Of a stretch of DNA of 64,000 bases, positions 1-64,000 are shown one piece after another. The first letter of the stretch is position 1. Every line of letters starts with the position of its first letter. A program made the translations under genes and the position numbers. This stretch comes from Roseomonas alba (lineage in GTDB: Bacteria; Pseudomonadota; Alphaproteobacteria; Acetobacterales; Acetobacteraceae), in NCBI RefSeq assembly GCF_019430885.1, contig NZ_JAHYBZ010000004.1:1-64000 (forward strand), written 5' to 3'. The notes beneath the pieces were generated by a model. It saw only the letters and a program-made list of their open reading frames with translations. It searched no databases and was not told the DNA's origin.

Positions 1-242
1 AGCGGGCGGGCGGGCGGACGCGGCGGGGGAGGTTCTTTGGCCATGCCAGATTATGGCCCGATTCGCCCTGCCCGTAACAGCCGGGCAGGTATGCGTGGGG
101 CAGGCCGATTTCGCGGCCGTGCGCCGAGGGCCAAAACTCATGTAATGCTCAGGCTCTGAGGGGGCTCTTAGAGGGCGTTGAATGGATATCAAAAAGGGGT
201 CCGGAACCTTGTGACAGAATTTCCGGAACGTTGTGGCTCGCT

Positions 243-318
243 ACAGCCAGGTCAAGGTTTCCGAAGGCCTTGCGGCCTTTGGCGGGGTAGGGTCCGGAGA
301 GGGGCAGAGCCCCTCTCC
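243..318. repeat. Half copy of the dispersed two-hairpin element
   Basis: This holds two successive hairpins. The first (B type) has arms 261-269 and 274-282 and reads CCGAAGGCC/GGCCTTTGG. The second (A type) has arms 296-305 and 309-318 and reads GGAGAGGGGC/GCCCCTCTCC around a 3-nt loop. The same pair occurs near 28.1 kb and 58.2 kb. The rest of bases 1-381 shows no convincing gene. It has one perfect 8-bp hairpin at 67-89 without a T-tract. Confidence 0.7.
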
Positions 319-381
319 ACCTCCGTCAGCGCCCCATCTTCGCGCGCGCGGGGCAGACTCCGCCCTGACCTGGCCAAGTAC

Positions 382-819
382 TCAGCGCGCTGGCCCGCGA
401 TAGGCGCGATGGCAAGCCGCGCAGGCAGCGCCGACCTGGTTGAACGCCGCCTGGGTCGCGGCGACATCGCCCGAGGCGGCCGCCGTGCGCAGGGTACCCA
501 GCGCCGTGACGATGGTGTTCCGCGCGGCCTCGAATCCCGCCGGGTCGGACCAGATGGCCGGCAGAGCGCGGGTCGCGCCGGTGCCTGAACCGGCCGGGTA
601 GAGCGCCTGCAGGTTGCGGTAGAAGCCGGCGATGGTGTCGACGCGCTCGACCAGCGGGCGGGTGTCGCCACGGGCGTCGAGGACCGCCTTGATTGCCTCC
701 ATCTGCCGGCCTTCGGTGCGCATGCCCTCGCGGCGCTGCGTGATAACGTCCTGCGCGAGCGCACTGCCCAGCAAGCCGAGCAGGGCCACGGCCACGCCCG
801 CGATCAGTCCAGACTTCAT
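382..819 (-). CDS. Class II cytochrome c (c'/c556 type), periplasmic
   Basis: The product is 145 residues, the usual size for cytochrome c'. An N-terminal signal peptide (MKSGLIAGVAVALLGLLG, cleaved near ALA-QD) is followed by a mostly helical domain. A single haem-binding CAACH lies at the extreme C terminus, the hallmark of class II cytochromes c. The ATG at 819 was chosen over an upstream in-frame start at 897 because it puts the signal peptide at the N terminus. Such proteins are periplasmic four-helix haem proteins that carry electrons or bind small gases such as NO. No partner oxidase or dehydrogenase lies next to it, so the physiological role is open. Confidence 0.85.
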   Translation of the reverse strand: MKSGLIAGVAVALLGLLGSALAQDVITQRREGMRTEGRQMEAIKAVLDARGDTRPLVERVDTIAGFYRNLQALYPAGSGTGATRALPAIWSDPAGFEAARNTIVTALGTLRTAAASGDVAATQAAFNQVGAACAACHRAYRGPAR

Positions 820-985
820 CCCGCATTCCCTTTCGATGCGTCTCTGTCCGGCGTCGTGCCGGCGTCGCAGCATGATGCTGCCTGGGTGGCGAGGCAAAGG
901 CGCGTGACAAAGTCGCGCTCACCCCGTCTTGCGGTGCCGGAGGGAGGCCGCTATACCCCCGGCCTCCGCGGCGGCGACCCGGCGC

Positions 986-1062
986 CGGAGTGTAGCTCAG
1001 CCTGGTAGAGCACTGTGTTCGGGACGCAGGGGCCGGAGGTTCGAATCCTCTCACTCCGACCA
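986..1062 (+). tRNA. tRNA-Pro (anticodon CGG)
   Basis: This 77-nt cloverleaf has a 7-bp acceptor stem CGGAGTG/CACTCCG and a D-loop beginning AGCTCAGCCTGG. The anticodon stem CTGTG/CGCAG encloses the loop TTCGGGA, giving anticodon CGG (reads CCG). The T-arm contains GGTTCGAATCC, and the 3' CCA is encoded. A Rho-independent terminator follows about 30 nt downstream. Confidence 0.95.
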
Positions 1063-1090
1063 TTCCCCGGTCGCCGCCGCGAGTAGAAGA

Positions 1091-1120
1091 AGCCGCTGGG
1101 CATCCAGCGGCTTTTTCTTT
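1091..1120 (+). terminator. Rho-independent terminator of tRNA-Pro
   Basis: A perfect 9-bp stem AGCCGCTGG/CCAGCGGCT with a 4-nt loop is followed directly by TTTTTCTTT. It is the clearest intrinsic terminator in the window and ends the tRNA transcript. Confidence 0.9.
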
Positions 1121-1239
1121 GCCCGGTACAGCCCCGCCGTGCGAGGCGTGGGGGGCGGGGCCGGTGGAGCAACCTTGAGGTGCCGGCGTCGTTTGCCCGG
1201 GCGCTGCACGCAGCGCCCACCAGAAGACGGAGCAACCCA

Positions 1240-1491
1240 ATGGACGACAGAAGCATCGGCTGGATCGCTGCGATCATCATCGGCGGCTTTGCCGGCTGGA
1301 TCGCCTCCGGGCTCATGAAGTCGGATACCGGGATGATCGCCAACATCCTGCTGGGCATCATCGGCGCCGTCGTGGCGAGTTTCCTGTTCGGCCTGCTCGG
1401 AGTCTCGTTCGGCGGGTGGATCGGCTATCTGGTGGCTGGTGTCGCCGGGGCCTGCATCCTGATCTGGGGCGTCCGCGCGATCCGTCGCTGA
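1240..1491 (+). CDS. GlsB/YeaQ/YmgE family stress-response membrane protein
   Basis: This is an 83-residue hydrophobic protein with about three membrane segments. It is rich in Gly at helix interfaces (GGFAGWIASGLM, NILLGIIGAVVASFLFGLLG) and ends in a basic tail (RAIRR). The pattern matches the transglycosylase-associated GlsB/YeaQ family of inner-membrane proteins, often induced by stress. The ATG at 1240 follows a purine-rich AGACGGAG. An upstream in-frame start at 1180 would add an Arg/Ala-rich stretch unlike the family. The molecular function of the family is unknown. Confidence 0.85.
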   Translation: MDDRSIGWIAAIIIGGFAGWIASGLMKSDTGMIANILLGIIGAVVASFLFGLLGVSFGGWIGYLVAGVAGACILIWGVRAIRR

Positions 1492-1695
1492 TTGCGCGGC
1501 GCGGCAACCCGGCGCTGACCGATGGCGGCCTGCCCGCCATGACCCCGGCGCCGGTGAAGCCGCATCTGCGCCGGGTCGCAGGCAGCGCCCGGGCGTCGCA
1601 AGGCCCCCCCGAAGCGCAGGGGTGCGGGGCGACACCCTGGAATGCGGCGACGTTATGGGCTGGTATCCGGACGGGATTCGACATGGGGCATCCCG

Positions 1696-2208
1696 ATGAT
1701 CGCCAGCGCCATCCGCTTCGTCGCCTCCAACTACGCGCTGACCTGCCTCGTCCTGGGGCTGGTCTTTTCGGGGGTGGCGATCCTGCGCGCGCCGGCGCCG
1801 CGCAGCACGGCGCTGGTCGTGGAAAAGCTGATCGCCTGGCACGTCTTCTTCGCCATCGGCGTCTGCTTCGCCTGGAACTTCGTCATGCACGGATTCTTCG
1901 GCGCCATCGCGGCCCGCTTCATCGGCTGGGAGGACAGCCCCTTCCAATTCGAAGTGGCGACGGCGAGCCTGGGCTTCGCGGTGGTCGGATTCGTCGCGGC
2001 ATTCCGCAGCTTCGACCTGCGGCTCGCTGCGATCCTGGGGCCGAGCGTCTTCACGCTGGGCGCCGCGGTGGGGCACGTCCGGCAGATGGTGATCGCCCAT
2101 AACTTCGCGCCGGGCAATGCGGGCGTGATCTTCTGGATGGATATCCTGATCCCGCTGTTCGGCTATTGGCTGCTGTGGATGCAGAAGCGGCACAGGCGGC
2201 CGGCATAG
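1696..2208 (+). CDS. Four-helix integral membrane protein (DUF6790-like)
   Basis: This 170-residue protein has four clear hydrophobic segments, near residues 5-28, 45-68, 85-105 and 140-160. Between them lie conserved-looking polar motifs (HGFFG, GHVRQM, DILIPLFGYWLLWMQ). It resembles small uncharacterised proteobacterial membrane proteins of the DUF6790 type, an assignment made by eye. ATG 1696 is preferred to 1642 because it starts just before the first helix. The gene stands alone. The 200 bases before it contain only GC-rich hairpins. No function can be given. Confidence 0.75.
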   Translation: MIASAIRFVASNYALTCLVLGLVFSGVAILRAPAPRSTALVVEKLIAWHVFFAIGVCFAWNFVMHGFFGAIAARFIGWEDSPFQFEVATASLGFAVVGFVAAFRSFDLRLAAILGPSVFTLGAAVGHVRQMVIAHNFAPGNAGVIFWMDILIPLFGYWLLWMQKRHRRPA

Positions 2209-2287
2209 GCTGATATGGCTCAGGCGGCTGTGGCGACGCCCTTGCGTGCCGGCACCCCGCCATCCCGCATCGTCGGGGAAGCCTCGG

Positions 2288-2488
2288 TCACCCGCGCGGG
2301 CCCTCGCTGAAGGCCCAGACCATCAGCCGCTTCGCCGGCCAGACCCAGGCGATGCCGGCGACGGCAAAGAAGACCATCTCGATCGTCCAGTGCAGCCCGC
2401 GCAGATGGTCGGCGATGGCGAGCACCACCACGACATAGGCGAAGAAGCCGAGCAGACCGATGATGAGGGCGATGACAGGACGGGACAT
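2288..2488 (-). CDS. DUF2842 small membrane protein
   Basis: This 66-residue protein has two membrane helices separated by a short polar loop containing LRGLHW, followed by the motif GIAWVWPAKRLMVW. That layout matches DUF2842, a short family largely confined to Alphaproteobacteria and of unknown function. The ATG at 2488 removes an Arg/Gly-rich extension that comes from the promoter region shared with apt. The gene is divergent from apt with 115 bp between the starts. Confidence 0.75.
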   Translation of the reverse strand: MSRPVIALIIGLLGFFAYVVVVLAIADHLRGLHWTIEMVFFAVAGIAWVWPAKRLMVWAFSEGPRG

Positions 2489-2603
2489 GCCCCGCATCTG
2501 CCGCGTCCGGGCGCCGGCGCCAAGCCCCCGGCCTTGACTTGGGGCCCCTCCCCCCGGCCTTGTGCGCGCCTTCCCACCCGACAGCGGCAGAGAGTGAGCG
2601 GAC

Positions 2604-3134
2604 GTGACGACCGAGACCCTGGACCTCAAGGACCATATCCGCGGCATCCCGGATTTCCCCAAGCCGGGGATCCTGTTCTACGACATCTCGACCCTGCTGC
2701 GGCATGGCCCGGCCTGGAAGGCGGCGATGGCGCGGCTCGCTGCCATCATCAGCCCGCACAAGCCCGACCTGCTGGCCGGGATCGAGAGCCGTGGCTTCCT
2801 GGTGGCGGCACCGCTGGCACTCGAGCTCGGCCTCGGCTTCGTCATGCTGCGCAAGCCGCGCAAGCTGCCGGGGCTGACCATCGGGCTGAACTACGCGCTG
2901 GAATACGGCACCGACCGGATCGAGATGCAGGCGGATGCGGTGGAGAAAGGGCAGCGGGTCGTGATCCTCGATGACCTGCTGGCGACGGGTGGGACCATGG
3001 CCGCGGCGATCAGCCTGCTGCGCCAGGCAGGCGCCGAAGTGCCCTGCGCGGCGGCGCTGATCGAGCTGACCTTCCTGAAGGGCCGGTCGCGGATCGACAC
3101 GGAGTTCGAGGCGCTGGTGTCCTACGACGAGTGA
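2604..3134 (+). CDS. apt: Adenine phosphoribosyltransferase
   Basis: The 176-residue product has the typical Apt length. It has the family start ([21 protein letters not shown]), the adenine-site segment [14 protein letters not shown] and the PRPP-binding loop [14 protein letters not shown]. It converts adenine and PRPP to AMP in purine salvage, in the cytoplasm. Translation appears to begin at GTG 2604, since no ATG lies between it and the conserved N terminus. The gene is monocistronic and divergent from the DUF2842 gene. Confidence 0.97.
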
Positions 3135-3204
3135 CCGCGCTGGCGCAGGCGAGCGGCCCGCCGATGCCGACGGGTGGGCCGGCGCCGTTGCCGCATCCGG
3201 TCCG

Positions 3205-3582
3205 TCACGGCATCAGGACGGTAGTAGGCCCCGCCTCCCAGCCCTTCTCCCTCATGCAGGCATAGACCGGCGCCAGCCTGGCGGCGGAGAGAAACCAGCC
3301 AGACGTCTGGTATGTGCCGCCGTTGTCGAGTTGATGGAGATTGGCGGGATCATGAGATGCGACACAGGCGATCAGGGCAGTCCGCAACATGCTGTCGTAT
3401 TCTTCCGGCGACGGCACATGCGCCCCCGGAGCCCACGGGCCGCGCGATAGGCGGGCCCAACGGCGTTCCACGGTGTAGAAGCACCCGCTCAACATCATCG
3501 CGCCCAGCACGACGCACAACATCCGCACCTGCGACCGCGTCCGCGACGCCACAGAACGTCTCGCCCGACCGGTGCGCATCAT
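3205..3582 (-). CDS. Small putative lipoprotein, unknown function
   Basis: This 125-residue protein has an Arg-rich N terminus, a hydrophobic stretch and a lipobox-like LSGC near residue 34, suggesting a lipid-anchored envelope protein. The rest contains two Cys (IACVAS, YACMRE) that could form a disulphide. I do not recognise a family. Two adjacent ATGs (3582, 3579) are equally good starts. A start at 3522 would leave too short a signal peptide. It lies 43 bp downstream of the cellulase gene on the same strand and may be co-transcribed. Confidence 0.6.
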   Translation of the reverse strand: MMRTGRARRSVASRTRSQVRMLCVVLGAMMLSGCFYTVERRWARLSRGPWAPGAHVPSPEEYDSMLRTALIACVASHDPANLHQLDNGGTYQTSGWFLSAARLAPVYACMREKGWEAGPTTVLMP

Positions 3583-3625
3583 GCGCGGATGGCGCTCGCC
3601 GTCACATGCCTCGGGAAGACGCGCA

Positions 3626-6040
3626 CTATGTCCACAGATCGGACAAATGCGGCGTCAGCAGGTCGATCTTCGCCTGGATCGGCGTCGTCCAGTCATCGGC
3701 GAGGATGCCGCCCGTGTCCCCGGAATCCGGGTTCCACGACCACCACGTATAGCTGATGCCTTCCTGGCCCGCGGCGATGTCGATCGTGCCGTTGGTATCG
3801 AGGTCGCCATCCATGTAGGCGAGCAGCTTCTGGAGGTAGGGCAGGTCCTTCGGGTCCTGCAGCTTCGATCCGAACTCGCCGACCAGCACCGGGGCGATGT
3901 TCTGTTCGTAGATGTAGCCCCAGAAATTCTCGAAATGGTCCGCCATGTTGTTCGGGTAGGCGGGGTCCGAGAACCAGGATTGCGGGTAGATCGAGTTGCC
4001 GTATTCGTGCGGCGAATAGACCACCTTGTTGGCGACGTTCAGCGTCACCTGATCCGCCGCGACGCCTTGCAGGTTGCCGCCCCACCAGGTGCCCTGGCCG
4101 CCATAGGTGCTGACGCCCTCGACGACGATCAGCCAGTCGCTGTTCACCGACTGGATGGCATTGCCGGCGCGCTCGGCCGCCGCGGCCCAGTCGTTGGCAC
4201 CGCCGCCGCCCCACACCGCGCTGTGCGGTTCATTGGCCAAATCCGCGCCGATCACCGTGGGATCGCCGGCATAGCGCGCGGCGAGCATCTTCCAGGTGTC
4301 GATCCATTGCTGCTCGGTATAGCCGCCATCGACCCACAGGCCGTTGCCGTTCGGCCCGGGCCCGGCGGCGCTGCGGTGATTGTCGAGGAGCACGCGCATG
4401 CCGATCTCGCCGGCATGGTCGATGATCTTGTCCATGATCTGGATTGGCGAGAGGCCGACGAGATCCGGATTCTTCGAGTAGTCGATCCCCGTGGGCATCT
4501 TGCCGGCCTGCAGCGCCTCCAGCGAGAACGGCAGGCGGATGGTGTTGAAGCCGAGATCCGCCATCTGATCCATCATCTCGGACCAGTTGCGGTGGTCCAG
4601 CCCATGCGGGGCGTAGGTCCCGTCCTCGAAGCCGAACCAGTTCACGCCCGTGATGCGCACGGCATGGCCCTCGGCATCCACGATCTGGTTGCCTGACGTC
4701 GAGAGCGCGCTGTGGACCGGCGCCGGCGCATCGTCGTCGAGGATGGTACCGATGCCGGTGCGGTCGGCGATGATCAGGCCGTTCGGCCGGCTCAGCGAGA
4801 CGAGGAAGGTCTCGTCGCCCTCGATCACGGTGTCCCCCTTCACGGCCACGGCGAAGGTCTTGGTCGTCTCGCCGGGGGCGAAGGTGATGACGGCGCCGCG
4901 ACCGACGATGTCCTCGCCGCGCAACGCCGTGTCGTCGTTCGGCGTCGCATTCACGCTCACCGCGACATGCCAGGCCTTGTCGAGGGTGAGGGTGAAGAGG
5001 GCCATGGCGGTGCCGCTGTCGCCCTCCACCACCGTGGCGTCGGAGATGCGGACCGCGGGCGGCCTGTCATTGTCGCGGATGGTGGCGAGGCCGCTGCCAT
5101 CGGCGACCGTCGCCCCCGTCACATGCGACAGTTCGAGCGTGAACCGTTCGCTCTGCTCAAAGACACGGTCGCCGACGACGGCTACGGAGACGGTCTTCGT
5201 CACCTCGCCCGGCGCGAAGGTCAGGCTGCCCGACTGGGCCAGGAAGTCGCTGCCCGCATGGGCGGTGCCGGCCAGGGTGGCGTAGTCGAAGACCACCGCC
5301 TCGCGCCAGGCCTTGGACAGGCGGATGGTGAAGGTCGCGGTGCTCGTGCCGGAATCGCCCTCGGTGACCACGGCGTCGTTGATGCGCAGCGCCGGCGGCG
5401 TATCGTCGTCGCGAATGGTGCCGATGCCGGTCCCGTCCGAGATGATCGCGCCCGTCGCGTCGGTCAGAAGCAGGCGGAAGGTCTCGTTCGCTTCCGGCGT
5501 CGCGTCGCCGGTGACATTGACGCGCACCAGGCGCTTGGTGACACCCGCGTCGAAGGTGATGGAGCCCGTGGTCGCGACGTAGTCGGACCCCGCCAGCGCG
5601 GTGCCGTTCGCCGTCGCGTAGTGCACGACGACGGGGGTGGCCGCGGCTTCGGAGAGTGTGACGGCGAACCAGAAGGCCTTGGCGCCGGACGCGCCCTCGA
5701 CCGAGGCGACATCGGCGACGGAGATGAGCGGCAGGTCGGAGATGAGCGTACCGTTCAGGGTGAAGCTGTCGGGCTCCGGATCGGTGCCGCCGCTTGCCAG
5801 GAAGCCGAAATCGACCGTGCCGTCCGCGGGGGCACTGCCGTTGTAGGCCGCATTCCGCACGACATAGACATCGTCGACATGGCTGACGATCTCGGCGTTC
5901 CAGATCTGGGTGATGGTGAAATCCGCGGCGAAAGCGAGCAGCCAGCCCTGGAACCCGCCGGCCCCGGCGGTGAGCGTCACCGCGACGTTGAAGCCGCCGG
6001 TCCATTGATCGGTGAGACGGTAGTCGACACCCAACGCCAT
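3626..6040 (-). CDS. Modular GH5 endoglucanase with CBM2 and three Calx-beta domains
   Basis: The 804-residue enzyme has a CBM2-like module (1-96; DQWTGGFNVAVTLT, then aromatic residues spaced as in cellulose binders). Three tandem Calx-beta repeats follow (about 105-212, 215-323 and 326-436), each ending in an IRDDD or ILDDD motif. Residues 445-790 are a GH5 catalytic domain with LDNHRS, acid/base Glu604 in LANEPHS and nucleophile Glu722 in VGEFGSK. It should hydrolyse beta-1,4-glucans such as cellulose. No signal peptide is visible, and the frame is closed by a stop 15 codons upstream, so the start is not mis-set. Export would have to be by a leaderless route such as type I secretion, where Calx-beta modules are common. 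No bcs genes are in the window. Confidence 0.9.
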   Translation of the reverse strand: MALGVDYRLTDQWTGGFNVAVTLTAGAGGFQGWLLAFAADFTITQIWNAEIVSHVDDVYVVRNAAYNGSAPADGTVDFGFLASGGTDPEPDSFTLNGTLISDLPLISVADVASVEGASGAKAFWFAVTLSEAAATPVVVHYATANGTALAGSDYVATTGSITFDAGVTKRLVRVNVTGDATPEANETFRLLLTDATGAIISDGTGIGTIRDDDTPPALRINDAVVTEGDSGTSTATFTIRLSKAWREAVVFDYATLAGTAHAGSDFLAQSGSLTFAPGEVTKTVSVAVVGDRVFEQSERFTLELSHVTGATVADGSGLATIRDNDRPPAVRISDATVVEGDSGTAMALFTLTLDKAWHVAVSVNATPNDDTALRGEDIVGRGAVITFAPGETTKTFAVAVKGDTVIEGDETFLVSLSRPNGLIIADRTGIGTILDDDAPAPVHSALSTSGNQIVDAEGHAVRITGVNWFGFEDGTYAPHGLDHRNWSEMMDQMADLGFNTIRLPFSLEALQAGKMPTGIDYSKNPDLVGLSPIQIMDKIIDHAGEIGMRVLLDNHRSAAGPGPNGNGLWVDGGYTEQQWIDTWKMLAARYAGDPTVIGADLANEPHSAVWGGGGANDWAAAAERAGNAIQSVNSDWLIVVEGVSTYGGQGTWWGGNLQGVAADQVTLNVANKVVYSPHEYGNSIYPQSWFSDPAYPNNMADHFENFWGYIYEQNIAPVLVGEFGSKLQDPKDLPYLQKLLAYMDGDLDTNGTIDIAAGQEGISYTWWSWNPDSGDTGGILADDWTTPIQAKIDLLTPHLSDLWT

Positions 6041-6120
6041 GACTGTTCCATGCCTTTTCGGTTCGCCGCCCGGACAGATAGGTTAGTTATTCATTCATTG
6101 CAGGCATCTCATTGTGAGAT

Positions 6121-7254
6121 TCAGCGCAAAATTCCGACAATCCGACTGAATCGGAACAACGGCATGACGAGCAGATTGCATAGTATGACGCGCACCAGGT
6201 GAAATCCGAGCACCAATGGCACGGCCAAGTTGAGCGCCTGCGCCGTAATCGCCATTTCCGGCATGCCGCCCGGCGCCATGCCCAGCACCACGGTGCGTAG
6301 CGGCAGCTCCGCCCACAGCGCGATCGCGATGGCCGCCAGCAACAGTAGCAGCGACACCATCGCCGCCGAGGCCATCCCTGCCAGCGCCAGCCGCCGCGGC
6401 GCACCTTCCCGGCCCTCCTGGGCCAGTAGCATGCCGAGACTCGCCCCCATGCCGAGCTGCGCCGCATTCACCATCCAGCGGGGGACGCCGGATGGCAGGA
6501 TCCCATTGGCCGACAGAACCATCGCGAGCAGGCAGGGTGCCAGCATTGCCGCATTGGTCATACGGATGCGCCCGCCCAGCCAGGCGACGACCGCACCGCC
6601 CAGCAGCAGCAGGCCGAGCCCGCCCCAGTGCAAGGGCGGCAGCTCGGCGACATAGGCGGCGGACGCCGCGCCGCCATGACCGAACAGCGCCAGCGTCACC
6701 GGATAGAGCAGCACCACCAACGCCATGCGGATCGACTGCGCCAGGGTGACAGCGGCAACCGATGCTCCGGCCTCCGCGGCCAGCACCGCCATGGTCACCA
6801 CACCGCCCGGAATGGCCGCGAAGAAAGCGGTGCGCGCATCCGCCCGGGCAATGCGCCGATGCAGCGGCGCCACCGCGATGCCGGCGCCCATGGCAAGGAT
6901 GCCCCCCACCACCATGGCCGGCAGCGCGGCCAGCACCGCCTTCAGCACGGGCTCGGTGAACCCCTGGCCGAGTGCGAGACCCAGCACCACCAGCGCCGCA
7001 GGGCGCGCCTGCCGCGGCACCGCAGCCGCGCCGCGTAGGCCAAGATAGCCGCTCGCGATCATGGCGCCGATCATCCAGCCGAGCGGCAGGCCGATTGCGG
7101 CAAGCGTCCCGCCCGCGATCAGGCTCAGCAGCAGGGTGCGCAGCAGGGCATCGCGGGGCGTGGGCAAGATGCGGTCAGCTTCGCCCGCGGCGGCGCGGGC
7201 GTCAAAGCGCAGCCGGTTAAGGACGCGTTCACCAAACGTCTCGCAGTATGACAT
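6121..7254 (-). CDS. AbrB family membrane transporter
   Basis: This 377-residue protein of about ten membrane segments is built as two related halves. Each half carries a Gly-Pro motif (AAIPGGVVTMAVLAAEAG in the first, GMAPGGMPEMAITAQA in the second), the signature of the AbrB/putative ammonia monooxygenase permease family. The substrate is not established. The ATG at 7254 was preferred to a GTG at 7263. Its 5' end lies only 14 bp from the divergent FlaG-like gene, so the two promoters must overlap the coding sequences. There is no functional link to its neighbours. Confidence 0.85.
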   Translation of the reverse strand: MSYCETFGERVLNRLRFDARAAAGEADRILPTPRDALLRTLLLSLIAGGTLAAIGLPLGWMIGAMIASGYLGLRGAAAVPRQARPAALVVLGLALGQGFTEPVLKAVLAALPAMVVGGILAMGAGIAVAPLHRRIARADARTAFFAAIPGGVVTMAVLAAEAGASVAAVTLAQSIRMALVVLLYPVTLALFGHGGAASAAYVAELPPLHWGGLGLLLLGGAVVAWLGGRIRMTNAAMLAPCLLAMVLSANGILPSGVPRWMVNAAQLGMGASLGMLLAQEGREGAPRRLALAGMASAAMVSLLLLLAAIAIALWAELPLRTVVLGMAPGGMPEMAITAQALNLAVPLVLGFHLVRVILCNLLVMPLFRFSRIVGILR

Positions 7255-7268
7255 TGGAGCCACGCGCC

Positions 7269-7628
7269 ATGCCGACCGACCTCACTGTGAGATCCGTTTC
7301 CGCCGCCGAACCCGCCCGCACCATCGAGCGGGTGGTGGCGGCCGCGACGGCACCGCTGCCGGAGGTCACGGCGCCCGCAACCCCCAATCCGCGGCTGCGG
7401 CTCGACAGCGGGTTGGGCATGGTGGTGCTGGAGTTCCGGGGCACGGCCGGGGAAGTCGCGAACACCATCCCCTCCTCCCGCGCCATCGAGGCTTATCGCG
7501 CGGCAGCCCTGACCGATGCGCCCATGCCGCTCGGCGTGCCGCCGCGCATGGCAGCGCCAGCCCTGCCCGAGGCAGCGCCTACGCTGGAGCCCGCGCCGCA
7601 GAGCAGCCCGGCGCCGGCCGATGCCTGA
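7269..7628 (+). CDS. FlaG-like small flagellar protein (putative)
   Basis: The product is 119 residues. A disordered Ala/Pro-rich N terminus is followed by a compact core: NPRLRLDSGLGMVVLEFRG, a short turn, then EVANTIPSSRAIEAYR. This layout (beta-hairpin, then IP plus helix) parallels FlaG, in which a beta-hairpin is followed by EVIRQIP. The tail is again Ala/Pro-rich. The position at the edge of the flagellin-flbT-flaF cluster supports a flagellar role, perhaps in filament length or flagellin handling. The assignment rests on pattern likeness, not a clear family match. ATG 7269 was chosen because upstream codons overlap the AbrB gene. Confidence 0.5.
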   Translation: MPTDLTVRSVSAAEPARTIERVVAAATAPLPEVTAPATPNPRLRLDSGLGMVVLEFRGTAGEVANTIPSSRAIEAYRAAALTDAPMPLGVPPRMAAPALPEAAPTLEPAPQSSPAPADA

Positions 7629-7760
7629 ACGGCAGAGCGGCAGAGGCTGGTTCCCCACAAGTGGCGCGCGGGGGAGAGGAGCTTTGCCGCTCTCGGAACC
7701 TCGTCCAAGCAAAGACCGAAGGGTCTTGCCAATGAGGGCGTCGCTTTCGCTGTCGCAGTC

Positions 7761-8028
7761 GGAGGGCCGCCGCCCCTCCAAAGCACCCCCGCCAAGTGCT
7801 TGGAGTACCTGGAACGCAATCTTCTGGTGAACAGCGTAACGCCCTTGCTACCCCCCAACGCCCTTGATGCGCAAAGGCGGGTCTCGGCGCCATGCCGGCA
7901 GCGGCGCCCGACGCCGAGTGGAGGTCTGCAAAGGCCCATCGGCCGATACGGGTTCCCATTCGCGTTGCGACGCACCGTGAATGGGTATCCGTGCTGGGGA
8001 AAGCTCGAGAGAGGCAAAGCCCCTCTCG
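7761..8028. repeat. Dispersed two-hairpin element (diverged full copy)
   Basis: The left end has an A-type hairpin (GGAGGG, 7761-7766, with CCCTCC, 7774-7779), then CGCCAAGTGCTTGGA containing CCAAG/CTTGG, a shortened B hairpin. The right end has CCCATTC and GAATGGG (about 7956-7987), then an A hairpin (arms 8006-8015 and 8019-8028, CGAGAGAGGC/GCCCCTCTCG, loop AAA). Thus both ends carry B then A in mirror order. A further hairpin AAGACC/GGTCTT lies at 7712-7727. The whole gap 7629-8053 between the FlaG-like gene and flaF is this element plus flanks; I see no gene in it. Confidence 0.55.
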
Positions 8029-8053
8029 ATCCCACAGCCCAGAACAAACGGCC

Positions 8054-8392
8054 TCAACCGGTGAGGCCGGCGGCGACCTGCTCGTTCACCTCGATCAGGA
8101 AGTCGATATCGGGAGAGGGCGTGTCCATCTCCCGCAGCACGGCGCGGCCGAGCGAGACCAGCCCCGCGCGCATCGGCGTCGGCAACTGGTTGGACGGATC
8201 CACCAGCGCGGTCTCCATGGCCAGCCACAGCCGGCGATTGTCGGCCACGGCGCGGATGCGGGCCGGGCCGTCATCCTGCAAGGCGCCACGCAGGCCGAAG
8301 GTGACGCGGCGGATCACCTCCGCTTCCTGCTCCCGCGGGTCGCGCGCGGCGCGCGCGGCGCCATAGGCGCGGACGAAATCGGCAAGCGTCAT
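8054..8392 (-). CDS. flaF: Flagellar biosynthesis regulator FlaF
   Basis: This 112-residue alpha-helical protein shows the FlaF pattern: an N-terminal helix with YGAARAARDPREQEAEVI, then NRRLWLAMETALVD and a C-terminal half with LGRAVLREM. In Caulobacter FlaF is needed for flagellin synthesis and acts with FlbT. The gene ends the leftward flagellar operon, 5 bp after flbT. The repeat element follows at its 3' side. Confidence 0.9.
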   Translation of the reverse strand: MTLADFVRAYGAARAARDPREQEAEVIRRVTFGLRGALQDDGPARIRAVADNRRLWLAMETALVDPSNQLPTPMRAGLVSLGRAVLREMDTPSPDIDFLIEVNEQVAAGLTG

Positions 8393-8397
8393 CCGGC

Positions 8398-8820
8398 TCA
8401 GTCCTCCGCAACCGCGCCGCCGGCGGGGGCGATGCCGAGGACGACTTCCTCATGCCGCATCACCCGGCGCACCAGCTTCAGCGCCTGGTAGCACTCATCC
8501 GCCTCGGCCGAGGCCAGCGCCCGGTCGAGCAGATCGCGCGCCAGCCCGGAGGTGGTCGCGGCCTGGAACTCGGCGATCAGGCGGCGCGCGACGGCGAGGC
8601 CGGCCTCGCGCTCATCCTCGTCGCCGATATAGGCGGTCTGCAGGGCGAAATAGATGCGGCGCGCGGGGGTGGACGCCATCTCGGGCGTCATGAGCTGCTT
8701 GCCGAAGAGGAAGCGCGCCTTGGCGGTGAGCTCGATGCGCGCGCGATTGCGGAAGCGGATCGGCGCGCCATTGACGACCATGAGGTCGCCCTGTCGGAGT
8801 TCTAGAACCAGCGTGGACAT
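8398..8820 (-). CDS. flbT: Flagellin translational regulator FlbT
   Basis: This 140-residue protein shows the FlbT signature: VLELRQGDLMVVNGAPIRFRNR at the N terminus (here split as VLELRQGDLMVVNG and IRFRNRARIEL), then FGKQLMTPEMASTPARRIYF and a helical C terminus. In Caulobacter FlbT binds the flagellin mRNA 5' leader and restrains translation until the hook is complete. Its place directly after the flagellin gene (63 bp) and before flaF is the conserved alphaproteobacterial order. The flagellin leader next door is its probable target. Confidence 0.93.
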   Translation of the reverse strand: MSTLVLELRQGDLMVVNGAPIRFRNRARIELTAKARFLFGKQLMTPEMASTPARRIYFALQTAYIGDEDEREAGLAVARRLIAEFQAATTSGLARDLLDRALASAEADECYQALKLVRRVMRHEEVVLGIAPAGGAVAED

Positions 8821-8883
8821 CCTGTCCTCCCGGCCTGTGGGGAAAAGGCGCGGCCCCCGCGCTTGCGGGGGCCGCTGCCGGGA

Positions 8884-9714
8884 TCAGCGGAACAGGCTCA
8901 GCAGGGTCTGCGGCGCCTGGTTGGCGATGGACAGCGCCTGGGTGCCGAGCTGCTGGCGGATCTGCAGCGATTGCAGCCGCGCGGATTCCTTGGCGAGGTC
9001 GGCGTCGATCAGCGCGCCAAGACCCGCTTCGAGCGAATCCGCCTTGTCCTTGTTGTAGGCGATCTGCGAGTCGAGATAGCGGCTGTCCGAGCCGAAGGTG
9101 TTCAGCGCGTCGCTGACCGCGCTCTGCACCGTCTCGAAATCGCCCCCCGCGGCGAGCGCCGCCTGGGCCGTGGCCGCATCGGTCGGCGCCGCAGCGATGA
9201 TCAGCGTGCCCGCACCATCCACTGCCGTCAGCGTATAGGTGGTGCCGGATTCATTGCGGGTCGTCGCGATGTCGCCGCCCTCGGGCGCCGCGGTCGAAAG
9301 CAGCGTGCGGCCATTATAGGTCGCATCGGTGATGAAGTTGGTGATCTGCGTGCGCAGTGCCTCGTACTGCGTTTCGTACTGGGCGCGCTGCTCGGCGTTC
9401 AGCGTATCGTCGGCGAGGCGCACCAGCGTCGCGCGGACATTCACCATGGTCTCGGAGACCTTGGTGAGGCCTGACAGCGCAGTGTCGAGAATGCCCTTGG
9501 TCCCGCCGAGCTGCTCATTGGCAGCGGTGAGGCCGGCCACATCCGCGCGTACCGTCTGCGCCACGGCGAAGGCCGCACCGTCGTCCTTCGCGTCATTGAC
9601 GCGAAAACCGGTGGAGATGCGCTTCTGCGTGGTGGCGAGATCGGTGTTGGTGCGGTTAAGCGACTGCAGCGCGACCATCGCGCCGGCATTGGTATTGACG
9701 GAATTGAGCGACAT
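8884..9714 (-). CDS. fliC: Flagellin
   Basis: The 276-residue product has the conserved D0/D1 ends: SLNSVNTNAGAMVALQSLN and QKRISTGFRVNDAKDDGAAF at the N terminus, and DSQIAYNKDKADSLEAGLGA, LQIRQQLGTQALSIANQAP and LLSLFR at the C terminus. The central variable region is short (about 80 residues), typical of alphaproteobacterial flagellins exported without a signal peptide. ATG 9714 was chosen because the open frame upstream to 9900 is unlike any flagellin. The 244 bp between flgL and this gene presumably hold its promoter and the FlbT-controlled leader. I found no convincing sigma-54 GG-N10-GC pair there on the coding strand. Confidence 0.95.
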   Translation of the reverse strand: MSLNSVNTNAGAMVALQSLNRTNTDLATTQKRISTGFRVNDAKDDGAAFAVAQTVRADVAGLTAANEQLGGTKGILDTALSGLTKVSETMVNVRATLVRLADDTLNAEQRAQYETQYEALRTQITNFITDATYNGRTLLSTAAPEGGDIATTRNESGTTYTLTAVDGAGTLIIAAAPTDAATAQAALAAGGDFETVQSAVSDALNTFGSDSRYLDSQIAYNKDKADSLEAGLGALIDADLAKESARLQSLQIRQQLGTQALSIANQAPQTLLSLFR

Positions 9715-9958
9715 CGGGGTCTTACCCTGGTTGCGGTGGTCCCTGCATGTCCGACAGGACAGGAACCGGGTTGCACGCCGCTTCTTGCGGTGTCGTTCGG
9801 ATGATGCGGGAGGGCCAGTTAAGGGAGGCTGAATCCGCGCATCTTTTCGGCGCCCTTCGAAGAGACGCGGCACCGGCCCGCGCCGTCGCCAGCCACCCAA
9901 CGGCAGATTCCTGGCCGGGTGGGGGTGCTGGCCGGCGCCGCCGCCGAAGGCGCGCCCA

Positions 9959-11023
9959 TCACGCGAGGAAGTTCGTCAGGCTCAGGCTCGAAACCAGGGA
10001 AATGGCGCGGTAGGAGGCTTCGAGCTGCGTCCGCGTCGCCTCCATCCGGCTGATCGTCTCGGCCATGTCCACTTCTTCGATGCCGGCGACCTGGTCGGTC
10101 AGCGTCACGGTCACATCCTTGTGACGCTGGGAGATGGCCGAGAGCCGCTCCTCGGTCGCGCCGAGCGCGCCCTGTTCCTCCCCCAGCGCGTCGATCGCGC
10201 TGCGCAGCCCGTCGCGCACCGTCGCCACCAGGTCGGTGAAGTCGGTGCCGAGCTGCGCCTGGCTGGGATCAAGTGCCGCCAGCGTCGCCAGCCCGCGCAG
10301 GATGTCGCGCGACCAGGACCCGGTGGTCTCGCCCTCGCTGGTCGCCGCCGCGTTGCGGTTGGCGGACACGCCGTAGTCGACGCGCTCGCCCTCTGCGGCC
10401 GGAACGGCGCGGCGGGGTTCCGTCAGGCCTGTCGCGGGATCGGAGAGGAAGGCCGAGAAAACCGTGGTACCCGTGGCATCCGAACTCGCCGCGGCCAGCG
10501 TCGCCGCGGCGACCCCCGCCGCATTGCCCGCCGAGAGCCCCGCCACCGCCGTGGCGATGTCCGTCGCCATGCCGGAACTCGCGATGCCGTCCGCGTCCGG
10601 CACCGGCAGGTTGGCGGTGTCGGTGCCGCCGAAGAGGTATTCTCCGGCATATTGCTCGTTCAGCAGATGGCCGAATTCGGTCAGCGCCGCGCGCGCCTCG
10701 GCCGCGACCGAGGAGATCAGCGTCCCGCTGGTCCCGTCCATCTTGGTGGCGAGCCCGTAGAAGCGCGTCGCGATGTCGGACATGCGCCCCATCGCATCCT
10801 GCGCGACCGAGGTGCGCGCGAGGGTGCGGTCGATCGTGCCCTGCCAGATGTCGCGCCGAGCGATGTCGGCGCGCAGGTCGATGGACCGCCGCGCCTGGGG
10901 CGCGATATCGCCATAGCCCGGCCCCACCCGGCCGTCGGAGACCTGGCGCGTGAGGGTATCGAGGCGGATGCGCAGCGCGAGCGATCCGGCATCGAGGCGG
11001 GAGAGGCTGCTGACGGCGGTCAT
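9959..11023 (-). CDS. flgL: Flagellar hook-filament junction protein FlgL
   Basis: The 354-residue protein is flagellin-like at both ends. The N terminus has LDTLTRQVSDGRV in place of the flagellin SSG motif, with a helical D1 region to about residue 130 (QYAGEYLFGGTDT is typical of FlgL). The C-terminal helix contains IEEVDMAETISRMEATRTQLEA and SLSLTNFL. It forms the junction between hook and filament with FlgK. It begins 3 bp after flgK ends, so the two are translated as a unit. Confidence 0.9.
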   Translation of the reverse strand: MTAVSSLSRLDAGSLALRIRLDTLTRQVSDGRVGPGYGDIAPQARRSIDLRADIARRDIWQGTIDRTLARTSVAQDAMGRMSDIATRFYGLATKMDGTSGTLISSVAAEARAALTEFGHLLNEQYAGEYLFGGTDTANLPVPDADGIASSGMATDIATAVAGLSAGNAAGVAAATLAAASSDATGTTVFSAFLSDPATGLTEPRRAVPAAEGERVDYGVSANRNAAATSEGETTGSWSRDILRGLATLAALDPSQAQLGTDFTDLVATVRDGLRSAIDALGEEQGALGATEERLSAISQRHKDVTVTLTDQVAGIEEVDMAETISRMEATRTQLEASYRAISLVSSLSLTNFLA

Positions 11024-11026
11024 GGC

Positions 11027-12556
11027 TCAGCGCACCGCATTGAGGAGGGTGTCCCACATCGCCTGCACGGTCGACATGACGCGCGCATTGGCGGCGTAGG
11101 CATTCTGCAGGGTCACCATGGCGGCCATCTCCGTATCCACATCGACGCCCGATCGCGCGGCGAAGCGGGATTCGAGCCCATCGACCATCGCCTTGCTGCT
11201 CTCCGCCGAGGATTTCGCGGCCGCGGCGTCCGAGGTCTGGGTCGCGGTGACCAGCGCGGCATAGCCTTCGAGGGTGGGCGGCGCGCCAAAGGGGCTCGAC
11301 AGGGTGCCGTCCGGGCCGAGACCGCCGGTCGCGATGGAGGACCAGGCGACACCCGACTGGGCCTGCGAACCGAAGGTGAAGTCGAGCACGCGGTCGATCA
11401 GCTCGGTGAAGGAGGCCGGCCCGCCGGCGGGGTTCGGCGTGAAGGCCGAGGCGCCGGCGGGATCACCCGCCACCGCATGGGTGCCGTCGCGCAGCAGCGC
11501 CGGGGCCGCGGCGACCACCGCATTCACCTGGATTGCCCCGGCGAAACCGATCTGGCTGCCGCCGGCATAGGGCAGGCTGATGTCCGGCACCGCGCCCGTC
11601 GCATCGGTGAACAGGGCGAGGCCCTGCGCGTCGAAGCGCGCGGCCATGGTCGCGGCGGTCAGGTCGATCTCGGCCTGGTAGCGCGGCAGGGTCTGGTCGC
11701 GCAGCGCGATGGCCTCGGCGAGCCGGCCGCCGAGCACCGTATCCGTCACGTCCACGCCGTTCATCATGACGCCAGGAATGGTGCCGCCGGCACCGTGGAA
11801 GGAAGACGCATCGAGCGTCGCATCGGCCGTCGAGAAGGCATCGCGGTCGGGGTCAAGCGGCAGGACCAGGCCGTTGCGCGCGACCAGCACCAGCCCGCCA
11901 TCGTCGCGCTTCAGCGCCTTCACCTCGAGCGATTCCGACAGCTTCGCGATGGCGGTGTGGCGTTGGTCCTCGAGCGCGGCGGCATCGCCGGTCAGCGCGA
12001 TCTGTTCCCTGATGCGGAGCGTCAGGGCGGCGATGTCGCGCAAGCCGGCATTGATGGTGGCGACCTCGGTGACGACCGTGTCCTGCGCGTCCTGCCGCGC
12101 GGTGCCGATCGCGTCGGAGATCTCGTTCAGCCGCGTCGCGAGGTCCTGGGCGGATTGCACCAGCGCGCTCTGGCGGGCGGCCTCGGAGGGGTCGGCGCGC
12201 AGATCCTCGAAGCCGCTGTGCAGGTCGGCGGTGAGGTCGCCGAGGCTGTTGCCGACCTCGGGGCTGCCATGGATGGTCTCGATGCCGGCGAGGAGATCGC
12301 TGCGCAGCTCCGCCGCCGCGGCGGCGGCGCGGCGACTGTCGAGCTCGGTGATCAACGCCTCGTCGACGTCGCGGCTCGGCGCCACGGTGCGCACGCCGAC
12401 GCCCTGGCCGCCGGCTTCCACCGCGCGCGCCGTGACGGTCTTACGCGTGTAGCCGACGGTATCCGCATTCGCGACATTGTCGGCCGCGGCGGCGAGCGCG
12501 CGCTGCGTCGCGAGCAGGCCCGAACGCGCAGTCAGCAGGGCGGTTTCGAGGCTCAT
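11027..12556 (-). CDS. flgK: Flagellar hook-associated protein FlgK
   Basis: The 509-residue protein starts SLETALLTARSGLLATQRAL and continues with DNVANADTVGYTRKTV, the FlgK/rod-hook N-terminal motif. It ends with a long amphipathic helix, VDVDTEMAAMVTLQNAYAAN and AMWDTLLNAVR. It caps the hook so that filament assembly can begin, together with FlgL. It follows flgE by 24 bp and precedes flgL by 3 bp, so one transcript from the sigma-54 promoter at 13.9 kb probably covers all three. Confidence 0.95.
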   Translation of the reverse strand: MSLETALLTARSGLLATQRALAAAADNVANADTVGYTRKTVTARAVEAGGQGVGVRTVAPSRDVDEALITELDSRRAAAAAAELRSDLLAGIETIHGSPEVGNSLGDLTADLHSGFEDLRADPSEAARQSALVQSAQDLATRLNEISDAIGTARQDAQDTVVTEVATINAGLRDIAALTLRIREQIALTGDAAALEDQRHTAIAKLSESLEVKALKRDDGGLVLVARNGLVLPLDPDRDAFSTADATLDASSFHGAGGTIPGVMMNGVDVTDTVLGGRLAEAIALRDQTLPRYQAEIDLTAATMAARFDAQGLALFTDATGAVPDISLPYAGGSQIGFAGAIQVNAVVAAAPALLRDGTHAVAGDPAGASAFTPNPAGGPASFTELIDRVLDFTFGSQAQSGVAWSSIATGGLGPDGTLSSPFGAPPTLEGYAALVTATQTSDAAAAKSSAESSKAMVDGLESRFAARSGVDVDTEMAAMVTLQNAYAANARVMSTVQAMWDTLLNAVR

Positions 12557-12580
12557 GGCGGTGATCCGCTATCCCGGGTG

Positions 12581-13876
12581 TCAGCGCCGCATGTTGATCG
12601 TGTCCTGCAGCATCTCATCCGTCGCGGTCACGATCTTGGTGTTCGCGGTATAGGCGCGCTGGGCGACGATCAGCTTCGAGAATTCCGAGGCGATGTCGAC
12701 GTTGGATCCCTCGACGGAGCTGGTCGCCAGGCGGCCGGCGCCGTTCGAGGCGGGGTCGGAGGCGCGGGCCTCGCCGCTCTCGACCGTGCGCATGAAGGCC
12801 TGGCCGTCCAGGCGTTGCAGCGCGTCGGGGTTGTTGAAGGTGGTGATGGGAATGCGCGCAATGACGCGCGACTGGCCATTGTCGTAGTTGATCGCGATGT
12901 CGCCGTTCTCCCGCACCGCCACCGAGGAATAGGCGCCGAGCGGCACGCCGTTCTGCTCACGGTTGCGGACGGTGTATTCCTGTTCGGCATATTGCGTGAG
13001 GCCGCGCGCCTCCCCGATGGCGCCGAGGTTCAGGGTCATGGTCTGCGGGCCCTGGCCGAAATCGGCAGCGAAGGTGATGGCCGCCGGATCACCGACCGCA
13101 GCACCCACGCCGGCGAAGGTCCCGGTCCCGTTGGCGAAGCCGCCAATGGTGCCGTCCGCGACCGCGGGCGATGCGGCCTGGCCGAACAGCACGTCGATCG
13201 TGCCCAGCGAGCCGCCACCGTTCGGAGCGGAGATGTCGAGCGTCCAGGTGTTGGGCGTGGCACCCGGCGTCCAGGTCATCGTCATGCTCTGCAGGGCGCC
13301 GAGACTGTCATAGACGTCGATCGGCGTGGTCTGCACCTCCGTGCTGCCGGCGGGCAGGTTTGCCGAGAAGTCGATGGCGCTCGTCGCAATCGGGTTGAAG
13401 ACCAGGTCGCTGATCCGCACGGGCTGGATCTGCGTGCGGTCGGACGTGCCGCTGGCATCCACCGCCCAGCCCTGCAATGCATAGCCGGCGCCGTTGACGA
13501 AGTAGCCGTTGTCGTCGAGCTGGAAATCGCCGGCGCGGGTGTAGAATTGCCGCTCGTCGAAGGTGACCTGGCCGTTGTTCGACCCCGTGGGCAGCGCCAC
13601 CGAAAAGAAGCCCTGGCCAGAGATCGCCATGGACAGCGGATTGTCCGACTGCGCGATGGGGCCGGCGATGGCGTTGGTGTAGTCGGGGCGCGCGACCACC
13701 GAGCCCGGCCGGTGCACCTGCTGGGAGCTTTCGGTCAGGTAGGACACGAAATTGGTGTCGGTGCGCTTGAAGCCGACGGTCTGGCTGTTGGCGACGTTGT
13801 CCGACACGTGGCCGAGCGCGCGCGCCTGCGCGTTCAGGCCGGTGATGGCGGTGGTCATGGCACCGAAAAGCGACAT
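12581..13876 (-). CDS. flgE: Flagellar hook protein FlgE
   Basis: The 431-residue product has the rod/hook N-terminal motif (MTTAITGLNAQARALGHVSD then NVANSQTVGFKRTDT). A central D1/D2 region with LPTGSNNGQVTFDERQFYTR follows. The C terminus (GSNVDIASEFSKLIVAQRAY, TANTKIVTATDEML) is diagnostic of FlgE. The true start is ATG 13876, 41 nt downstream of an almost perfect sigma-54 promoter. The open frame upstream of it is a shadow of fliK. It is the first gene of the leftward hook-filament operon and a class gated by sigma-54 in Caulobacter-like systems. Confidence 0.95.
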   Translation of the reverse strand: MSLFGAMTTAITGLNAQARALGHVSDNVANSQTVGFKRTDTNFVSYLTESSQQVHRPGSVVARPDYTNAIAGPIAQSDNPLSMAISGQGFFSVALPTGSNNGQVTFDERQFYTRAGDFQLDDNGYFVNGAGYALQGWAVDASGTSDRTQIQPVRISDLVFNPIATSAIDFSANLPAGSTEVQTTPIDVYDSLGALQSMTMTWTPGATPNTWTLDISAPNGGGSLGTIDVLFGQAASPAVADGTIGGFANGTGTFAGVGAAVGDPAAITFAADFGQGPQTMTLNLGAIGEARGLTQYAEQEYTVRNREQNGVPLGAYSSVAVRENGDIAINYDNGQSRVIARIPITTFNNPDALQRLDGQAFMRTVESGEARASDPASNGAGRLATSSVEGSNVDIASEFSKLIVAQRAYTANTKIVTATDEMLQDTINMRR

Positions 13877-13916
13877 CGGGGTCTCCGCGAGGGGCGAGGT
13901 GGGCCGCGGCGGGAAG

Positions 13917-13932
13917 CGCAACCGGCGTGCCA
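13917..13932 (-). promoter_or_regulatory. Sigma-54 promoter of flgE operon
   Basis: Read on the minus strand the site is TGGCACGCCGGTTGCG, which matches the RpoN consensus TGGCACG-N4-TTGC at every fixed position, with GG and GC spaced by 10 nt. It lies about 41 nt before the flgE start, a fitting distance for a -24/-12 promoter. The activator is presumably FlbD, encoded at 20.0 kb. Confidence 0.85.
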
Positions 13933-14028
13933 GGGATTCCTGCGGTGCGGCGCGGCGGAGGCTGCCGCGCGGCGGCAAGTCCTGCCGGGACGCCGGCAGG
14001 CGCTGCCGCGCCCCGCCGGCATGCGAAC

Positions 14029-14044
14029 TGGCCCGGGGCTTGCG
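14029..14044 (+). promoter_or_regulatory. Sigma-54 promoter of fliK operon
   Basis: TGGCCCGGGGCTTGCG has the invariant GG and GC spaced by 10 nt and one mismatch to TGGCACG-N4-TTGC. It is 43 nt before the fliK start and points right. With the flgE promoter 97 nt away on the other strand it forms a divergent RpoN-controlled intergenic region that could share one activator site. Confidence 0.75.
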
Positions 14045-14087
14045 TCGGCGGAGGCTGGCGCATCGCGCGCCGGAAGGTGACGTTCCG

Positions 14088-15566
14088 ATGGATGGACTGG
14101 CCGGACTCCTCCTGCCGCAGATCGTGCCAGGTGCGGCGATGCCCGGTGCGCAACCGGGCGCGACGGCGCCGGGGGCCTTTGCGGCACTGCTCGCGCAGGC
14201 GGGGGCGGCGCTGAAGGGCGCGGCGCCGGCCGACCCGGCAGCGGCCGGCCTCCCCGTCGAGGTCGCCACACCCGCGATCGGCGGCGTCGTCGCGCTGCCC
14301 GAGGGCGGGTTGCCGGCGGCGGCGGCGCAGGCCGCATCGTCCGGTGGCGCCTCCCCGCCGGCCGCCTTGGTGCCGATGGCCGCCGAGGCACGCGCGGCCG
14401 CGACCCCCGCGGCCGTGCCGGAGGCGGCCCTGGACGGCACGCTGACGGTGCCCTCCGACGCCACGGCGGACGCGGCCGAGGACACGCCGGCAGGGACGGA
14501 CATCACCGCGACGGACGGCGCGCCGGCGCTGACGGCCGTCGCCAACGACATCCTTGGTCCCTCGCTGCCGCCGGCGGCGAACATCACGCCGCTCGCCGAG
14601 GCTCCGACCGCCCTGCCCGCCTCTCCGGTCGCAACACCGCCGCCCGCCCCGGGAGGCGTGCGCGCGATGTCGCCGGACATCGCGGGCTCTGCTCAGGGTG
14701 CGGCCGCACCGGGTGCCACCGACGCGCGGCCCCATCCGGCTGCGGCGCCTGCACACCCCGTCGCGACGCCCGAGACGGCGGCGGTCCCGGATGCCGCGAG
14801 TCAGGTCGCCGCCGAGGCACGGCAACGGCGCGCCGTCTCTGGCCGCCAGGAGTCGCCGATGGCGCCTGCACGCGCTGCCGGGAATGTGCGTGCGATGCCG
14901 GCCGCCTTCGCCGAGGCCGCCACCGCGGAGGCACCTGCCCCCACCGCCGCACCGCAGCCCGCCGCGATCCCGGCGTCGGTCACGCCCGTCGCGCCAGCGG
15001 CCGTCGCAGCGTCGCCGTCGGCGACCTCGCCGCGCCGCGCCGCCATCGAGGCGCCGGGCGTCGCCGATGCCACGTCCGCCGGCTCCCTTGCCCCGCCGCC
15101 GATGCTCCGCGCCGTCGAGGCCGGTGCGCCTGCCGCGCCGCCGCCGGCGACCACGCCAGCCCGGCAGATCGCGCCCGTCATCGTCTCCGTCGCCATCGCC
15201 GGCGGCACCGCGCGGCTGGCCGTCTCGCTCGAACCGGCGGAACTCGGCCGGGTCGAGATCAGCGTCGAGCGCAAGGGCGACACCGCCGATATCCGCGTCA
15301 CCGCCGAACGGCCTGAAACCCTCGCCCTGCTGCAACGCGACCAGCGCGAGCTCGACCGCGCCCTGACCCAGGCCGGGATCGGGACGGATGGGCGTAGCCT
15401 GTCCTTCTCGCTGTCCGATGGCGGGGGCTTCGCCTCGGGCCGCGATGCGGAAGGGCGCGGGCAGCCGGGGCAAGGACCGCAAGGCGCCAATGCGCCGGGC
15501 ACCGCGCCTGCCGCCGAGGCCCCGCCACCGCGCCGCCTGCTCTCCCTGATCGACCTTGCCGTCTGA
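14088..15566 (+). CDS. fliK: Flagellar hook-length control protein FliK
   Basis: The 492-residue product has a long Ala/Pro-rich, low-complexity N-terminal part (about 1-370), as expected for the molecular ruler. A conserved C-terminal domain follows, with LAVSLEPAELGRVEISVERK and VTAERPETLALLQRDQREL. The latter is the FliK switch domain, which contacts FlhB to change export from hook to filament subunits. ATG 14088 follows the sigma-54 promoter, and the open frame upstream of it is non-coding. It heads the rightward operon, 16 bp before flgD. Confidence 0.9.
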   Translation: MDGLAGLLLPQIVPGAAMPGAQPGATAPGAFAALLAQAGAALKGAAPADPAAAGLPVEVATPAIGGVVALPEGGLPAAAAQAASSGGASPPAALVPMAAEARAAATPAAVPEAALDGTLTVPSDATADAAEDTPAGTDITATDGAPALTAVANDILGPSLPPAANITPLAEAPTALPASPVATPPPAPGGVRAMSPDIAGSAQGAAAPGATDARPHPAAAPAHPVATPETAAVPDAASQVAAEARQRRAVSGRQESPMAPARAAGNVRAMPAAFAEAATAEAPAPTAAPQPAAIPASVTPVAPAAVAASPSATSPRRAAIEAPGVADATSAGSLAPPPMLRAVEAGAPAAPPPATTPARQIAPVIVSVAIAGGTARLAVSLEPAELGRVEISVERKGDTADIRVTAERPETLALLQRDQRELDRALTQAGIGTDGRSLSFSLSDGGGFASGRDAEGRGQPGQGPQGANAPGTAPAAEAPPPRRLLSLIDLAV

Positions 15567-15582
15567 CGAAGGACCCCGACCG

Positions 15583-16242
15583 ATGTCCGGAACCGTCTCC
15601 TCCACCAACAACGCCTCCGCCGCAGCCGGCACCGCCGCGACGCGGCTCGGCGCGGATCTCAATACCTTCCTGACCATGCTGACGACGCAGTTGCAGAACC
15701 AGGACCCGACCAATCCGCTCGACACCAACCAGATGACGAACCAGCTCGTGCAGTTCGCCTCGGTCGAGCAGCAGATCGCGATGAACCAGAATCTCGGCTC
15801 GCTGATCTCGTTGCAGCAATCGTCGCAGCTCACCGCCGCGGCGCCGCTGATCGGGCGGCGGATCGAGGTGACCTCCGACCAGGTCGCGCTGCAGAACGGC
15901 AGCGCGGAGGTGAGGCTGCCCGCCGCCGGCACGGCGCGCAGCGCGGAGATCGTCGTGACCAACGCCAGCGGCGCCGTCGTGCGGCGGCAGACGGTCACGC
16001 TCGGCGGCGACGCGACGAGCTGGACGTGGGACGGGAAGAACACCGCCGGTGCGACGCAGCCGGATGGTGCCTACCGCATCCAGGTCTCGGGACGGGATGC
16101 GAACGGCACGGCGGTCGCGGTGTCGCATACCGTGCGCGGCACGCTGACCGGCGCGCAGCGCACCGATGACGGGCTGACGCTGAGCATGGGCGCCCTGTCG
16201 CTGGGCTTCGACGCGCTGCGCAGCATCGTGCCGGAAAGCTGA
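15583..16242 (+). CDS. flgD: Flagellar hook assembly (scaffold) protein FlgD
   Basis: The 219-residue protein has the FlgD N-terminal motif FLTMLTTQLQNQDPTNPLDT, then QMTNQLVQFASVEQQIAMN. The C-terminal half contains the FlgD Ig-like/tudor region (TWDGKNTAGATQPDGAYRIQ). FlgD caps the growing hook and is required for FlgE polymerisation. ATG 15583 lies 16 bp after fliK. Confidence 0.95.
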   Translation: MSGTVSSTNNASAAAGTAATRLGADLNTFLTMLTTQLQNQDPTNPLDTNQMTNQLVQFASVEQQIAMNQNLGSLISLQQSSQLTAAAPLIGRRIEVTSDQVALQNGSAEVRLPAAGTARSAEIVVTNASGAVVRRQTVTLGGDATSWTWDGKNTAGATQPDGAYRIQVSGRDANGTAVAVSHTVRGTLTGAQRTDDGLTLSMGALSLGFDALRSIVPES

Positions 16243-16344
16243 AGCACGGCTTAGAGGCTCCGCACCGCCCCGCGCCCATCCGCCGTTAACCACCCCGAAA
16301 CCGGCCACCCGGCAAAGTCTGCCGCAGGCGGCAGGAGGCGGCCC

Positions 16345-18060
16345 GTGGACGCGGCAGACGCAGCAGCTTCGACAGATCAGGCAGGCCGCGGCGCGGCTGC
16401 GGCGGGCGGCGGCCTGATCGGGCAGTTGCGCGGGCTCGGCGCCCTGCGACTGGCGATGCTCGGCGGGGCCGGGCTCGCGGTGCTGGGACTGCTCGCCTGG
16501 TTCGTGCTGCGCGCGGGGCAGCCGACCATGGCGCTGCTCTATGGGGACCTCGACACGCGCGATGCGGGGCAGGTGGTCGCGGCACTCGACCGCGCGCGCG
16601 TGCCCTACCGGATCGAGGGCGGCGGCAGCCGCATTCTGGTGCCGGAGGAGCAGGTGCCGCGGCTGCGCCTGTCCCTGGCGCGCGAGGGCCTGCCGCAGGG
16701 CGGGTCGGTCGGCTACGAGATCTTCGACCGCGGCGAATCCCTGACCACCACGCCGTTCCAGCAGGATGTGAACCGGCTGCGCGCGCTGGAAGGCGAACTC
16801 GCGCGGTCCATCCGGCAATTGGCCGGGGTGCGCGCGGCGCGGGTGCATCTGGTGCTGCCGCGGCGCGAGGCTTTCTCGCGCGATCGCGGGGATGCGCAGG
16901 CCTCCGTGGTGCTGACCATGCAGGGCGCGCAGCGGCTGGACCGCGAGGGCGTGCAGGCCGTGCTGCACCTGGTCGCGACGGCGGTGCCGGGACTGCGGCC
17001 GCAGAATGTCTCGATCGTGGACAGCCGCGGAGCGCTGCTGGCGCGAGGCGGGCAGGCGCTGCAAGGGCCGGGGGCAGCGAGTTCGCAGGATGAGGTCCGC
17101 CGCGCCCAGGAACTGCGCATCGGCCGCGCGGTGGAGGAGATGCTGGAACGCATCCTCGGCCCTGGCCGCGTGCGGGCCGAGGCGACCGTGGAGATGGATT
17201 TCGACCGCATCCAGACCACCGAGGAACGCTTCGATCCCGACAACCAGGTGCCGCGCAGCCAGCAATCCAGCCAGGAATCCTCGCGCGGGTCGGAGGGCGG
17301 GACGACCTCCGTGCAGAACAACGTGCCGAACGCCGACCCGAATGGCGGCGCGAGCACGACGCAGGAGACGCGGCAGGAGGAGACCACCAACTTCGAGATC
17401 GGCCGCACCACCCGCAACACCCTGCGCGAGCATCCGGTGGTGAAGCGGCAATCCGTCGCCGTGCTGGTCGATGGCGTGTGGGAAGCCCCTTCCGGCGGCG
17501 GCACCGCCGTCTTCCGCGAACGCACGGCCGAGGAATTGCAGCGCATCACCACGCTGGTGCAGGGCGCGATCGGCTTCGACGAACGCCGCGGCGACCGCGT
17601 CGATGTGGTGTCGCTGCGTTTCGCCGAACCGCCGGCAGGCGATCCCTCCGGGCCTGGCATGTTCGACCTGAACTTCAGCAGCACCACCCTCGCGCGGCTG
17701 ATCGAGAGCGCGCTCTATGCCCTGGTCGCGCTGGTCGCGATCCTGCTGGTGGGCCGGCCGGTGATGGGGCGGCTGGTGACGCTGGCGGCGAAGCCCGCCG
17801 GGGCCATCGCCGCGGGGGCCGCAGGCGCGATCGCGGGTGCTGCCGGCGGGGCCGGGAGTGTCGCCGCCCTGCCCGGCCAGCCGGGCCAGCCCGCGGCCCT
17901 GACCGCGGAGAGCGAGGCCGACCAGGCGATGATCTCCCTCGCGATGGTCGAGGGCCAGATGCGCGCCTCTTCCATCGCGCGGCTGCAGGAACTGGTGGAT
18001 CGTCACCCCGAGGAAGCGCTCGGCGTGGTGCGCCGTTGGATGACGCCGGAGGCCACATGA
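16345..18060 (+). CDS. fliF: Flagellar MS-ring protein FliF
   Basis: The 571-residue protein has an N-terminal membrane helix (about residues 30-60). The ring-building domain follows, with [18 protein letters not shown] and [21 protein letters not shown] long periplasmic region and a second helix (about 450-475; [20 protein letters not shown]) come next. The C-terminal cytoplasmic tail binds FliG. The start is GTG 16345, set by a strong AGGAGG 10 nt upstream. The Ala/Gly-rich linker after the second helix (about 480-520) is longer than usual. It forms the inner-membrane base of the flagellum and overlaps translationally with fliG (1-nt gap). Confidence 0.95.
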
Positions 18061-18061
18061 C

Positions 18062-19060
18062 ATGACGACATCGCTGTCCGGCGCGCAGAAGGCCGCGACC
18101 TTCATGCTCGCGATCGGGGAGGACCATGCGGCGCGCCTGTTCTCCAAGATGCATGAGGATGAGATCCGCGACATCTCCCAGGCCATGGCGGGGCTGGGCA
18201 TGGTGCCGGCTTCCGCGGTCGAGGATCTGTGCCGGGAATTCGCCGACAACCTCGGCCAGACCGGCGCGCTGGTCGGGTCGTGGGAAACCACGGAACGCAT
18301 GCTGCTCAAGACGCTGCCGCGCGAGCGCGTCGCCCAGATCATGGAGGAGATCCGCGGCCCCGCCGGCCGCACCATGTGGGACAAGCTGGGCAATGTGAAC
18401 GAGGCGGTGCTCGCCAACTACCTCAAGAACGAATACCCGCAGACCGTCGCGGTGGTGCTGACCAAGGTGAAGGCCGATCACGCCGCGCGCGTGCTCTCCC
18501 TGCTGCCCGAGGGATTCTCGATGGAGGTCATCATGCGCATGCTGCGCATGGAGACCGTGCAGAAGGAGGCACTGGACGGCGTCGAGAAAACGCTGAAGGC
18601 CGAGTTCATGTCGAACCTCGCCCGCGCGCAGCGGCGCGATGCGCATGAGATGATGGCCGAGATCTTCAACAACCTCGACCGCCAGTCCGAAACGCGCATC
18701 CTCGCCGCGCTGGAGGAACGCAACCGCGACGCGGCCGAGCGCATCCGTGGGCTGATGTTCACCTTCGACGACCTCGCGCGGCTGGACAGTGCGGGGGTAC
18801 AGGTGCTGATGCGCGCCGTGCCGCGGGAGCAGTTGACGCTGGCGCTGAAGGGTGCGTCGGAGACGCTGCGCGACCTGTTCCTCAAGAACATGAGCGAGCG
18901 CGCGTCGAAGATGCTGAAGGATGACCTCGCCAATCTCGGCCCGGTCAAGCTGCGCGACGTGGACGACGCGCAGGGCGCGATCGTGCTGCAGGCCAAGGAC
19001 CTCGCCGCCCAGGGGCAGATCCAGCTCCAGGACGGGCGCGAGGACGAGATGGTGTACTGA
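18062..19060 (+). CDS. fliG: Flagellar motor switch protein FliG
   Basis: The 332-residue product is standard FliG length. The N-terminal domain ([20 protein letters not shown]) binds FliF, and the middle part has the conserved [16 protein letters not shown]. The C-terminal torque domain carries the charged helix ([17 protein letters not shown]) that faces the stator. It couples stator force to rotation and sets direction with FliM and FliN. FliM is not in this window. Confidence 0.96.
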
Positions 19061-19061
19061 C

Positions 19062-19709
19062 ATGCCCGACAGCTTCATCCCCCAGCGCAGCGAGGCTGTG
19101 CCGCGGCAGTTCATGCCGACGGTGCTCATCGCCGCGCTGGATGCCGCGCGGCGGCAGGCAGCGGCCCCGCCGCCACCCGCGCCGCCGGAGGCCGAACCGA
19201 TCGAGCCTCTGCTCGAGGAAGCGCGGCGCGGCGGGTGGGAGGATGGTCTCGCCGAAGGGCTGCGGCGCGCGGCCGCGACGCAGGAAGCCGAGGCGACACG
19301 CGCCGCCGCCATCGCGGTCGAGGCGCTGCGCATGGGCGAGGCCGCGGCGCGGGAAGCGGCGACTACGGTGGCGCAGGATGTCGCGCGGCTGGTGCTGTCG
19401 GTGCTGGATGCCGCCCTGCCGGGGCTGGCGGCGGAGCATGCGGCACCGCTCGCCGCCGCCTTCGCGCGGCGCGTTGCACCCGTGCTGGAGGTCGCGCCGG
19501 AGGCCTGCCTGCGGGTGCCGGCGGGGCTCGCCGAACCGGTGCGGGCGCTGCTCGGCGCGATGGCCATCACGGTGGAGGAGGATGCCGCGCTGTCCCCGGG
19601 CGATGCCCGCGCGATCTGGCGCAGCGGCGGGGCGGCGTTCGACCTCGGCGAGCGGCGGCAGGCGATCCGCCATGTCCTCGAAGCAGCCGGCCTCGGGCCG
19701 AAGGAGTAG
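19062..19709 (+). CDS. fliH: Flagellar assembly protein FliH (export ATPase regulator)
   Basis: This 215-residue protein has a Pro/Ala-rich N terminus, a Glu/Ala-rich helical middle (GWEDGLAEGLRRAAATQEAE) and a C-terminal globular part with VAQDVARLVLSVLDAALPGL. This is the general plan of FliH, which binds the FliI ATPase. Sequence conservation is weak, as is usual for FliH, so position between fliG and fliN carries much of the assignment. It starts 1 bp after fliG ends. No FliI gene is in the window. Confidence 0.8.
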   Translation: MPDSFIPQRSEAVPRQFMPTVLIAALDAARRQAAAPPPPAPPEAEPIEPLLEEARRGGWEDGLAEGLRRAAATQEAEATRAAAIAVEALRMGEAAAREAATTVAQDVARLVLSVLDAALPGLAAEHAAPLAAAFARRVAPVLEVAPEACLRVPAGLAEPVRALLGAMAITVEEDAALSPGDARAIWRSGGAAFDLGERRQAIRHVLEAAGLGPKE

Positions 19710-19712
19710 CGC

Positions 19713-20036
19713 ATGTCCGGAACCCAGGGCTTCGAACCGGTCTCCGCCGCATCGGAGGAGGCGCGGCAGGCGGCCTCCGCCCCGGCGCGGGAGCTGGAGG
19801 CGGTCTATGACATCCCCGTGCAGATCAGCGCCGTGCTGGGGCGCGCGACGATGCAGGTGTCCCAACTGCTGAAGCTCGGACGCGGCGCGGTGGTGGAACT
19901 CGACCGCAAGCTCGGCGAGGCAGTCGACATCTACGTCAACAACCGGCTCGTCGCGCGCGGGGAGGTGGTGATGGTGGACGACAACCGGCTCGGCGTGACG
20001 ATGACCGAGATCGTGAAGTCGGACCGGGGCGTCTGA
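19713..20036 (+). CDS. fliN: Flagellar motor switch protein FliN
   Basis: This 107-residue protein has the FliN/SpoA domain: YDIPVQISAVLGRATMQVSQ, LLKLGRGAVVELDRKLGEAV, then IYVNNRLVARGEVVMVDDN. Part of the C-ring, it binds CheY-P signals and the FliH-FliI export complex. It starts 3 bp after fliH and 2 bp separate it from flbD, so it is translationally coupled to both. Confidence 0.95.
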   Translation: MSGTQGFEPVSAASEEARQAASAPARELEAVYDIPVQISAVLGRATMQVSQLLKLGRGAVVELDRKLGEAVDIYVNNRLVARGEVVMVDDNRLGVTMTEIVKSDRGV

Positions 20037-20038
20037 CC

Positions 20039-21418
20039 ATGGCGCGCATCTTGATCATCGGGTCGCTGGAGGCGGAACTCGGCACGGCGGCGCGGATCGC
20101 AGCGGCGCGCGGGGCGCGGCTCGCGGTCGCGGAGGGCGCGGCGGCGGGTCTCGAACGGCTGCGCGGCGAAGGGGCGGACCTGGTCCTGTGCGACGTGATG
20201 CATGACGTCGCCTGGTTGATCGACCAGATGGCGGCGGAACGCATGGCGTGCCCGGTGGTCGCCTGCGGCCGGCCGGACGATGCCGATGGCGCGGTGCGGG
20301 CGATCCGTGCCGGGGCGAAGGATTTCCTGCCGCTGCCGCCTGATCCGGACCTGATCGCGGCCATGTTGCAGGCCGTAGCGGGCGATCCCGAACGGCCGGT
20401 GGTGCGCGACCAGGCCATGGCATCCCTGCTGGCGCGTGCCGAGCAGGTGGCGCGCGCGGAGGCCTCCGTGCTGATCATGGGGGAGAGCGGCACGGGCAAG
20501 GAGGTGCTGGCGCGGCACATCCATGCCGCGTCGCGCCGCGCGCGGGGGCCCTTCGTCGCGCTGAACTGCGCGGCGCTGCCGGAAGCCCTGCTGGAATCCG
20601 AGCTGTTCGGACATGAAAAGGGTGCCTTCTCCGGCGCCGTCGCGTCGCGGCGCGGCAAGTTCGAACAGGCCGAGGGCGGCACGCTGCTGCTCGACGAAAT
20701 CGGCGAAATGGACCCGCGCTTGCAGGCGAAGATCCTGCGCGCCATCCAGGAACGGGAGATCGACCGGCTCGGCGGATCGGCCCCGGTGAAGGTCGATGTG
20801 CGCATCCTGGCGGCGACGCATCGCGACCTGGCGAGCGAGGTCGCGCGTGGCCGGTTCCGCGAGGATCTGTATTTCCGCCTGGCCGTGGTGCGGCTGCGCA
20901 TCCCGGCGCTGCGGGAACGGCCGGGGGACATCCTGCCGCTCGCGCGGCATTTCGCGAAGCGCTATGCGCGCGCCAACGGGCTGCCGCAGCGCGGGCTGGC
21001 CCCGGCGGCGGAAGCCGTGCTGATGGCCCATCCCTGGCCGGGCAATGTGCGCGAGCTGGAGAACACGCTGCACCGCGCCGTGCTGCTCGCCGAAGGCAGC
21101 AGCATCGGGCCCGAGGCCATCGACATGCTGGAGCATTTGCCCGCCATCGCTCCCGATGCTGTGCCGCTGCCGGTCGCCCTGCCCGTCGCCCCGCCGGCGA
21201 AGCCGGTCTCGGCCCTGGTCGGGCGGCGGATGGAGGAGGTCGAGCGCGACCTGATCCTCGAAACCTTGTCGCATTGCCTCGGCAACCGCACGCGGGCGGC
21301 GGAGATGCTGGGGATTTCCATCCGCACGCTGCGCAACAAGCTGCATGAATACCGCGCGGCCGGCGTGACCGTGCCGCCCATTCCCGGCCAGCCGCCCTTC
21401 GCCCTGCCGGTGGGATAA
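20039..21418 (+). CDS. flbD: Sigma-54-dependent flagellar transcriptional activator FlbD
   Basis: The 459-residue protein has a degenerate receiver-like N-terminal domain (1-115; an Asp in LVLCDVMHD at about 52, but few of the other acidic-pocket residues). An AAA+ domain follows, with Walker A GESGTGKEV (148), Walker B GGTLLLDEIGEM and an arginine-finger region. The C-terminal Fis-type helix-turn-helix (about 410-440) contains NRTRAAEMLGISIRTLRNKL. The sigma-54 contact loop reads GAFSGA instead of GAFTGA. It should activate the two RpoN promoters near 14 kb, one of which drives its own operon, giving positive feedback. No histidine kinase is linked, consistent with FlbD being controlled by FliX-type proteins. 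Confidence 0.9.
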   Translation: MARILIIGSLEAELGTAARIAAARGARLAVAEGAAAGLERLRGEGADLVLCDVMHDVAWLIDQMAAERMACPVVACGRPDDADGAVRAIRAGAKDFLPLPPDPDLIAAMLQAVAGDPERPVVRDQAMASLLARAEQVARAEASVLIMGESGTGKEVLARHIHAASRRARGPFVALNCAALPEALLESELFGHEKGAFSGAVASRRGKFEQAEGGTLLLDEIGEMDPRLQAKILRAIQEREIDRLGGSAPVKVDVRILAATHRDLASEVARGRFREDLYFRLAVVRLRIPALRERPGDILPLARHFAKRYARANGLPQRGLAPAAEAVLMAHPWPGNVRELENTLHRAVLLAEGSSIGPEAIDMLEHLPAIAPDAVPLPVALPVAPPAKPVSALVGRRMEEVERDLILETLSHCLGNRTRAAEMLGISIRTLRNKLHEYRAAGVTVPPIPGQPPFALPVG

Positions 21419-21421
21419 CGG

Positions 21422-23485
21422 ATGGCGGCGATCGCCCTTCCAGGCTGGCTGCGCAAGGCGCAGCCGGGCAACGACATGGCGCTCGCGCTCGGCGTCGCGG
21501 CGCTGCTGGTCGTGCTGGTGGTGCCGCTGCCCACCGTGCTGCTGGATGCGTCGCTGGCGATTTCCATCACCGTCTCGGTGCTGGTGCTGATGGTGGCGCT
21601 GTTCCTGCGGCGGCCGCTCGACTTCACCTCCTTCCCCACCCTGCTGCTGCTGACGACGCTGCTGCGCCTGTCGCTGAACGTCGCGACCACGCGCACCATC
21701 CTGACCCATGGGCATGAGGGCGAAGGCGCGGCGGGGCATGTCGTCTCGGCCTTTGGTGGGTTCCTCATGGGCGGCGATGTCGTCGTCGGGCTGATCGTCT
21801 TCGCGATCCTGCTGGTGGTGAACTTCATGGTCATCACCAAGGGGTCGGGGCGCATCGCGGAAGTCGCCGCGCGCTTCAGCCTCGATGCGCTGCCGGGCAA
21901 GCAGATGGCGATCGACGCCGACCTGTCCGCCGGCCTGATCAACGAGACCGAGGCGCGCAAGCGGCGGCGCGAGCTGGAGGAGGAGACCGGCTTCTACGGC
22001 GCGATGGATGGCGCGGCGAAATTCGTCCGCGGGGACGCCATCGCGGGGCTGATCATCACCTTCATCAACCTGCTCGGCGGCATGGCGATCGGCATCGCGC
22101 GCTATGGGCTGTCGGCGTCCGAGGCCGCGCAGACCTTCTCCGTGCTCACGGTCGGCGACGGGCTGGTCAGCCAGATCCCGGCGCTGCTGGTCTCGGTCGC
22201 CGCCGGCATCGTGGTGACCAAGGGCAGCACGGAAGGCACGGCGGATGAGGTGATGCTGGGGCAGCTCGGCGCCGGGCCGAAGCCGCTCGCCATCGCGGCG
22301 GGGGCCGCGGCGGTGATGGCGCTGCTGCCGGGCATGCCGATGCTGCCCTTCTTCGCGCTGGCGGGCGCGGCGGGGGCCAGGGCCTGGGCGGCCCATCGCC
22401 GCGCCTTGGTGCCCGAGGAGGATATCGTCGGCCCGGCCGCCAGCGCCGCCGAGGTGCCGATTGCCGAGACGCTGCGCATCGACATGCTGCGGTTGGAACT
22501 CGGTTATGGGCTGCTGTCGCTCGCCGCCGGCGAGGCGCCGCGCCTGACCGAGCAGATCAAGGGCCTGCGCCGGACCATCGCGCAGGAGATGGGCTTCGTG
22601 CTGCCTTCTGTGCGCATCCAGGACAACCTCGCTTTGCCGCCCGACACCTATGCCATCCGGGTGAAGGAGATCGAGGCGGGGCGCGGACGGCTGCGCCCGC
22701 CGCTGCTGCTCGCCATCGACCCCACCGGCAATGTCCCGAACCTGCCGGGCGAGCGCTGCCAGGAACCGACCTTCGGCCTGCCCGCCATCTGGATCGAGGA
22801 AGCCCAGCGGGAGGAGGCGCTCGCGCGCAACTGCACCGTGGTCGATGCCGCCGGCGTGGTGGCGACGCATCTGACCGAGCTCGTGCGGGAGAACATGGCC
22901 GAGCTGCTCTCCTTCGCCGAGACGCAGAAGCTGGTGGACGAATTGCCGTCCGAGCATCGCAAGCTGGTGTCGGACCTGGTGCCCGCGCAGATCGGCATGG
23001 GCGGCATCCAGCGTGTGCTGCAGGCGCTGCTCGCCGAGCGCGTGTCGATCCGCGACCTGCCGACGATCCTGGAAGGCATCCAGGAGGCCTGCGCGGCGGG
23101 CGCGCGGTCAGTGCCGGGCATCCTCGCCATCGTGCGGGCACGGCTCGCGCGGCAGCTTTCGGATTCGGCGCGCGGGCCACAGGGCTATGTGCCGATGATC
23201 ACGCTCTCCGCCGACTGGGAAGTCGCCTTCACCGAGGCGCTGGTCGGCCCGCCTGAGGAACGCCAACTCGCCATGGCGCCGTCCCGCCTGTCGGAATTCA
23301 TGGAGCGGCTGCGCGCGGCCTTCGATGCCGCGACGGCGGCGGGGGAACATGCGGCGCTGGTGTGCTCGGCGCCGATCCGGCCGCATGTGCGGGCGATCGT
23401 GGAACGCTTCAGGCCGGCGACGATGGTGCTGGCGCATACCGAAATCCATCCGCGGGCGCGGATCCGTACGGTGGGGTCGCTGTGA
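21422..23485 (+). CDS. flhA: Flagellar export gate protein FlhA
   Basis: The 687-residue product has eight membrane helices in the first 330 residues, with the conserved cytoplasmic loop motifs RPLDFTSFPTLLLLTTLLRL, SLNVATTRTIL and VVNFMVITKGSGRIAEVAAR. The second loop has DALPGKQMAIDADLSAGLI. A large C-terminal cytoplasmic domain binds chaperone-substrate complexes. FlhA is the nonameric ring of the flagellar type III export gate and uses proton motive force. It starts 3 bp after flbD. Confidence 0.97.
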   Translation: MAAIALPGWLRKAQPGNDMALALGVAALLVVLVVPLPTVLLDASLAISITVSVLVLMVALFLRRPLDFTSFPTLLLLTTLLRLSLNVATTRTILTHGHEGEGAAGHVVSAFGGFLMGGDVVVGLIVFAILLVVNFMVITKGSGRIAEVAARFSLDALPGKQMAIDADLSAGLINETEARKRRRELEEETGFYGAMDGAAKFVRGDAIAGLIITFINLLGGMAIGIARYGLSASEAAQTFSVLTVGDGLVSQIPALLVSVAAGIVVTKGSTEGTADEVMLGQLGAGPKPLAIAAGAAAVMALLPGMPMLPFFALAGAAGARAWAAHRRALVPEEDIVGPAASAAEVPIAETLRIDMLRLELGYGLLSLAAGEAPRLTEQIKGLRRTIAQEMGFVLPSVRIQDNLALPPDTYAIRVKEIEAGRGRLRPPLLLAIDPTGNVPNLPGERCQEPTFGLPAIWIEEAQREEALARNCTVVDAAGVVATHLTELVRENMAELLSFAETQKLVDELPSEHRKLVSDLVPAQIGMGGIQRVLQALLAERVSIRDLPTILEGIQEACAAGARSVPGILAIVRARLARQLSDSARGPQGYVPMITLSADWEVAFTEALVGPPEERQLAMAPSRLSEFMERLRAAFDAATAAGEHAALVCSAPIRPHVRAIVERFRPATMVLAHTEIHPRARIRTVGSL

Positions 23486-23607
23486 TGGCGGGATGCGGGC
23501 AGGTCGGGGCGTACAGCGCGGGGCGACGCCGTGGCCTAAGTGATTCCGTCAGGAAGGACGCGGACAGGCGCCGCGCCGTGGACGCGAGGATAAAGGGACG
23601 GCTGGCC

Positions 23608-23630
23608 GGGGAAGGGCTTTGCCCCTCTCC
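23608..23630. repeat. Solo A-type hairpin of the dispersed element
   Basis: GGGGAAGGGC and GCCCCTCTCC face each other around TTT, one mismatch in ten pairs. Only the A hairpin is present, with no adjoining B hairpin. It sits in the 205-bp gap between flhA and flhF, 60 nt before the flhF start. It could separate or attenuate expression of flhF-flhG within the operon. Confidence 0.55.
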
Positions 23631-23690
23631 ATGTCCCTCGGCCTCGAGGCTTCCGTTGCCCCTGGAGCATCCCCCCTCCGAGCCGCCCGC

Positions 23691-24617
23691 ATGCGCCTGA
23701 AGACCTTCCGCGCCACCCGCATGGCCGAGGCGATGGCGCTGCTGCGCGAGGAGCTCGGCGCCGAGGCGGTGATCCTCAGCACGCGGCGCACCGCGCAGGG
23801 CGTCGAGATCACCGCCGCGCTGGAACCCGAGGAACCGGTGCTGATCCCGCCGGCGGGCAGCGTCGCGCCCGCCATGCCGGTGCAGGGGCCGCTCGCCTTC
23901 CATAATCCGCCGGCCGCGCTGGCCGCGGCGCTGGGGCAGGCGCCGCTCGACCAGGCGCTTGGCCGCGCGCTGGGTTTCGGGCCGCTGCCGGATGCGCGCG
24001 ACCGGCCGCTGATGCTGGTCGGGCCGCCCGGGGCGGGAAAGACGCTGACCTGTGCGAAGCTCGCGGCGCGACTGGTGCTGGCGGGCTCGCCGCCGGTCGT
24101 CGCGACGACGGATGGGCAGCGCGCGGGGGCGACGGCGCAGCTTGCCGCCTTCACGGGCGTGCTGGGACTGACGCTGGCGGTCGCGCAATCCGCGGCGGCG
24201 CTGTCCAAGGCGCTGGCCCGCCGCGCGCCGGGGCAGCAGGCGCTGATCGACACCGCCGGCTGCGATCCCTTCGACCCCAACCAGGCCGTCCTGCTGCACG
24301 CGCTGGCCTCTGCCGTGCAGGCGGAACTCGTGCTGGTGCTGCCAGCCGGCCTGGATACCGCGGAGGCCGCGGACCTGGCGCGGGCCTTCGCGGCCCTCGG
24401 CGCGCGGCACCTCGTGCCGACGCGGCTCGATGCGGCGCGGCGGCTAGGCGCCGTGCTCGCGGCGGCCGAGGCCGGGCCGCTGCTGCTCACCGAAGGCGGC
24501 ACCAGCCCCGAGGTGGTGGACGGCCTCGAACCCCTCTCGCCCGCGCGGTTGGCCGCGCGGCTTGTCGCCGCCCCCCGCCGCGGCATCCCGATCGAGGCCG
24601 AGGAGGCCCTGCGATGA
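23691..24617 (+). CDS. flhF: Flagellar biosynthesis GTPase FlhF
   Basis: This 308-residue protein starts MRLKTFRATRMAEAMALLRE and continues ELGAEAVILSTRR, the FlhF signature. The SRP-type G domain has Walker A GPPGAGKT (about 111-118), TTDGQRAGATAQL and LIDTAGCDPFD. It is shorter than many FlhF proteins because the N-terminal B domain is only about 70 residues. FlhF directs polar placement of flagella with FlhG. ATG 23691 removes a leader that reads through the repeat hairpin. It overlaps flhG by 4 nt (ATGA). Confidence 0.9.
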   Translation: MRLKTFRATRMAEAMALLREELGAEAVILSTRRTAQGVEITAALEPEEPVLIPPAGSVAPAMPVQGPLAFHNPPAALAAALGQAPLDQALGRALGFGPLPDARDRPLMLVGPPGAGKTLTCAKLAARLVLAGSPPVVATTDGQRAGATAQLAAFTGVLGLTLAVAQSAAALSKALARRAPGQQALIDTAGCDPFDPNQAVLLHALASAVQAELVLVLPAGLDTAEAADLARAFAALGARHLVPTRLDAARRLGAVLAAAEAGPLLLTEGGTSPEVVDGLEPLSPARLAARLVAAPRRGIPIEAEEALR

Positions 24618-25387
24618 ACCATGCTGCCACGAGGCCCGTGCCCGCCCAGGGGCGCATCCTCGCCATCGCCTCGGGCAAGGGGGGCGTGGGGAAGACCTGG
24701 TTCGCCATTACCCTGTCCCAGGCGCTGGCGCGGCTGGGGCGACGCGTGCTGCTGGTCGATGCCGATCTCGGCCTCGCCAATATCGACGTGCAGCTCGGCT
24801 TCCAGCCGGCGCGCGACATCTCCGCCGTCATCGCGGGACAGGTGGGGGTGGAGGAGGCGGCGATCTCCCATCCTGCGGGCTTCGACATCATCGCCGGACG
24901 GTCCGGGTCGGGGACGCTCGCCATGCTGGACGGGGCGGCGTTGGCCTCGGTGATCGCGCTGCTGCCGCGGGCGGCGTCGCGCTGGGATGTGGTGGTGGTG
25001 GATCTCGGCGCCGGGCTGGAAGCACCGCAGCGCCGGATCGCGGCGGCGGCGGATACGCTGCTGGTGCTGGCCACTGAGGAACCGACCAGCCTGACCGATG
25101 CCTATGCCGTGCTGAAGCTGCATGGGCGCGACCGGCCAGGGGGCGATGCCCGGATCGTGGTGAACCTCGCGACCGATGCCGCCGGCGGCGCACGGACCCA
25201 CGCGGCGCTGGCGCGGGCCGCGACGACATTCCTCAAACGGGAGGTGCCGCTCGCCGGCGTGGTGCGGCGCGACGCGAAGGTGCGGGACGCGATCCGCCAC
25301 CAGGCGCCGCTGCTGACCCGGCACCCGGCCAGCCCGGCCGCGACGGATGTCGAGGCCATCGCCCGGGGGCTGATGACCGTGCCGTAA
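24614..25387 (+). CDS. flhG: MinD/ParA-like flagellar number regulator FlhG
   Basis: This 257-residue ATPase has the deviant Walker A SGKGGVGKT near residue 20, LLVDADLGLANIDVQLGF and the Walker B region VVVVDLGAGLE. It lacks the C-terminal amphipathic membrane-targeting helix typical of MinD as far as I can see. FlhG limits the number of flagella by stimulating FlhF GTP hydrolysis. Translation is coupled to flhF, and it ends the rightward flagellar operon. Confidence 0.9.
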   Translation: MNHAATRPVPAQGRILAIASGKGGVGKTWFAITLSQALARLGRRVLLVDADLGLANIDVQLGFQPARDISAVIAGQVGVEEAAISHPAGFDIIAGRSGSGTLAMLDGAALASVIALLPRAASRWDVVVVDLGAGLEAPQRRIAAAADTLLVLATEEPTSLTDAYAVLKLHGRDRPGGDARIVVNLATDAAGGARTHAALARAATTFLKREVPLAGVVRRDAKVRDAIRHQAPLLTRHPASPAATDVEAIARGLMTVP

Positions 25388-25433
25388 CATCGTGTCGCTT
25401 GCGGTTCGGCGCAGTCCGGTGTTCACGGGCGCC

Positions 25434-26591
25434 ATGACTTCGCTTGTCCGCCTCGACCGGGACCTGCGCGTGGACCTCGTGCGCGGCTTCGCGCTCTGGG
25501 TGATCTTCGTGAACCACACGCCGGGGAACTGGCTCGGCTATATCACGCCGCGCAACTACACCCTCTCCGACGCAACCGAAGCCTTCGTCATGCTGGCCGG
25601 CTATGCGGCGGGCATCGCCTATGGCGCGGCGATGGACCGGCAGGGGTGGTTCTTCGCGGCGACGCGCGTCATGGGGCGGGTCTTCACGCTCTATGTCGCG
25701 CACATCTTCCTGCTGGTGGTCTTCACGGCGCAGGTGGGGCTGTCCGCCGCGCGGCTCGATTCGGCGGCCTATCTGGACGAGTTGCACCTCGATCCCTTCG
25801 CGACCGACCCCTATCGCGCGCTCCTCGAGGCGCTGCTGCTGCGCTACCAGCCGTCCTTCCTCAACATCCTGCCGCTCTACATCACCATCCTCGCCATGTT
25901 CGCGGTGGCGATGCCGCTGATGCGGTATCCACGGCTGATGCTGGCGCTGTCGGCAGGGCTGTGGGCGGCGGCGCGGGTCTTCGACATCACCCTGCCCTCC
26001 TGGCGCGGCGAGGACTGGTTCTTCAATCCGCTGGCCTGGCAGGTGCTGTTCTTCATCGGCTGCGCGCTGTCCTACCGGCCGCCGGGCGGGGCGCCGCTGT
26101 CGGTGCCCTGGCGGCGCTGGGCGGGGGTGCTGTGCGGCGCCTTCCTCGGCGCGGGGGCGGTGCTGACGGTGATGATCTGGTTCCATTGGGACTACACCGA
26201 GGCGACGCTGCCGGCCTTCGCGCCCTATCTCGCGGCGATCGACAAGGCATCGCTGCATCCGCTGCGCCTGCTGACCATGCTGGCGCTGACCTACCTCATC
26301 GCCCATCTGCTGCCGCGCGACGCGGCCTGGCTGCGCAGCCTGCCCGGCCGGGTCTTCGCGCTGATGGGGCAGCAGGCACTTCCGGTGTTCTGCGCGGGGA
26401 TCGCGCTGTCCTTCCTGGCCCGTGTGGGGCTGGAGGCGGAGGACACCTGGTGGATGCAGATCGTGGTGAACCTGGTCGGCGCGATGGCGCTGGTGGGCCT
26501 CGCAATGCTCACCGCCTGGTATGGGGCGGAAAAGCGTGGTGCCCCGCGCACGCCGCGCTTGCCCAGTCCGCCGCAGCCCGATAGGAATTAA
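25434..26591 (+). CDS. OpgC family membrane acyltransferase-like protein
   Basis: This 385-residue protein has about ten membrane segments. The N-terminal motif LRVDLVRGFALWVIFVNHTP matches OpgC, the succinyltransferase-like protein of osmoregulated periplasmic glucan modification, with the catalytic-type His in VNHTPGN. ATG 25434 is taken as start; a GTG at 25392 would add 14 residues without an obvious role. No opgG/opgH glucan genes are nearby, so the acceptor is unknown. It is followed after 5 bp by the SGNH-like protein, and such pairs suggest joint modification of an envelope glycan. Confidence 0.85.
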   Translation: MTSLVRLDRDLRVDLVRGFALWVIFVNHTPGNWLGYITPRNYTLSDATEAFVMLAGYAAGIAYGAAMDRQGWFFAATRVMGRVFTLYVAHIFLLVVFTAQVGLSAARLDSAAYLDELHLDPFATDPYRALLEALLLRYQPSFLNILPLYITILAMFAVAMPLMRYPRLMLALSAGLWAAARVFDITLPSWRGEDWFFNPLAWQVLFFIGCALSYRPPGGAPLSVPWRRWAGVLCGAFLGAGAVLTVMIWFHWDYTEATLPAFAPYLAAIDKASLHPLRLLTMLALTYLIAHLLPRDAAWLRSLPGRVFALMGQQALPVFCAGIALSFLARVGLEAEDTWWMQIVVNLVGAMALVGLAMLTAWYGAEKRGAPRTPRLPSPPQPDRN

Positions 26592-26596
26592 GGCCG

Positions 26597-27334
26597 ATGC
26601 GCCGCATCCTCGCCCTGCTGATCGGATTGGGGCTGTCGCTGCCAGCCCTGGCGGCGCAGGGGCCGGGCTGCGGGGCGCCCACGGAATGGCTGCAATCGCC
26701 GCCACTGCGCGCGGTAGCCGCCGGGCTGACGGCGGGGCACCTGTCGATCCTCGCGGTCGGCACGGCGTCCATCACCGGCGCTGGGGCATCGAGCCCCGCC
26801 GCCGCCTGGCCGGCGCGGCTGGAGGCCCTGCTGCGCGACCGCCGTCCCGACCTGCAATTGCGCGTCGAGGTGCGCGGCACCCGCGGCAGCACCGCCACCG
26901 ACCAGTGGCACGAGATCCAGGACGCCCTGCGCGGCAGCCCGCCGCCCACCCTGGTGATCTGGCAGGCCGGCACGACCGAGGCGCTGCGCAGCCTGCCCAT
27001 GGATGACATGGCGACGACGCTCGGCGAAGGCCTGGAGAGCTTGCACGCGCGCGACATCGACGCGGTCGTGATGGGCATCCAGTTCAGCCGTTTCCTGCGC
27101 GCCAACGTCGATGTCGATCCGTATCGCGACGCTCTGCGGGTGGTCGCGGCCGCGAACCATGCCGGGTTCTTCTCCCGCTACGACATCATGCGCGCCTGGG
27201 CCGAGGCCGGGACGGTGGATGTGGAACGCGCCTCGCGGGAACACCGCACGGCGGAGATCGACAAGCTGAACGACTGCCTGGCGCGGGCGCTGGCCGCCTT
27301 CATTCGGGATGGGGTGGAGGAGGCGCGGCGGTAA
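26597..27334 (+). CDS. Periplasmic SGNH/GDSL hydrolase-like protein
   Basis: This 245-residue protein has a clean signal peptide (MRRILALLIGLGLSLPALAA). The SGNH block I reads LAVGTASITGAGASS, block II includes RGTRGSTATD, and block III VIWQAGTTEALR is where Asn is usual. By-eye alignment puts Ala where the catalytic Ser of GDSL would be, with Ser one position later, so activity is uncertain. It sits 5 bp after the OpgC gene and probably acts on the same envelope glycan, as an esterase or an inactive binder. Family membership is moderately sure. Confidence 0.65.
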   Translation: MRRILALLIGLGLSLPALAAQGPGCGAPTEWLQSPPLRAVAAGLTAGHLSILAVGTASITGAGASSPAAAWPARLEALLRDRRPDLQLRVEVRGTRGSTATDQWHEIQDALRGSPPPTLVIWQAGTTEALRSLPMDDMATTLGEGLESLHARDIDAVVMGIQFSRFLRANVDVDPYRDALRVVAAANHAGFFSRYDIMRAWAEAGTVDVERASREHRTAEIDKLNDCLARALAAFIRDGVEEARR

Positions 27335-27367
27335 TCGCGTAGGCGCGAAGAAGGGGAAGGACGAACG

Positions 27368-27775
27368 ATGGCGGGATGGATTGACGGCGCGCCGAGCTGG
27401 TCGCACGGCATTTATGATTTCGGCCTGCTCTACAACGAGCAGACGGGATGGCAGCGCGTGCTGCAATGCCACATCACCGTGTGTAAGCAGGACTCGCGCA
27501 GCGGCGCGAATGTCCACATCTCGATGTACAATACGCAGGGTGCAGAGATCAGCGTCTATCGGCCGAATACGGCCTGGGCGAAGCTCTACTACTATCCGGA
27601 CCAGAACGGCGCGCTGTTCGACAATGGTGGGCCGCGCAGCGGCTTCATCCGGAACATGCCGTGCTTCGACGTGATCAAGCCGAAGGCATTCGAGTGCTTC
27701 TACGAGAAGTATCCGAACCTGCGGCCGCAGGCGCCGCTTGCGCTGGGGGACGAGTCGCAGTGGCCTTCGCTGTAG
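27368..27775 (+). CDS. Hypothetical protein, aromatic- and Cys-rich
   Basis: This 135-residue product has no signal peptide or membrane segment. It is unusually rich in Tyr, Trp and Asn for this genome (SWSHGIYDFGLLYNEQTGW, KLYYYPDQNGALFDNGGP). It contains four Cys (LQCHITVCK, MPCFD, FECFYEK) and looks beta-rich. I do not recognise a family. A good ribosome site (AAGGGGAAGGA) precedes ATG 27368, and a hairpin plus T-rich tract follows, so it looks like a real, separately expressed gene. Confidence 0.6.
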   Translation: MAGWIDGAPSWSHGIYDFGLLYNEQTGWQRVLQCHITVCKQDSRSGANVHISMYNTQGAEISVYRPNTAWAKLYYYPDQNGALFDNGGPRSGFIRNMPCFDVIKPKAFECFYEKYPNLRPQAPLALGDESQWPSL

Positions 27776-27800
27776 GGGCGGCGCGGCGGCACGGAAGATT

Positions 27801-28158
27801 GGAGGGGCGCTGCCCCTCCTAGAGCATTTCCGGCGAACTTCCGTTCACCTGCAATGCTCTAGGTGTTTGTTTTTACGAGCATCTTCACCTGTCCGGATGA
27901 GTTCATCCAGACAGGATCTGCTCTAGCCACCCCGCCAAAGACCGAGAGGCCTCTGGACACCTTGAGTTGGTACCGGGCACGGCGGTTCGGCCAGGATCAT
28001 GCCGGGCGGCATGGGCACCGCCTGGGGGAAATTCCTGCGCTGCGCGCAGAGCGCCCGCGAACACTGCGACGGCCCGCCGGGCCAAACGCCATGTGACGGT
28101 TTCCAAAGGCCTCGGGCCTTTGGCGGGGTGAGTCCGAGAGGGGCAGAGCCCCTCTCGG
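27801..28158. repeat. Dispersed two-hairpin element with nested inverted repeats
   Basis: Left end: A hairpin GGAGGGGC/GCCCCTCC (27801-27819). Later comes a degenerate forward B copy beginning CCCCGCCAAAGACCGAG (about 27929). Right end: a perfect B hairpin CCAAAGGCC/GGCCTTTGG (28103-28123), then a perfect 11-bp A hairpin CCGAGAGGGGC/GCCCCTCTCGG (28134-28158). Two other inverted repeats sit inside the left part. CTAGAGCATT/AATGCTCTAG lies at 27819-27862. GAGCA with CTGTCCGGATGA and its partner arms lies at 27877-27923. These inner repeats look like a different repeat family inserted into the element. No gene is seen between 27776 and 28167. Confidence 0.75.
27819..27876 (+). terminator. Probable terminator after the 135-residue gene
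   Basis: The perfect 10-bp inverted repeat CTAGAGCATT/AATGCTCTAG is followed by GTGTTTGTTTTTA. The T-rich run after a stable stem fits intrinsic termination of the gene ending at 27775, though the hairpin loop is long (24 nt) and the sequence also belongs to the repeat cluster. Confidence 0.4.
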
Positions 28159-28167
28159 TTCCACAGT

Positions 28168-29469
28168 TCAGCGGCGTTCGACCCCCGCACCACAGGCTTG
28201 CAGCCGTTCCACCATCGCTTCGTGGCCACGATCAAGGTGATCGAGCCCCCGCAATTCCGTCACGCCCTGCGCGCCGAGACCCGCCAGCAGCAGCGCGGCC
28301 GCCGCGCGGACGTCGGTGCCGGCGACCGGCGCACCGGACAGGTGCGGCACGCCGCGCAGCCAGGCGGTGGTGCCGCGCAGGCTGATGTCGGCGCCCATGC
28401 GGCGGAGTTCGTCCACATGGCGGAAGCGCTGTTCGAAGATGGTCTCGGTGATGGCGCTGGCGCCAGGAGCCACGGCGAGCAGAGCCATGAGCGGAGACTG
28501 CAGGTCGGTCGCCACGCCGGGGAAAGGCGCGGTGCGGAAATCGACGCCGCGCAGACCGCCAGGGGCACGGCACGCGCGCAGGCCGCCGGGCGCCACGTCC
28601 AACGCAACGCCGGCCTCGGCCAGCAGGGGCGCGGCGGCGCCGAGCAGGGCGGCGTCCGCACCTTCCAGCACGAGGTCGCCATCCGTCAGGGCGGCGGCGC
28701 AGGCCATGGTGCCCATCTCGATGCGGTCGGGCAGGACGGCATGCTGCGCGCCGAGGAGCGGGCGATCGCCCTGCACGGTCAGCACGGGGCTGCCGGCGCC
28801 CTCGATGGTGGCGCCCATGGCCGCCAGGCATCGGGCGAGGTCGGTGATCTCCGGCTCGCGCGCCGCGTTGCGGATGATGGTAGTGCCGCGCGCCAGGACG
28901 GCGGCGATCAGCAGGTTCTCGGTCGCACCGACCGAGGGCATGGGCAGGTCGATCGCCGCACCGTGCAGGCCGTGCGGGGCGCGGGCGTCGATGACGCCGC
29001 CGGCGACCTCGATGGTCGCACCCATCGCGCGCAGGCCGGCGAGGTGGAAATCCACGCCGCGCAGCCCGATGGCGTCGCCGCCCGGCATGGGCAGGCGTGC
29101 CTGCCCGCAGCGCGCCAGCAGCGCGCCGAGCAGCAGGACGGAGGCGCGCATGCGGGCGACGAGTTCGGCATCGACATCGGCCGGGTGCAGCGTGTCGGCG
29201 GCGATGGTCAGCGTCAGGCCGGCCGCGTCGCGCGACCAGGACAGGCCGGCGCCGAGGCGCCGCAGCAGCCCCGCCAGCACCGCGACATCCAGGATCGCCG
29301 GGACGCGGCGCAACGTGACCAGGTGCGGCGTCAGAAGGGCGGCGACCATCAGCGGCAGGACGGCGTTCTTGGCGCCGCCGAGGCGCCAGCGTCCGGTCAG
29401 CACCCGCCCGCCCTCGATGCGCAGCACCGCGCCGGGATCGGGACGCCACCAGGGGGCGGCGTCGCGCAT
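28168..29469 (-). CDS. murA: UDP-N-acetylglucosamine 1-carboxyvinyltransferase with Cys-to-Asp active site
   Basis: This 433-residue EPSP-synthase-fold enzyme shows the MurA motifs LGGAKNAVLPLMVAALLT, RMRASVLLLGALLARCG, PSVGATENLLIAAV and FPGVATDLQSPLMAL. It transfers enolpyruvate from PEP to UDP-GlcNAc, the first committed step of peptidoglycan synthesis. The loop that carries the catalytic Cys (PGGC in E. coli, Cys115) reads PGGDAIG here, with Asp132. That is the substitution found in naturally fosfomycin-insensitive MurA enzymes. ATG 29469 is used; an in-frame GTG at 29490, two bases after the fhs stop, is also possible. It is co-directional with fhs. Confidence 0.9.
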   Translation of the reverse strand: MRDAAPWWRPDPGAVLRIEGGRVLTGRWRLGGAKNAVLPLMVAALLTPHLVTLRRVPAILDVAVLAGLLRRLGAGLSWSRDAAGLTLTIAADTLHPADVDAELVARMRASVLLLGALLARCGQARLPMPGGDAIGLRGVDFHLAGLRAMGATIEVAGGVIDARAPHGLHGAAIDLPMPSVGATENLLIAAVLARGTTIIRNAAREPEITDLARCLAAMGATIEGAGSPVLTVQGDRPLLGAQHAVLPDRIEMGTMACAAALTDGDLVLEGADAALLGAAAPLLAEAGVALDVAPGGLRACRAPGGLRGVDFRTAPFPGVATDLQSPLMALLAVAPGASAITETIFEQRFRHVDELRRMGADISLRGTTAWLRGVPHLSGAPVAGTDVRAAAALLLAGLGAQGVTELRGLDHLDRGHEAMVERLQACGAGVERR

Positions 29470-29492
29470 CCGCGCCTCGACCGGCGCCACGG

Positions 29493-31163
29493 TCAGAACA
29501 GCCCCTCGATGCGGCCTTCCGCGTCGAGGTGGATAGCCTCCGCCGCCGGCACGCGCGGCAGGCCGGGCATGGTCATGATGTCCCCGCAGACCGCAACGAC
29601 GAAGCCGGCGCCGGCCGACAGGCGGACCTCCCGCACCGGCAGGACGTGGCCTTCGGGGGCACCAAGCTTGGTCGGGTCCGCGCTGAAGGAATACTGCGTC
29701 TTGGCGATGCAGACCGGCAGGTCGCCGAAGCCGTCCTGTTCGTAGCGCTTCAGCTTCGCCGCGACCGGCGCGGGGATGGAGACGGAGGCGGCGCGGTAGA
29801 TCTCGCGCGCGATGGTCTCGATCTTGCCGGTCAGCGAGAGGTGGTCGGAATAGAGCGGTTCGAAGCGCGCCGTTCCGGCCTCGATGCGCGCCCTTACCGC
29901 CATGGCGAGGTCGACCGCGCCCTTCGCGCCATCGCCCCAATGGGTGCAGAGGATCGCCTCGGTGCCGAGGGCCCTCATCGCCTCCTGCACCGCGGCGATC
30001 TCGGCCTCGGTGTCGGAGGTGAAGCGGTTGAGGCCGACCACCACGGGAATGCCGAACTTGCCGACATTCTCGACATGGCGGGCGAGGTTCACCACGCCGC
30101 GCTTCACCGCGGCGACATCCTCCCGCCCCAGGTCGGATTTCGCAACGCCACCATGCATCTTCAGCGCGCGCACGGTTGCGACGACGACACAGGCGGCGGG
30201 CTTCAAGCCGGCCTGGCGGCACTTGATGTCGAGGAACTTCTCCGCGCCGAGATCGGCGCCGAAGCCCGCTTCCGTCACCACGACATCGGCGAGCTTCAGC
30301 GCCAGGCGCGTCGCCATCACCGAGTTGCAGCCATGGGCGATGTTCGCGAAGGGACCGCCATGAACCAGGGCGGGCGAACCCTCGATGGTCTGCACGAGGT
30401 TGGGCGCGAAGGCATCGCGCAGCAGCACCGCCATGGCGCCATCGGCCTTGAGGTCGCGCGCGGTGATGTTCTTCCCGTCCCGCGTCTGGCCGACGACCAT
30501 GCGGCCAAGGCGTGCCTGCAGGTCCGCAAGATCCTTCGCCAGGCAGAACACCGCCATGACTTCCGAGGCGACGGTGATGTCGAAGCCGTCCTCCCGCGGG
30601 AAGCCGTTCGCGACGCCGCCCAGCGAGGAGACGATGCCGCGCAGCGCGCGGTCGTTCATGTCGAGCGAACGCCGCCAGGACACGCGCCGCGCATCGAGCC
30701 CCGACCCGTTGCCCCAATACAGATGGTTGTCCACCATCGCCGCGAGCAGGTTGTTCGCGCAGGTGATGGCGTGGAAGTCGCCGGTGAAGTGGAGGTTGAT
30801 GTCCTCCATCGGCAGCACCTGGGCATAGCCGCCGCCCGTCGCGCCGCCCTTCACCCCGAAGCAAGGACCGAGCGAGGGCTCGCGCAGCGCGATCATGGTC
30901 TTCGTGCCGATGGCGTTCAGCGCATCGCCCAGGCCGACGGTCGTCGTCGTCTTGCCCTCGCCCGCCGGCGTCGGGCTGATGCCGGTGACAAGCACCAGCG
31001 CGCCGTCCGGGCGGTCCTGCTGCTCGGCGATGAAGTCGAGCCCGACCTTGGCCTTGTACTTGCCGTAGGGCTCCAGCGCGTCGTCGGGAATGCCGGCCTT
31101 TTCCGCGATGGCGCGGATCGGCTTCAGCGTTGCGGCGCGAGCGATCTCAAGATCCGTGGCCAT
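29493..31163 (-). CDS. fhs: Formate-tetrahydrofolate ligase
   Basis: The 556-residue protein has the full length of FTHFS. The P-loop-like [18 protein letters not shown] (about 65), [17 protein letters not shown], and the conserved [11 protein letters not shown] and [16 protein letters not shown] are all present. It joins formate to tetrahydrofolate using ATP to give 10-formyl-THF, feeding one-carbon metabolism. The one-carbon link to metH at the other end of the window is notable but the genes are 30 kb apart. murA follows directly. Confidence 0.97.
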
Positions 31164-31346
31164 CCCCTCATCCCCCCGGCAAGACCCAACCCGGCGCGCT
31201 TACGACCCGCGCCGCACCCAGGCAAGAGCATGGGGGCGATTCGGCGTTCTTGCCGAGCATCATGAAAACGGTTGCGTTGCATCAAGGAGACGAAAGCGCT
31301 TCAGGCCTAGTCAGCATCCTGTCGGAGAAGACAGGGGAAGCCGACC

Positions 31347-32006
31347 ATGACACGCACTTCGATTCTGCTCGCCGGGGCTGCTGCTCTTGGCCTGCTCGCC
31401 CAGCCCGCCCTTGCCCAGGACACGCCTGTCCGCGGCAAGCAGGCCGGCGATTTCATGATCGGCCTCAGCGTCATCGGCGTCGTGCCGGTGAACGGTGGCG
31501 ACGTGGATCTGATCGGCGGCACGCCGGACGTCTCGAACTCGGTCACCGGCCAGCTCGACTTTACCTACTTCTTCACGCCGAACTTCTCGGTGAACCTGAT
31601 CGCCGCCACCACGCGCCATGATGCCGAGGTGTCGAACAGCGCGATCGGCCTGGTCGATCTCGGCCATGTCTGGGCACTGCCGCCGACACTGACGGTGCAG
31701 TACCACCCGCTGCCGGCGGAGCGCTTCAGCCCCTATGCCGGCGTCGGCGTGAACTACACGATGTTCTACGGCGAGGGCGGCGGCTACTCCCCGCCGGTCA
31801 CGAGCGTCGACGTGCGCAACTCCTTCGGCTTTGCGCTCAATGCCGGCCTTGATGTCGAGCTCGCGCCGAACTGGCTGCTGAACTTCGACGTGAAGTGGAT
31901 CTACATGCGGCCCGACGTCGCGGTCGACACCACGGTGGGGCGCATCAACGCGACGGCCAACATCGACCCCTTCGTCTTCGGCGTCGGCGTCCGCTACCGC
32001 TTCTGA
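31347..32006 (+). CDS. OmpW family outer-membrane protein (copy 1)
   Basis: This 219-residue protein has a signal peptide (ILLAGAAALGLLAQPALAQ) and an eight-strand beta-barrel pattern. It has the OmpW motifs GDFMIGLSVIGVVP, FFTPNFSVNLIAATTRHD and PYAGVGVNYTMFY, and ends FVFGVGVRYRF with terminal Phe for BAM recognition. OmpW proteins form narrow hydrophobic channels in the outer membrane. A second copy of identical length lies 241 bp downstream in the same orientation. The 183 bp upstream to fhs is the shared divergent promoter region. Confidence 0.93.
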   Translation: MTRTSILLAGAAALGLLAQPALAQDTPVRGKQAGDFMIGLSVIGVVPVNGGDVDLIGGTPDVSNSVTGQLDFTYFFTPNFSVNLIAATTRHDAEVSNSAIGLVDLGHVWALPPTLTVQYHPLPAERFSPYAGVGVNYTMFYGEGGGYSPPVTSVDVRNSFGFALNAGLDVELAPNWLLNFDVKWIYMRPDVAVDTTVGRINATANIDPFVFGVGVRYRF

Positions 32007-32247
32007 AGCGTCGCCAGCGGGGGAATTTCGGGGGCTTTCCCCCGCACACGGAGGACGGCGGGCGCGCGCGGCACAGGCCCCGGCAAGAGGGCTCCTGGCC
32101 GCGTGGCCCGCCGTCCGTCGTTCCGGATCGCCTTGAGCAATGTGGCCCAGGCGGCACGCGTTACTAAAATGGTGGGGTTGCGACAAAGGCGTCGCAATGC
32201 CCGGCATCGTAGATGCCCCTTGGAGTGGACCGAGGGGGAAGTCGACC

Positions 32248-32907
32248 ATGATCCGTATGTCCAGCCTGCTCGCGGGCGCGGTGGCGCTTGGCCTGCTGGC
32301 GGCGCGCCCCGCCGCCGCACAGAACGGAATCCGCGGCAACGAGACGGGCGATGTCATGATCGGCCTCAGCGTCATCGGCATCGTGCCGGTGAATGGCGGC
32401 AGCGTGAACGGCATCGGCGGCACGCCGGAAGCGTCCAATGCGGTGACCGGCCAGATCGACTTCACCTATTTCATGACGCCGAACTTCTCGGTCAACCTGA
32501 TCGCGGCGACCGCGCGGCATGACTTGCAGATCTCGGACAGCCGGCTCGGCACGCTGGATCTGGGCCATGTCTGGTCACTGCCGCCCACCCTGACCGTGCA
32601 GTACCATCCGCTGCTGACCTCGCGCTTCAGCCCCTATCTCGGCGTCGGCGTGAACTACACGGTATTCTACGGGGAGGGCGGCAGCTATTCCCGCCCGGTG
32701 ACCAAGGTCGATGTGCAGAACGCGCTTGGCTTCGCGCTCAATGGCGGGCTCGACATCGAGCTGTCGCCACATTGGCTGCTGAACTTCGACGTGAAATGGA
32801 TCTACATGACCCCCGACGTCACGGTGCAGGCCGGGTCCCGGCGCATCCACGCCACGGCCGACGTCGATCCCTTCGTCTTCGGGGCGGGTCTTCGCTACCG
32901 CTTCTGA
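32248..32907 (+). CDS. OmpW family outer-membrane protein (copy 2)
   Basis: This 219-residue paralogue of the preceding gene shares most core motifs (GDVMIGLSVIGIVPVNGG, FMTPNFSVNLIAATARHD, PYLGVGVNYTVFY, FVFGAGLRYRF). It differs in the exposed loops and the signal peptide. ATG 32248 was chosen over 32140 because it gives a signal peptide ending AAA-QN. The ribosome-site context (GGGGAAG then CGACCATGA) is nearly the same as in copy 1, so the duplication included it. The two probably have separate promoters. Confidence 0.93.
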   Translation: MIRMSSLLAGAVALGLLAARPAAAQNGIRGNETGDVMIGLSVIGIVPVNGGSVNGIGGTPEASNAVTGQIDFTYFMTPNFSVNLIAATARHDLQISDSRLGTLDLGHVWSLPPTLTVQYHPLLTSRFSPYLGVGVNYTVFYGEGGSYSRPVTKVDVQNALGFALNGGLDIELSPHWLLNFDVKWIYMTPDVTVQAGSRRIHATADVDPFVFGAGLRYRF

Positions 32908-32927
32908 AAGACCATTTGCCCGGATGA

Positions 32928-32963
32928 TTCCGGAGGGGAATGCCGGAGGGGCTCTGCCCCTCC
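32928..32963. repeat. Half copy of the dispersed two-hairpin element
   Basis: A short hairpin ATTCC/GGAAT (from 32928) stands in the B position. It is followed by a perfect A hairpin GGAGGGGC/GCCCCTCC (32945-32952 and 32956-32963) with loop TCT. It begins 20 nt after the second ompW stop, between convergent genes, where it could end both transcripts. Confidence 0.6.
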
Positions 32964-33028
32964 AACTCTTCAACGGAACTCACAGGTAGTCAGGAGACCG
33001 TTCGAAAAGTCCTGCTCTGGCGCCGCGT

Positions 33029-34135
33029 TCAGGCCGCCCTGGGCAGCACCTCCCGCAGCGCCGCGCCGATCGCCGCGACCGCGCAGCGCATGTCGTCCGG
33101 CGTGATCGCCCCGATCGCCCCGATGCGCATGGTCGGCGCGGCGGTGTTGTAGAAATTGCTGATCAGCACGCCGTGGCGCTTCAGCGCCTCGACGAAGGTC
33201 ATCAGGTCGAAGCGCGGATCGGCGGGCTGGTGGATGGTGACGATCACCGGGCCCTGCTGCTCGCGCGCCAGATACGGCCTCAGGCCGAGGGCGACGGTCC
33301 CGTCGTAGAGGATGTCGGTATTCGCCTGGTATCGCGCGCGACGGGCCGCCTGACCGCCCTCGGCGTCATAGAGGTCGAGCGCCACGTCGAAGGCCGCGAT
33401 CGCCTGGACCGGCGGGGTGAAGCGGATCGACCCCCAGCCCGAACGCCGCGCATGGGCCAGCACGTCCGACAGATCGAAGGACCAGGACCCGGCATTGCCG
33501 GCGCAGGCCTCGGCCCGGTCGATGCGGCAGACGGCAAAGCCCATCCCCGGCATGCCTTCCAGGCACTTGCCCGAGGTGAAGACCAGCGCATCGCATTCCG
33601 GATGCTCGGCCAGCGGAAAGGGCAGCACGCCAAAGGCCGAGACGGCGTCGAGGATCAGCCGCGTGCCCCGCGCACGCAGCGCGGCGCCGATGCCGGGCGC
33701 ATCGTTCACGATGCCGGACCCGGTCTCGTTGAACACCATGGCGACAGTGCCAATCGAGGGATCGGCATCCAGCGCCGGCAGGATGTCGGCGGCGGTCGCC
33801 CCTTGCGTGTCGGGCAGCGGCAGCGCGACCACCTCGCGCCCGGCTTCCCGGGCCAGGCGTGCCATGCGTTGGGCATAGGCGCCGTTCATCGGGATCAGCA
33901 CCTTGGCCCCGGGGGCCACGAAGGTGCGCAGCGCGGCTTCTGAGACGAAGTGGCCGGCACCCTGGATCGGCAGGGTCGCGTGCTCGCCGAGGCGTCCGCC
34001 GGCGACGGCGACGATGCGCTCCCGCACCCGGGCATAGACCTTCTGGAAGTCACGATCCCAGGGTGCGATGTCCTGGGCCATGGCGGCCTTGACCTCGGGA
34101 CGCGTCTGTACCGGACCGGGAATGAGGAGAAGCAT
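33029..34135 (-). CDS. 2-aminoethylphosphonate-pyruvate transaminase-like class V aminotransferase
   Basis: This 368-residue PLP enzyme starts MLLLIPGPVQTRPEVKAAMA. It has LPIQGAGHFVSEAALRTFV, the PLP Asp in LILDAVSAFG and the Schiff-base Lys in VFTSGKCLEGMPGMGF. AGSWSFDLSD follows. These match PhnW, which moves the amino group of 2-aminoethylphosphonate to pyruvate. No phnX hydrolase or phosphonate transporter is nearby, so another amino-donor substrate within the alanine-glyoxylate transaminase superfamily remains possible. ATG 34135 puts the conserved GPV motif at the N terminus. It follows a small gene and a SAM-clan-like leader on the same strand. Confidence 0.8.
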   Translation of the reverse strand: MLLLIPGPVQTRPEVKAAMAQDIAPWDRDFQKVYARVRERIVAVAGGRLGEHATLPIQGAGHFVSEAALRTFVAPGAKVLIPMNGAYAQRMARLAREAGREVVALPLPDTQGATAADILPALDADPSIGTVAMVFNETGSGIVNDAPGIGAALRARGTRLILDAVSAFGVLPFPLAEHPECDALVFTSGKCLEGMPGMGFAVCRIDRAEACAGNAGSWSFDLSDVLAHARRSGWGSIRFTPPVQAIAAFDVALDLYDAEGGQAARRARYQANTDILYDGTVALGLRPYLAREQQGPVIVTIHQPADPRFDLMTFVEALKRHGVLISNFYNTAAPTMRIGAIGAITPDDMRCAVAAIGAALREVLPRAA

Positions 34136-34198
34136 GGCATCGCCGCTGCGTTGGGAAGCTGTGGTTCTGCCCCCCGCGCGGGGGTGGCGCAACCCGGC

Positions 34199-34492
34199 TC
34201 AGCGGCGGTCGTCGACCAAGGTCGCGTGATCGCGCAGCCAGGCGCGCAGGGCGCCGCGCCGATCGCCCGGCTCGGCGCGTTCCAGATAGATGGCGAGATG
34301 CCCCGGCCGGCGGTCCGGGACGACGCGATAGGCATGGGTCCAATCCCCGTGCCGACGGTGCAGGACCACGTAGAGCCAGGAGGTCTCGGCCCGCCCGGTC
34401 CGCGTGGTCCAGCGACAGAGGGCCACGAATTCCGCCTGGTCGCCCGGGGCGAGCAGGAGATGGAGATCAGGGGCAGGCGTCACGTCCAGCAT
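34199..34492 (-). CDS. Small hypothetical protein downstream of riboswitch-like leader
   Basis: This 97-residue soluble protein is rich in Trp, His and Arg (CRWTTRTGRAETSWLYVVLH, HGDWTHAYRVVPDRR), with a beta-strand pattern. I know no family for it. ATG 34492 is selected because upstream codons belong to the structured leader. It lies 63 bp before the PhnW-like gene and 72 nt after the leader RNA, so it is probably the first gene of that transcript. Confidence 0.55.
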   Translation of the reverse strand: MLDVTPAPDLHLLLAPGDQAEFVALCRWTTRTGRAETSWLYVVLHRRHGDWTHAYRVVPDRRPGHLAIYLERAEPGDRRGALRAWLRDHATLVDDRR

Positions 34493-34563
34493 GGGGTCTT
34501 CTCCGTCGGAGCAGGAACCGGACCCAATGCGGCAGCGCATCCCGTTTGGTTGCCGGAGCGGCC

Positions 34564-34639
34564 ACATCCCCCCTCGCGGAGGCGCCACCTTGCCCGGGAA
34601 GGCAGGTTGGCGTTGGGCGCCGGGCCCAACTCTTGATGC
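34564..34639 (-). promoter_or_regulatory. SAM-clan-like riboswitch candidate
   Basis: On the minus strand the order is: P1 arm GCATC, then AAGA; hairpin GTTGGGC/GCCCAAC (P2 position). Next is a long hairpin CGCCAACCTGCC/GGCAAGGTGGCG (P3 position), then a small hairpin CCTC/GAGG (P4 position) and the closing P1 arm GATGT. The joint placement of AUCAAGAG, CCAACC and AAGGUG parallels the SAM-I/SAM-IV core (AUCAAGAG, GCAACC, AAGGUGC). P2 is short and lacks the kink-turn. The downstream genes are not methionine genes, so ligand and regulon are open. Assignment by eye only. Confidence 0.45.
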
Positions 34640-34739
34640 TGAGCGGAGATAAGCCATGGGCAGGCGCGGTTGGCAAGGGCGGCCTTGCGGCGCCGCGTCG
34701 GCCCTGTTGTGATAGCCGCGCAATCGGCGGCAGGCGACG

Positions 34740-34964
34740 ATGACCGAAGACGGCACGAAGACCGCTTATGCGCGGATCGGCTTGTGGTTCAATGCCGAGA
34801 CTGGCCACATTCACCTCAGCCTGCCGGGCCAGGGCCTGTCCACGGTGATTGACACCGCGACGAGCAAGCGCGGCCATCCCCACCTGTTCAACAAGCTTGC
34901 GAAGATGCTTCGTGACGCCGGCAAGCCTCACCCCGCGATCGTCGAGGACTGGAAGGCGAGGTAA
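34740..34964 (+). CDS. Small conserved-looking hypothetical protein
   Basis: This 74-residue protein (GLWFNAETGHIHLSLPGQGL, then PHLFNKLAKMLRDAGKP) has a beta-hairpin followed by a helix, and no signal or membrane segment. The regular composition and ending suggest a real gene. I do not recognise a domain. It is convergent with the VWA gene (6-bp gap) and divergent from the leader RNA. Confidence 0.55.
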   Translation: MTEDGTKTAYARIGLWFNAETGHIHLSLPGQGLSTVIDTATSKRGHPHLFNKLAKMLRDAGKPHPAIVEDWKAR

Positions 34965-34970
34965 CGACGC

Positions 34971-35594
34971 TCACGCCACCATTGCCCCGCCGCGAATCTC
35001 CCGCAGCAGCTTGCGCAGGATCGCCTCCGCGAAGGCGGCGTAATCCGGTGTGTGCATGGCGAAGGCGCCGGGGCCGCCGATCACCTCGGCCTGGTAGTGG
35101 TCCAGCAGGTCCGGTTCCTCGTTGAGCACGGCGAGGGCGTTGATGGTCACGCCGGCGGCGACGCCGATGTCGCGCACCGGCCCCGGCGGCCGACCCTGAT
35201 TGTGTCGGCCATCGCCCGAGACATCCATCGTCAGCCGCCTCGCTTCCGCCGGGCAGGCGGCGAGCAGGGCAAGGCCGGCGGCCATCCCCTCCCCCAGCGC
35301 CGTCGCGCCGCCGGGTACCAGCCGGGGGGAATTCTCCACCTCCCCGGCGAAGACGGCGGCGGCTTCGGCGCCATCGATCCGCGTCCAAGGCACCGCCACG
35401 GCCTGGGCGCCACGGCCCGACCACAACAGCATCACGACAGCGATGGCCCGGCGCGATCCGGCGGTGATGGCGGCGGCCACCGAGTCGTCCCGGAAGGCGG
35501 CGGCATACCCCCCAAGCATGAGGGCGAACTCGTCATAGTCGACCGAGGAAGAGGCATCCACGGCGAGACACAAAGCGAGATCGACCTTCTCCAT
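34971..35594 (-). CDS. DUF1194 von Willebrand factor A-like protein
   Basis: The product is 207 residues with a MIDAS metal-binding motif DASSS near the N terminus (LCLAVDASSSVDYDEF), a downstream Thr in GGATALGEGM and Asp in DVSGDG. This matches DUF1194, a VWA-type family often secreted or periplasmic. Here no signal peptide precedes it, even with the start moved to 35609. ATG 35594 is the preferred start. Its role is unknown. It is divergent from the Bug receptor gene, with 79 bp between the starts. Confidence 0.85.
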   Translation of the reverse strand: MEKVDLALCLAVDASSSVDYDEFALMLGGYAAAFRDDSVAAAITAGSRRAIAVVMLLWSGRGAQAVAVPWTRIDGAEAAAVFAGEVENSPRLVPGGATALGEGMAAGLALLAACPAEARRLTMDVSGDGRHNQGRPPGPVRDIGVAAGVTINALAVLNEEPDLLDHYQAEVIGGPGAFAMHTPDYAAFAEAILRKLLREIRGGAMVA

Positions 35595-35673
35595 GCCCGC
35601 ATCTTGCATGCTTCCCCGTAGGCCGCACCTGTCGCGACGGGCAAGCTGGCCGCAGCAGACAGGAGACTTCGCG

Positions 35674-36639
35674 ATGCGACGGAGAGTTCTGATCGCCGGT
35701 GGTGCCGGCCTCGTTCTGGCACGGCCCGGCCTGGCGCAGGGGACATGGCCGAACCGGCCGATCCGGATGGTGGTGCCCTATACCCCTGGCGGGGCAACCG
35801 ATGCCATGGCGCGGCTCGCCGCGCAGAAGCTGCAGGAAAAGCTCGGCGCGACGGTCGTCGTCGAGAACCGCGCCGGGGCGAATGGCGCGATCGGCAGCCA
35901 GGCGGTGCTGCAGGCGCCGGCGGATGGCTACACCATCCTGGCCTCGGCCTCGATCCATCCGATGGCGCGCTATGTCATGAAGAACGCGCCCTATGATCCG
36001 GTGACCGACTTCATCGCCGTGGCGCGCACCGCGCGTGGGCCGCTGATCCTGGTGAACAACCCGCGGCTGCCGCAGGCCACCATTCCCGAGATCGTGGCGG
36101 CGGCGAAGCGCGACCCGGACAAATGGTCCTTCGCCACCTCCTCGCTCGGCTCCGCGGGGCATCTCGCTGCGCTGGAATTCAACCGCATGACGGGGTCGGC
36201 CATCGAGATCGTCGGCTACCGGGGCACCTCGCCGGCGCTCAGCGACATCGCCGCGGGCAATGTGCAGCTCATGTTCGACCCGGTGCTGTCGACCATCCAG
36301 CTCATCCGCGGCGGGCAGATCCGCGGCGTCGGCATCGCGACGGCCGAACGCTCGCCGCTCGCGCCGGAGCTGCCCACGGTGGCCGAGGCCGGCCTGCCTG
36401 GCTTCGAGTTCTATTCCTGGTATGGCGTCTGGGCCGCGCGCGCCACGCCGCGGGAGCTGGTGGACCGGATGAACGCGGCGCTGGCCGAGGGCATGCGTGA
36501 AGCGGCAGTGGTCGAACGGCTGAACGGCCTTGGTTTCGAGCCGGTGACGCAGGGGGTGGATGAACTCGAGCGGTTCATCGCCGAGGATGTGGCGCGCAAC
36601 GCCGCGCTGCTGCGCGCCGCGAATTTCCAGCCGGAATGA
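35674..36639 (+). CDS. Bug family tripartite tricarboxylate transporter substrate-binding protein
   Basis: This 321-residue periplasmic protein has an Arg-rich, Tat-like signal (MRRRVLIAGGAGLVLARPG) and the family opening WPNRPIRMVVPYTPGGATD. The Bug motifs GAIGSQAVLQAPADGYTIL and LPTVAEAGLPGFEFYSWYG are also present. It captures a small carboxylate for a TctAB-type transporter, but no TctA or TctB gene is linked, as is common for the expanded Bug family. AGGAG precedes ATG 35674. Confidence 0.92.
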   Translation: MRRRVLIAGGAGLVLARPGLAQGTWPNRPIRMVVPYTPGGATDAMARLAAQKLQEKLGATVVVENRAGANGAIGSQAVLQAPADGYTILASASIHPMARYVMKNAPYDPVTDFIAVARTARGPLILVNNPRLPQATIPEIVAAAKRDPDKWSFATSSLGSAGHLAALEFNRMTGSAIEIVGYRGTSPALSDIAAGNVQLMFDPVLSTIQLIRGGQIRGVGIATAERSPLAPELPTVAEAGLPGFEFYSWYGVWAARATPRELVDRMNAALAEGMREAAVVERLNGLGFEPVTQGVDELERFIAEDVARNAALLRAANFQPE

Positions 36640-36644
36640 CCATC

Positions 36645-36690
36645 CGTAAATTAACTATTACGATCTCTCGTAAGGAGTTCATCAATCAAT
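36645..36690. promoter_or_regulatory. AT-rich tandem inverted repeats before the glycan operon
   Basis: CGTAA (36645), TTACG (36658) and CGTAA (36669) occur in alternating orientation, making two overlapping inverted repeats. ATCAA/TTGAT follows just before the start at 36698. This roughly 60-bp stretch is far richer in A+T than its surroundings. It is a likely operator and promoter for the glycan operon; the binding protein is unknown. Confidence 0.4.
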
Positions 36691-36697
36691 TTGATGC

Positions 36698-37462
36698 ATG
36701 ATGCGGGACATGACGGATCATGCATCCGAGTTGACGGAACGGAACGCGCTGGACGAGGCGGAGGCCTTCCCCGCGACCGACCACCGCGCCGAAGCCCCCG
36801 CCACCGCGACGCCCGTCATGGCCGGCCTGGCCCGAGCCGCGGTATGGCTCGCGGCCGGCAAGGTCGCCTCCGCCCTGCGCATCCTGCGCGCGCTGCCCAC
36901 GCTGGCGGCCACCCGTGCCGAGGCGGTGACCGCGAGCATCCGCGCCGCCAGCCATGATCCCGAGTTCCGGGAGCTTGTCCTGGCAGCCGATGCGGCGCGC
37001 GATGGCAGGGACTTCGCGCGCGGGGAATTCCTGTACTGGCGCTGCCTCGGCCTCTACCCGCTCCATCACGGCTACATGACCCAGTATGGGCATTGCCTGA
37101 AGGAACAGGGGAGGCTGGTCGATGCGGAGCTCGTCTATCGCTCCGCCCTCGCCCTGGGCGGACAGGCCGAGGATCTGCACCGGCACATCACCGCCGTCGC
37201 CGGCCTGCGCGGTGCGGCGCCCAACCTGCCCGCCCCGCAGCCGCAGGGGGTCGACCCGATCGACGAGCCGCCCACGGCGCGCGATGTGACGCGGCTCTTC
37301 GCATTGCTGCTGAACGGTGGGGAACCGGCGAACAGCGTCGATGTGCTGGACCTGCTGATTGCCTGTCCGCGGCGGCGCGACGTCGTCCTCGCCCTGCTGG
37401 CGCGCCCGGCCTTTCCCCTCGCCAACCATCGCCTGATGGCCCTGCTCGCCGAGGCCGACTGA
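36698..37462 (+). CDS. TPR-like helical protein of the glycan operon
   Basis: This 254-residue all-helical protein has one region resembling tetratricopeptide repeats (FARGEFLYWRCLGLYPLHHG, then YGHCLKEQGRLVDAELVYRS). No signal peptide or membrane segment is visible. It is the first gene of an operon that continues, with gaps of 3 bp or less, into a glycosyltransferase. It may be a scaffold or regulator of glycan assembly. Start choice is uncertain: ATG 36698, or an ATG a few codons later. Confidence 0.7.
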   Translation: MMRDMTDHASELTERNALDEAEAFPATDHRAEAPATATPVMAGLARAAVWLAAGKVASALRILRALPTLAATRAEAVTASIRAASHDPEFRELVLAADAARDGRDFARGEFLYWRCLGLYPLHHGYMTQYGHCLKEQGRLVDAELVYRSALALGGQAEDLHRHITAVAGLRGAAPNLPAPQPQGVDPIDEPPTARDVTRLFALLLNGGEPANSVDVLDLLIACPRRRDVVLALLARPAFPLANHRLMALLAEAD

Positions 37463-37465
37463 CCC

Positions 37466-39673
37466 GTGCCGCCGCTCAGCGTCTCCGTCGTCGTCAACAC
37501 CTGTGACCGCGCCTCGGTGCTCGAGGACGCGCTGCGCGGCATTACCGCGCTTCGGTACGCACCGCTGGAAATCGTCGTGGTCAACGGCCCCTCGCTGGAC
37601 GGCACGAAGGCGGTGCTCGACCGCTGGGCGGGGCGGATCAAGCGGCGCGACTGCGCGGAGCGCAACCTGTCAGTGTCGCGCAACATCGGCATCGCGGCGG
37701 CGGCGGGAGATGTCGTGGCCTTCCTCGACGACGACGCGGTGCCGCATCCTGACTGGCTGTCGCGGCTGCTGCGACACTATGACGACCCGGCGGTGGCCGC
37801 GGTCGGCGGCTTCACCATCGACAATACCGGTCGCATCTTCCAGGCGCGCAAGACGCTCTGCGACCGCTTCGGCCGGGCCTTCCACGTCTCGGACTTCTTC
37901 GACGAACGGCCGCTGAACCGCCCTGGCTCGCCGCTGTACCCGAGCCTGCTCGGCACCAATTCTACCTTCCGCCGCGCCGCGCTGCGCGCCATCGGCGGCT
38001 TCGACCACAGCTTCTCCTATCTGCTGGACGAGACGGATGTCTGCCTGCGCCTGGTCGATGCTGGGCATCGCGTGGTCTATGAACCGACTGCGCTGGTCTT
38101 CCACCAATTCGCCCCGAGCCACATCCGCGACGAGCGGCGGATCGCGCGCACCATCTACCCGTCCGCGGTCAGCAAGGCCTATTTCGTGATGCGACATGGG
38201 GCGCCGGCCAGCGTCACCCGCGCTGCCGAGGCGCTCGACGAATACCGCGGCGAGCTGCTGGCCTCGAACCTCTGGCACCAGACGGAACAGCTCATCCTGC
38301 CCGAGCATCGCGCCTCGCTCGACCAGGACCTGGAGAATGGCATCGCAGAGGGCGAAGATCGGGCGCGGCAGCGGGGTGCCGCCCCTGGCGGCGACCTCGT
38401 CGAGGAAGCGGAGGCCGAACCCTTCCGCGCCGCGGAGCGCCTCGCCGATCGCCTCTGCATTTGCCTGGTGAGCCAGGGCTGGCCACCCCGGGCCGAGGCC
38501 GGCATCGCGCGCTGGACCGAGTCGCTGGCGACAGGCCTCGCCGCGCGCGGCCATCAGGTGCATGTGGTCACCAGGGCGGAAACGGCGGAAACGCTGCGCT
38601 TCACCGACGGCCTGTGGATCCATGCCGTACTGCCGGAGGCGCATGGCGCCGAGGCGATGATGCTCGCCCACGACCTGCCGCCCAACATCGCCGCCTGGAC
38701 CCGCCGCGTCTGGCGGGAGGTGCAGGCGATCAAGGCCTTCGGCCTCGACCTCCTCTCCTTCCCCATCTGGGATCTCGAAGGGTTGGCCTGCCTCGATGAT
38801 CCCGACATCGCGGTGGTGATGTCGCTGCACACGACCTATGCGCTGGCGCGGCCGCACAAGCCGGAATGGCTGGCCCGGCCGCTCTACGACCATTTCATGG
38901 TCCGCCGGATGATCGCAGCCGAGCGCCGGGCGCTGCTCGCCGCGCCGACGCTGCTCGCCAATTCGCGCGCGATCGTCGCGGATATCGAGGACACCTATGG
39001 CATCCGCCTGACGCGGGACCGCATCGCCCTCGCCCCGCATGGCACGGCGGATCTGCTGGCCGATGCGCCGGCGCCGCGGCGGCGGCCGGGTTTCCGCATC
39101 CTCTTCGTCGGGCGCTACGAGCCGCGCAAGGGGTTCGACCTCGCCCTCGCCGCCGCGGCCGCCGTGCTGCGCGAGGAGGCCACAGTCGAGTTCCGCTTCG
39201 CCGGCGGAGAGATCGACGAGGAAGCGCGGGCCGTGATGGAGGCCACCGGCACATCGGCGCTGCAGGACGACCCGCGTGTCCGCTTCCTGGGCGTGCTGCC
39301 GCGCACGGATCTGGAACAGGCGTATCGGGAGGCCGATGTGGTACTGGCGCCGAGCCGCTACGAATCCTTCGGCCTCGTCGCGATCGAGGCGATGGCCGCG
39401 GGGCGGCCGGTCGTCGCCGTCGCCGCCGGAGGATTGGCCGAGGTCGTCTCCGACGGGATCGATGGCCGGCTGGTGCCGGACGGGCCGGGCGCCGCGGAGG
39501 GCATCGCCGTGGCGCTGCTCGGCCTGGCGCGCGACCGCGAGGGCTGCGAAAGGCTCGCCGCCGGTGCGCGGCGAAGTTTCGAGGAGAAATACGACATGCC
39601 GCGCATGTTGGACGTCGTGGAGGCGGCCTATCGCGCCGCGGTCGCGAAGCGCCGCATCGGGCAGGCCGCGTGA
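37466..39673 (+). CDS. Bifunctional glycosyltransferase (GT2-GT4 fusion)
   Basis: The 735-residue product joins two transferases. Residues 1-260 are GT2: SVSVVVNTCDRASVLEDAL, the Asp triad AFLDDDAVPHPDW and a C-terminal LLDETDVCLRLVDAG. Residues 328-735 are GT4/GT-B: LVSQGWPPRAEAGIARWTES, FVGRYEPRKGFDLALAA and the E-x7-E nucleotide-sugar site in SRYESFGLVAIEAMAAGRP. GT2 inverts and GT4 retains configuration, so the protein probably adds two successive sugars of a surface glycan. GTG 37466 is the start. The TGA overlaps the next ATG by one base. Confidence 0.9.
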   Translation: MPPLSVSVVVNTCDRASVLEDALRGITALRYAPLEIVVVNGPSLDGTKAVLDRWAGRIKRRDCAERNLSVSRNIGIAAAAGDVVAFLDDDAVPHPDWLSRLLRHYDDPAVAAVGGFTIDNTGRIFQARKTLCDRFGRAFHVSDFFDERPLNRPGSPLYPSLLGTNSTFRRAALRAIGGFDHSFSYLLDETDVCLRLVDAGHRVVYEPTALVFHQFAPSHIRDERRIARTIYPSAVSKAYFVMRHGAPASVTRAAEALDEYRGELLASNLWHQTEQLILPEHRASLDQDLENGIAEGEDRARQRGAAPGGDLVEEAEAEPFRAAERLADRLCICLVSQGWPPRAEAGIARWTESLATGLAARGHQVHVVTRAETAETLRFTDGLWIHAVLPEAHGAEAMMLAHDLPPNIAAWTRRVWREVQAIKAFGLDLLSFPIWDLEGLACLDDPDIAVVMSLHTTYALARPHKPEWLARPLYDHFMVRRMIAAERRALLAAPTLLANSRAIVADIEDTYGIRLTRDRIALAPHGTADLLADAPAPRRRPGFRILFVGRYEPRKGFDLALAAAAAVLREEATVEFRFAGGEIDEEARAVMEATGTSALQDDPRVRFLGVLPRTDLEQAYREADVVLAPSRYESFGLVAIEAMAAGRPVVAVAAGGLAEVVSDGIDGRLVPDGPGAAEGIAVALLGLARDREGCERLAAGARRSFEEKYDMPRMLDVVEAAYRAAVAKRRIGQAA

Positions 39674-40077
39674 TGGCCGCACCCTTCGACGCCGAGGCCG
39701 TGCGCGAGGCGCTGGACATCTTCGAGGGGCCGCAGCCGAGCGCGGAGCGGCTCGTCGCGCTGGTCGGGTCCTGGGACGAATTGCTGGCCCATCTGCTGCT
39801 GGTGCGCGGGGCATTGCCGGAGGATGTGGATGCCGCGATCCGCGCGGCGACGCAGGGTCGTCGCGGCGCGGCCTCGCCGCGGCCGCCGGGTCCGGATGCG
39901 CGGCGGCTGCGGGAGACGGAGGAGGCGCTTGCGGCGGCGATGACGGCATTGACCGCGGCGGAGGCGGCAGCGCGCGCGGCCGCCGATGCGGCGAGCGCGG
40001 CACTCGGGGCCTATGTCGCGGAACGGCCGGTGGCCTCCTTCGACCTGCATCTGCGCATCGGGCCGGGTGGCGGCTGA
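39673..40077 (+). CDS. Small Ala-rich coiled-coil protein
   Basis: This 134-residue protein has a folded N-terminal part (REALDIFEGPQPSAERLVAL, LLAHLLLVRGALPEDVDAAI). A long Ala/Glu-rich helix (ETEEALAAAMTALTAAEAAA) follows, then a short beta-like tail (VASFDLHLRIGPGG). No known family. It overlaps the preceding and following genes by one base each (TGATG), so translation is coupled within the glycan operon. It may act as an adaptor for the transferase or FkbM enzyme. Confidence 0.7.
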   Translation: MAAPFDAEAVREALDIFEGPQPSAERLVALVGSWDELLAHLLLVRGALPEDVDAAIRAATQGRRGAASPRPPGPDARRLRETEEALAAAMTALTAAEAAARAAADAASAALGAYVAERPVASFDLHLRIGPGGG

Positions 40078-40961
40078 TGGACGCGCTCTCGCCCGATCCC
40101 ATCGCGGCGCGGCTGGCGGCGCTGGAGCAGCGCCTGGCCGGGATGGAGCGCGTGCTGCGCGAGATCCGACAACTCGTCGGCCCCTTCGCGGTCCCGATGG
40201 GACCCGACGCCCTGCTGGTGCAGACCATCCATGGCGTGAAGTACATGGTGCCGACGCATGACATGGTCATGACCCCGCAGCTCGTCGTGTACCGACAATG
40301 GGAAGCGCAACTCTCGGCCTTGCTGCCGCGGCTCTGCCCGCAGGGCGGCGTGTTCGTGGATGTCGGGGCGAATTTCGGCTACTTCACCTGCCTTCTCGCC
40401 GCACGCATGGGGCGCTCCGGCGGCGGGCGCATCATCGCGATCGAGCCCAACCCCGAACTGCTCGACCTGCTGCGCACCAATATCGGCATCAACTGGTCGG
40501 GCGCGCCGGTGCGCGTCGAGCCCGTGGCCGTGGCCGAGACGCCGGGGGAGATGATGCTGACCATTCCCGACGGGCGTTTCGCGAATGGCACGCTCGCACC
40601 GCTGGAGGCCGAGGGCCGCGAACTGCGCGCGCACAGGGTCAGCGTGACGCGGCTCGACGATCTGCTGCGGCAGGAACCGCGCATCGACCTGATCAAGATC
40701 GATGTCGAGGGCTTCGAACCCGCCGTCCTGCGCGGCGGGGCTGAGACGCTGGCGCGCGACGGCCTGAAGCTGGTGCTGGAATGGTCGGTCCCGCAACTGC
40801 GCGAGGCCGGGTTCGATCCCATGGAAACGCCCAGGCTGCTGGAAGCGGCGGGCTACAGGCTCTTCGATGCGGAGGCCGGCACCGACCCGGCATCGGGCAA
40901 ACCCTTGACCGCGGCCGATTTCACCGCGCGATCCTACTGCAACCTCCTCGCGGTACGCTGA
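40077..40961 (+). CDS. FkbM family SAM-dependent methyltransferase
   Basis: The 294-residue protein begins with a coiled coil (about 12-40; AALEQRLAGMERVLREIRQL). A class I methyltransferase fold follows, with SAM-binding motif I FVDVGANFGYFTCLLAARM (about 91), an acidic motif II in IIAIEPNPELLDLL and the FkbM-typical LIKIDVEGFEPAVLRGG (about 205). FkbM enzymes O-methylate sugars or other hydroxyls, and in this operon a glycan hydroxyl is likely. It overlaps the preceding gene by one base. Confidence 0.9.
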   Translation: MDALSPDPIAARLAALEQRLAGMERVLREIRQLVGPFAVPMGPDALLVQTIHGVKYMVPTHDMVMTPQLVVYRQWEAQLSALLPRLCPQGGVFVDVGANFGYFTCLLAARMGRSGGGRIIAIEPNPELLDLLRTNIGINWSGAPVRVEPVAVAETPGEMMLTIPDGRFANGTLAPLEAEGRELRAHRVSVTRLDDLLRQEPRIDLIKIDVEGFEPAVLRGGAETLARDGLKLVLEWSVPQLREAGFDPMETPRLLEAAGYRLFDAEAGTDPASGKPLTAADFTARSYCNLLAVR

Positions 40962-40962
40962 C

Positions 40963-42450
40963 ATGGACATGATCGAGGCTTCCGCCCTGGCGAACCCCTG
41001 GAACGAGAAGGGGCTGGCGCTCGATCGCCTCGATGCGCTGCCACAACTGCCCTATCGCTATCCCGACGGCTGGATGTCGCCGCTTGAGTTGCGCATCCTC
41101 TACACGCTCGCGCGGCGCAGCGCCGGGCCGGCGCTGGAGATCGGGCCCTGGATCGGGCGGTCCACCAGCGCCATCGCGGCCGGGCTGCGTGATGGCGGCC
41201 GGTCTCCCGCGCCGATCTTCGACGTGGTGGATTTCGGGCCTGCCTCAGCCGAGGAGTGGAAGCAGCGCTTCGGCCTGCCCATGCCCTTCGACCCGCCGAT
41301 GATCCCCGCTTCGGTGTTCCATCCAGGCGGCTCCCTCGCCGTGCTCATCGACAATCTGCGGCGTAACGGGCTGCTCGGACAGGTCAACGGCATCCTGCGC
41401 GGCGACCTGCTGGAACTCCCGATCGGACGCCGCTACGCCTTCATCTTCTGCGACGCGGTGCATGGGAAGGCCGAGGCAGCGCGCACCATGCCGCGGCTCG
41501 CCGAACTCGTCGCCGATGAGGCTGTGCTCGTCTTCGACGACGTGGTGAGCGAGGCGTTCGCCGACGCGATCTGCGCCCACCTCAACCCGGTCCGGCGCTT
41601 CCTGCTCGCGCCGAACAACGATGGCCGCGGCAAGCTGCTGGTCGTGCAGCACCGCGCCGCACCGAGCACGAAAATGGTCCAGCCGCGGCCCGCCGAAGCC
41701 GCAGAGGCCCTGGCCGCGCGCCGGGTGGCCGCCAGCGCGATCTGGCGGCGGGAATTGGCGGCGCAGGGCATCGAGCGCAGCGTGCTGATCACCAGCACCT
41801 TCCGCTCCGGCAGCACCTTCGTCTCCTCCCTGCTCAGCCAGGCCGGGCTGCGCGGGCTGAACCTCGAACGGTTCGCCGAGGCCTGGCGGTACACGCTCCA
41901 GCCCCCAGGCGAGGAGTTCGCCGCATTCCTGCGTGGCATCTTCGCCGAGGCCGCAGAGGGTCGTTTCGCCGCCAAGCTCATGTGGCCGCATTTCGCCCGG
42001 CTGGCGGAGGCCACCGGGCATGAGCGCGGCGACATCGCGGAGCTCGCCGCGCTGTTCGCGCCGGCACACTGGATCCAGGTGCGCCGCGCCGACAAGTTCG
42101 ACCAGGCCATTTCCTTCTGGCGGGCGAAGAGTTCCGGACGCTGGCATGTCTTCGAGGAGGAGGAAGAGCCGGAGCTTCCATACGATTTCCGCGGCATCCT
42201 CGAATCGCTGCATGAGATCGAGTTGCACGACCGGATGTGGGACGATGTCTTCGCGATGGCCGGAATCACGCCCATCCGTCTGATCTACGAGGAGGTCGAG
42301 GCCGATACCACGGGAGCCATGGCCGCGACCTTCGACATGCTCGGCCTGCCGGGCGCCGCGGCGCCCGGGACGCTGGGGCTGCGTCGGCAGCGCGACGACC
42401 ACTCGATGAGGCTTCGCGAGATGTTCGTCCGGGATCTCTACCGGGCCTGA
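40963..42450 (+). CDS. Methyltransferase-like / Stf0 sulfotransferase fusion protein
   Basis: This is a 495-residue two-domain protein. The N-terminal half (about 40-235) has a SAM-methyltransferase-like motif ALEIGPWIGRSTSAIAAGL and acidic AFIFCDAVHGKAEAA. It resembles methyltransferase-24 proteins. The C-terminal half (about 268-495) has the PAPS 5'-phosphosulphate loop LITSTFRSGSTFVSSLLSQA and WIQVRRADKFDQAISFWRAK, as in Stf0 trehalose/glycan sulfotransferases. It probably adds sulphate, and perhaps a methyl group, to the glycan made by the upstream genes. Last gene of the operon, 1 bp after fkbM. Confidence 0.8.
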   Translation: MDMIEASALANPWNEKGLALDRLDALPQLPYRYPDGWMSPLELRILYTLARRSAGPALEIGPWIGRSTSAIAAGLRDGGRSPAPIFDVVDFGPASAEEWKQRFGLPMPFDPPMIPASVFHPGGSLAVLIDNLRRNGLLGQVNGILRGDLLELPIGRRYAFIFCDAVHGKAEAARTMPRLAELVADEAVLVFDDVVSEAFADAICAHLNPVRRFLLAPNNDGRGKLLVVQHRAAPSTKMVQPRPAEAAEALAARRVAASAIWRRELAAQGIERSVLITSTFRSGSTFVSSLLSQAGLRGLNLERFAEAWRYTLQPPGEEFAAFLRGIFAEAAEGRFAAKLMWPHFARLAEATGHERGDIAELAALFAPAHWIQVRRADKFDQAISFWRAKSSGRWHVFEEEEEPELPYDFRGILESLHEIELHDRMWDDVFAMAGITPIRLIYEEVEADTTGAMAATFDMLGLPGAAAPGTLGLRRQRDDHSMRLREMFVRDLYRA

Positions 42451-42631
42451 CCGCGCCTTCGTGTGCCCCGCCGCCCGATGTTGGGGGGGTCGCGGCGGTT
42501 CGGCAGATGAACAGCGGGCGGACCAGCCGCCCTGTGCAGCCCGCCGAACCGGCCCTCCCCGATTGCGCTGCCTCAAGGGTTGCCCCGCCGGGGGCAGCTA
42601 TGGGAGCCTGCAAAGTCGGAGGAACGCGAAA

Positions 42632-43054
42632 ATGCCTCAACGCACCCTGGGCGAGATCGTTCGCGACCAGGATCCGCTGATCCTCGCCCCGACGGCGACG
42701 GTGTCCGAAGCCTGCGCAGCCATGTATCGCCGCCACGTCGGCGCGGTGCTCATCGCCAATGCGGATCGCCAGCTCCAGGGCATCTTCACCGGGCGGGATG
42801 CCGTGCGGCTGCTGGCCGAGGGCCTTGACGCCAAGGCGACGGCCGTCTCCGCCGTGATGACGCGCAATCCCACGACGCTCGGCCGCAAGGCCACGGCGAT
42901 GGATGCGCTGCTGCTGCTCAACGATTGCGGCTTCCGCCATGTGCCCATCGTCGATCACGGACAGGTAGTGGGCATCGTCTCGCGCTATGATTTCCGGGCC
43001 AGGGAACAGGCGCGGATGGATGACGAAAGCGGCTTCATGGAGGTGATGCGCTGA
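42632..43054 (+). CDS. Stand-alone CBS-pair protein (copy 1)
   Basis: This 140-residue protein consists of two CBS domains in tandem (ATVSEACAAMYRRHVGAVLI then LQGIFTGRDAVRLLAEG; TAMDALLLLNDCGFRHVPIV then QVVGIVSRYDF). CBS pairs bind adenine nucleotides or SAM and sense energy or ionic state. RBS GGAGG precedes ATG 42632. Its end overlaps the convergent OpuC-type permease gene by 20 bp. A second CBS-pair gene sits at the other end of that transporter. The 181-bp gap before it shows only a GC-rich hairpin (near 42583). Confidence 0.88.
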   Translation: MPQRTLGEIVRDQDPLILAPTATVSEACAAMYRRHVGAVLIANADRQLQGIFTGRDAVRLLAEGLDAKATAVSAVMTRNPTTLGRKATAMDALLLLNDCGFRHVPIVDHGQVVGIVSRYDFRAREQARMDDESGFMEVMR

Positions 43055-43754
43055 CCGGCGCCAGCGCGCCGAGCAGCCCATCCACCGCGAACGCCATCAG
43101 CCCGGTCAGCAGCGCGCCCTGGAGGACCCAGGCGGGGTTGCCGTTGACCAGCCCGGCGATGATCGGCGTGCCGAGGCAGGTCGCCCCCGCCACCGCGCCC
43201 ACCGCCGCCGTGGCCACGGCGAGCACCGCGGCGACGCGCAGCCCGACGAGGATTGGCGTCGCGGCGAGCGGCAATTCGACCTGCCACAGGATCTGGCGCG
43301 GCGTCATGCCCGCGCCGCGCGCGGCGTCCAGCACCTCCGGCGGCACGGTGGCGAGCGCGCCGGTCGTCCCGCGCAGCACGGGCAGCGTCGCGTAGCAGAC
43401 CAGCGCCAGCAGCGCCGGGGCAGCCCCGAAGCCGAGCACCGGCACGGCGATGGTGATGACCGCGACGGGCGGCACCGCCTGGGCGAAGCCGACCAGCGCG
43501 TCGGCGACGGCACGGACCTCCCGCGCGCCGGGGCGCGTGGCGGCGATGCCGAGGCCGATGCCGATCGCCGCGGCTGGCAGCAGCGACGCCAGGACGAGCC
43601 CCGCATGGGCCAACGCCAGCGTGCCGAAAGCCTCCCGCCGATACAGGGGTTCCGCGACATCCGGGAACAGCGCGGCGAAGCCGGGACCGAGCAGCGGCAG
43701 CGCCAGCAGACCGGCCGCGAACAGCAGCACGGGCAGCAAAGCGCCCCACCTCAT
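43035..43754 (-). CDS. Osmoprotectant ABC transporter permease (OpuCD/YehW-like)
   Basis: This 239-residue inner-membrane protein has about six helices. The ABC permease EAA-type loop reads VLDAARGAGMTPRQILWQVE, preceded by AQAVPPVAVITIAVPVLGFG, a hallmark of glycine-betaine/choline importers. It forms the channel with the permease at 44.7 kb and the ATPase between them. It overlaps the ATPase gene by 4 nt and is last in the operon. Confidence 0.88.
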   Translation of the reverse strand: MRWGALLPVLLFAAGLLALPLLGPGFAALFPDVAEPLYRREAFGTLALAHAGLVLASLLPAAAIGIGLGIAATRPGAREVRAVADALVGFAQAVPPVAVITIAVPVLGFGAAPALLALVCYATLPVLRGTTGALATVPPEVLDAARGAGMTPRQILWQVELPLAATPILVGLRVAAVLAVATAAVGAVAGATCLGTPIIAGLVNGNPAWVLQGALLTGLMAFAVDGLLGALAPVSASPP

Positions 43755-44683
43755 GCCCGTAGCAGGTCCTTGAGCGCGACCAGGCCGGCATCCGCGCCGT
43801 CGGAGCCGACCAGCACGGCCGCTTCCGTGCGCGCGGCGAGCATGGCTTCCAGCGCCTCCCGCCCCGTCGCGCCGGCGGGGATGCGGGGCAGTGTCGCGGG
43901 CGCCTCGGCGGACGGTGCCGCCAGATCGGCGGCGGAGACCAGGGCGAGCCGCCGCATGCCGATCGCGCCGCCATCCAACAGGTCCCGCACACGCGGATCG
44001 GCCGGCGCATCGAGCAACTCGCGCGGCGTGCCGGCCTGGAGCAGACGGCCCTCGGCCATGACGCAGAGCTGCGTGGCGAGGCTGAACGCCTCATCGACGT
44101 CATGCGTCACCAGCAGGATGGTCTTGCCGGTCGCGGCATGCAGGCGGGCCATTTCCTGCTGCATCGCCTGGCGGGTGATGGCGTCGAGCGCGCCGAAGGG
44201 CTCGTCCATCAGCAGGATGTCGGGACCGGCGGCGAGCGCTCGCGCGACGCCGATACGCTGCGCCTGGCCGCCGGAAAGCTGCGCCGGCATGCGGTCGCGA
44301 TAGGCGCTGGGATCGAGCCGCAAGAGGGCGAGCAGCTCATCCACCCGCGCGGCGATGCGCCGGTCTTCCCAGCCGAGCAGGCGAGGCACGGCGCCGATGT
44401 TGCGCGCGACCGTCCAGTGCGGGAACAGGCCGATACCCTGGATCACGTAGCCGATGCGGCGGCGCAGCGTGGGAGCTTCCTCCTGCGCCACATCGCGGCC
44501 CCGCAGCAGCACGCGGCCGGCATCAGGGTCGATCAGGCGGTTCACGGTGCGCAGCGCGGTGGATTTTCCGGCTCCGGATCCGCCCAGCAGCACGGCGAAG
44601 GCGCCTTCGGGGACCTCCAGATCCAGCCCGTCCAGCGCGCGCGTCGCGCCGAAGGTCTTGCGCACCCCTTCGAAGCGGATCAT
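43751..44683 (-). CDS. Osmoprotectant ABC transporter ATP-binding protein (OpuCA-like)
   Basis: The 310-residue product has Walker A GGSGAGKST (about 35-43), a Q-loop in GYVIQGIGLFPHWTV and signature LSGGQAQRIGVARAL. Walker B LLMDEPFGALD and H-loop LLVTHDVDEAF are also present. A single truncated CBS-like segment remains at the C terminus (ALEAMLAARTEAAVLVGSD); OpuA-type ATPases normally carry two. It powers uptake of betaine, choline or a similar compatible solute. ATG 44683 overlaps the upstream permease by 4 nt. Confidence 0.92.
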   Translation of the reverse strand: MIRFEGVRKTFGATRALDGLDLEVPEGAFAVLLGGSGAGKSTALRTVNRLIDPDAGRVLLRGRDVAQEEAPTLRRRIGYVIQGIGLFPHWTVARNIGAVPRLLGWEDRRIAARVDELLALLRLDPSAYRDRMPAQLSGGQAQRIGVARALAAGPDILLMDEPFGALDAITRQAMQQEMARLHAATGKTILLVTHDVDEAFSLATQLCVMAEGRLLQAGTPRELLDAPADPRVRDLLDGGAIGMRRLALVSAADLAAPSAEAPATLPRIPAGATGREALEAMLAARTEAAVLVGSDGADAGLVALKDLLRA

Positions 44684-45729
44684 GCGCGCACCAGCCCATC
44701 CTCGACCGCACGCAGCGCGGCATCGAGCACCAGTGCCAGCGCCGCGACCGGCAGCGCGCCGAGCAGGATCAGGTCCGGCGCGAATTGCCCGAGGCCCTGG
44801 AACATCAGCACGCCGAAGCCCCCGGCCCCGACCAGCGCGCCGAGCGTCACCAGCCCGACCGCCTGCACCGAGGCCGTGCGCAACCCGCCCAGGAACACCG
44901 GCGCACCGAGCGGCAGCCGCACCCGCAGCAGAAGCTGCGCCGGCGCGAAGCCGAGGCCGCGCGCCGCATCCACCGCGGCGGCCGGCGCCGATCCGAGGGC
45001 CGCCCGCGTCGCCGCGGCCACCGGCAGCAGCAGATAGAGAAACACGCCGATCACGGCGGGCGCGCCGCCGATGCCACGCAGCCCAGCCTCCCGCAGCAGT
45101 GGCATCGCGCGGCCCAGGGCGGCGAGCGGTTCGATCAGCAGCGCGAACAGCGCGATGGCCGGGATGACCTGCAAGGCGGCCAGAATCCCCATCGTCATCG
45201 GCGCGGCCCGCGGTGCGGCGAAGGACAGTGCGCCGAGGGCCGCCCCGATCGCGAGTGCAGGCAGCAGCGCCGCCGCGACCAGCGCGAGATGACCCGACAG
45301 CGCGGCGCGCAGTTCCGGACCACGTGCAGCGGCCTCGCGGACCAGGCCGAGATCGTCGATCAGGCCAAGGACCAGCATGGCCCACAGCGCCGCGACCAGA
45401 AGCAGAGCGGCGATCGCGCGCGCGGCCGTGCCGCTGCCCGCGCGCCCCATGGCGAGCCGCATGGCCAGCAGAAGGGCGCCGATCGCGACCCAGGATCCGG
45501 CGGCCGGGCCGAGGCGCCCCGCCGGGTTCACCCCGGTCAGCAACGTCGCGGCTGCCCCGAGGCCGCCGAGCAGACCGCATAGCGCAAGCCCATAGGCCAG
45601 GGCCGCACCCCGCCCCGGCAACAGGGCCGCGGCCATGGCGGCGAACGCCGCCGGCGCCAGGAAGGTCCACACCGGCACATCGCCGACACCGATACCGCGC
45701 GGCGGCACGATGCGGTTCGGCGCCAGCAC
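44680..45729 (-). CDS. Osmoprotectant ABC transporter permease (OpuCB-like), start uncertain
   Basis: The 349 residues from GTG 45729 hold about eight helices and the permease loop AAVDAARGLGFAPAQLLLRV, preceded by LQVIPAIALFALLIEPLA. The frame continues upstream for 24 codons to a CTG at 45801 that overlaps the previous gene's TGA. Those codons encode a good membrane helix (AALLILALAAPLLIGFAVLA). No ATG, GTG or TTG exists in that extension, so either a CTG start or the shorter GTG form is used. It pairs with the permease at 43.0 kb. Confidence 0.8.
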   Translation of the reverse strand: MLAPNRIVPPRGIGVGDVPVWTFLAPAAFAAMAAALLPGRGAALAYGLALCGLLGGLGAAATLLTGVNPAGRLGPAAGSWVAIGALLLAMRLAMGRAGSGTAARAIAALLLVAALWAMLVLGLIDDLGLVREAAARGPELRAALSGHLALVAAALLPALAIGAALGALSFAAPRAAPMTMGILAALQVIPAIALFALLIEPLAALGRAMPLLREAGLRGIGGAPAVIGVFLYLLLPVAAATRAALGSAPAAAVDAARGLGFAPAQLLLRVRLPLGAPVFLGGLRTASVQAVGLVTLGALVGAGGFGVLMFQGLGQFAPDLILLGALPVAALALVLDAALRAVEDGLVRA

Positions 45730-45797
45730 CGCGAAGCCGATCAGCAGCGGTGCCGCGAGGGCGAGGATCAGCAGCGCCGCTTCGATCCGCCCCGCCT

Positions 45798-46721
45798 TCA
45801 GCGGAGCAGCCCCGCCGCGACGAGATGCGCGCGCGCCACCTCCCGCGCCGGCTGGCCTTCCACGGCGATGCGCGCATTCAGCTTCTGCAGCGTGGTGAGG
45901 TCGAGCGTGCGGAAGGCTGGCGCCAGCACCTCGGCGATCTTCGGATTGGCGCGCAGCACGACGCCACGCACGATCGGTGCCGGCGCATAGACCGGCTGCA
46001 CGCCCTTGGTGTCTTCCAGCACCACCAGGTCGAGCGCGGCGATGCCGCCATCGGTGCCATAGACCATCGCGGCGTTCACGCCATTCAACTGCTGCGCCGC
46101 GGCGCGGATCGTCACTGCCGTGTCGCCGCCCGGAAGGACCAACAGGCGATCGGGCGGCAGGGTGAAGCCATAGGCGCGTTGGAAGGCCGGCAGGGCTGCG
46201 GGGCTCTCCACGAATTCGGCCGAGCCGGCGAGCTTGAACGGCCGGCCCGCGGCGATGAGCGGGCCGATATCCTCAAGCGTGCGGAGATTGAATTGCCGCG
46301 CGAGATCGGCGCGCACCGCGATCGCCCAGGTGTTGTTCGCCGGCGCTGGCTGCAGCCAGACGATGTCATTGCGCTGCGCGTCGAGCTCGCGGACCTTCTC
46401 GTAGCCCGCCTGCGCATTCTTCCAGGCCGGATCGGATTCCATCTGGAAGAAGAAGGCGCCGTTGCCGGTGTATTCGGGATAGAGGTCGATCTCGCCGGCG
46501 AGGATCGCCGACCGCACGATGCGCGTCGGGCCGAGCGGCACGCGGTTCTCGACGCGCATGCCGTTCGCCTCGAGCAGCAGCGCGATCATCTGGCCGAGCA
46601 GCCCGCCTTCCGTGTCGATCTTGCTGGCCACGACGATCGGTCGCGATTGCGCGATCGCGGGCGCCGCCATGAGGGTTGTGCCGCCGAGCAGCACGGCGCG
46701 GCGGTCGATGATGCGGACCAT
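45798..46721 (-). CDS. Osmoprotectant-binding periplasmic protein (OpuCC/OsmX-like)
   Basis: This 307-residue protein has a signal peptide (RRAVLLGGTTLMAAPAIAQ). The quaternary-amine-binding fold opens IVVASKIDTEGGLLGQMIAL and LLEANGMRVENRVPLGPT, then EIDLYPEYTGNGAFF, the most conserved motif of the ProX/OpuC type II family. It delivers betaine- or choline-like solutes to the permeases downstream. First gene of the transporter operon, divergent from the second CBS gene with 196 bp between them. Confidence 0.92.
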   Translation of the reverse strand: MVRIIDRRAVLLGGTTLMAAPAIAQSRPIVVASKIDTEGGLLGQMIALLLEANGMRVENRVPLGPTRIVRSAILAGEIDLYPEYTGNGAFFFQMESDPAWKNAQAGYEKVRELDAQRNDIVWLQPAPANNTWAIAVRADLARQFNLRTLEDIGPLIAAGRPFKLAGSAEFVESPAALPAFQRAYGFTLPPDRLLVLPGGDTAVTIRAAAQQLNGVNAAMVYGTDGGIAALDLVVLEDTKGVQPVYAPAPIVRGVVLRANPKIAEVLAPAFRTLDLTTLQKLNARIAVEGQPAREVARAHLVAAGLLR

Positions 46722-46917
46722 GGCGTTCCTCCCTGGTGCCGGACAGGCGCCGAGACTGCCATGCGTGCGATGCATCGCGCCACCCGCGAGGCAGGATGGC
46801 GACGAATTCCACCACCGCGGAGGCGGCGGAGCGGATATACTGAGACTCGGCACGGCGAAAGCCGGGCCCGCTCGGTTGCCCGTGCCGCACGAAATTGGGT
46901 CACGCCGGAGCACCCCC

Positions 46918-47343
46918 ATGAAGGATCGCCCCCTGATCGAGGTGGCGCCGCATCGCGACGTCGTCTGCCTGCTTCCCACCACCACCGTGCAGGATGCCTG
47001 TGCCCGCATGCGCGGCTGCGGAACAAGTGCGGCGCTGGTGACCGACGAGGAAGGCCATCTCCTCGGCATCTTCACCGGCCGCGACGCGATCTGCCGCGTC
47101 ATGGCCGAGGCGCGCGATGCCGCGACCACGCCGATCGGCGAGGTCATGACCGCGATGGTCGAATCCCTCGGCCCACGGGACCGCGCCATCGATGCGCTGC
47201 ACCTGATGCATGACGGCGGCTTCCGTCACGTTCCCGTGGTCGAGAACGGCCGGGTCCGGAGCCTTGTGCTGCGCAGCGATTTCCGCGCCATCGAACGCGC
47301 CCGGATCGAGTATGAGGAGGAGATCTTCGAAGATCTCCGATAG
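46918..47343 (+). CDS. Stand-alone CBS-pair protein (copy 2)
   Basis: This 141-residue protein contains two CBS domains (TTVQDACARMRGCGTSAALV then LLGIFTGRDAICRVMAE; RAIDALHLMHDGGFRHVPVV then RVRSLVLRSDF) and an acidic tail. It resembles copy 1 at 42.6 kb in length and motif spacing, so the pair look like paralogues. It is divergent from the osmoprotectant transporter operon and probably shares its regulatory region. Start ATG 46918; the open frame upstream is a shadow. Confidence 0.88.
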   Translation: MKDRPLIEVAPHRDVVCLLPTTTVQDACARMRGCGTSAALVTDEEGHLLGIFTGRDAICRVMAEARDAATTPIGEVMTAMVESLGPRDRAIDALHLMHDGGFRHVPVVENGRVRSLVLRSDFRAIERARIEYEEEIFEDLR

Positions 47344-47412
47344 CCGCCCGTCCGATACCCCCCTGGGCACTCCCCCTCACCCGCCCTAGTCTCGCGGCCG
47401 AGGAGGACAACC

Positions 47413-48630
47413 ATGCCGGAAAGCCCTATCGACCCGAAGCTCGCCCAGGAGGCGACGCTGCCGCTCGCGGGCATCCGCGTTCTGGATCTGACGCTGGCCC
47501 GTGCCGGCCCCACCTGCGTCCGCCACCTGGCGGATTGGGGCGCCGAAGTGATCCGCATCGAACCGCCCGCCCATAATGACGGGCTCGGCGGATCGCGCGA
47601 GGGCTACGACTTCCAGAACCTGCACCGCAACAAGCGGTCCATCGCGCTCGACCTGAAGACCGAGGAGGGCAAGAAGGCCTTCTTCGAACTGGCCAAGACC
47701 GCCGATGTGCTGGTCGAGAACATGCGCGTTCGGGTGAAGCATCGCCTCGGCATCGCTCCGGAGCAGGTGCATGCAGTCAATCCGCGCCTCGTCTATGCCT
47801 CGATCTCCGGCTTCGGCCAGACCGGGCCCTATTCCGAACGCGCCGGCGTCGACCAGATCGCCCAGGGCATGGGCGGCATGATGACCATCACCGGCGAGAA
47901 GGGCCGCGGCCCGATGCGCGCGGGCATCCCCTTCGTCGATCTCACCGCGGGCAACCTGCTCGCCCTCGCGGTGATGGTGGCGCTGTGGGAACGACAGAAG
48001 ACGGGCAAGGGGCGCTGGGTGCACACCTCGCTGCTCGAAGCCATGGTCTTCATGCTCGACCTGCAGGCCGCACGCTACCTGATGGATGGCGAAGTGCCGG
48101 GCCAGGCGGGCAACGACCATCCGGTGAACATCCCGATGGGCGCCTTCCCCACCGCGGACAAGCCGGTGAACATCGCGGCCTCCAGTGCCAAGATGTGGGC
48201 CCAGTTCGCCGAGGCGGTCGGCCATCCCGAATGGCTCGAGGTCGAGAAGTGGAAAACGCTGAAGGGCCGCAGCGACGACCGCGCCGCCGTCAACGCCGCG
48301 ATCGCCGAGGTGTTCAAGGAAAAGCCCTCGGAATACTGGATCGACCTGCTGGAACGCATCGGCATCCCCTGCGGGCCGATCAACAAGGTGGATGAGGTCT
48401 TCGCCGACCCGCAGGTGCAACATCTGCGCATGGCGATGCCGATCGTGCATCCGACGCGCGGGGACACGCATCTCGTCTCTTCCGCCATCAACATCGAGGG
48501 GCATGAGAGCGAGGTGCGCCGCGTGCCGCCGCGCCTCGGCGAACACTCGGCCGAGATCCTGCGGGAGACCGGCTACACCGAAGACGACATCGCCCGGCTG
48601 AAGGGCCTCGGCGTCATCATGGAGAGCTGA
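47413..48630 (+). CDS. Class III (CaiB/BaiF) CoA transferase
   Basis: This 405-residue enzyme shows the family features: IRVLDLTLARAGPTCVRHLA, DWGAEVIRIEPP, LHRNKRSIALDLKTEEGK, the catalytic Asp (about 176) in GIPFVDLTAGN and SGFGQTGPY. It moves CoA between a donor thioester and a free carboxylate. The substrate is not evident. It is followed after 5 bp by a crotonase, so the pair probably activate and transform one acid. Confidence 0.93.
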   Translation: MPESPIDPKLAQEATLPLAGIRVLDLTLARAGPTCVRHLADWGAEVIRIEPPAHNDGLGGSREGYDFQNLHRNKRSIALDLKTEEGKKAFFELAKTADVLVENMRVRVKHRLGIAPEQVHAVNPRLVYASISGFGQTGPYSERAGVDQIAQGMGGMMTITGEKGRGPMRAGIPFVDLTAGNLLALAVMVALWERQKTGKGRWVHTSLLEAMVFMLDLQAARYLMDGEVPGQAGNDHPVNIPMGAFPTADKPVNIAASSAKMWAQFAEAVGHPEWLEVEKWKTLKGRSDDRAAVNAAIAEVFKEKPSEYWIDLLERIGIPCGPINKVDEVFADPQVQHLRMAMPIVHPTRGDTHLVSSAINIEGHESEVRRVPPRLGEHSAEILRETGYTEDDIARLKGLGVIMES

Positions 48631-48635
48631 GGACC

Positions 48636-49445
48636 ATGGAATCCAAGACTCTGGAATTCGCCGAGGGCAAGATCCTGGCCGGGATCAAGGACGGCGTCGG
48701 CCGCATCACCTTCAACCAGCCCGAAAAGCGCAACGCCATGTCGGTGACGATGTGGGGCGGCATGGGCGAGGCGCTCGACATCTTCGAGAAGGACGAGACG
48801 GTCCGCTGCGTCGTGCTGACGGGCGCGGGCGACATGGCTTTCGTGTCCGGCGCCGACATCAGCCAGTTCGACAAGCTGCGGTCGAGTGCCGATGCGCAGC
48901 GCGAATACAGCAAGCAGACGGCGAGCGGGCGATTGAAGCTCGCCACCTTCCCCAAGCCGGTGATCGCGGAGATCCGGGGCTTCTGCATGGGCGGCGGGCT
49001 CGGCATTGCCATGTCCTGCGACATCCGCATCGCCGCCGAGGGCAGCCAGTTCGGCATCCCGGCGGCGAAGCTCGGCATCGCCTATGGCTTCGACATGGTG
49101 CGCCACCTGGTGGACCTGGTCGGGCCGGCCCATGCCCACATGATCCTGATGACCGGTGAACGCTTCGGCGCCGAGGAAGCCCAGCGCGTCGGGCTGATCA
49201 ACAAGGTGGTGCCGGCGGCAGCCCTGTCCGAGGAAATCGGCACGCTTACCGCGACCCTGGCGCGCAATGCGCCGCTGTCGCTCTATGCCAACAAGCGCAC
49301 GGTGCAGGCCGTGCTGCAGGACCGGGCGGATCGCGACATGACGGCGCTGAACGCGGCCATGGCCGCCTGCTTCGACAGTGCGGACTACCAGGAGGGGCGG
49401 CGAGCCTTCATGGAGAAGCGCAAGCCCGCCTTCCAGGGCCGCTAG
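48636..49445 (+). CDS. Enoyl-CoA hydratase/isomerase (crotonase) family protein
   Basis: This 269-residue protein has the crotonase oxyanion motifs VSGADISQF and GFCMGGGLGIAMSCDIRIAA, followed by FGIPAAKLGIAYG. The two glutamates that act in classic enoyl-CoA hydratase appear replaced (Ala in IPAAKLG, His in PAHAHMILMTG), judged by eye. It may therefore do another crotonase-type reaction on the CoA ester made by the upstream transferase. It is in an operon with that gene. Confidence 0.88.
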   Translation: MESKTLEFAEGKILAGIKDGVGRITFNQPEKRNAMSVTMWGGMGEALDIFEKDETVRCVVLTGAGDMAFVSGADISQFDKLRSSADAQREYSKQTASGRLKLATFPKPVIAEIRGFCMGGGLGIAMSCDIRIAAEGSQFGIPAAKLGIAYGFDMVRHLVDLVGPAHAHMILMTGERFGAEEAQRVGLINKVVPAAALSEEIGTLTATLARNAPLSLYANKRTVQAVLQDRADRDMTALNAAMAACFDSADYQEGRRAFMEKRKPAFQGR

Positions 49446-49652
49446 GGCGGCTCGCTTCCGGAGGGAAACCCCCGGATGCGTGACGATCCCGTGGGCATGA
49501 GGCTTGGGCGGGCGGCGTGCGTGCCGCCCGCGCCGACGTCGCCTTGCCGAAAAGACATCCTCGCTAAAGTTCCGCCGCCCCGACCCGGTGTGCTACGCCT
49601 GCGCCCGCCGGGCGGCCCGTTGCCGTCTCTAGAGTTGGAGCGGAACGCGAGC

Positions 49653-50342
49653 GTGGACGGATCTCACGACGGGCAGGCTGTGGTGCTGGTTGATACCAAG
49701 GACTGCGGCGGGCCCGAGACCTTCGCCGAGGCCCATGCCACCGCACCCATTACCCGCCTGGTGGCAGAGGTCGCCACGCAATGCCCCGGTGAACGCATCA
49801 CCCTGGGCGAGATGGGCGAGGCCTTCGGGGACCGCGCCTTCGGCCTGCTGATCCTGCTGCTGTGCCTGCCGGGCCTGTTGCCGGGCATGGCCTCGGTCTT
49901 CGGCTTGCCGATGCTGATCCTCGGCATCCAGATGGGCCTTGGGTTCCACAAGCCGAAATTGCCGGCCTTCATCGCCCGGCAGTCGCTGAAGCGGTCCGAC
50001 CTGCTGCGCCTGACGCCGGGGTCCACCACCCGCGTCTCGCGGGCCATTGCGAAGATCGAACGGTGGGTGCGGCCACGCCCCGGCGTCTTCACGGGTGCCC
50101 TCGCCGACAAGGCGGTGGGCTGGCTGACCGCCTATGCCGCGGTGATGCTGATCCTGCCCGGGCCTGGTACCAACGGGCCACCGGCCTTCGGCGTCATCGT
50201 CATGGCTCTCGGCGTGGTGGAGAATGACAGCAAGGTGGTCGGCATCGGCATGCTGCTGACCCTGCTGGGGAACCTCTTCGCCACAGGGGTGCTGGTCGCC
50301 CTCGCCTGGTTCGGCATGGAAGCCCTCGGCTACGTCATGTAA
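49653..50342 (+). CDS. ExoD-type exopolysaccharide synthesis membrane protein
   Basis: The product is 229 residues. The N-terminal region has ERITLGEMGEAFGDRAFGLL, and about four membrane helices carry the ExoD motifs LLCLPGLLPGMASVFGLPM and LILPGPGTNGPPAFGVIVMA. ExoD affects exopolysaccharide synthesis in rhizobia by an unknown mechanism. GTG 49653 is used since upstream codons to 49476 are Pro-rich and unlike the family; no ATG lies before the conserved part. The cobalamin riboswitch begins 43 bp after its stop. Confidence 0.8.
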   Translation: MDGSHDGQAVVLVDTKDCGGPETFAEAHATAPITRLVAEVATQCPGERITLGEMGEAFGDRAFGLLILLLCLPGLLPGMASVFGLPMLILGIQMGLGFHKPKLPAFIARQSLKRSDLLRLTPGSTTRVSRAIAKIERWVRPRPGVFTGALADKAVGWLTAYAAVMLILPGPGTNGPPAFGVIVMALGVVENDSKVVGIGMLLTLLGNLFATGVLVALAWFGMEALGYVM

Positions 50343-50384
50343 CGGATGGACGCGACGCGGGCGGCCGGACTAGGGTCCGCCCAT

Positions 50385-50576
50385 GCGCCGGTGGCCCGAA
50401 AGGGCTGAAACGGGAATGCGCGACGCGGTGACCACCGCCAATCCGCAGCTGCCCCCGCAACTGTAGGCGACGGAGACGGCCCCATGTGCCATTGCGCCCC
50501 CTTCGGGCGCGAGAAGGCGGGGCCGGACAGCGGGCTGACCCCCGCCCGTCGCGAGCCAGGAGACCGGCCGGCGCAG
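50385..50576 (+). promoter_or_regulatory. Cobalamin (AdoCbl-type) riboswitch
   Basis: The conserved landmarks occur in order: CGGTGGCCCGAAAGGG, CTGAAACGGGAATGCG, AATCCGCAGCTGCCCCCGCA (the B12 box area), CAACTGTAGGCGACGG, GAAGGCGGGGCCGGAC, then the 3' B12 box GAGCCAGGAGACCGGCC. This is a clear cobalamin riboswitch, ending about 160 nt before the btuB-like start, so it should lower receptor expression when B12 is plentiful. Confidence 0.95.
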
Positions 50577-50737
50577 ATGTTGTCTCGCGCGTGCCGGGCG
50601 GGGAGCACCGGCGCAACGGACCCAGGTCTGTACCGGTATCCGGTGCCTACCTCCGTCATGCGAGCACGACGCAAGCCCGCCCCGGCCGCTTCGCGGCGCC
50701 GGGGCAGAACGCGGACCGTGCAACGGAGGGACACCGG

Positions 50738-52741
50738 ATGAAATCCCGGATCCTCGCCTTGATCGCCCTTGCCCCATGCAGCCCCCTTTGGGCCCCCGCC
50801 ATGGCCCAGGAGGTGCAGACCACCACCGCCCTGCCCGACATGGTCGTGACCGCAACGCGCGTCCCGACCCCGCGGGACCGGATACCGGCCCCGGTCACCG
50901 TCATCGACCGGCAGATGATCCAGGAGAATGGCTACGTCACCCTGGCCGATGCGCTGGCCACCGTGCCGGGCTTCCGGCTGGTGCAGTCGGGCGGGCTCGG
51001 CCAGATCGCCTCGGGCTTCGCGCGCGGGGCCAATGCGCGCCAGGTCCTGGTGCTGATGAATGGGGTGCCGGTGAACGACCCCTCCGACCCCAACGGCGCG
51101 TTCAATTTCGGCAATGAATTGCTCGGCGACATCGAGCGCATCGAGGTGGTGCGCGGGCCGGTGTCGTCGCTGTACGGGTCCGCGGCGATCGGCGGCGTGG
51201 TGAACCTCATCACCCGCTCCGCCCCGGCGGACCGTGTCGCCGCGCCGTATTTCGAGGCCGCCGGCGGGTCGAATTCCACCGTGCGCGGCTTTGCCGGGAT
51301 CGGCGGGACCATCGGCATGGTGGACTACCAGATCACCGGCCAGGGCCTGTCCACCCGCGGGTCCAACGCCATGGCGCCGCGCTTCTACCAGAATGGCGGC
51401 GAACTCGACGGGCTGCGGTCGGCCATCGTCACCGCGCGGCTGGGCCTGACGGTGGGCGAGACCAATCCGGGCGAGATCTTCGGCCGCACCCGCGTCGAGG
51501 GCCTGATCCGCGGCCGCCAGAACACGGTCGGGCTGGACGACGTGCCGAATGACGACCCGAACTACACGGGCAACGACGATTCCTGGTTCGGCTACGTGCG
51601 GACGGCAACCGACCTGTTCGGCGGGGCCTGGACGACGGGCGTCACCATCTCCGGCACCCACAACCGGCGGCGCTACACGAACTTCCCCGATCCGGGGAAT
51701 CCGTATTCCAGCGCCGACGACCTCTATCGTGCCAATCGCCGGGCCGCGTCATGGGACAACACGTTGCGCCTGCCCGACGCCGGCGTGCTGACGGACGTGG
51801 TCATGCTGTTCGGCGGCCAGTGGGACAAGGAGACCGCCGACAGCGCCAGCGGGTCCGAGTTCTTCCGCACCACGGTCGATGCTTCGCAACGGTCCGGCGC
51901 CGGCTATGCCTCGATCCAGGGGCGCTTGTTCGACCGGCTCGATCTGACCGGCGGCGTCCGTTACGACGGGCCGCAAGGCTTCGATGGCTTCACGAGCTGG
52001 CGCCTGGGCGCGGTGCTGGCGTTGCCGGAAATCTCCTCCCGCCTGCGGGCTGCGGCCGGCACGTCGTTCAAGGCGCCGTCGCTGTTCCAGCGCTTCGGCG
52101 TCATCACCGGCTTCTTCCAGGGCAACCCGAACCTCCGGCCGGAGGACGCCTTCGCCTGGGAAGCCGGGATCGAGACCGACATCGGGTCCTGGATGACCGT
52201 CTCGGCGGTGTATTTCGACAGCCGGATCAACAACCTCATCAACTACGACCAGACCTTCACCACGCTGATCAACGTGGACAGCGCGCGCATCCGCGGCGGC
52301 GAATTCGCCCTGACGCTGCGGCCGACGGACTGGTTCTCGATGACCGGGGCCTGGACGGTGCAGGAAGCGCAGGACCGGACCACCGACCAGCCCCTGCCGC
52401 GCCGGCCACGCAACGTCGCCAGCCTGACCATGCGCTTCGCCGCGCCGCTGCCCTGGGACGGGCCGGCCAATGCGCGCATCGTGGTGGTGCCGGAGGTGCT
52501 CTACACCGGCGCATCGCCGGAAGGCGCCTTCGCCCGGTACAACGACGACGGGACCTCGATCCCCGTCGCCGGCAAGAACGACGCCGGCACGGTGGTGAAC
52601 CTGACGGCGACGGTGCCGATCCTGGAACAGCTCGCGGGCTTCGTGGAGTTCCGGAACCTCGGCAATTCGCGCTTCGAACCGGCGAACGGGTTCGTGATCC
52701 CGGGGCGCACCGCGGTGGCGGGGCTGCGCGGGACGTTCTGA
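50738..52741 (+). CDS. btuB: TonB-dependent vitamin B12 receptor (BtuB-like)
   Basis: The 667-residue protein has a signal peptide (ILALIALAPCSPLWAPAMA) and a TonB box (DMVVTATRVP). The plug domain has QVLVLMNGVPVNDP and IERIEVVRGPVSSLYGSAAI then GGVVNLIT, and a 22-strand barrel ends in LRGTF with terminal Phe. The cobalamin riboswitch directly upstream and the tonB, adenosyltransferase and metH genes 6 kb away support B12 as the ligand. RBS GGAGGG precedes ATG 50738. A repeat element follows 54 bp after the stop. Confidence 0.93.
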   Translation: MKSRILALIALAPCSPLWAPAMAQEVQTTTALPDMVVTATRVPTPRDRIPAPVTVIDRQMIQENGYVTLADALATVPGFRLVQSGGLGQIASGFARGANARQVLVLMNGVPVNDPSDPNGAFNFGNELLGDIERIEVVRGPVSSLYGSAAIGGVVNLITRSAPADRVAAPYFEAAGGSNSTVRGFAGIGGTIGMVDYQITGQGLSTRGSNAMAPRFYQNGGELDGLRSAIVTARLGLTVGETNPGEIFGRTRVEGLIRGRQNTVGLDDVPNDDPNYTGNDDSWFGYVRTATDLFGGAWTTGVTISGTHNRRRYTNFPDPGNPYSSADDLYRANRRAASWDNTLRLPDAGVLTDVVMLFGGQWDKETADSASGSEFFRTTVDASQRSGAGYASIQGRLFDRLDLTGGVRYDGPQGFDGFTSWRLGAVLALPEISSRLRAAAGTSFKAPSLFQRFGVITGFFQGNPNLRPEDAFAWEAGIETDIGSWMTVSAVYFDSRINNLINYDQTFTTLINVDSARIRGGEFALTLRPTDWFSMTGAWTVQEAQDRTTDQPLPRRPRNVASLTMRFAAPLPWDGPANARIVVVPEVLYTGASPEGAFARYNDDGTSIPVAGKNDAGTVVNLTATVPILEQLAGFVEFRNLGNSRFEPANGFVIPGRTAVAGLRGTF

Positions 52742-52794
52742 GGGCGTTCGGGGGAGTTGCCCCATGAGCGCAGGCATAGCGCAGTGGGGGTGTC

Positions 52795-53047
52795 GGGAAG
52801 GCGTTTGCCCCTCCCCCCCTGCCTTGGCGGCAGTGCCGCCAAGCCCACCAAGGCCGAAAGGCCTTAGGAAACCTCGGCTTGGCACCGGGCATCGCGGGCA
52901 GAAAGCGCGCCCAAATCCGCAATTGCGCACAAAGCGCGATGCGAGGGATGCAGCATGCCTCCCCTGCCCGGCGCCAGCTATCCGGCTTTCCGAATGATCC
53001 ATCATATGGCGGAACGGAATCGGAGGGACAGACCCCTCCGATTCCGT
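52795..53047. repeat. Dispersed two-hairpin element (full copy)
   Basis: Left end: imperfect A hairpin GGGAAGGC with GCCCCTCCC (from 52795), an extra perfect hairpin CTTGGCGGC/GCCGCCAAG (52823-52843), then B hairpin AAGGCC/GGCCTT (52850-52865). The following text, GGAAACCTCGGCTTGGC and CCGGGCATCGCGGGCAG, recurs nearly unchanged at 58.2 kb. Right end: B-position hairpin CCGAATGAT/ATCATATGG (about 52990-53009), then a perfect 14-bp A hairpin ACGGAATCGGAGGG/CCCTCCGATTCCGT (53014-53047). The gap 52742-53214 holds no gene; about 170 bp after the element lead into the hlyD-like gene. Confidence 0.7.
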
Positions 53048-53214
53048 CCCGGGGCCATGACCATCGCAGGTTTCCGCCACTGCCGGGCTTGGCCGCACGA
53101 TCGCCCGGATCCGCGACGGCGCGTCCGGCGGGCGCCATCGCATCCTCTTGCACTGCCGCAAAGCGCCCACTGATGCGATAGCTATGAGATGCTGCGCCAC
53201 AGCCAGGCACCGAG

Positions 53215-54288
53215 ATGACACGACCTTCCACGCGTACGATCCTTCTTCTGCTGCTGCTCCTGATCGCCGGGGGCGGCGCCTGGGCCGCTTGGCAGGCCTT
53301 CCGGCCGGCCGGGCTGCCGCTGGGCTTCGCCCGCGGCAATGGCCGGATCGAGGGGGTGGAGCTCGATGTCTCCACCAAGATCGCCGGGCGCATCGCCGAT
53401 ATCCTGGTGAATGAGGGCGACCTGGTCGCCGCCGGCCAAGTGGTGGCGCATATGGACACCGCCACGCTGGAAGCGCAGCTGCGCGAGGCCCAGGCCCAGT
53501 TGCGGCGCGCCGAGATCGCCATCGAAACGGCCAATGCCCTGGTCACCCAGCGTCAGGCGGAACATACCGCTGCCGAGGCGGTTGTCGCCCAGCGCGACGC
53601 GCAGCTCATCGCCGCCCAGCGCCGGCTGGCGCGCACCGAGGAGCTCGCCTCGCGCGGCAACGCCCCGATCCAGACCCTGGACGATGACCGCGCCAGCTAT
53701 GAAGGCACGCGCGCCGCGCAAAGCGCCGCTCGCGCCCAGGTCGCCGCGGCCGATGCGGCGATCGGGTCCGCCCGGTCGCAGGTGGTCAGCGCCCAGGCGG
53801 CCGCCGAGGCCGCGCGCGCGACCATCCAGCGCATCCAGGTCGATATCGACGACAGCGCGCTGAAGGCCCCGCGCGCCGGTCGCGTGCAATTCCGCATCGC
53901 CCAGCCCGGCGAGGTGGTCGCGGCCGGCGGGCGCGTGCTGAACCTGGTGGACCTCACCGACGTCTACATGACCTTCTTCCTGCCGACCGTGGACGCCGGC
54001 CGCGTCGCGCTGGGATCGGACGCCCGGATCATCCTCGACGCCGCGCCGCAATACGTCATCCCGGCGACGATCTCGCTGGTCTCCGACGTCGCGCAATTCA
54101 CCCCGCGCACGGTGGAGACCGAGCAGGAACGGCTGAAGCTGGTCTTTCGCATCCGCGCGCGCATCGATCCGGCGCTGCTGCGCGAGCATGTCAGCCAGGT
54201 GAAGACCGGCCTGCCGGGCATGGCTTATGTCCGGCTCGACCGCGATGCGGAATGGCCCGCCAACCTGCAGGTGCGGCTGCCGCAATGA
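53215..54288 (+). CDS. HlyD family membrane-fusion protein (YhiI-like)
   Basis: This 357-residue periplasmic adaptor has one N-terminal membrane anchor ([18 protein letters not shown]). A lipoyl-like half ([39 protein letters not shown]) is followed by a long Ala/Gln-rich coiled coil (about 80-220), and the second lipoyl half contains [20 protein letters not shown]. It links an inner-membrane ABC exporter to the outer membrane. It overlaps the RbbA-like gene by 4 nt (ATGA). Confidence 0.93.
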
Positions 54289-57002
54289 CCGCGCCGATCG
54301 CGCGGCTGGAAGGCGTCGGGCTGCGCTATGGCCGGACGGTCGCGCTGGATGACGTGGCGCTCGACATCCCCGCCGGCGTCATGGCGGGGCTGATCGGGCC
54401 GGATGGGGTGGGGAAGTCGTCCCTTCTCGCGCTCGTCTCTGGCGCGCGGGCGGTGCAGGCGGGCCGCGTCACGGTGCTGGGCGGCAGCATGGCTGATGCG
54501 CGGCATCGCGACGCGGTCGGGCCGCGCATCGCCTATATGCCGCAGGGCTTGGGGAAGAACCTTTATCCGACGCTGTCGGTCTTCGAGAATATCGACTTCT
54601 TCGGGCGCCTGTTCAGCCAGGATCGCGCGGAACGTGAGCAGCGCATCGCCGATCTGGTCGCAGCAACCGGGCTGGCGCCCTTCGTGGATCGCCCGGCGGG
54701 CAAGCTGTCGGGCGGCATGAAGCAGAAGCTCAGCCTGTGCTGCGCGCTGATCCATGACCCGGAACTGCTGATCCTCGACGAGCCGACGACCGGCGTCGAT
54801 CCATTGTCGCGCCGGCAATTCTGGGAACTGATCGGCCGCATCCGCGCCGAGCGTCCGGGCATGAGCGTGCTGGTCGCCACCGCCTACATGGAGGAAGCGG
54901 CACGCTTCGACTGGCTCGCCGCCATGGATGGCGGGCGGGTCCTCGCGACCGGCGCGCCGACGGAATTGTTGGCGCAGACCGGCACCGAGACACTGGAGGC
55001 CGCCTTCATCGCCCTGCTACCCGAGGCGAAGCGCGCCGGCCACGAAGCAGTGCACCGCCCCCCCTTCGCTTCCCCGGATGGCGAGGCACCGGCGATCGAG
55101 GCGCGCGGGTTGACCATGCGCTTCGGCGACTTCACCGCGGTCGATCATGTCAGCTTCCGTATCCGCCGCGGCGAGATCTTCGGCTTCCTCGGGTCCAATG
55201 GCTGCGGCAAGACAACGACGATGAAGATGCTCACCGGCCTGCTGCCGGCGAGCGAGGGCGAAGCCTTCCTCTTCGGCGCGCCGGTCGATGCCACCAATCT
55301 CGATACGCGGCGGCGCGTCGGCTACATGTCACAGGCCTTCTCGCTCTACACCGAGCTGACGGTGCGGCAGAACCTGGTGCTGCATGCGAAGCTGTTCGGC
55401 CTGCCGGCCTCGGCCATCCCGGACCGCGTGCAGGCCATGGCGGATCGCTTCGGCCTCAGCGCCATCATGGACACGCTGCCGGATGCGCTGCCGCTCGGGC
55501 AACGGCAGCGGCTTTCGCTGGCCGTCGCCATGATCCACGGGCCGGAGATGCTGATCCTCGACGAGCCGACCTCGGGCGTCGATCCGATCGCGCGCGACGA
55601 GTTCTGGCGCATCCTGATCGAGCTCTCGCGCCGCGACCGCGTGACGATCTTCATCTCGACCCACTTCATGAACGAGGCGGAGCGCTGCGACCGCATCTCG
55701 CTCATGCATGCGGGCCGCGTGCTGATCAGCGACACGCCGGCCGCGATCGTCGCGCAATCCGGGGCCGCGACACTGGAGGAAGCCTTCATCCACCATCTGG
55801 AGGAAGCCGCCGGCCCGGTGACGGCGCCCGCCCCTGCCCCGGTCGCCACCGTCGCGCCCGGCCATGCGTCGCGCCGCGGCTTCGACCTTCGGCGTTTGCT
55901 GTCCTATTCGCGGCGGGAGGCGCTGGAACTGCGGCGCGATCCGGTGCGCGCGACGCTCGCGCTGCTCGGCAGCATGATCCTGATGATCATCATGGGCTAT
56001 GGCATCAGCCTCGATGTCGAGAACCTGACCTTCGCCGTGCTCGACCGCGACCAGACGACGACCAGCCAGGATTACGCGCTGAACATCGCCGGTTCGCGCT
56101 ACTTCCTCGAACGTCCGCCGATCACCGACCATGCCGATCTCGACCGCCGCATGGAAGCCGGCGAGATATCGCTGGCCATCGAGATCCCGCCCGGCTTCGG
56201 GCGGGACGTCGCGCGCGGCCGCGCCGTCGAGGTCGGCGCCTGGATCGACGGCGCCATGCCGTCCCGCGCGCAGACCATCCGCGGCTATGTCCAGGCGATG
56301 CATCAGCAATGGGTGACGCAGCGCGCCGAGCGCAACGCCAATGCCAGCGCCGTCACGCCCTTCAGCATCGAGATCCGCTACCGCTACAATCCCGATGTCC
56401 GCAGCCTGGTCGCCATGGTGCCCGCGGTCATCCCGATCCTGCTGATGCTGATCCCGGCCATGCTCACCGCCCTGTCCGTGGTGCGGGAGAAGGAGCTGGG
56501 TTCGATCGTCAATTTCTACGTCACGCCGGTGACGCGGCTGGAATTCCTGATGGGCAAGCAATTGCCCTACCTGCTGCTCGGCATGCTCAACTACCTGCTG
56601 CTGGTGGGCTTGGCGCTGACGCTGTTCGGCGTGCCGCTCAAGGGCAGCTTCTGGGCGCTGACGGCGGCGACGGCGCTGTATCTCTGCGCCTCGACGGCGC
56701 TGGGGCTGCTGGCCTCGACCTTCCTGCGCAGCCAGGTCGCGGCGACCTTCGGCACGGCGGTGATGACCATCCTGCCGGCGGTGCAGTTCTCCGGCGTCAT
56801 CAACCCGGTATCATCCCTGGAAGGCATCGGCGCGCTGATCGGCCACATCTATCCGACGGCACATTACGTGACGATCGCGCGGGGCACCTTCTCGAAATCC
56901 CTGGGCTTCGCCGATCTGCAACCCTCCTTCCTGCCGCTGCTGATCGCCGGCCCGCTGCTGATCGCGGTCAGCGCCATGCTGCTGCGCAAGCAGGAACGTT
57001 GA
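54285..57002 (+). CDS. rbbA: RbbA-type double-ATPase ABC transporter
   Basis: The 905-residue protein has two ATPase domains and a permease in one chain. ABC1 (about 1-240) has Walker [10 protein letters not shown], signature LSGGMKQKL and [18 protein letters not shown]2 (about 270-510) has Walker [10 protein letters not shown] and [14 protein letters not shown], with a degenerate signature [12 protein letters not shown] typical of RbbA/YhiH. The C-terminal ABC-2 permease (about 540-905) has six helices. RbbA in E. coli is linked to ribosomes, and in operons with HlyD and YhhJ it acts as a putative exporter. ATG 54285 overlaps the preceding gene. Confidence 0.9.
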
Positions 57003-57003
57003 G

Positions 57004-58125
57004 ATGCGCCTGTCCCACATCGCGACCCTCGGCGTGAAGGAGCTGCGCAGCCTGCTGCGCGACCCGATCCTGCTGGTGCTGATCATCTATTCCTTCACCT
57101 TCGCCATCTACGCGGCGGCGACGGCAATGCCGGAGACCCTGTCCCGCGCCTCCATCGCCATCGTGGACGAGGACCGCTCCCCGGTCGCCCAGCGCATCAT
57201 CGACGCCTTCCAGCCGCCCTATTTCCTGCCGCCCGCCATGATCACCCAGTCCGAGATGGACGAGCGCATGGATGATGGCCGCGACACCTTCGCCGTCGAC
57301 ATCCCGCCGCATTTCCAGCGCGACCTGCTGGCCGGCCGCCAGCCCGCCATCCAGCTCAACGTCGACGCCACGCGCATGAGCCAGGCCTTCACCGGCAGCG
57401 GCTACATCCAATCCATCATCAGCGAGGAGATCGTCGCCTTCCTCCAGCGCTATCGCGCCGTGGACGTGCCCGCGATCGGCCTCGCGCTGCGCGCCCGCTT
57501 CAACCCTGTGCTTGAGGAAGCCTGGTTCGGTGCGGTGATGGAGGTGATCAACCAGATCACCATGCTGTCCATCGTCCTCGCTGGCGCCGCCCTGATCCGG
57601 GAACGCGAGCACGGCACGATCGAACACCTGCTCGTCATGCCCGTGACACCCTTCGAGATCATGACCGCCAAGGTCTGGGCCATGGCGCTGGTGGTGCTGG
57701 TCGCGACCGCGGTCGCCATGACGGTGGTCGTGCAGGGCGCGCTCGGCGTACCGATCCAGGGATCGGTGCCGCTGTTCCTCGCAGGGGCCGCGGTACATGT
57801 CTTCGCCACCACGGCGATGGGCATCTTCCTGGGCACCGTCGCACGGTCCATGCCGCAATTCGCTCTGCTGCTGATCCTGGTGCTGCTGCCGCTGGAGATG
57901 CTCTCGGGCGGCACCACACCACGGGAGAGCATGCCCACGCTGGTCCAGGTGGTGATGGAAGCCGCGCCGACCACGCATTTCGTCCTGCTGGCGCAGGGGA
58001 TCCTGTACCGCGGCGCGGGGTTCGACGTGGTGTGGCCGCATTTTGCAGCACTGGCCGCGATCGGGGCGGCGCTGTTCGGGTTCGCGCTGGCGCGGTTCAG
58101 GGCGACGATCGGGCAGATGGCGTGA
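57004..58125 (+). CDS. ABC-2 type permease (YhhJ-like)
   Basis: This 373-residue inner-membrane protein has one N-terminal helix (LLVLIIYSFTFAIYAAATAM), a large periplasmic loop and five C-terminal helices. The ABC-2 motif LIREREHGTIEHLLVMPVTP precedes the second helix. It is homologous in layout to the C-terminal part of the RbbA-like protein, with which it probably forms a heterodimeric channel. It starts 1 bp after that gene. The 291-bp gap after its stop is a repeat element. Confidence 0.92.
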   Translation: MRLSHIATLGVKELRSLLRDPILLVLIIYSFTFAIYAAATAMPETLSRASIAIVDEDRSPVAQRIIDAFQPPYFLPPAMITQSEMDERMDDGRDTFAVDIPPHFQRDLLAGRQPAIQLNVDATRMSQAFTGSGYIQSIISEEIVAFLQRYRAVDVPAIGLALRARFNPVLEEAWFGAVMEVINQITMLSIVLAGAALIREREHGTIEHLLVMPVTPFEIMTAKVWAMALVVLVATAVAMTVVVQGALGVPIQGSVPLFLAGAAVHVFATTAMGIFLGTVARSMPQFALLLILVLLPLEMLSGGTTPRESMPTLVQVVMEAAPTTHFVLLAQGILYRGAGFDVVWPHFAALAAIGAALFGFALARFRATIGQMA

Positions 58126-58153
58126 GGTTCGCTGAGGGCTCGACTGTCGAATT

Positions 58154-58380
58154 GGAGGGGCGCCGCCCCTTCAAACCATCGCGCCAAAGGCCGAAAGGCC
58201 TTTGGAAACCTCAACCTGGCGCCGGGCATCGCTGGCAGAATGGGTGCCGAGACCCGCATTTGGGCACGAAGCGCGCTGCGCGGGCCGGCACGCCATCACG
58301 GCCCAATACCAGGTGCCTGCGGTCCAGGATGCCCAGCATCCTGGCAAGGTGAGGTCTGGAGAGGGGCGGCGCCCCTTTCC
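58154..58380. repeat. Dispersed two-hairpin element (best full copy)
   Basis: Left end: A hairpin GGAGGGGC/GCCCCTTC (58154-58172), then a perfect B hairpin CCAAAGGCC-GAAA-GGCCTTTGG (58184-58205) followed by GGAAACCTCAACCTGGC. Right end: a perfect hairpin CCAGGATGC/GCATCCTGG (58324-58344) in the B position, then A hairpin GGAGAGGGGC/GCCCCTTTCC (58358-58380). The order A-B at one end and B-A at the other makes a mirror-symmetric unit of 227 bp. It lies between the convergent permease and adenosyltransferase genes. Confidence 0.75.
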
Positions 58381-58416
58381 AGTCTTACCTTCGCGCTTGA
58401 ACAGCGCCGTCCGATC

Positions 58417-58971
58417 TCACCGCGTCGCCCCCGGCACCCACAGCACGTCACCTCCGGCCGCCGCGTTCAGGTGCCGCGACAACACGAACAGATGGTCCGA
58501 CAGCCGGTTGAGGTAGCGGATCACCGCCGGGTTCACCTCCTCCGCCCCGGCCAGCGCCACCACCAGCCGCTCTGCCCGCCGCACCACCGTGCGCGCCAGA
58601 TGCGCATGCGCCGCGCCGGGACACCCGGCCGGCAGCACGAAAGACCGCAGCGGCGGCAGCGCCGCATTCATCGCCGCGATCTCTGCCTCCAGCCGCGCGG
58701 ATTGCGTGTCGGCGACGCGCAGCCTCGCCCCGGCCTCGCCCGGCACGCAGAGATCCGCACCGACGTCGAACAGCTCGTTCTGGATGCGGGCAAGCATGGC
58801 ATCCGCCTCGCCTTCGGCATGCAGCCGCACCAGGCCGAGCGCGGCGTTCGCCTCATCCACCGTGCCGAAGGCCTCGATGCGCAGCGCGTCCTTGCGCAGG
58901 CGCGTGCCGTCGCCGAGCGAGGTCTCGCCCCCATCGCCCCCGCGCGTCGTGATGACGTCGAGCTTCACCAT
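58417..58971 (-). CDS. PduO-type cob(I)alamin adenosyltransferase
   Basis: This 184-residue enzyme shows the ATP-binding start TTRGGDGGETSLGDGTRLRK and the helix VDEANAALGLVRLHAE. It also has VLPAGCPGAAHAHLARTVVR with RRAERLVVALAG and YLNRLSDHLFVLSRHLN, all conserved in PduO/ATR enzymes. It adds the 5'-deoxyadenosyl group of ATP to reduced cobalamin, giving adenosylcobalamin. It is last in the leftward operon metH-CDF-tonB, 14 bp after tonB, which ties it to B12 uptake and use. Confidence 0.95.
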   Translation of the reverse strand: MVKLDVITTRGGDGGETSLGDGTRLRKDALRIEAFGTVDEANAALGLVRLHAEGEADAMLARIQNELFDVGADLCVPGEAGARLRVADTQSARLEAEIAAMNAALPPLRSFVLPAGCPGAAHAHLARTVVRRAERLVVALAGAEEVNPAVIRYLNRLSDHLFVLSRHLNAAAGGDVLWVPGATR

Positions 58972-58985
58972 CGCCTGGTCGTCTC

Positions 58986-60071
58986 CTATCGGCCGCGCCC
59001 GTCCTGCAGGCGGAAATGTACGGCCGTCGTCAGCGTCCCCGCCACCGGAAGGCCGGCGCGCGTTGCTGGGCGGAAGCGCCAGCGTTGCGCCGCCTCCAGC
59101 GCCGCGCGATCGAGGGCCGGAAAACCGGAGGTGAGGGCAACCTCCACCCGCGTCACCTGCCCATCCGGGGCGACGCTCACCGCCAGACGCACGACGCCTT
59201 CCTCTCCGCGGCGCCGCGCCTCGGCCGGGTAGTCCGGCGGGGCATTGCGGTAGCCGGGATCGGGACCTGGCGGCACCGCCGCGCCCAGAGCGAAGGCGCC
59301 GAGCGAACCTTCCGGCGTTGGCCCCTCTGCGCCGGCATCGAGCCGGATGGGGGCCTGGGATTGGCGCGCAGCCTGCTGCTGCCGCGGCTGGCTGGGTCGC
59401 TGCGCCGGCTGGGCCTGGGAGGACGGCTGGTCGGCGGGCGGCGGCAGTGGCGGCAACGGCAGGGCGTCGGCCGGGGTCTCCGGTGCTGCGGCAGTCTCGC
59501 GCGGCGTCTCCTCGGTCACGTCGGCGGGTTCGGGCGGAGGTGGCGGCGGCGCCGGGGCGGCTTCGGCCGGCGGAGCAGGCGGCGGCAGGAAGCCGTCTGG
59601 CGCGGGCGGCAGGGCCGCGACGTCAGGTGCCGCGGCCGGCGGGGGTGGATCCGGGACCACGCTTGGTGACGCAGGCGACAGCGCAGCAACATCGCGCGGT
59701 GCCTCGGCCGGCGCGGGCGGGGGCATGGGCGGTGGTGACGGCGGCGCAGCGGCCCGCGGTTCGGCCGGCGGCGCGGGCGGCGCCGGTGGCGCCGGCGGAA
59801 CCGGAGGCGCCGGGGGACTGGGTGTCTCCACAGCTTCAGCCGGTTCGGCGGATTCAGGCGTGGCGCCGCCGGCACGGGCCACGGTATCAGCGAAGACCAG
59901 GGTGACGCCGCCGGACTCGCCCGGCTCGTCCACAGGATCCGCCACCGGCCACAGGATCAGCGCCGCCATCAAGGCGCCATGCAGCAGCGCGGAACCCAGC
60001 AGCGCCATCCCCAGCCACCAGGTCGCGCCCCGCCCGGGGCGGGAGGTGGGGCTGCGCGGGGGCGCCTTCAC
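58986..60071 (-). CDS. tonB: Energy transducer TonB
   Basis: This 361-residue protein has one N-terminal inner-membrane helix (about 19-41; WWLGMALLGSALLHGALMAA). A very long Pro/Ala-rich periplasm-spanning segment (about 65-250) follows, and the C-terminal TonB domain has YPAEARRRGEEGVVRLAVSV and FPALDRAALEAAQRWRFRPA. It passes proton-motive energy to TonB-dependent receptors. No exbB/exbD are in the window. Its operon partners suggest service to the BtuB-like receptor at 50.7 kb. It overlaps the CDF gene by 4 nt. Confidence 0.93.
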   Translation of the reverse strand: MKAPPRSPTSRPGRGATWWLGMALLGSALLHGALMAALILWPVADPVDEPGESGGVTLVFADTVARAGGATPESAEPAEAVETPSPPAPPVPPAPPAPPAPPAEPRAAAPPSPPPMPPPAPAEAPRDVAALSPASPSVVPDPPPPAAAPDVAALPPAPDGFLPPPAPPAEAAPAPPPPPPEPADVTEETPRETAAAPETPADALPLPPLPPPADQPSSQAQPAQRPSQPRQQQAARQSQAPIRLDAGAEGPTPEGSLGAFALGAAVPPGPDPGYRNAPPDYPAEARRRGEEGVVRLAVSVAPDGQVTRVEVALTSGFPALDRAALEAAQRWRFRPATRAGLPVAGTLTTAVHFRLQDGRGR

Positions 60072-60970
60072 AGCACCGGCACGCCCTTCTGCTTGGCCTT
60101 GCCCTCGGGCTCGACATGGATGGTGATGACGGCGGTGTCGAGTTCGGCCTTCAGCGCGGCCTCGATGCGGTCGCAGATGTCGTGGGATTCGCGCACGGTC
60201 ATCGCGCCCGGCACCACCAGGTGGAACTCCAGGAAGGTGAAGCGGCCGGCATGGCGGGACCGCAGGTCATGGGCCTCGATCGCGCCGGCAGCCTGCTCGG
60301 CGACGATGGCGCGGATGCGGTCCATGGTGGCCGAGGGCACGGCCTCGTCCATCAGCCCGCCGACGCTTTCGCGCAGCAGGCGGAACCCGGAAAACAGGAT
60401 GTTGCCCGCGGTCAGGGCGGCCAGCAGCGGATCGAGCCACAGGGTCCCGGTCAGCGCCACCAGCCCGACGCCCACGATGACCCCGGCGGAGGTGACGACA
60501 TCCGACCAGAGATGGGCCGCATCGGCCAGCAGGGCCGGCGATCGCAGCCTTCGCCCGCGCCGCCCCAGATGCAGCGCCCATGCGGCATTCACCGCACTCG
60601 CCACGGCCGAGATGGCCAGGCCGATCCCCGCCTGTTCCGGCGCTCGGGGCATAAGGAAGGCGCCCCAGGCCTGATGCAGGATCAGCAGCGCCGCGACGAT
60701 GATCAGCGCGCCTTCGAGGACGGCGGAGAAATACTCCGCCTTGGCATGGCCATAGGGGTGGTTGTTGTCGGCCGGCAGGGCGGAATAGGTCACGGCGATG
60801 AGCGCGGCCACGGCAGCGGCCACGTTCACGATGCTCTCCAGCGCATCCGCGAGCAGCGCCACGCTGCCGGTCAGCCACCAGGCCACCGCCTTCAGCGCGA
60901 GCACCGCGATCGAAACCACGACGCTGCCGATGGCGAGCGTCGTGGCCCTGCCGAGCCTGCTTTCCGTCAT
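60068..60970 (-). CDS. Cation diffusion facilitator (CDF) family metal transporter
   Basis: This 300-residue protein has six membrane helices. The metal-site motif in helix 2 reads LLADALESIVNVAAA, that in helix 5 reads DAAHLWSDVVTSAGV (HxxxD), and a C-terminal cytoplasmic domain begins near residue 210. CDF proteins export Zn, Co, Fe or Mn by proton exchange. The metal cannot be fixed from sequence, but its place between metH (which needs Zn and cobalamin) and tonB makes Zn or Co plausible. ATG 60970 lies 24 bp after the metH stop. Confidence 0.92.
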   Translation of the reverse strand: MTESRLGRATTLAIGSVVVSIAVLALKAVAWWLTGSVALLADALESIVNVAAAVAALIAVTYSALPADNNHPYGHAKAEYFSAVLEGALIIVAALLILHQAWGAFLMPRAPEQAGIGLAISAVASAVNAAWALHLGRRGRRLRSPALLADAAHLWSDVVTSAGVIVGVGLVALTGTLWLDPLLAALTAGNILFSGFRLLRESVGGLMDEAVPSATMDRIRAIVAEQAAGAIEAHDLRSRHAGRFTFLEFHLVVPGAMTVRESHDICDRIEAALKAELDTAVITIHVEPEGKAKQKGVPVL

Positions 60971-60994
60971 GGGGGCGGGTTTACCGTCCCGGGG

Positions 60995-63900
60995 CTAGAC
61001 GGAGAAGTACTTCGCGCGCGGGTGATGCAGGACGATGGCGCTGGTCGATTGTTCCGGGTGCAGCTGCCATTCGTCGCTGATGGTCACGCCGACGCGCTCG
61101 GCCTTCAGCAATTGCAGCAGCGGCGCCTGGTCCTCCAGCCGCGGGCAGGCCGGGTAGCCGAAAGAATAGCGGCCGCCGCGGTAGCTTTGCTGCAACATGC
61201 GGTCCATGTCGCGGTCGTCCTGGGCGGCGAAACCCCATTCGGCGCGGATGCGCTTGTGGACGTATTCGGCCATGGCCTCCGCCATCTCGACCGACAGGCC
61301 GTGCAGGTAAAGGTAATCCTGGTAGCGGTTCTCCTCGAACCATTCGCGCGCCACGTCGGACGCCTTCTGGCCGACCGTGACGACCTGCAGGCCGATCACG
61401 TCGCGGCCGTCATCGATGTCGGTGACGAAATCGGCGATGCACTCGCCGTCCTCCTTGGGCTGGCGCGGCAGGGTGAAGCGGGCGGCCTCGGTGGTGCCGT
61501 CCTCCTCGAACAGGATCAGGTCGTTGCCCTGTCCCGCACACTTCCAATAGCCGTAGATCGCCTGGGGCTTGAGGATGTCCTGCTCGCCGGTGATGCGCAG
61601 CATGCGTTGCAGCACCGGGCGGAGCTCCTGCTTCGCCCAACCGAGGAAATCCTCCAGCGAGCGGCCCTGTTTCCGGAAGCCCCACTGGAACTGATACAGG
61701 CTGCGCTCGTTGATGAAGGGCACGACGGCCTTGGGCGCGGCCTCGATCACGCGGGCACCCCAGAAGGGCGGGGTCGGCGTCGTGGTCTCGGCATTCACAC
61801 GCCGGCGGCGGGCCTGGACGGTGTTGACGTCGACCGGCGCGAAGCCACGGGGATCGGCCTGGCCCAGCACACGCTTCTCGTTGCGCGCCTTGCCCGCACG
61901 CTTGGCCTGCAGGGCGGCGAGGTAGTCGTCGAAGCCATTGCCGACCACCTTGTCCATCAGATGCAGGCCGTCGAAGGCATCGCGCGCATAGGCAACGCGG
62001 CCCGTCGTGCCGTCCTTGGCATAGGCGCGGGTGCAGTCATCCTCGACATAGTTGCGCGTCAGCGCCGCACCGCCGAGCAGGACGGGGATGTCGAGCTCCT
62101 GCCGCGCCATTTCCTCGAGGTTCTCACGCATCACCACGGTGGACTTCACCAGCAGGCCGGACATGCCGATGGCATGCGCGCGATGTTCCTTCGCGGCCGC
62201 GACCATGTCGGCGAGCGGCACCTTGATGCCGAGATTGACGACCTTGTAGCCGTTGTTGGTGAGGATGATGTCGACCAGGTTCTTGCCGATGTCGTGCACG
62301 TCGCCCTTCACGGTGGCGAGCACGATCGTCCCCTTCTCCTGCCCCGCCACGCGTTCCATGAGCGGTTCCAGATAGGCGACGGCGGCCTTCATGGTCTCGG
62401 CAGATTGCAGCACGAAGGGGAGCTGCATCTTGCCCGCGCCGAACAACTCGCCCACCACCTTCATGCCGTCCAGCAGGATGTCGTTGATGATGGACAGCGG
62501 CGCGATGCCCTTCGCCAGCGCATCGGCCAGTTCGTCGTCCAGGCCCTTGCGGTCGCCATCGACGATGCGGTCCTTGAGGCGGCCCTCGACCGTCTCCGCC
62601 TTCTGCTTCTTCGCCGCATCCGCGGCCTTCCGGCCGGCGAAGATCTCCAGCATCTTCTGCAGCGGATCGTAGCCTTCGGACCGCCGATCGAAGATGAGGT
62701 CTTCCGCGACCTTCACCTCCTCGGGCGGGATCTGATGCAGCGGCTTGATCTTGGACACATGCACGATCGCGCCGGTCATGCCGGCCTTCACGGCATGGTC
62801 GAGGAACACGCTGTTCAGCACATGCCGCGCGGCCGGGTTCAGGCCGAAGGAGATGTTGGACAGGCCGAGGATGATCTGAATGTCCGGGAACTTATCCCGG
62901 ATCATGCGGATGCCCTCCAGCGTCCACAGGCCGAGCTTGCGGTCGTCCTCATTGCCCGTGGCGATGGTGAAGGTCAGCGGGTCGATCATCAGGTCCGACT
63001 GCGGCAACCCATGCTTGTCGCAGGCGAATTCCACCAGACGGGACGCGATGCGCAGCTTGTCCTCGGCGGTCTTGGCCATGCCGACCTCGTCGATGGTCAG
63101 CGCGATGACCGCCGTGCCGAACTTCTTCGCGAGGATCATGCGATCCGTCGCGGCCTTCTCGCCATCCTCGAAATTGATCGAGTTGATGATCGGCTTGCCG
63201 CCATGCAGCTTCAGCGCAGCCTCGATCACCGGCGTCTCGGTGGAATCGATGACCAGCGGCGCATTCACGGAGGAGGTGAAGCGGCGGATCACCTCGTTCA
63301 TCTCCGCCATTTCGTCGCGGCCGACGAAGGCGGTGCAGATGTCGAGGCTGTTCGACCCCTCCCCCACCTGTTCGCGCCCCATGGCGACGCAGCCATCCCA
63401 GTCATGCGCCGCCTGGCGTTCGCGCCAGGCCTTGGAGCCGTTGGCGTTGCAGCGTTCGCCGATGGAGAAATACGAATTCTCCTGCCGCAGCGAGACCGAG
63501 GTGTAGAGCGAGGCGACGGACGGGACCCAGAACGACTTGCGCGCGACCGGCGCGGGGCGGTGCGACGTGCCGCCGACCTTGCGCAGCATCGCATCCAGCG
63601 CGGCGATATGCGGCGTCGAGGTGCCGCAGCAGCCCCCGATCAGATTCACCCCGTCCTCGGTGACGAAACGCTCCATCCAGGTGGCGAGTTCCGCCGCGCC
63701 CAAGGGGTAATGCGTCTTGCCGTCCACCAGCTCCGGCAGGCCGGCATTGGGCTGGCAGGAGACGAGGCGCGGCCAGTTCTGCGACAGCCAGCGGACATGC
63801 TCGGCCATTTCCTGCGGGCCGGTCGCGCAGTTCAGGCCCATCAGGTCCACGTCCAGCGCGTGCGCGACCGTCGCCGCCGCGCCGATATCGGGGCCAACCA

Positions 63901-64000
63901 GCAGCGTGCCGGTCGTCTCGACCGTCACCTGCACGAAGATGGGGATGGAGGACTTAGCCTCGGCGCGCGCGATCTTGGCGGCGTTGACCGCGGCCTTGAT
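60995..64000 (-). CDS. metH: Cobalamin-dependent methionine synthase, N-terminal end outside window
   Basis: 1001 residues are present; roughly 150-200 N-terminal residues lie beyond base 64000. The homocysteine domain retains the zinc cysteines (GLNCATGP and IGGCCGTST). The folate domain (about 160-430) has IGERCNANGSKAWRER and NSINFEDGEKAATDRMI. The cobalamin domain has GDVHDIGKNLVDIIL, whose His ligates cobalt (about 567). The C-terminal activation domain ends RYSFGYPACPRLED. It transfers the methyl group of methyl-THF to homocysteine through cobalamin. The frame has no stop up to the window edge. Confidence 0.97.
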   Translation of the reverse strand: MKAAVNAAKIARAEAKSSIPIFVQVTVETTGTLLVGPDIGAAATVAHALDVDLMGLNCATGPQEMAEHVRWLSQNWPRLVSCQPNAGLPELVDGKTHYPLGAAELATWMERFVTEDGVNLIGGCCGTSTPHIAALDAMLRKVGGTSHRPAPVARKSFWVPSVASLYTSVSLRQENSYFSIGERCNANGSKAWRERQAAHDWDGCVAMGREQVGEGSNSLDICTAFVGRDEMAEMNEVIRRFTSSVNAPLVIDSTETPVIEAALKLHGGKPIINSINFEDGEKAATDRMILAKKFGTAVIALTIDEVGMAKTAEDKLRIASRLVEFACDKHGLPQSDLMIDPLTFTIATGNEDDRKLGLWTLEGIRMIRDKFPDIQIILGLSNISFGLNPAARHVLNSVFLDHAVKAGMTGAIVHVSKIKPLHQIPPEEVKVAEDLIFDRRSEGYDPLQKMLEIFAGRKAADAAKKQKAETVEGRLKDRIVDGDRKGLDDELADALAKGIAPLSIINDILLDGMKVVGELFGAGKMQLPFVLQSAETMKAAVAYLEPLMERVAGQEKGTIVLATVKGDVHDIGKNLVDIILTNNGYKVVNLGIKVPLADMVAAAKEHRAHAIGMSGLLVKSTVVMRENLEEMARQELDIPVLLGGAALTRNYVEDDCTRAYAKDGTTGRVAYARDAFDGLHLMDKVVGNGFDDYLAALQAKRAGKARNEKRVLGQADPRGFAPVDVNTVQARRRRVNAETTTPTPPFWGARVIEAAPKAVVPFINERSLYQFQWGFRKQGRSLEDFLGWAKQELRPVLQRMLRITGEQDILKPQAIYGYWKCAGQGNDLILFEEDGTTEAARFTLPRQPKEDGECIADFVTDIDDGRDVIGLQVVTVGQKASDVAREWFEENRYQDYLYLHGLSVEMAEAMAEYVHKRIRAEWGFAAQDDRDMDRMLQQSYRGGRYSFGYPACPRLEDQAPLLQLLKAERVGVTISDEWQLHPEQSTSAIVLHHPRAKYFSV

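Follow-up and report, generated by a model that had tools for sequence, protein, structure and literature searches.

A REP-like hairpin element at the gene ends of Roseomonas alba and other Acetobacteraceae, whose fold probably matters more than its sequence

Among the alphaproteobacterial intergenic elements with large palindromes are the rhizobial intergenic mosaic elements (RIME). Intrinsic terminators carry a T tail. For REP sequences and BIMEs of the GTAG and CGTC super-families, a location at gene ends and a construction from hairpin modules have been published (Di Nocera et al., 2013; PMC3733652), and the same authors give the CGTC repeats as missing in Acetobacteraceae (PMC3733652). 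RepRanger lists 1,369 REPs in Lichenicola cladoniae, a member of this family (PMC12306157); Roseomonas, Acetobacter and Rhodospirillales are not mentioned in the main text of that paper. In the bidirectional terminators of Bacillus cereus, AU-GC accounts for 79% of the pair switches, and GU was the intermediate in 89.5% of those for which it is known (PMC5381666). For the Allomyces elements, as cited in work on sponge mitochondria (PMC2800124), flanking duplications are absent and the route is not known.

The element described here lies in a 64,000-nt stretch of Roseomonas alba DNA (contig NZ_JAHYBZ010000004.1, positions 1 to 64,000), which is called the window below. In the aligned copies the repeat unit is about 230 bp long and nearly mirror-symmetric, running from hairpin A through a linker, hairpin B, a core, hairpin B' and a complementary linker to hairpin A'. 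The A hairpin of these copies is either of the type TTGGAGGGGC-TTT-GCCCCTCCAA or of a longer CCGGAGAGGGGC type, and the A-B linker reads ACCACCCC or ACCTCACCCC. B reads CCAAAGGCC-GAAA-GGCCTTTGG and is followed by AAACC, the core takes up about 110 nt, and B' has the frame CCA......TGG with variable inner letters. The B'-A' linker (GGGGTGGT or GGGGTGAGGT), which is complementary to the A-B linker, then leads into A'. Because the two linkers are mutually complementary, either strand could form a junction bearing B, the core and B', with A and A' outside. Alignment A1 holds 20 of the 33 aligned copies (11 outside 195-245 nt were dropped, and L015 and L030 were removed by hand). The 20 model copies are 229-239 nt long and the 11 excluded ones 252-363 nt, several of the latter with extra sequence in B' or the core. 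In A1, A and A' have a GGGGC core in common, and the outer core stem TGGCGC..GCCA is partly kept in the family according to A1 and the core-stem pair counts of 20 copies, the core stem of Roseomonas alba being only partly paired in these 20. In some species the core is a long stem C; 5 of the 11 copies listed for the stem check have such a central stem of 20 to 32 positions, some with mismatches.

A covariance model, R1, was built from 20 copies of the Roseomonas alba genome, among them the copy at 58154, which serves as reference and has these parts:

58149..58381, + strand: reference full copy, matched by R1 with 211 bits on + and 59 bits on -
58152..58174: hairpin A, a 10-position stem with one mismatch and loop GCC (hairpin listing)
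58184..58205: hairpin B, CCAAAGGCC-GAAA-GGCCTTTGG
58206..58323: core (alignment A1, core-stem pair counts)
58324..58344: hairpin B', CCAGGATGC-CCA-GCATCCTGG, with the geometry of B and different letters
58352..58386: hairpin A', here extending into linker and flank, 16 positions with loop GGC

This copy stands between convergent genes (57004-58125 on + and 58417-58971 on -, by home-made gene calls), and its fold is far more stable than expected by chance (z = -6.2 for 58149-58381; none of 200 dinucleotide shuffles was equally stable). The energy model favours pairing of A with A' in several copies, and the RNAalifold covariation term for the 20 copies of A1 is small (-3.2 of -79.7 kcal/mol).

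The other places in the window were assigned as follows:

7758..8031, - strand: full, degenerate copy, R1 138 bits, left side degenerate
27798..28160, - strand: full copy split by a nested repeat, R1 75 bits for 27911-28160 and 18 bits for the detached left A hairpin at 27798-27829
52793..53044, + strand: full, diverged copy, R1 119 bits for 52821-53042; on the other strand 34 bits for 52793-53044
199..321, - strand: partial copy with one end, R1 48 bits, consisting of a B-type hairpin (261-282), linker and A-type hairpin (296-318)
32945..32963: lone A hairpin, marginal for R1 (E 0.001-0.003)
23608..23630: A-like imperfect hairpin seen in the sequence, below the threshold of the hairpin listing, at most a candidate member of the family

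All four full copies named by the initial annotation (7761-8028, 27801-28158, 52795-53047 and 58154-58380) were thus recovered by R1, with 75-211 bits. Its three partial copies fared unequally: 243-318 is a true half with 48 bits and 32928-32963 contains the marginal lone A hairpin, but 23608-23630 has no R1 match at E ≤ 0.01. The copy at 7758-8031 lies between convergent genes by the home-made calls, the left one of which (7269-7628) is low-scoring. The one at 27798-28160, with end hairpins at 28103-28123 and 28134-28158, is flanked by convergent genes (27368-27775 on +, 28168-29490 on -), and the one at 52793-53044 lies between tandem genes (50801-52741 and 53215-54288).

Several other features were seen besides. 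An unrelated insert of about 109 bp with CTAG/TA-flanked inverted ends occupies 27818-27926 of the window, inside the 27798-28160 copy; at least four more copies of it occur in 1.25 Mb (C12:48859, 144042, 171478 and 494646), and it has the look of a small transposon. A different repeat family, with copies of about 135 nt that are 90-94% alike, is found in the same genome at C12:330613, 333627 and 459091 and at C23:109251, and a tandem repeat with a 60-bp period at C12:695968-696329. A GC-rich stretch (L071:4580-4750), without R1 match, recurs several times in some congeners. A cobalamin riboswitch (window 50372-50586, +) and a SAM-I/IV riboswitch (window 34536-34644, -) score above the Rfam gathering score. 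In some copies of the element, for example L024 and L021, an extra A/B end (TTCCGCAGCGGAAG...TCAGGAAGGCC...) stands about 35 nt outside the unit, giving mosaic arrays.

The genome comprises 6.33 Mb in 28 contigs (assembly 99.2% complete). When R1 was run over the whole of it, 150 of 9,678 candidates were scored; among the matches listed, all are full length, with E at most 6.3e-36. With the 58154 copy as query, 40 of 40 candidates scored, of 506, were places in its own genome. Over 1,252,870 bases, R1 gave 210 matches on both strands at E ≤ 0.01, the best 150 of which merge to 89 distinct loci, 77 of them at least 200 nt long; extrapolating, about 450 copies per genome would be expected. The initial annotation had proposed a covariance-model scan and named fewer than about ten hits, or no enrichment between genes, as refuting; the 89 loci in 1.25 Mb, 86 of them between genes, clearly speak against such a refutation. 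A strict descriptor of four hairpins with perfect stems, which misses most real copies, found 24 units in 2.50 Mb, none of them in G021 and G189. A single first-order random resample of every sequence gave 0.

Copies were also found outside this genome. All 23 genomes examined of the genus (own included) match R1 at E ≤ 1e-3, as against 0 of 16 genomes from other families at the same threshold. Matches to the left-half pattern fall in 46 stretches, from Neoroseomonas terrae, eburnea, lacus and oryzicola, Roseomonas sp. HF4, Rhodovarius crocodyli and one Acetobacteraceae MAG. Within the Acetobacteraceae, R1 at E ≤ 1e-6 has matches in 107 of 200 genomes, which represent 59 of 102 genera. From the whole class, 289 alphaproteobacterial genomes were drawn, at least four of them Acetobacteraceae; here the own genome matched and three others belonging to two other families, that is 3 of at most 285 outside the family; 11 candidates were scored per genome in the family search and 7 in the class search. 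Judged from these matches, about half of the Acetobacteraceae genomes sampled have the folding plan, with its letters rewritten. The copy density found by R1 varies among genomes. In G189, R1 finds two loci only in 400 kb, one of them cut by the end of the stretch, which may mean a lower copy number in that genome or diverged copies that escape the model. One copy used as query had no match in the plasmid collection. The B half of the element was seen in four viral-labelled IMG/VR contigs (L236-L239).

The position and pairing statistics rest on the best 150 of the 210 R1 matches, merged to 89 loci, and the gene calls are home-made. By these calls, 86 of the 89 loci overlap genes by less than 10%, as compared to 6.6% of 5000 random windows, and the mean overlap is 1.2% versus 86%, which bears out the intergenic location proposed initially. 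The neighbours of the 89 loci are convergent in 45 cases, tandem in 41 and divergent in 3, against a background of 142 convergent, 540 tandem and 153 divergent among 835 neighbouring gene pairs with a gap ≥ 0. When only intergenic regions of at least 200 bp are considered, 44 of 67 convergent, 35 of 128 tandem and 3 of 45 divergent ones bear a copy, the element itself lengthening its gap. Element ends that face the 3' end of a gene lie close to it (53 of 131 within 30 nt, median 38), those that face a gene start less so (14 of 47, median 92), and between tandem genes 28 of 41 copies are nearer to the end of the upstream gene. Plain strong hairpins in copy-free intergenic regions of 40-250 bp show the same order as element occupancy: 29 of 50 convergent, 61 of 252 tandem and 6 of 103 divergent regions have one (coding control 13 of 300). 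In window positions 44001-64000, T-tail terminators are no commoner than expected by chance (3 found, 6.3 expected), and the outer flank of the element shows no T run at 101 ends, in disagreement with the T-tract criterion of an intrinsic terminator. The economical reading, drawn from position, is that gene ends in this genome may often be closed by T-less hairpins, the element being a large, symmetric version of these.

The hairpins themselves are strongly kept. Over 89 copies, 2,674 of 2,889 hairpin cells are Watson-Crick, and pairing exceeds the expectation for independent arms in each hairpin: 93% versus 62% in B', 92 versus 71 in A', 92 versus 81 in A and 93 versus 89 in B; the copies are paralogous and non-independent, and covariance-model matches favour paired copies. 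Divergence from the consensus is 35% in unpaired and 14% in paired columns of these copies. Among the 50 of 89 copies in which both arms are complete, B' has 24 different arms and B equals B' in only nine. Because B and B' usually differ, the conserved thing is the local hairpins of each end and not long terminal inverted repeats. The initial annotation had taken the compound ends as such repeats, which this count does not bear out for most copies; its other statement, that each end folds on itself, agrees with the hairpins kept at each end. The pairing extends to other genomes: Watson-Crick pairs make up 553 of 567 hairpin cells there, and two or more pair types are seen at 23 of 36 pairs. 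This set of 16 copies (seven from congeners, nine from other genera) consists of the best scorers of their genomes in an alignment fitted to the model; it comprises the better strand each of 16 out of 19 loci (L091-L100, L207-L215), with L091 (own genome), L092 (match near a contig end) and L096 (very like L097) omitted. At one orthologous site, the congeners G021, G015 and G010 hold clearly related copies. In each of these the 22-bp C stem pairs completely, with four pair positions varying among them, and their A, B and B' hairpins together show three single-arm mismatches.

Orthologous sites were compared for ten elements, giving 38 site-by-congener pairs; R1 was applied to 18, and the other 20 were judged by eye and from hairpin listings. 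At E ≤ 1e-6, R1 finds 4 of its 18 pairs occupied and 14 not. At C12:800410, all eight congeners hold the plan by eye and hairpin listing, some without a listed B or B' and G003 with an internal deletion; because the letters are so different among them, replacement or repeated arrival is likely. At C12:819335, by contrast with such occupied sites, G013 is empty, with about 16 bases between two stop codons. The copy at C12:129904 sits where the tandem genes of G002 are apparently 4 bp apart, provided that the start codon was read correctly, and this counts against a barrier role because a strong terminator would be costly at such a place. Altogether 24 of the 38 pairs were judged empty. A hairpin of score ≥ 9 is present in 15 of these 24 gaps (in one of the 15 within coding sequence), including 6 of 6 at C12:809883 and 3 of 5 at C12:819335, and the other nine have no strong hairpin.

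Such varying occupancy is what a MITE-like miniature transposon would produce, whose A...A' ends would be recognised by some transposase and whose hairpins would be by-products, and it is the part of the initial MITE suggestion that stood. The core letters common to the copies and the GGGGC core common to A and A' also fit, as do two closely similar pairs of copies, one in G009 (90.6% over 223 nt, stopping at the A hairpins) and one in G021 (89% over 248 nt). Nevertheless, we consider this origin unlikely. Apart from the rarity of identical B and B' and the very different letters under one plan at C12:800410, no full-length pair of copies reaches 88% identity in the own 1.25 Mb. No excess of direct flanking repeats or target duplication was seen in 29 copies with both ends anchored, a test of low power; the congeners are too distant for clean sites to be read. 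Nor does any pair of element ends enclose an evident transposase gene in 1.25 Mb, by an incomplete pattern that caught 41 left and 38 right ends; this test gave four wider end pairs with unannotated contents.

As the hairpin modules, the paired arrangement and the gene-end location are those of published REPs (PMC3733652), the element might also be a REP/BIME family moved by a RAYT (TnpA_REP, Y1) transposase. This is disfavoured to the point of having hardly any probability. The profile Y1_Tnp (PF01797; RAYT) has no match in the own genome (the control matched in 5 of 14), and it occurs in 24 of 200 family genomes, 13 of which are element-positive, which is no association given 107 of 200 overall. 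Within 6 nt of the hairpin foot, the tags GTAG and CGTC occur in 2 and 8 of 322 cases in 89 copies, where chance would give 1.8% and 8.6%. RVT_1 reverse transcriptase is likewise absent from the own genome by profile search, with controls matched.

Where the transcript is the selected molecule, G.U is expected to outlast A.C. In the four hairpins of the tandem copies, read along the transcripts, G.T and A.C mismatches number 26 and 30 (p 0.69), and these 56 mismatches leave room for weak selection on RNA, or for transcription of the tandem copies in both directions. Over all 89 copies the four hairpins have 65 G.T and 66 A.C. When the weaker linker and core pairs are included, tandem copies show 95 G.T and 92 A.C, and convergent copies, in model orientation, 142 and 68, an excess due in part to modelled core pairs that most copies have as G.T. 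Cells that deviate from the commonest pair type are of transition type in 198 cases and of transversion type in 148 (the copies are related, so these are not independent events). Because there is no G.U bias along transcripts and double changes are often transversional, the mismatch pattern would speak for DNA, or for a structure that works on both strands, which is a weak-to-moderate argument.

These counts bear on two further explanations. Firstly, the copies could be ordinary bidirectional transcription terminators, RNA hairpins under selection that are spread locally by recombination, with nothing special about the DNA. Of the initial suggestion of a terminator module, the positional part stood: the copies lie 3' of genes with a convergent preference and in the arrangement order of plain hairpins, the A hairpin is near stop codons (the 53 of 131 ends above), and plain hairpins fill 15 of the 24 orthologous gaps judged empty. 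The 142 G.T against 68 A.C in convergent copies, core pairs counted, would also agree with it. We doubt this explanation all the same, since the flank lacks a T run, the four hairpins show no G.T excess along transcripts, and the common 230-bp core exceeds the needs of a terminator. In addition, switches in the Bacillus cereus terminators described are mostly AU-GC via GU (PMC5381666), as opposed to the 198 transition- and 148 transversion-type cells here.

Secondly, the copies might be largely neutral palindromic debris, the arms of which are kept complementary by template switching within hairpins during replication and which survive behind genes where they are harmless. Changes of both arms by transition and transversion, equal G.T and A.C counts in the hairpins, and the lack of any half-changed pair in the 22-bp C stem of the three orthologues, despite three in their A, B and B' hairpins, would all follow from such a process, and purifying selection would by itself keep the copies out of divergent (promoter) regions. 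However, 59 of 102 sampled genera have the whole hairpin plan, together with complementary linkers and similar spacers, and correction hairpin by hairpin leaves the linker pairing and the spacing unexplained. We therefore consider neutral debris quite improbable.

We favour the reading that this is a gene-end element which has probably been overlooked, and that its fold counts for more than its letters. More fully, it would be a REP-like folded-DNA element, old in Acetobacteraceae and now and then copied to new gene ends, which probably acts as a two-way transcript-end barrier; function and route are what we infer from sequence patterns, and we give the whole a probability of about 0.5. Its working part would be folded DNA, or a structure serving both strands. 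Copying would be a rare event that takes in the whole block from A to A', leaves no obvious target duplication and uses neither a Y1 (RAYT) transposase nor an RVT_1 reverse transcriptase. At its sites the element may end transcripts from both sides, either by termination without a T tail or by protection of 3' ends, and it could stand where relatives have a simple hairpin. Besides the site C12:129904, what counts against this reading are the nine empty gaps lacking a strong hairpin, the only partly paired core stem, the preference of the energy model for A with A' in several copies, the small covariation term and the two loci in 400 kb of G189. A bolder form of this reading, which we put forward tentatively and hold to be rather improbable, is that of a self-keeping folded-DNA element: its plan would persist across much of the family while the letters are rewritten on both arms without RNA-type intermediates or a known mobility enzyme, and it would be one of the main two-way structures at gene ends in genomes where T-tailed terminators are not depended on.

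Hundreds of copies per genome, as extrapolated, would rank the element among the commonest non-coding features of Roseomonas alba. If it ends or protects transcripts, it would help to explain how transcripts are finished without T-tailed terminators in these GC-rich genomes. Should it be maintained as DNA, its many orthologous and paralogous copies would make it a natural system for studying both-arm hairpin rewriting and the spread of repeats without a known enzyme.

The initial remark that no named family has such a build agrees with the searches: Rfam gave no match for the loci L005, L006, L009 and L024 up to E 1 and none at the window copies at gathering score, and in the open-licence literature no paper describing the element was found by titles and abstract openings. 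By description it resembles RIME, which are likewise alphaproteobacterial and intergenic with large palindromes. The sponge mitochondrial RHE or double-hairpin elements share with it the repeated intergenic hairpins, but they are organellar, and their stems are described as conserved and their loops as varying, the reverse of B' here (PMC2800124). With the bidirectional terminators of Bacillus cereus it has in common hairpins between convergent genes and compensated stem changes, but the switches reported there are mostly AU-GC via GU, which does not hold for the element hairpins, and the latter have no T run (PMC5381666). Some of the Lichenicola cladoniae REPs of RepRanger may be hairpins of the element, although the REPs presented there are single palindromes and no compound element is described among them (PMC12306157).

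The likeness to REP/BIME sequences, as these are characterised by Di Nocera et al. (PMC3733652), comprises short high-copy hairpins, located mostly between convergent or unidirectional genes, that often occur as pairs with structured spacers and also form clusters. The initial REP-like suggestion is upheld by dispersal, hairpin modules, mosaic arrays and gene-end position. The element departs from the published REP/BIME families by the lack of tag and RAYT, by its plan of about 230 bp with complementary linkers, and by its strongly rewritten stem letters. In the wide sense of multi-copy, extragenic and palindromic (89 loci in 1.25 Mb, 86 with less than 10% gene overlap) it is REP-like, and, as judged from its sequence features, we file it as a REP-like element in this sense, outside the GTAG and CGTC super-families.
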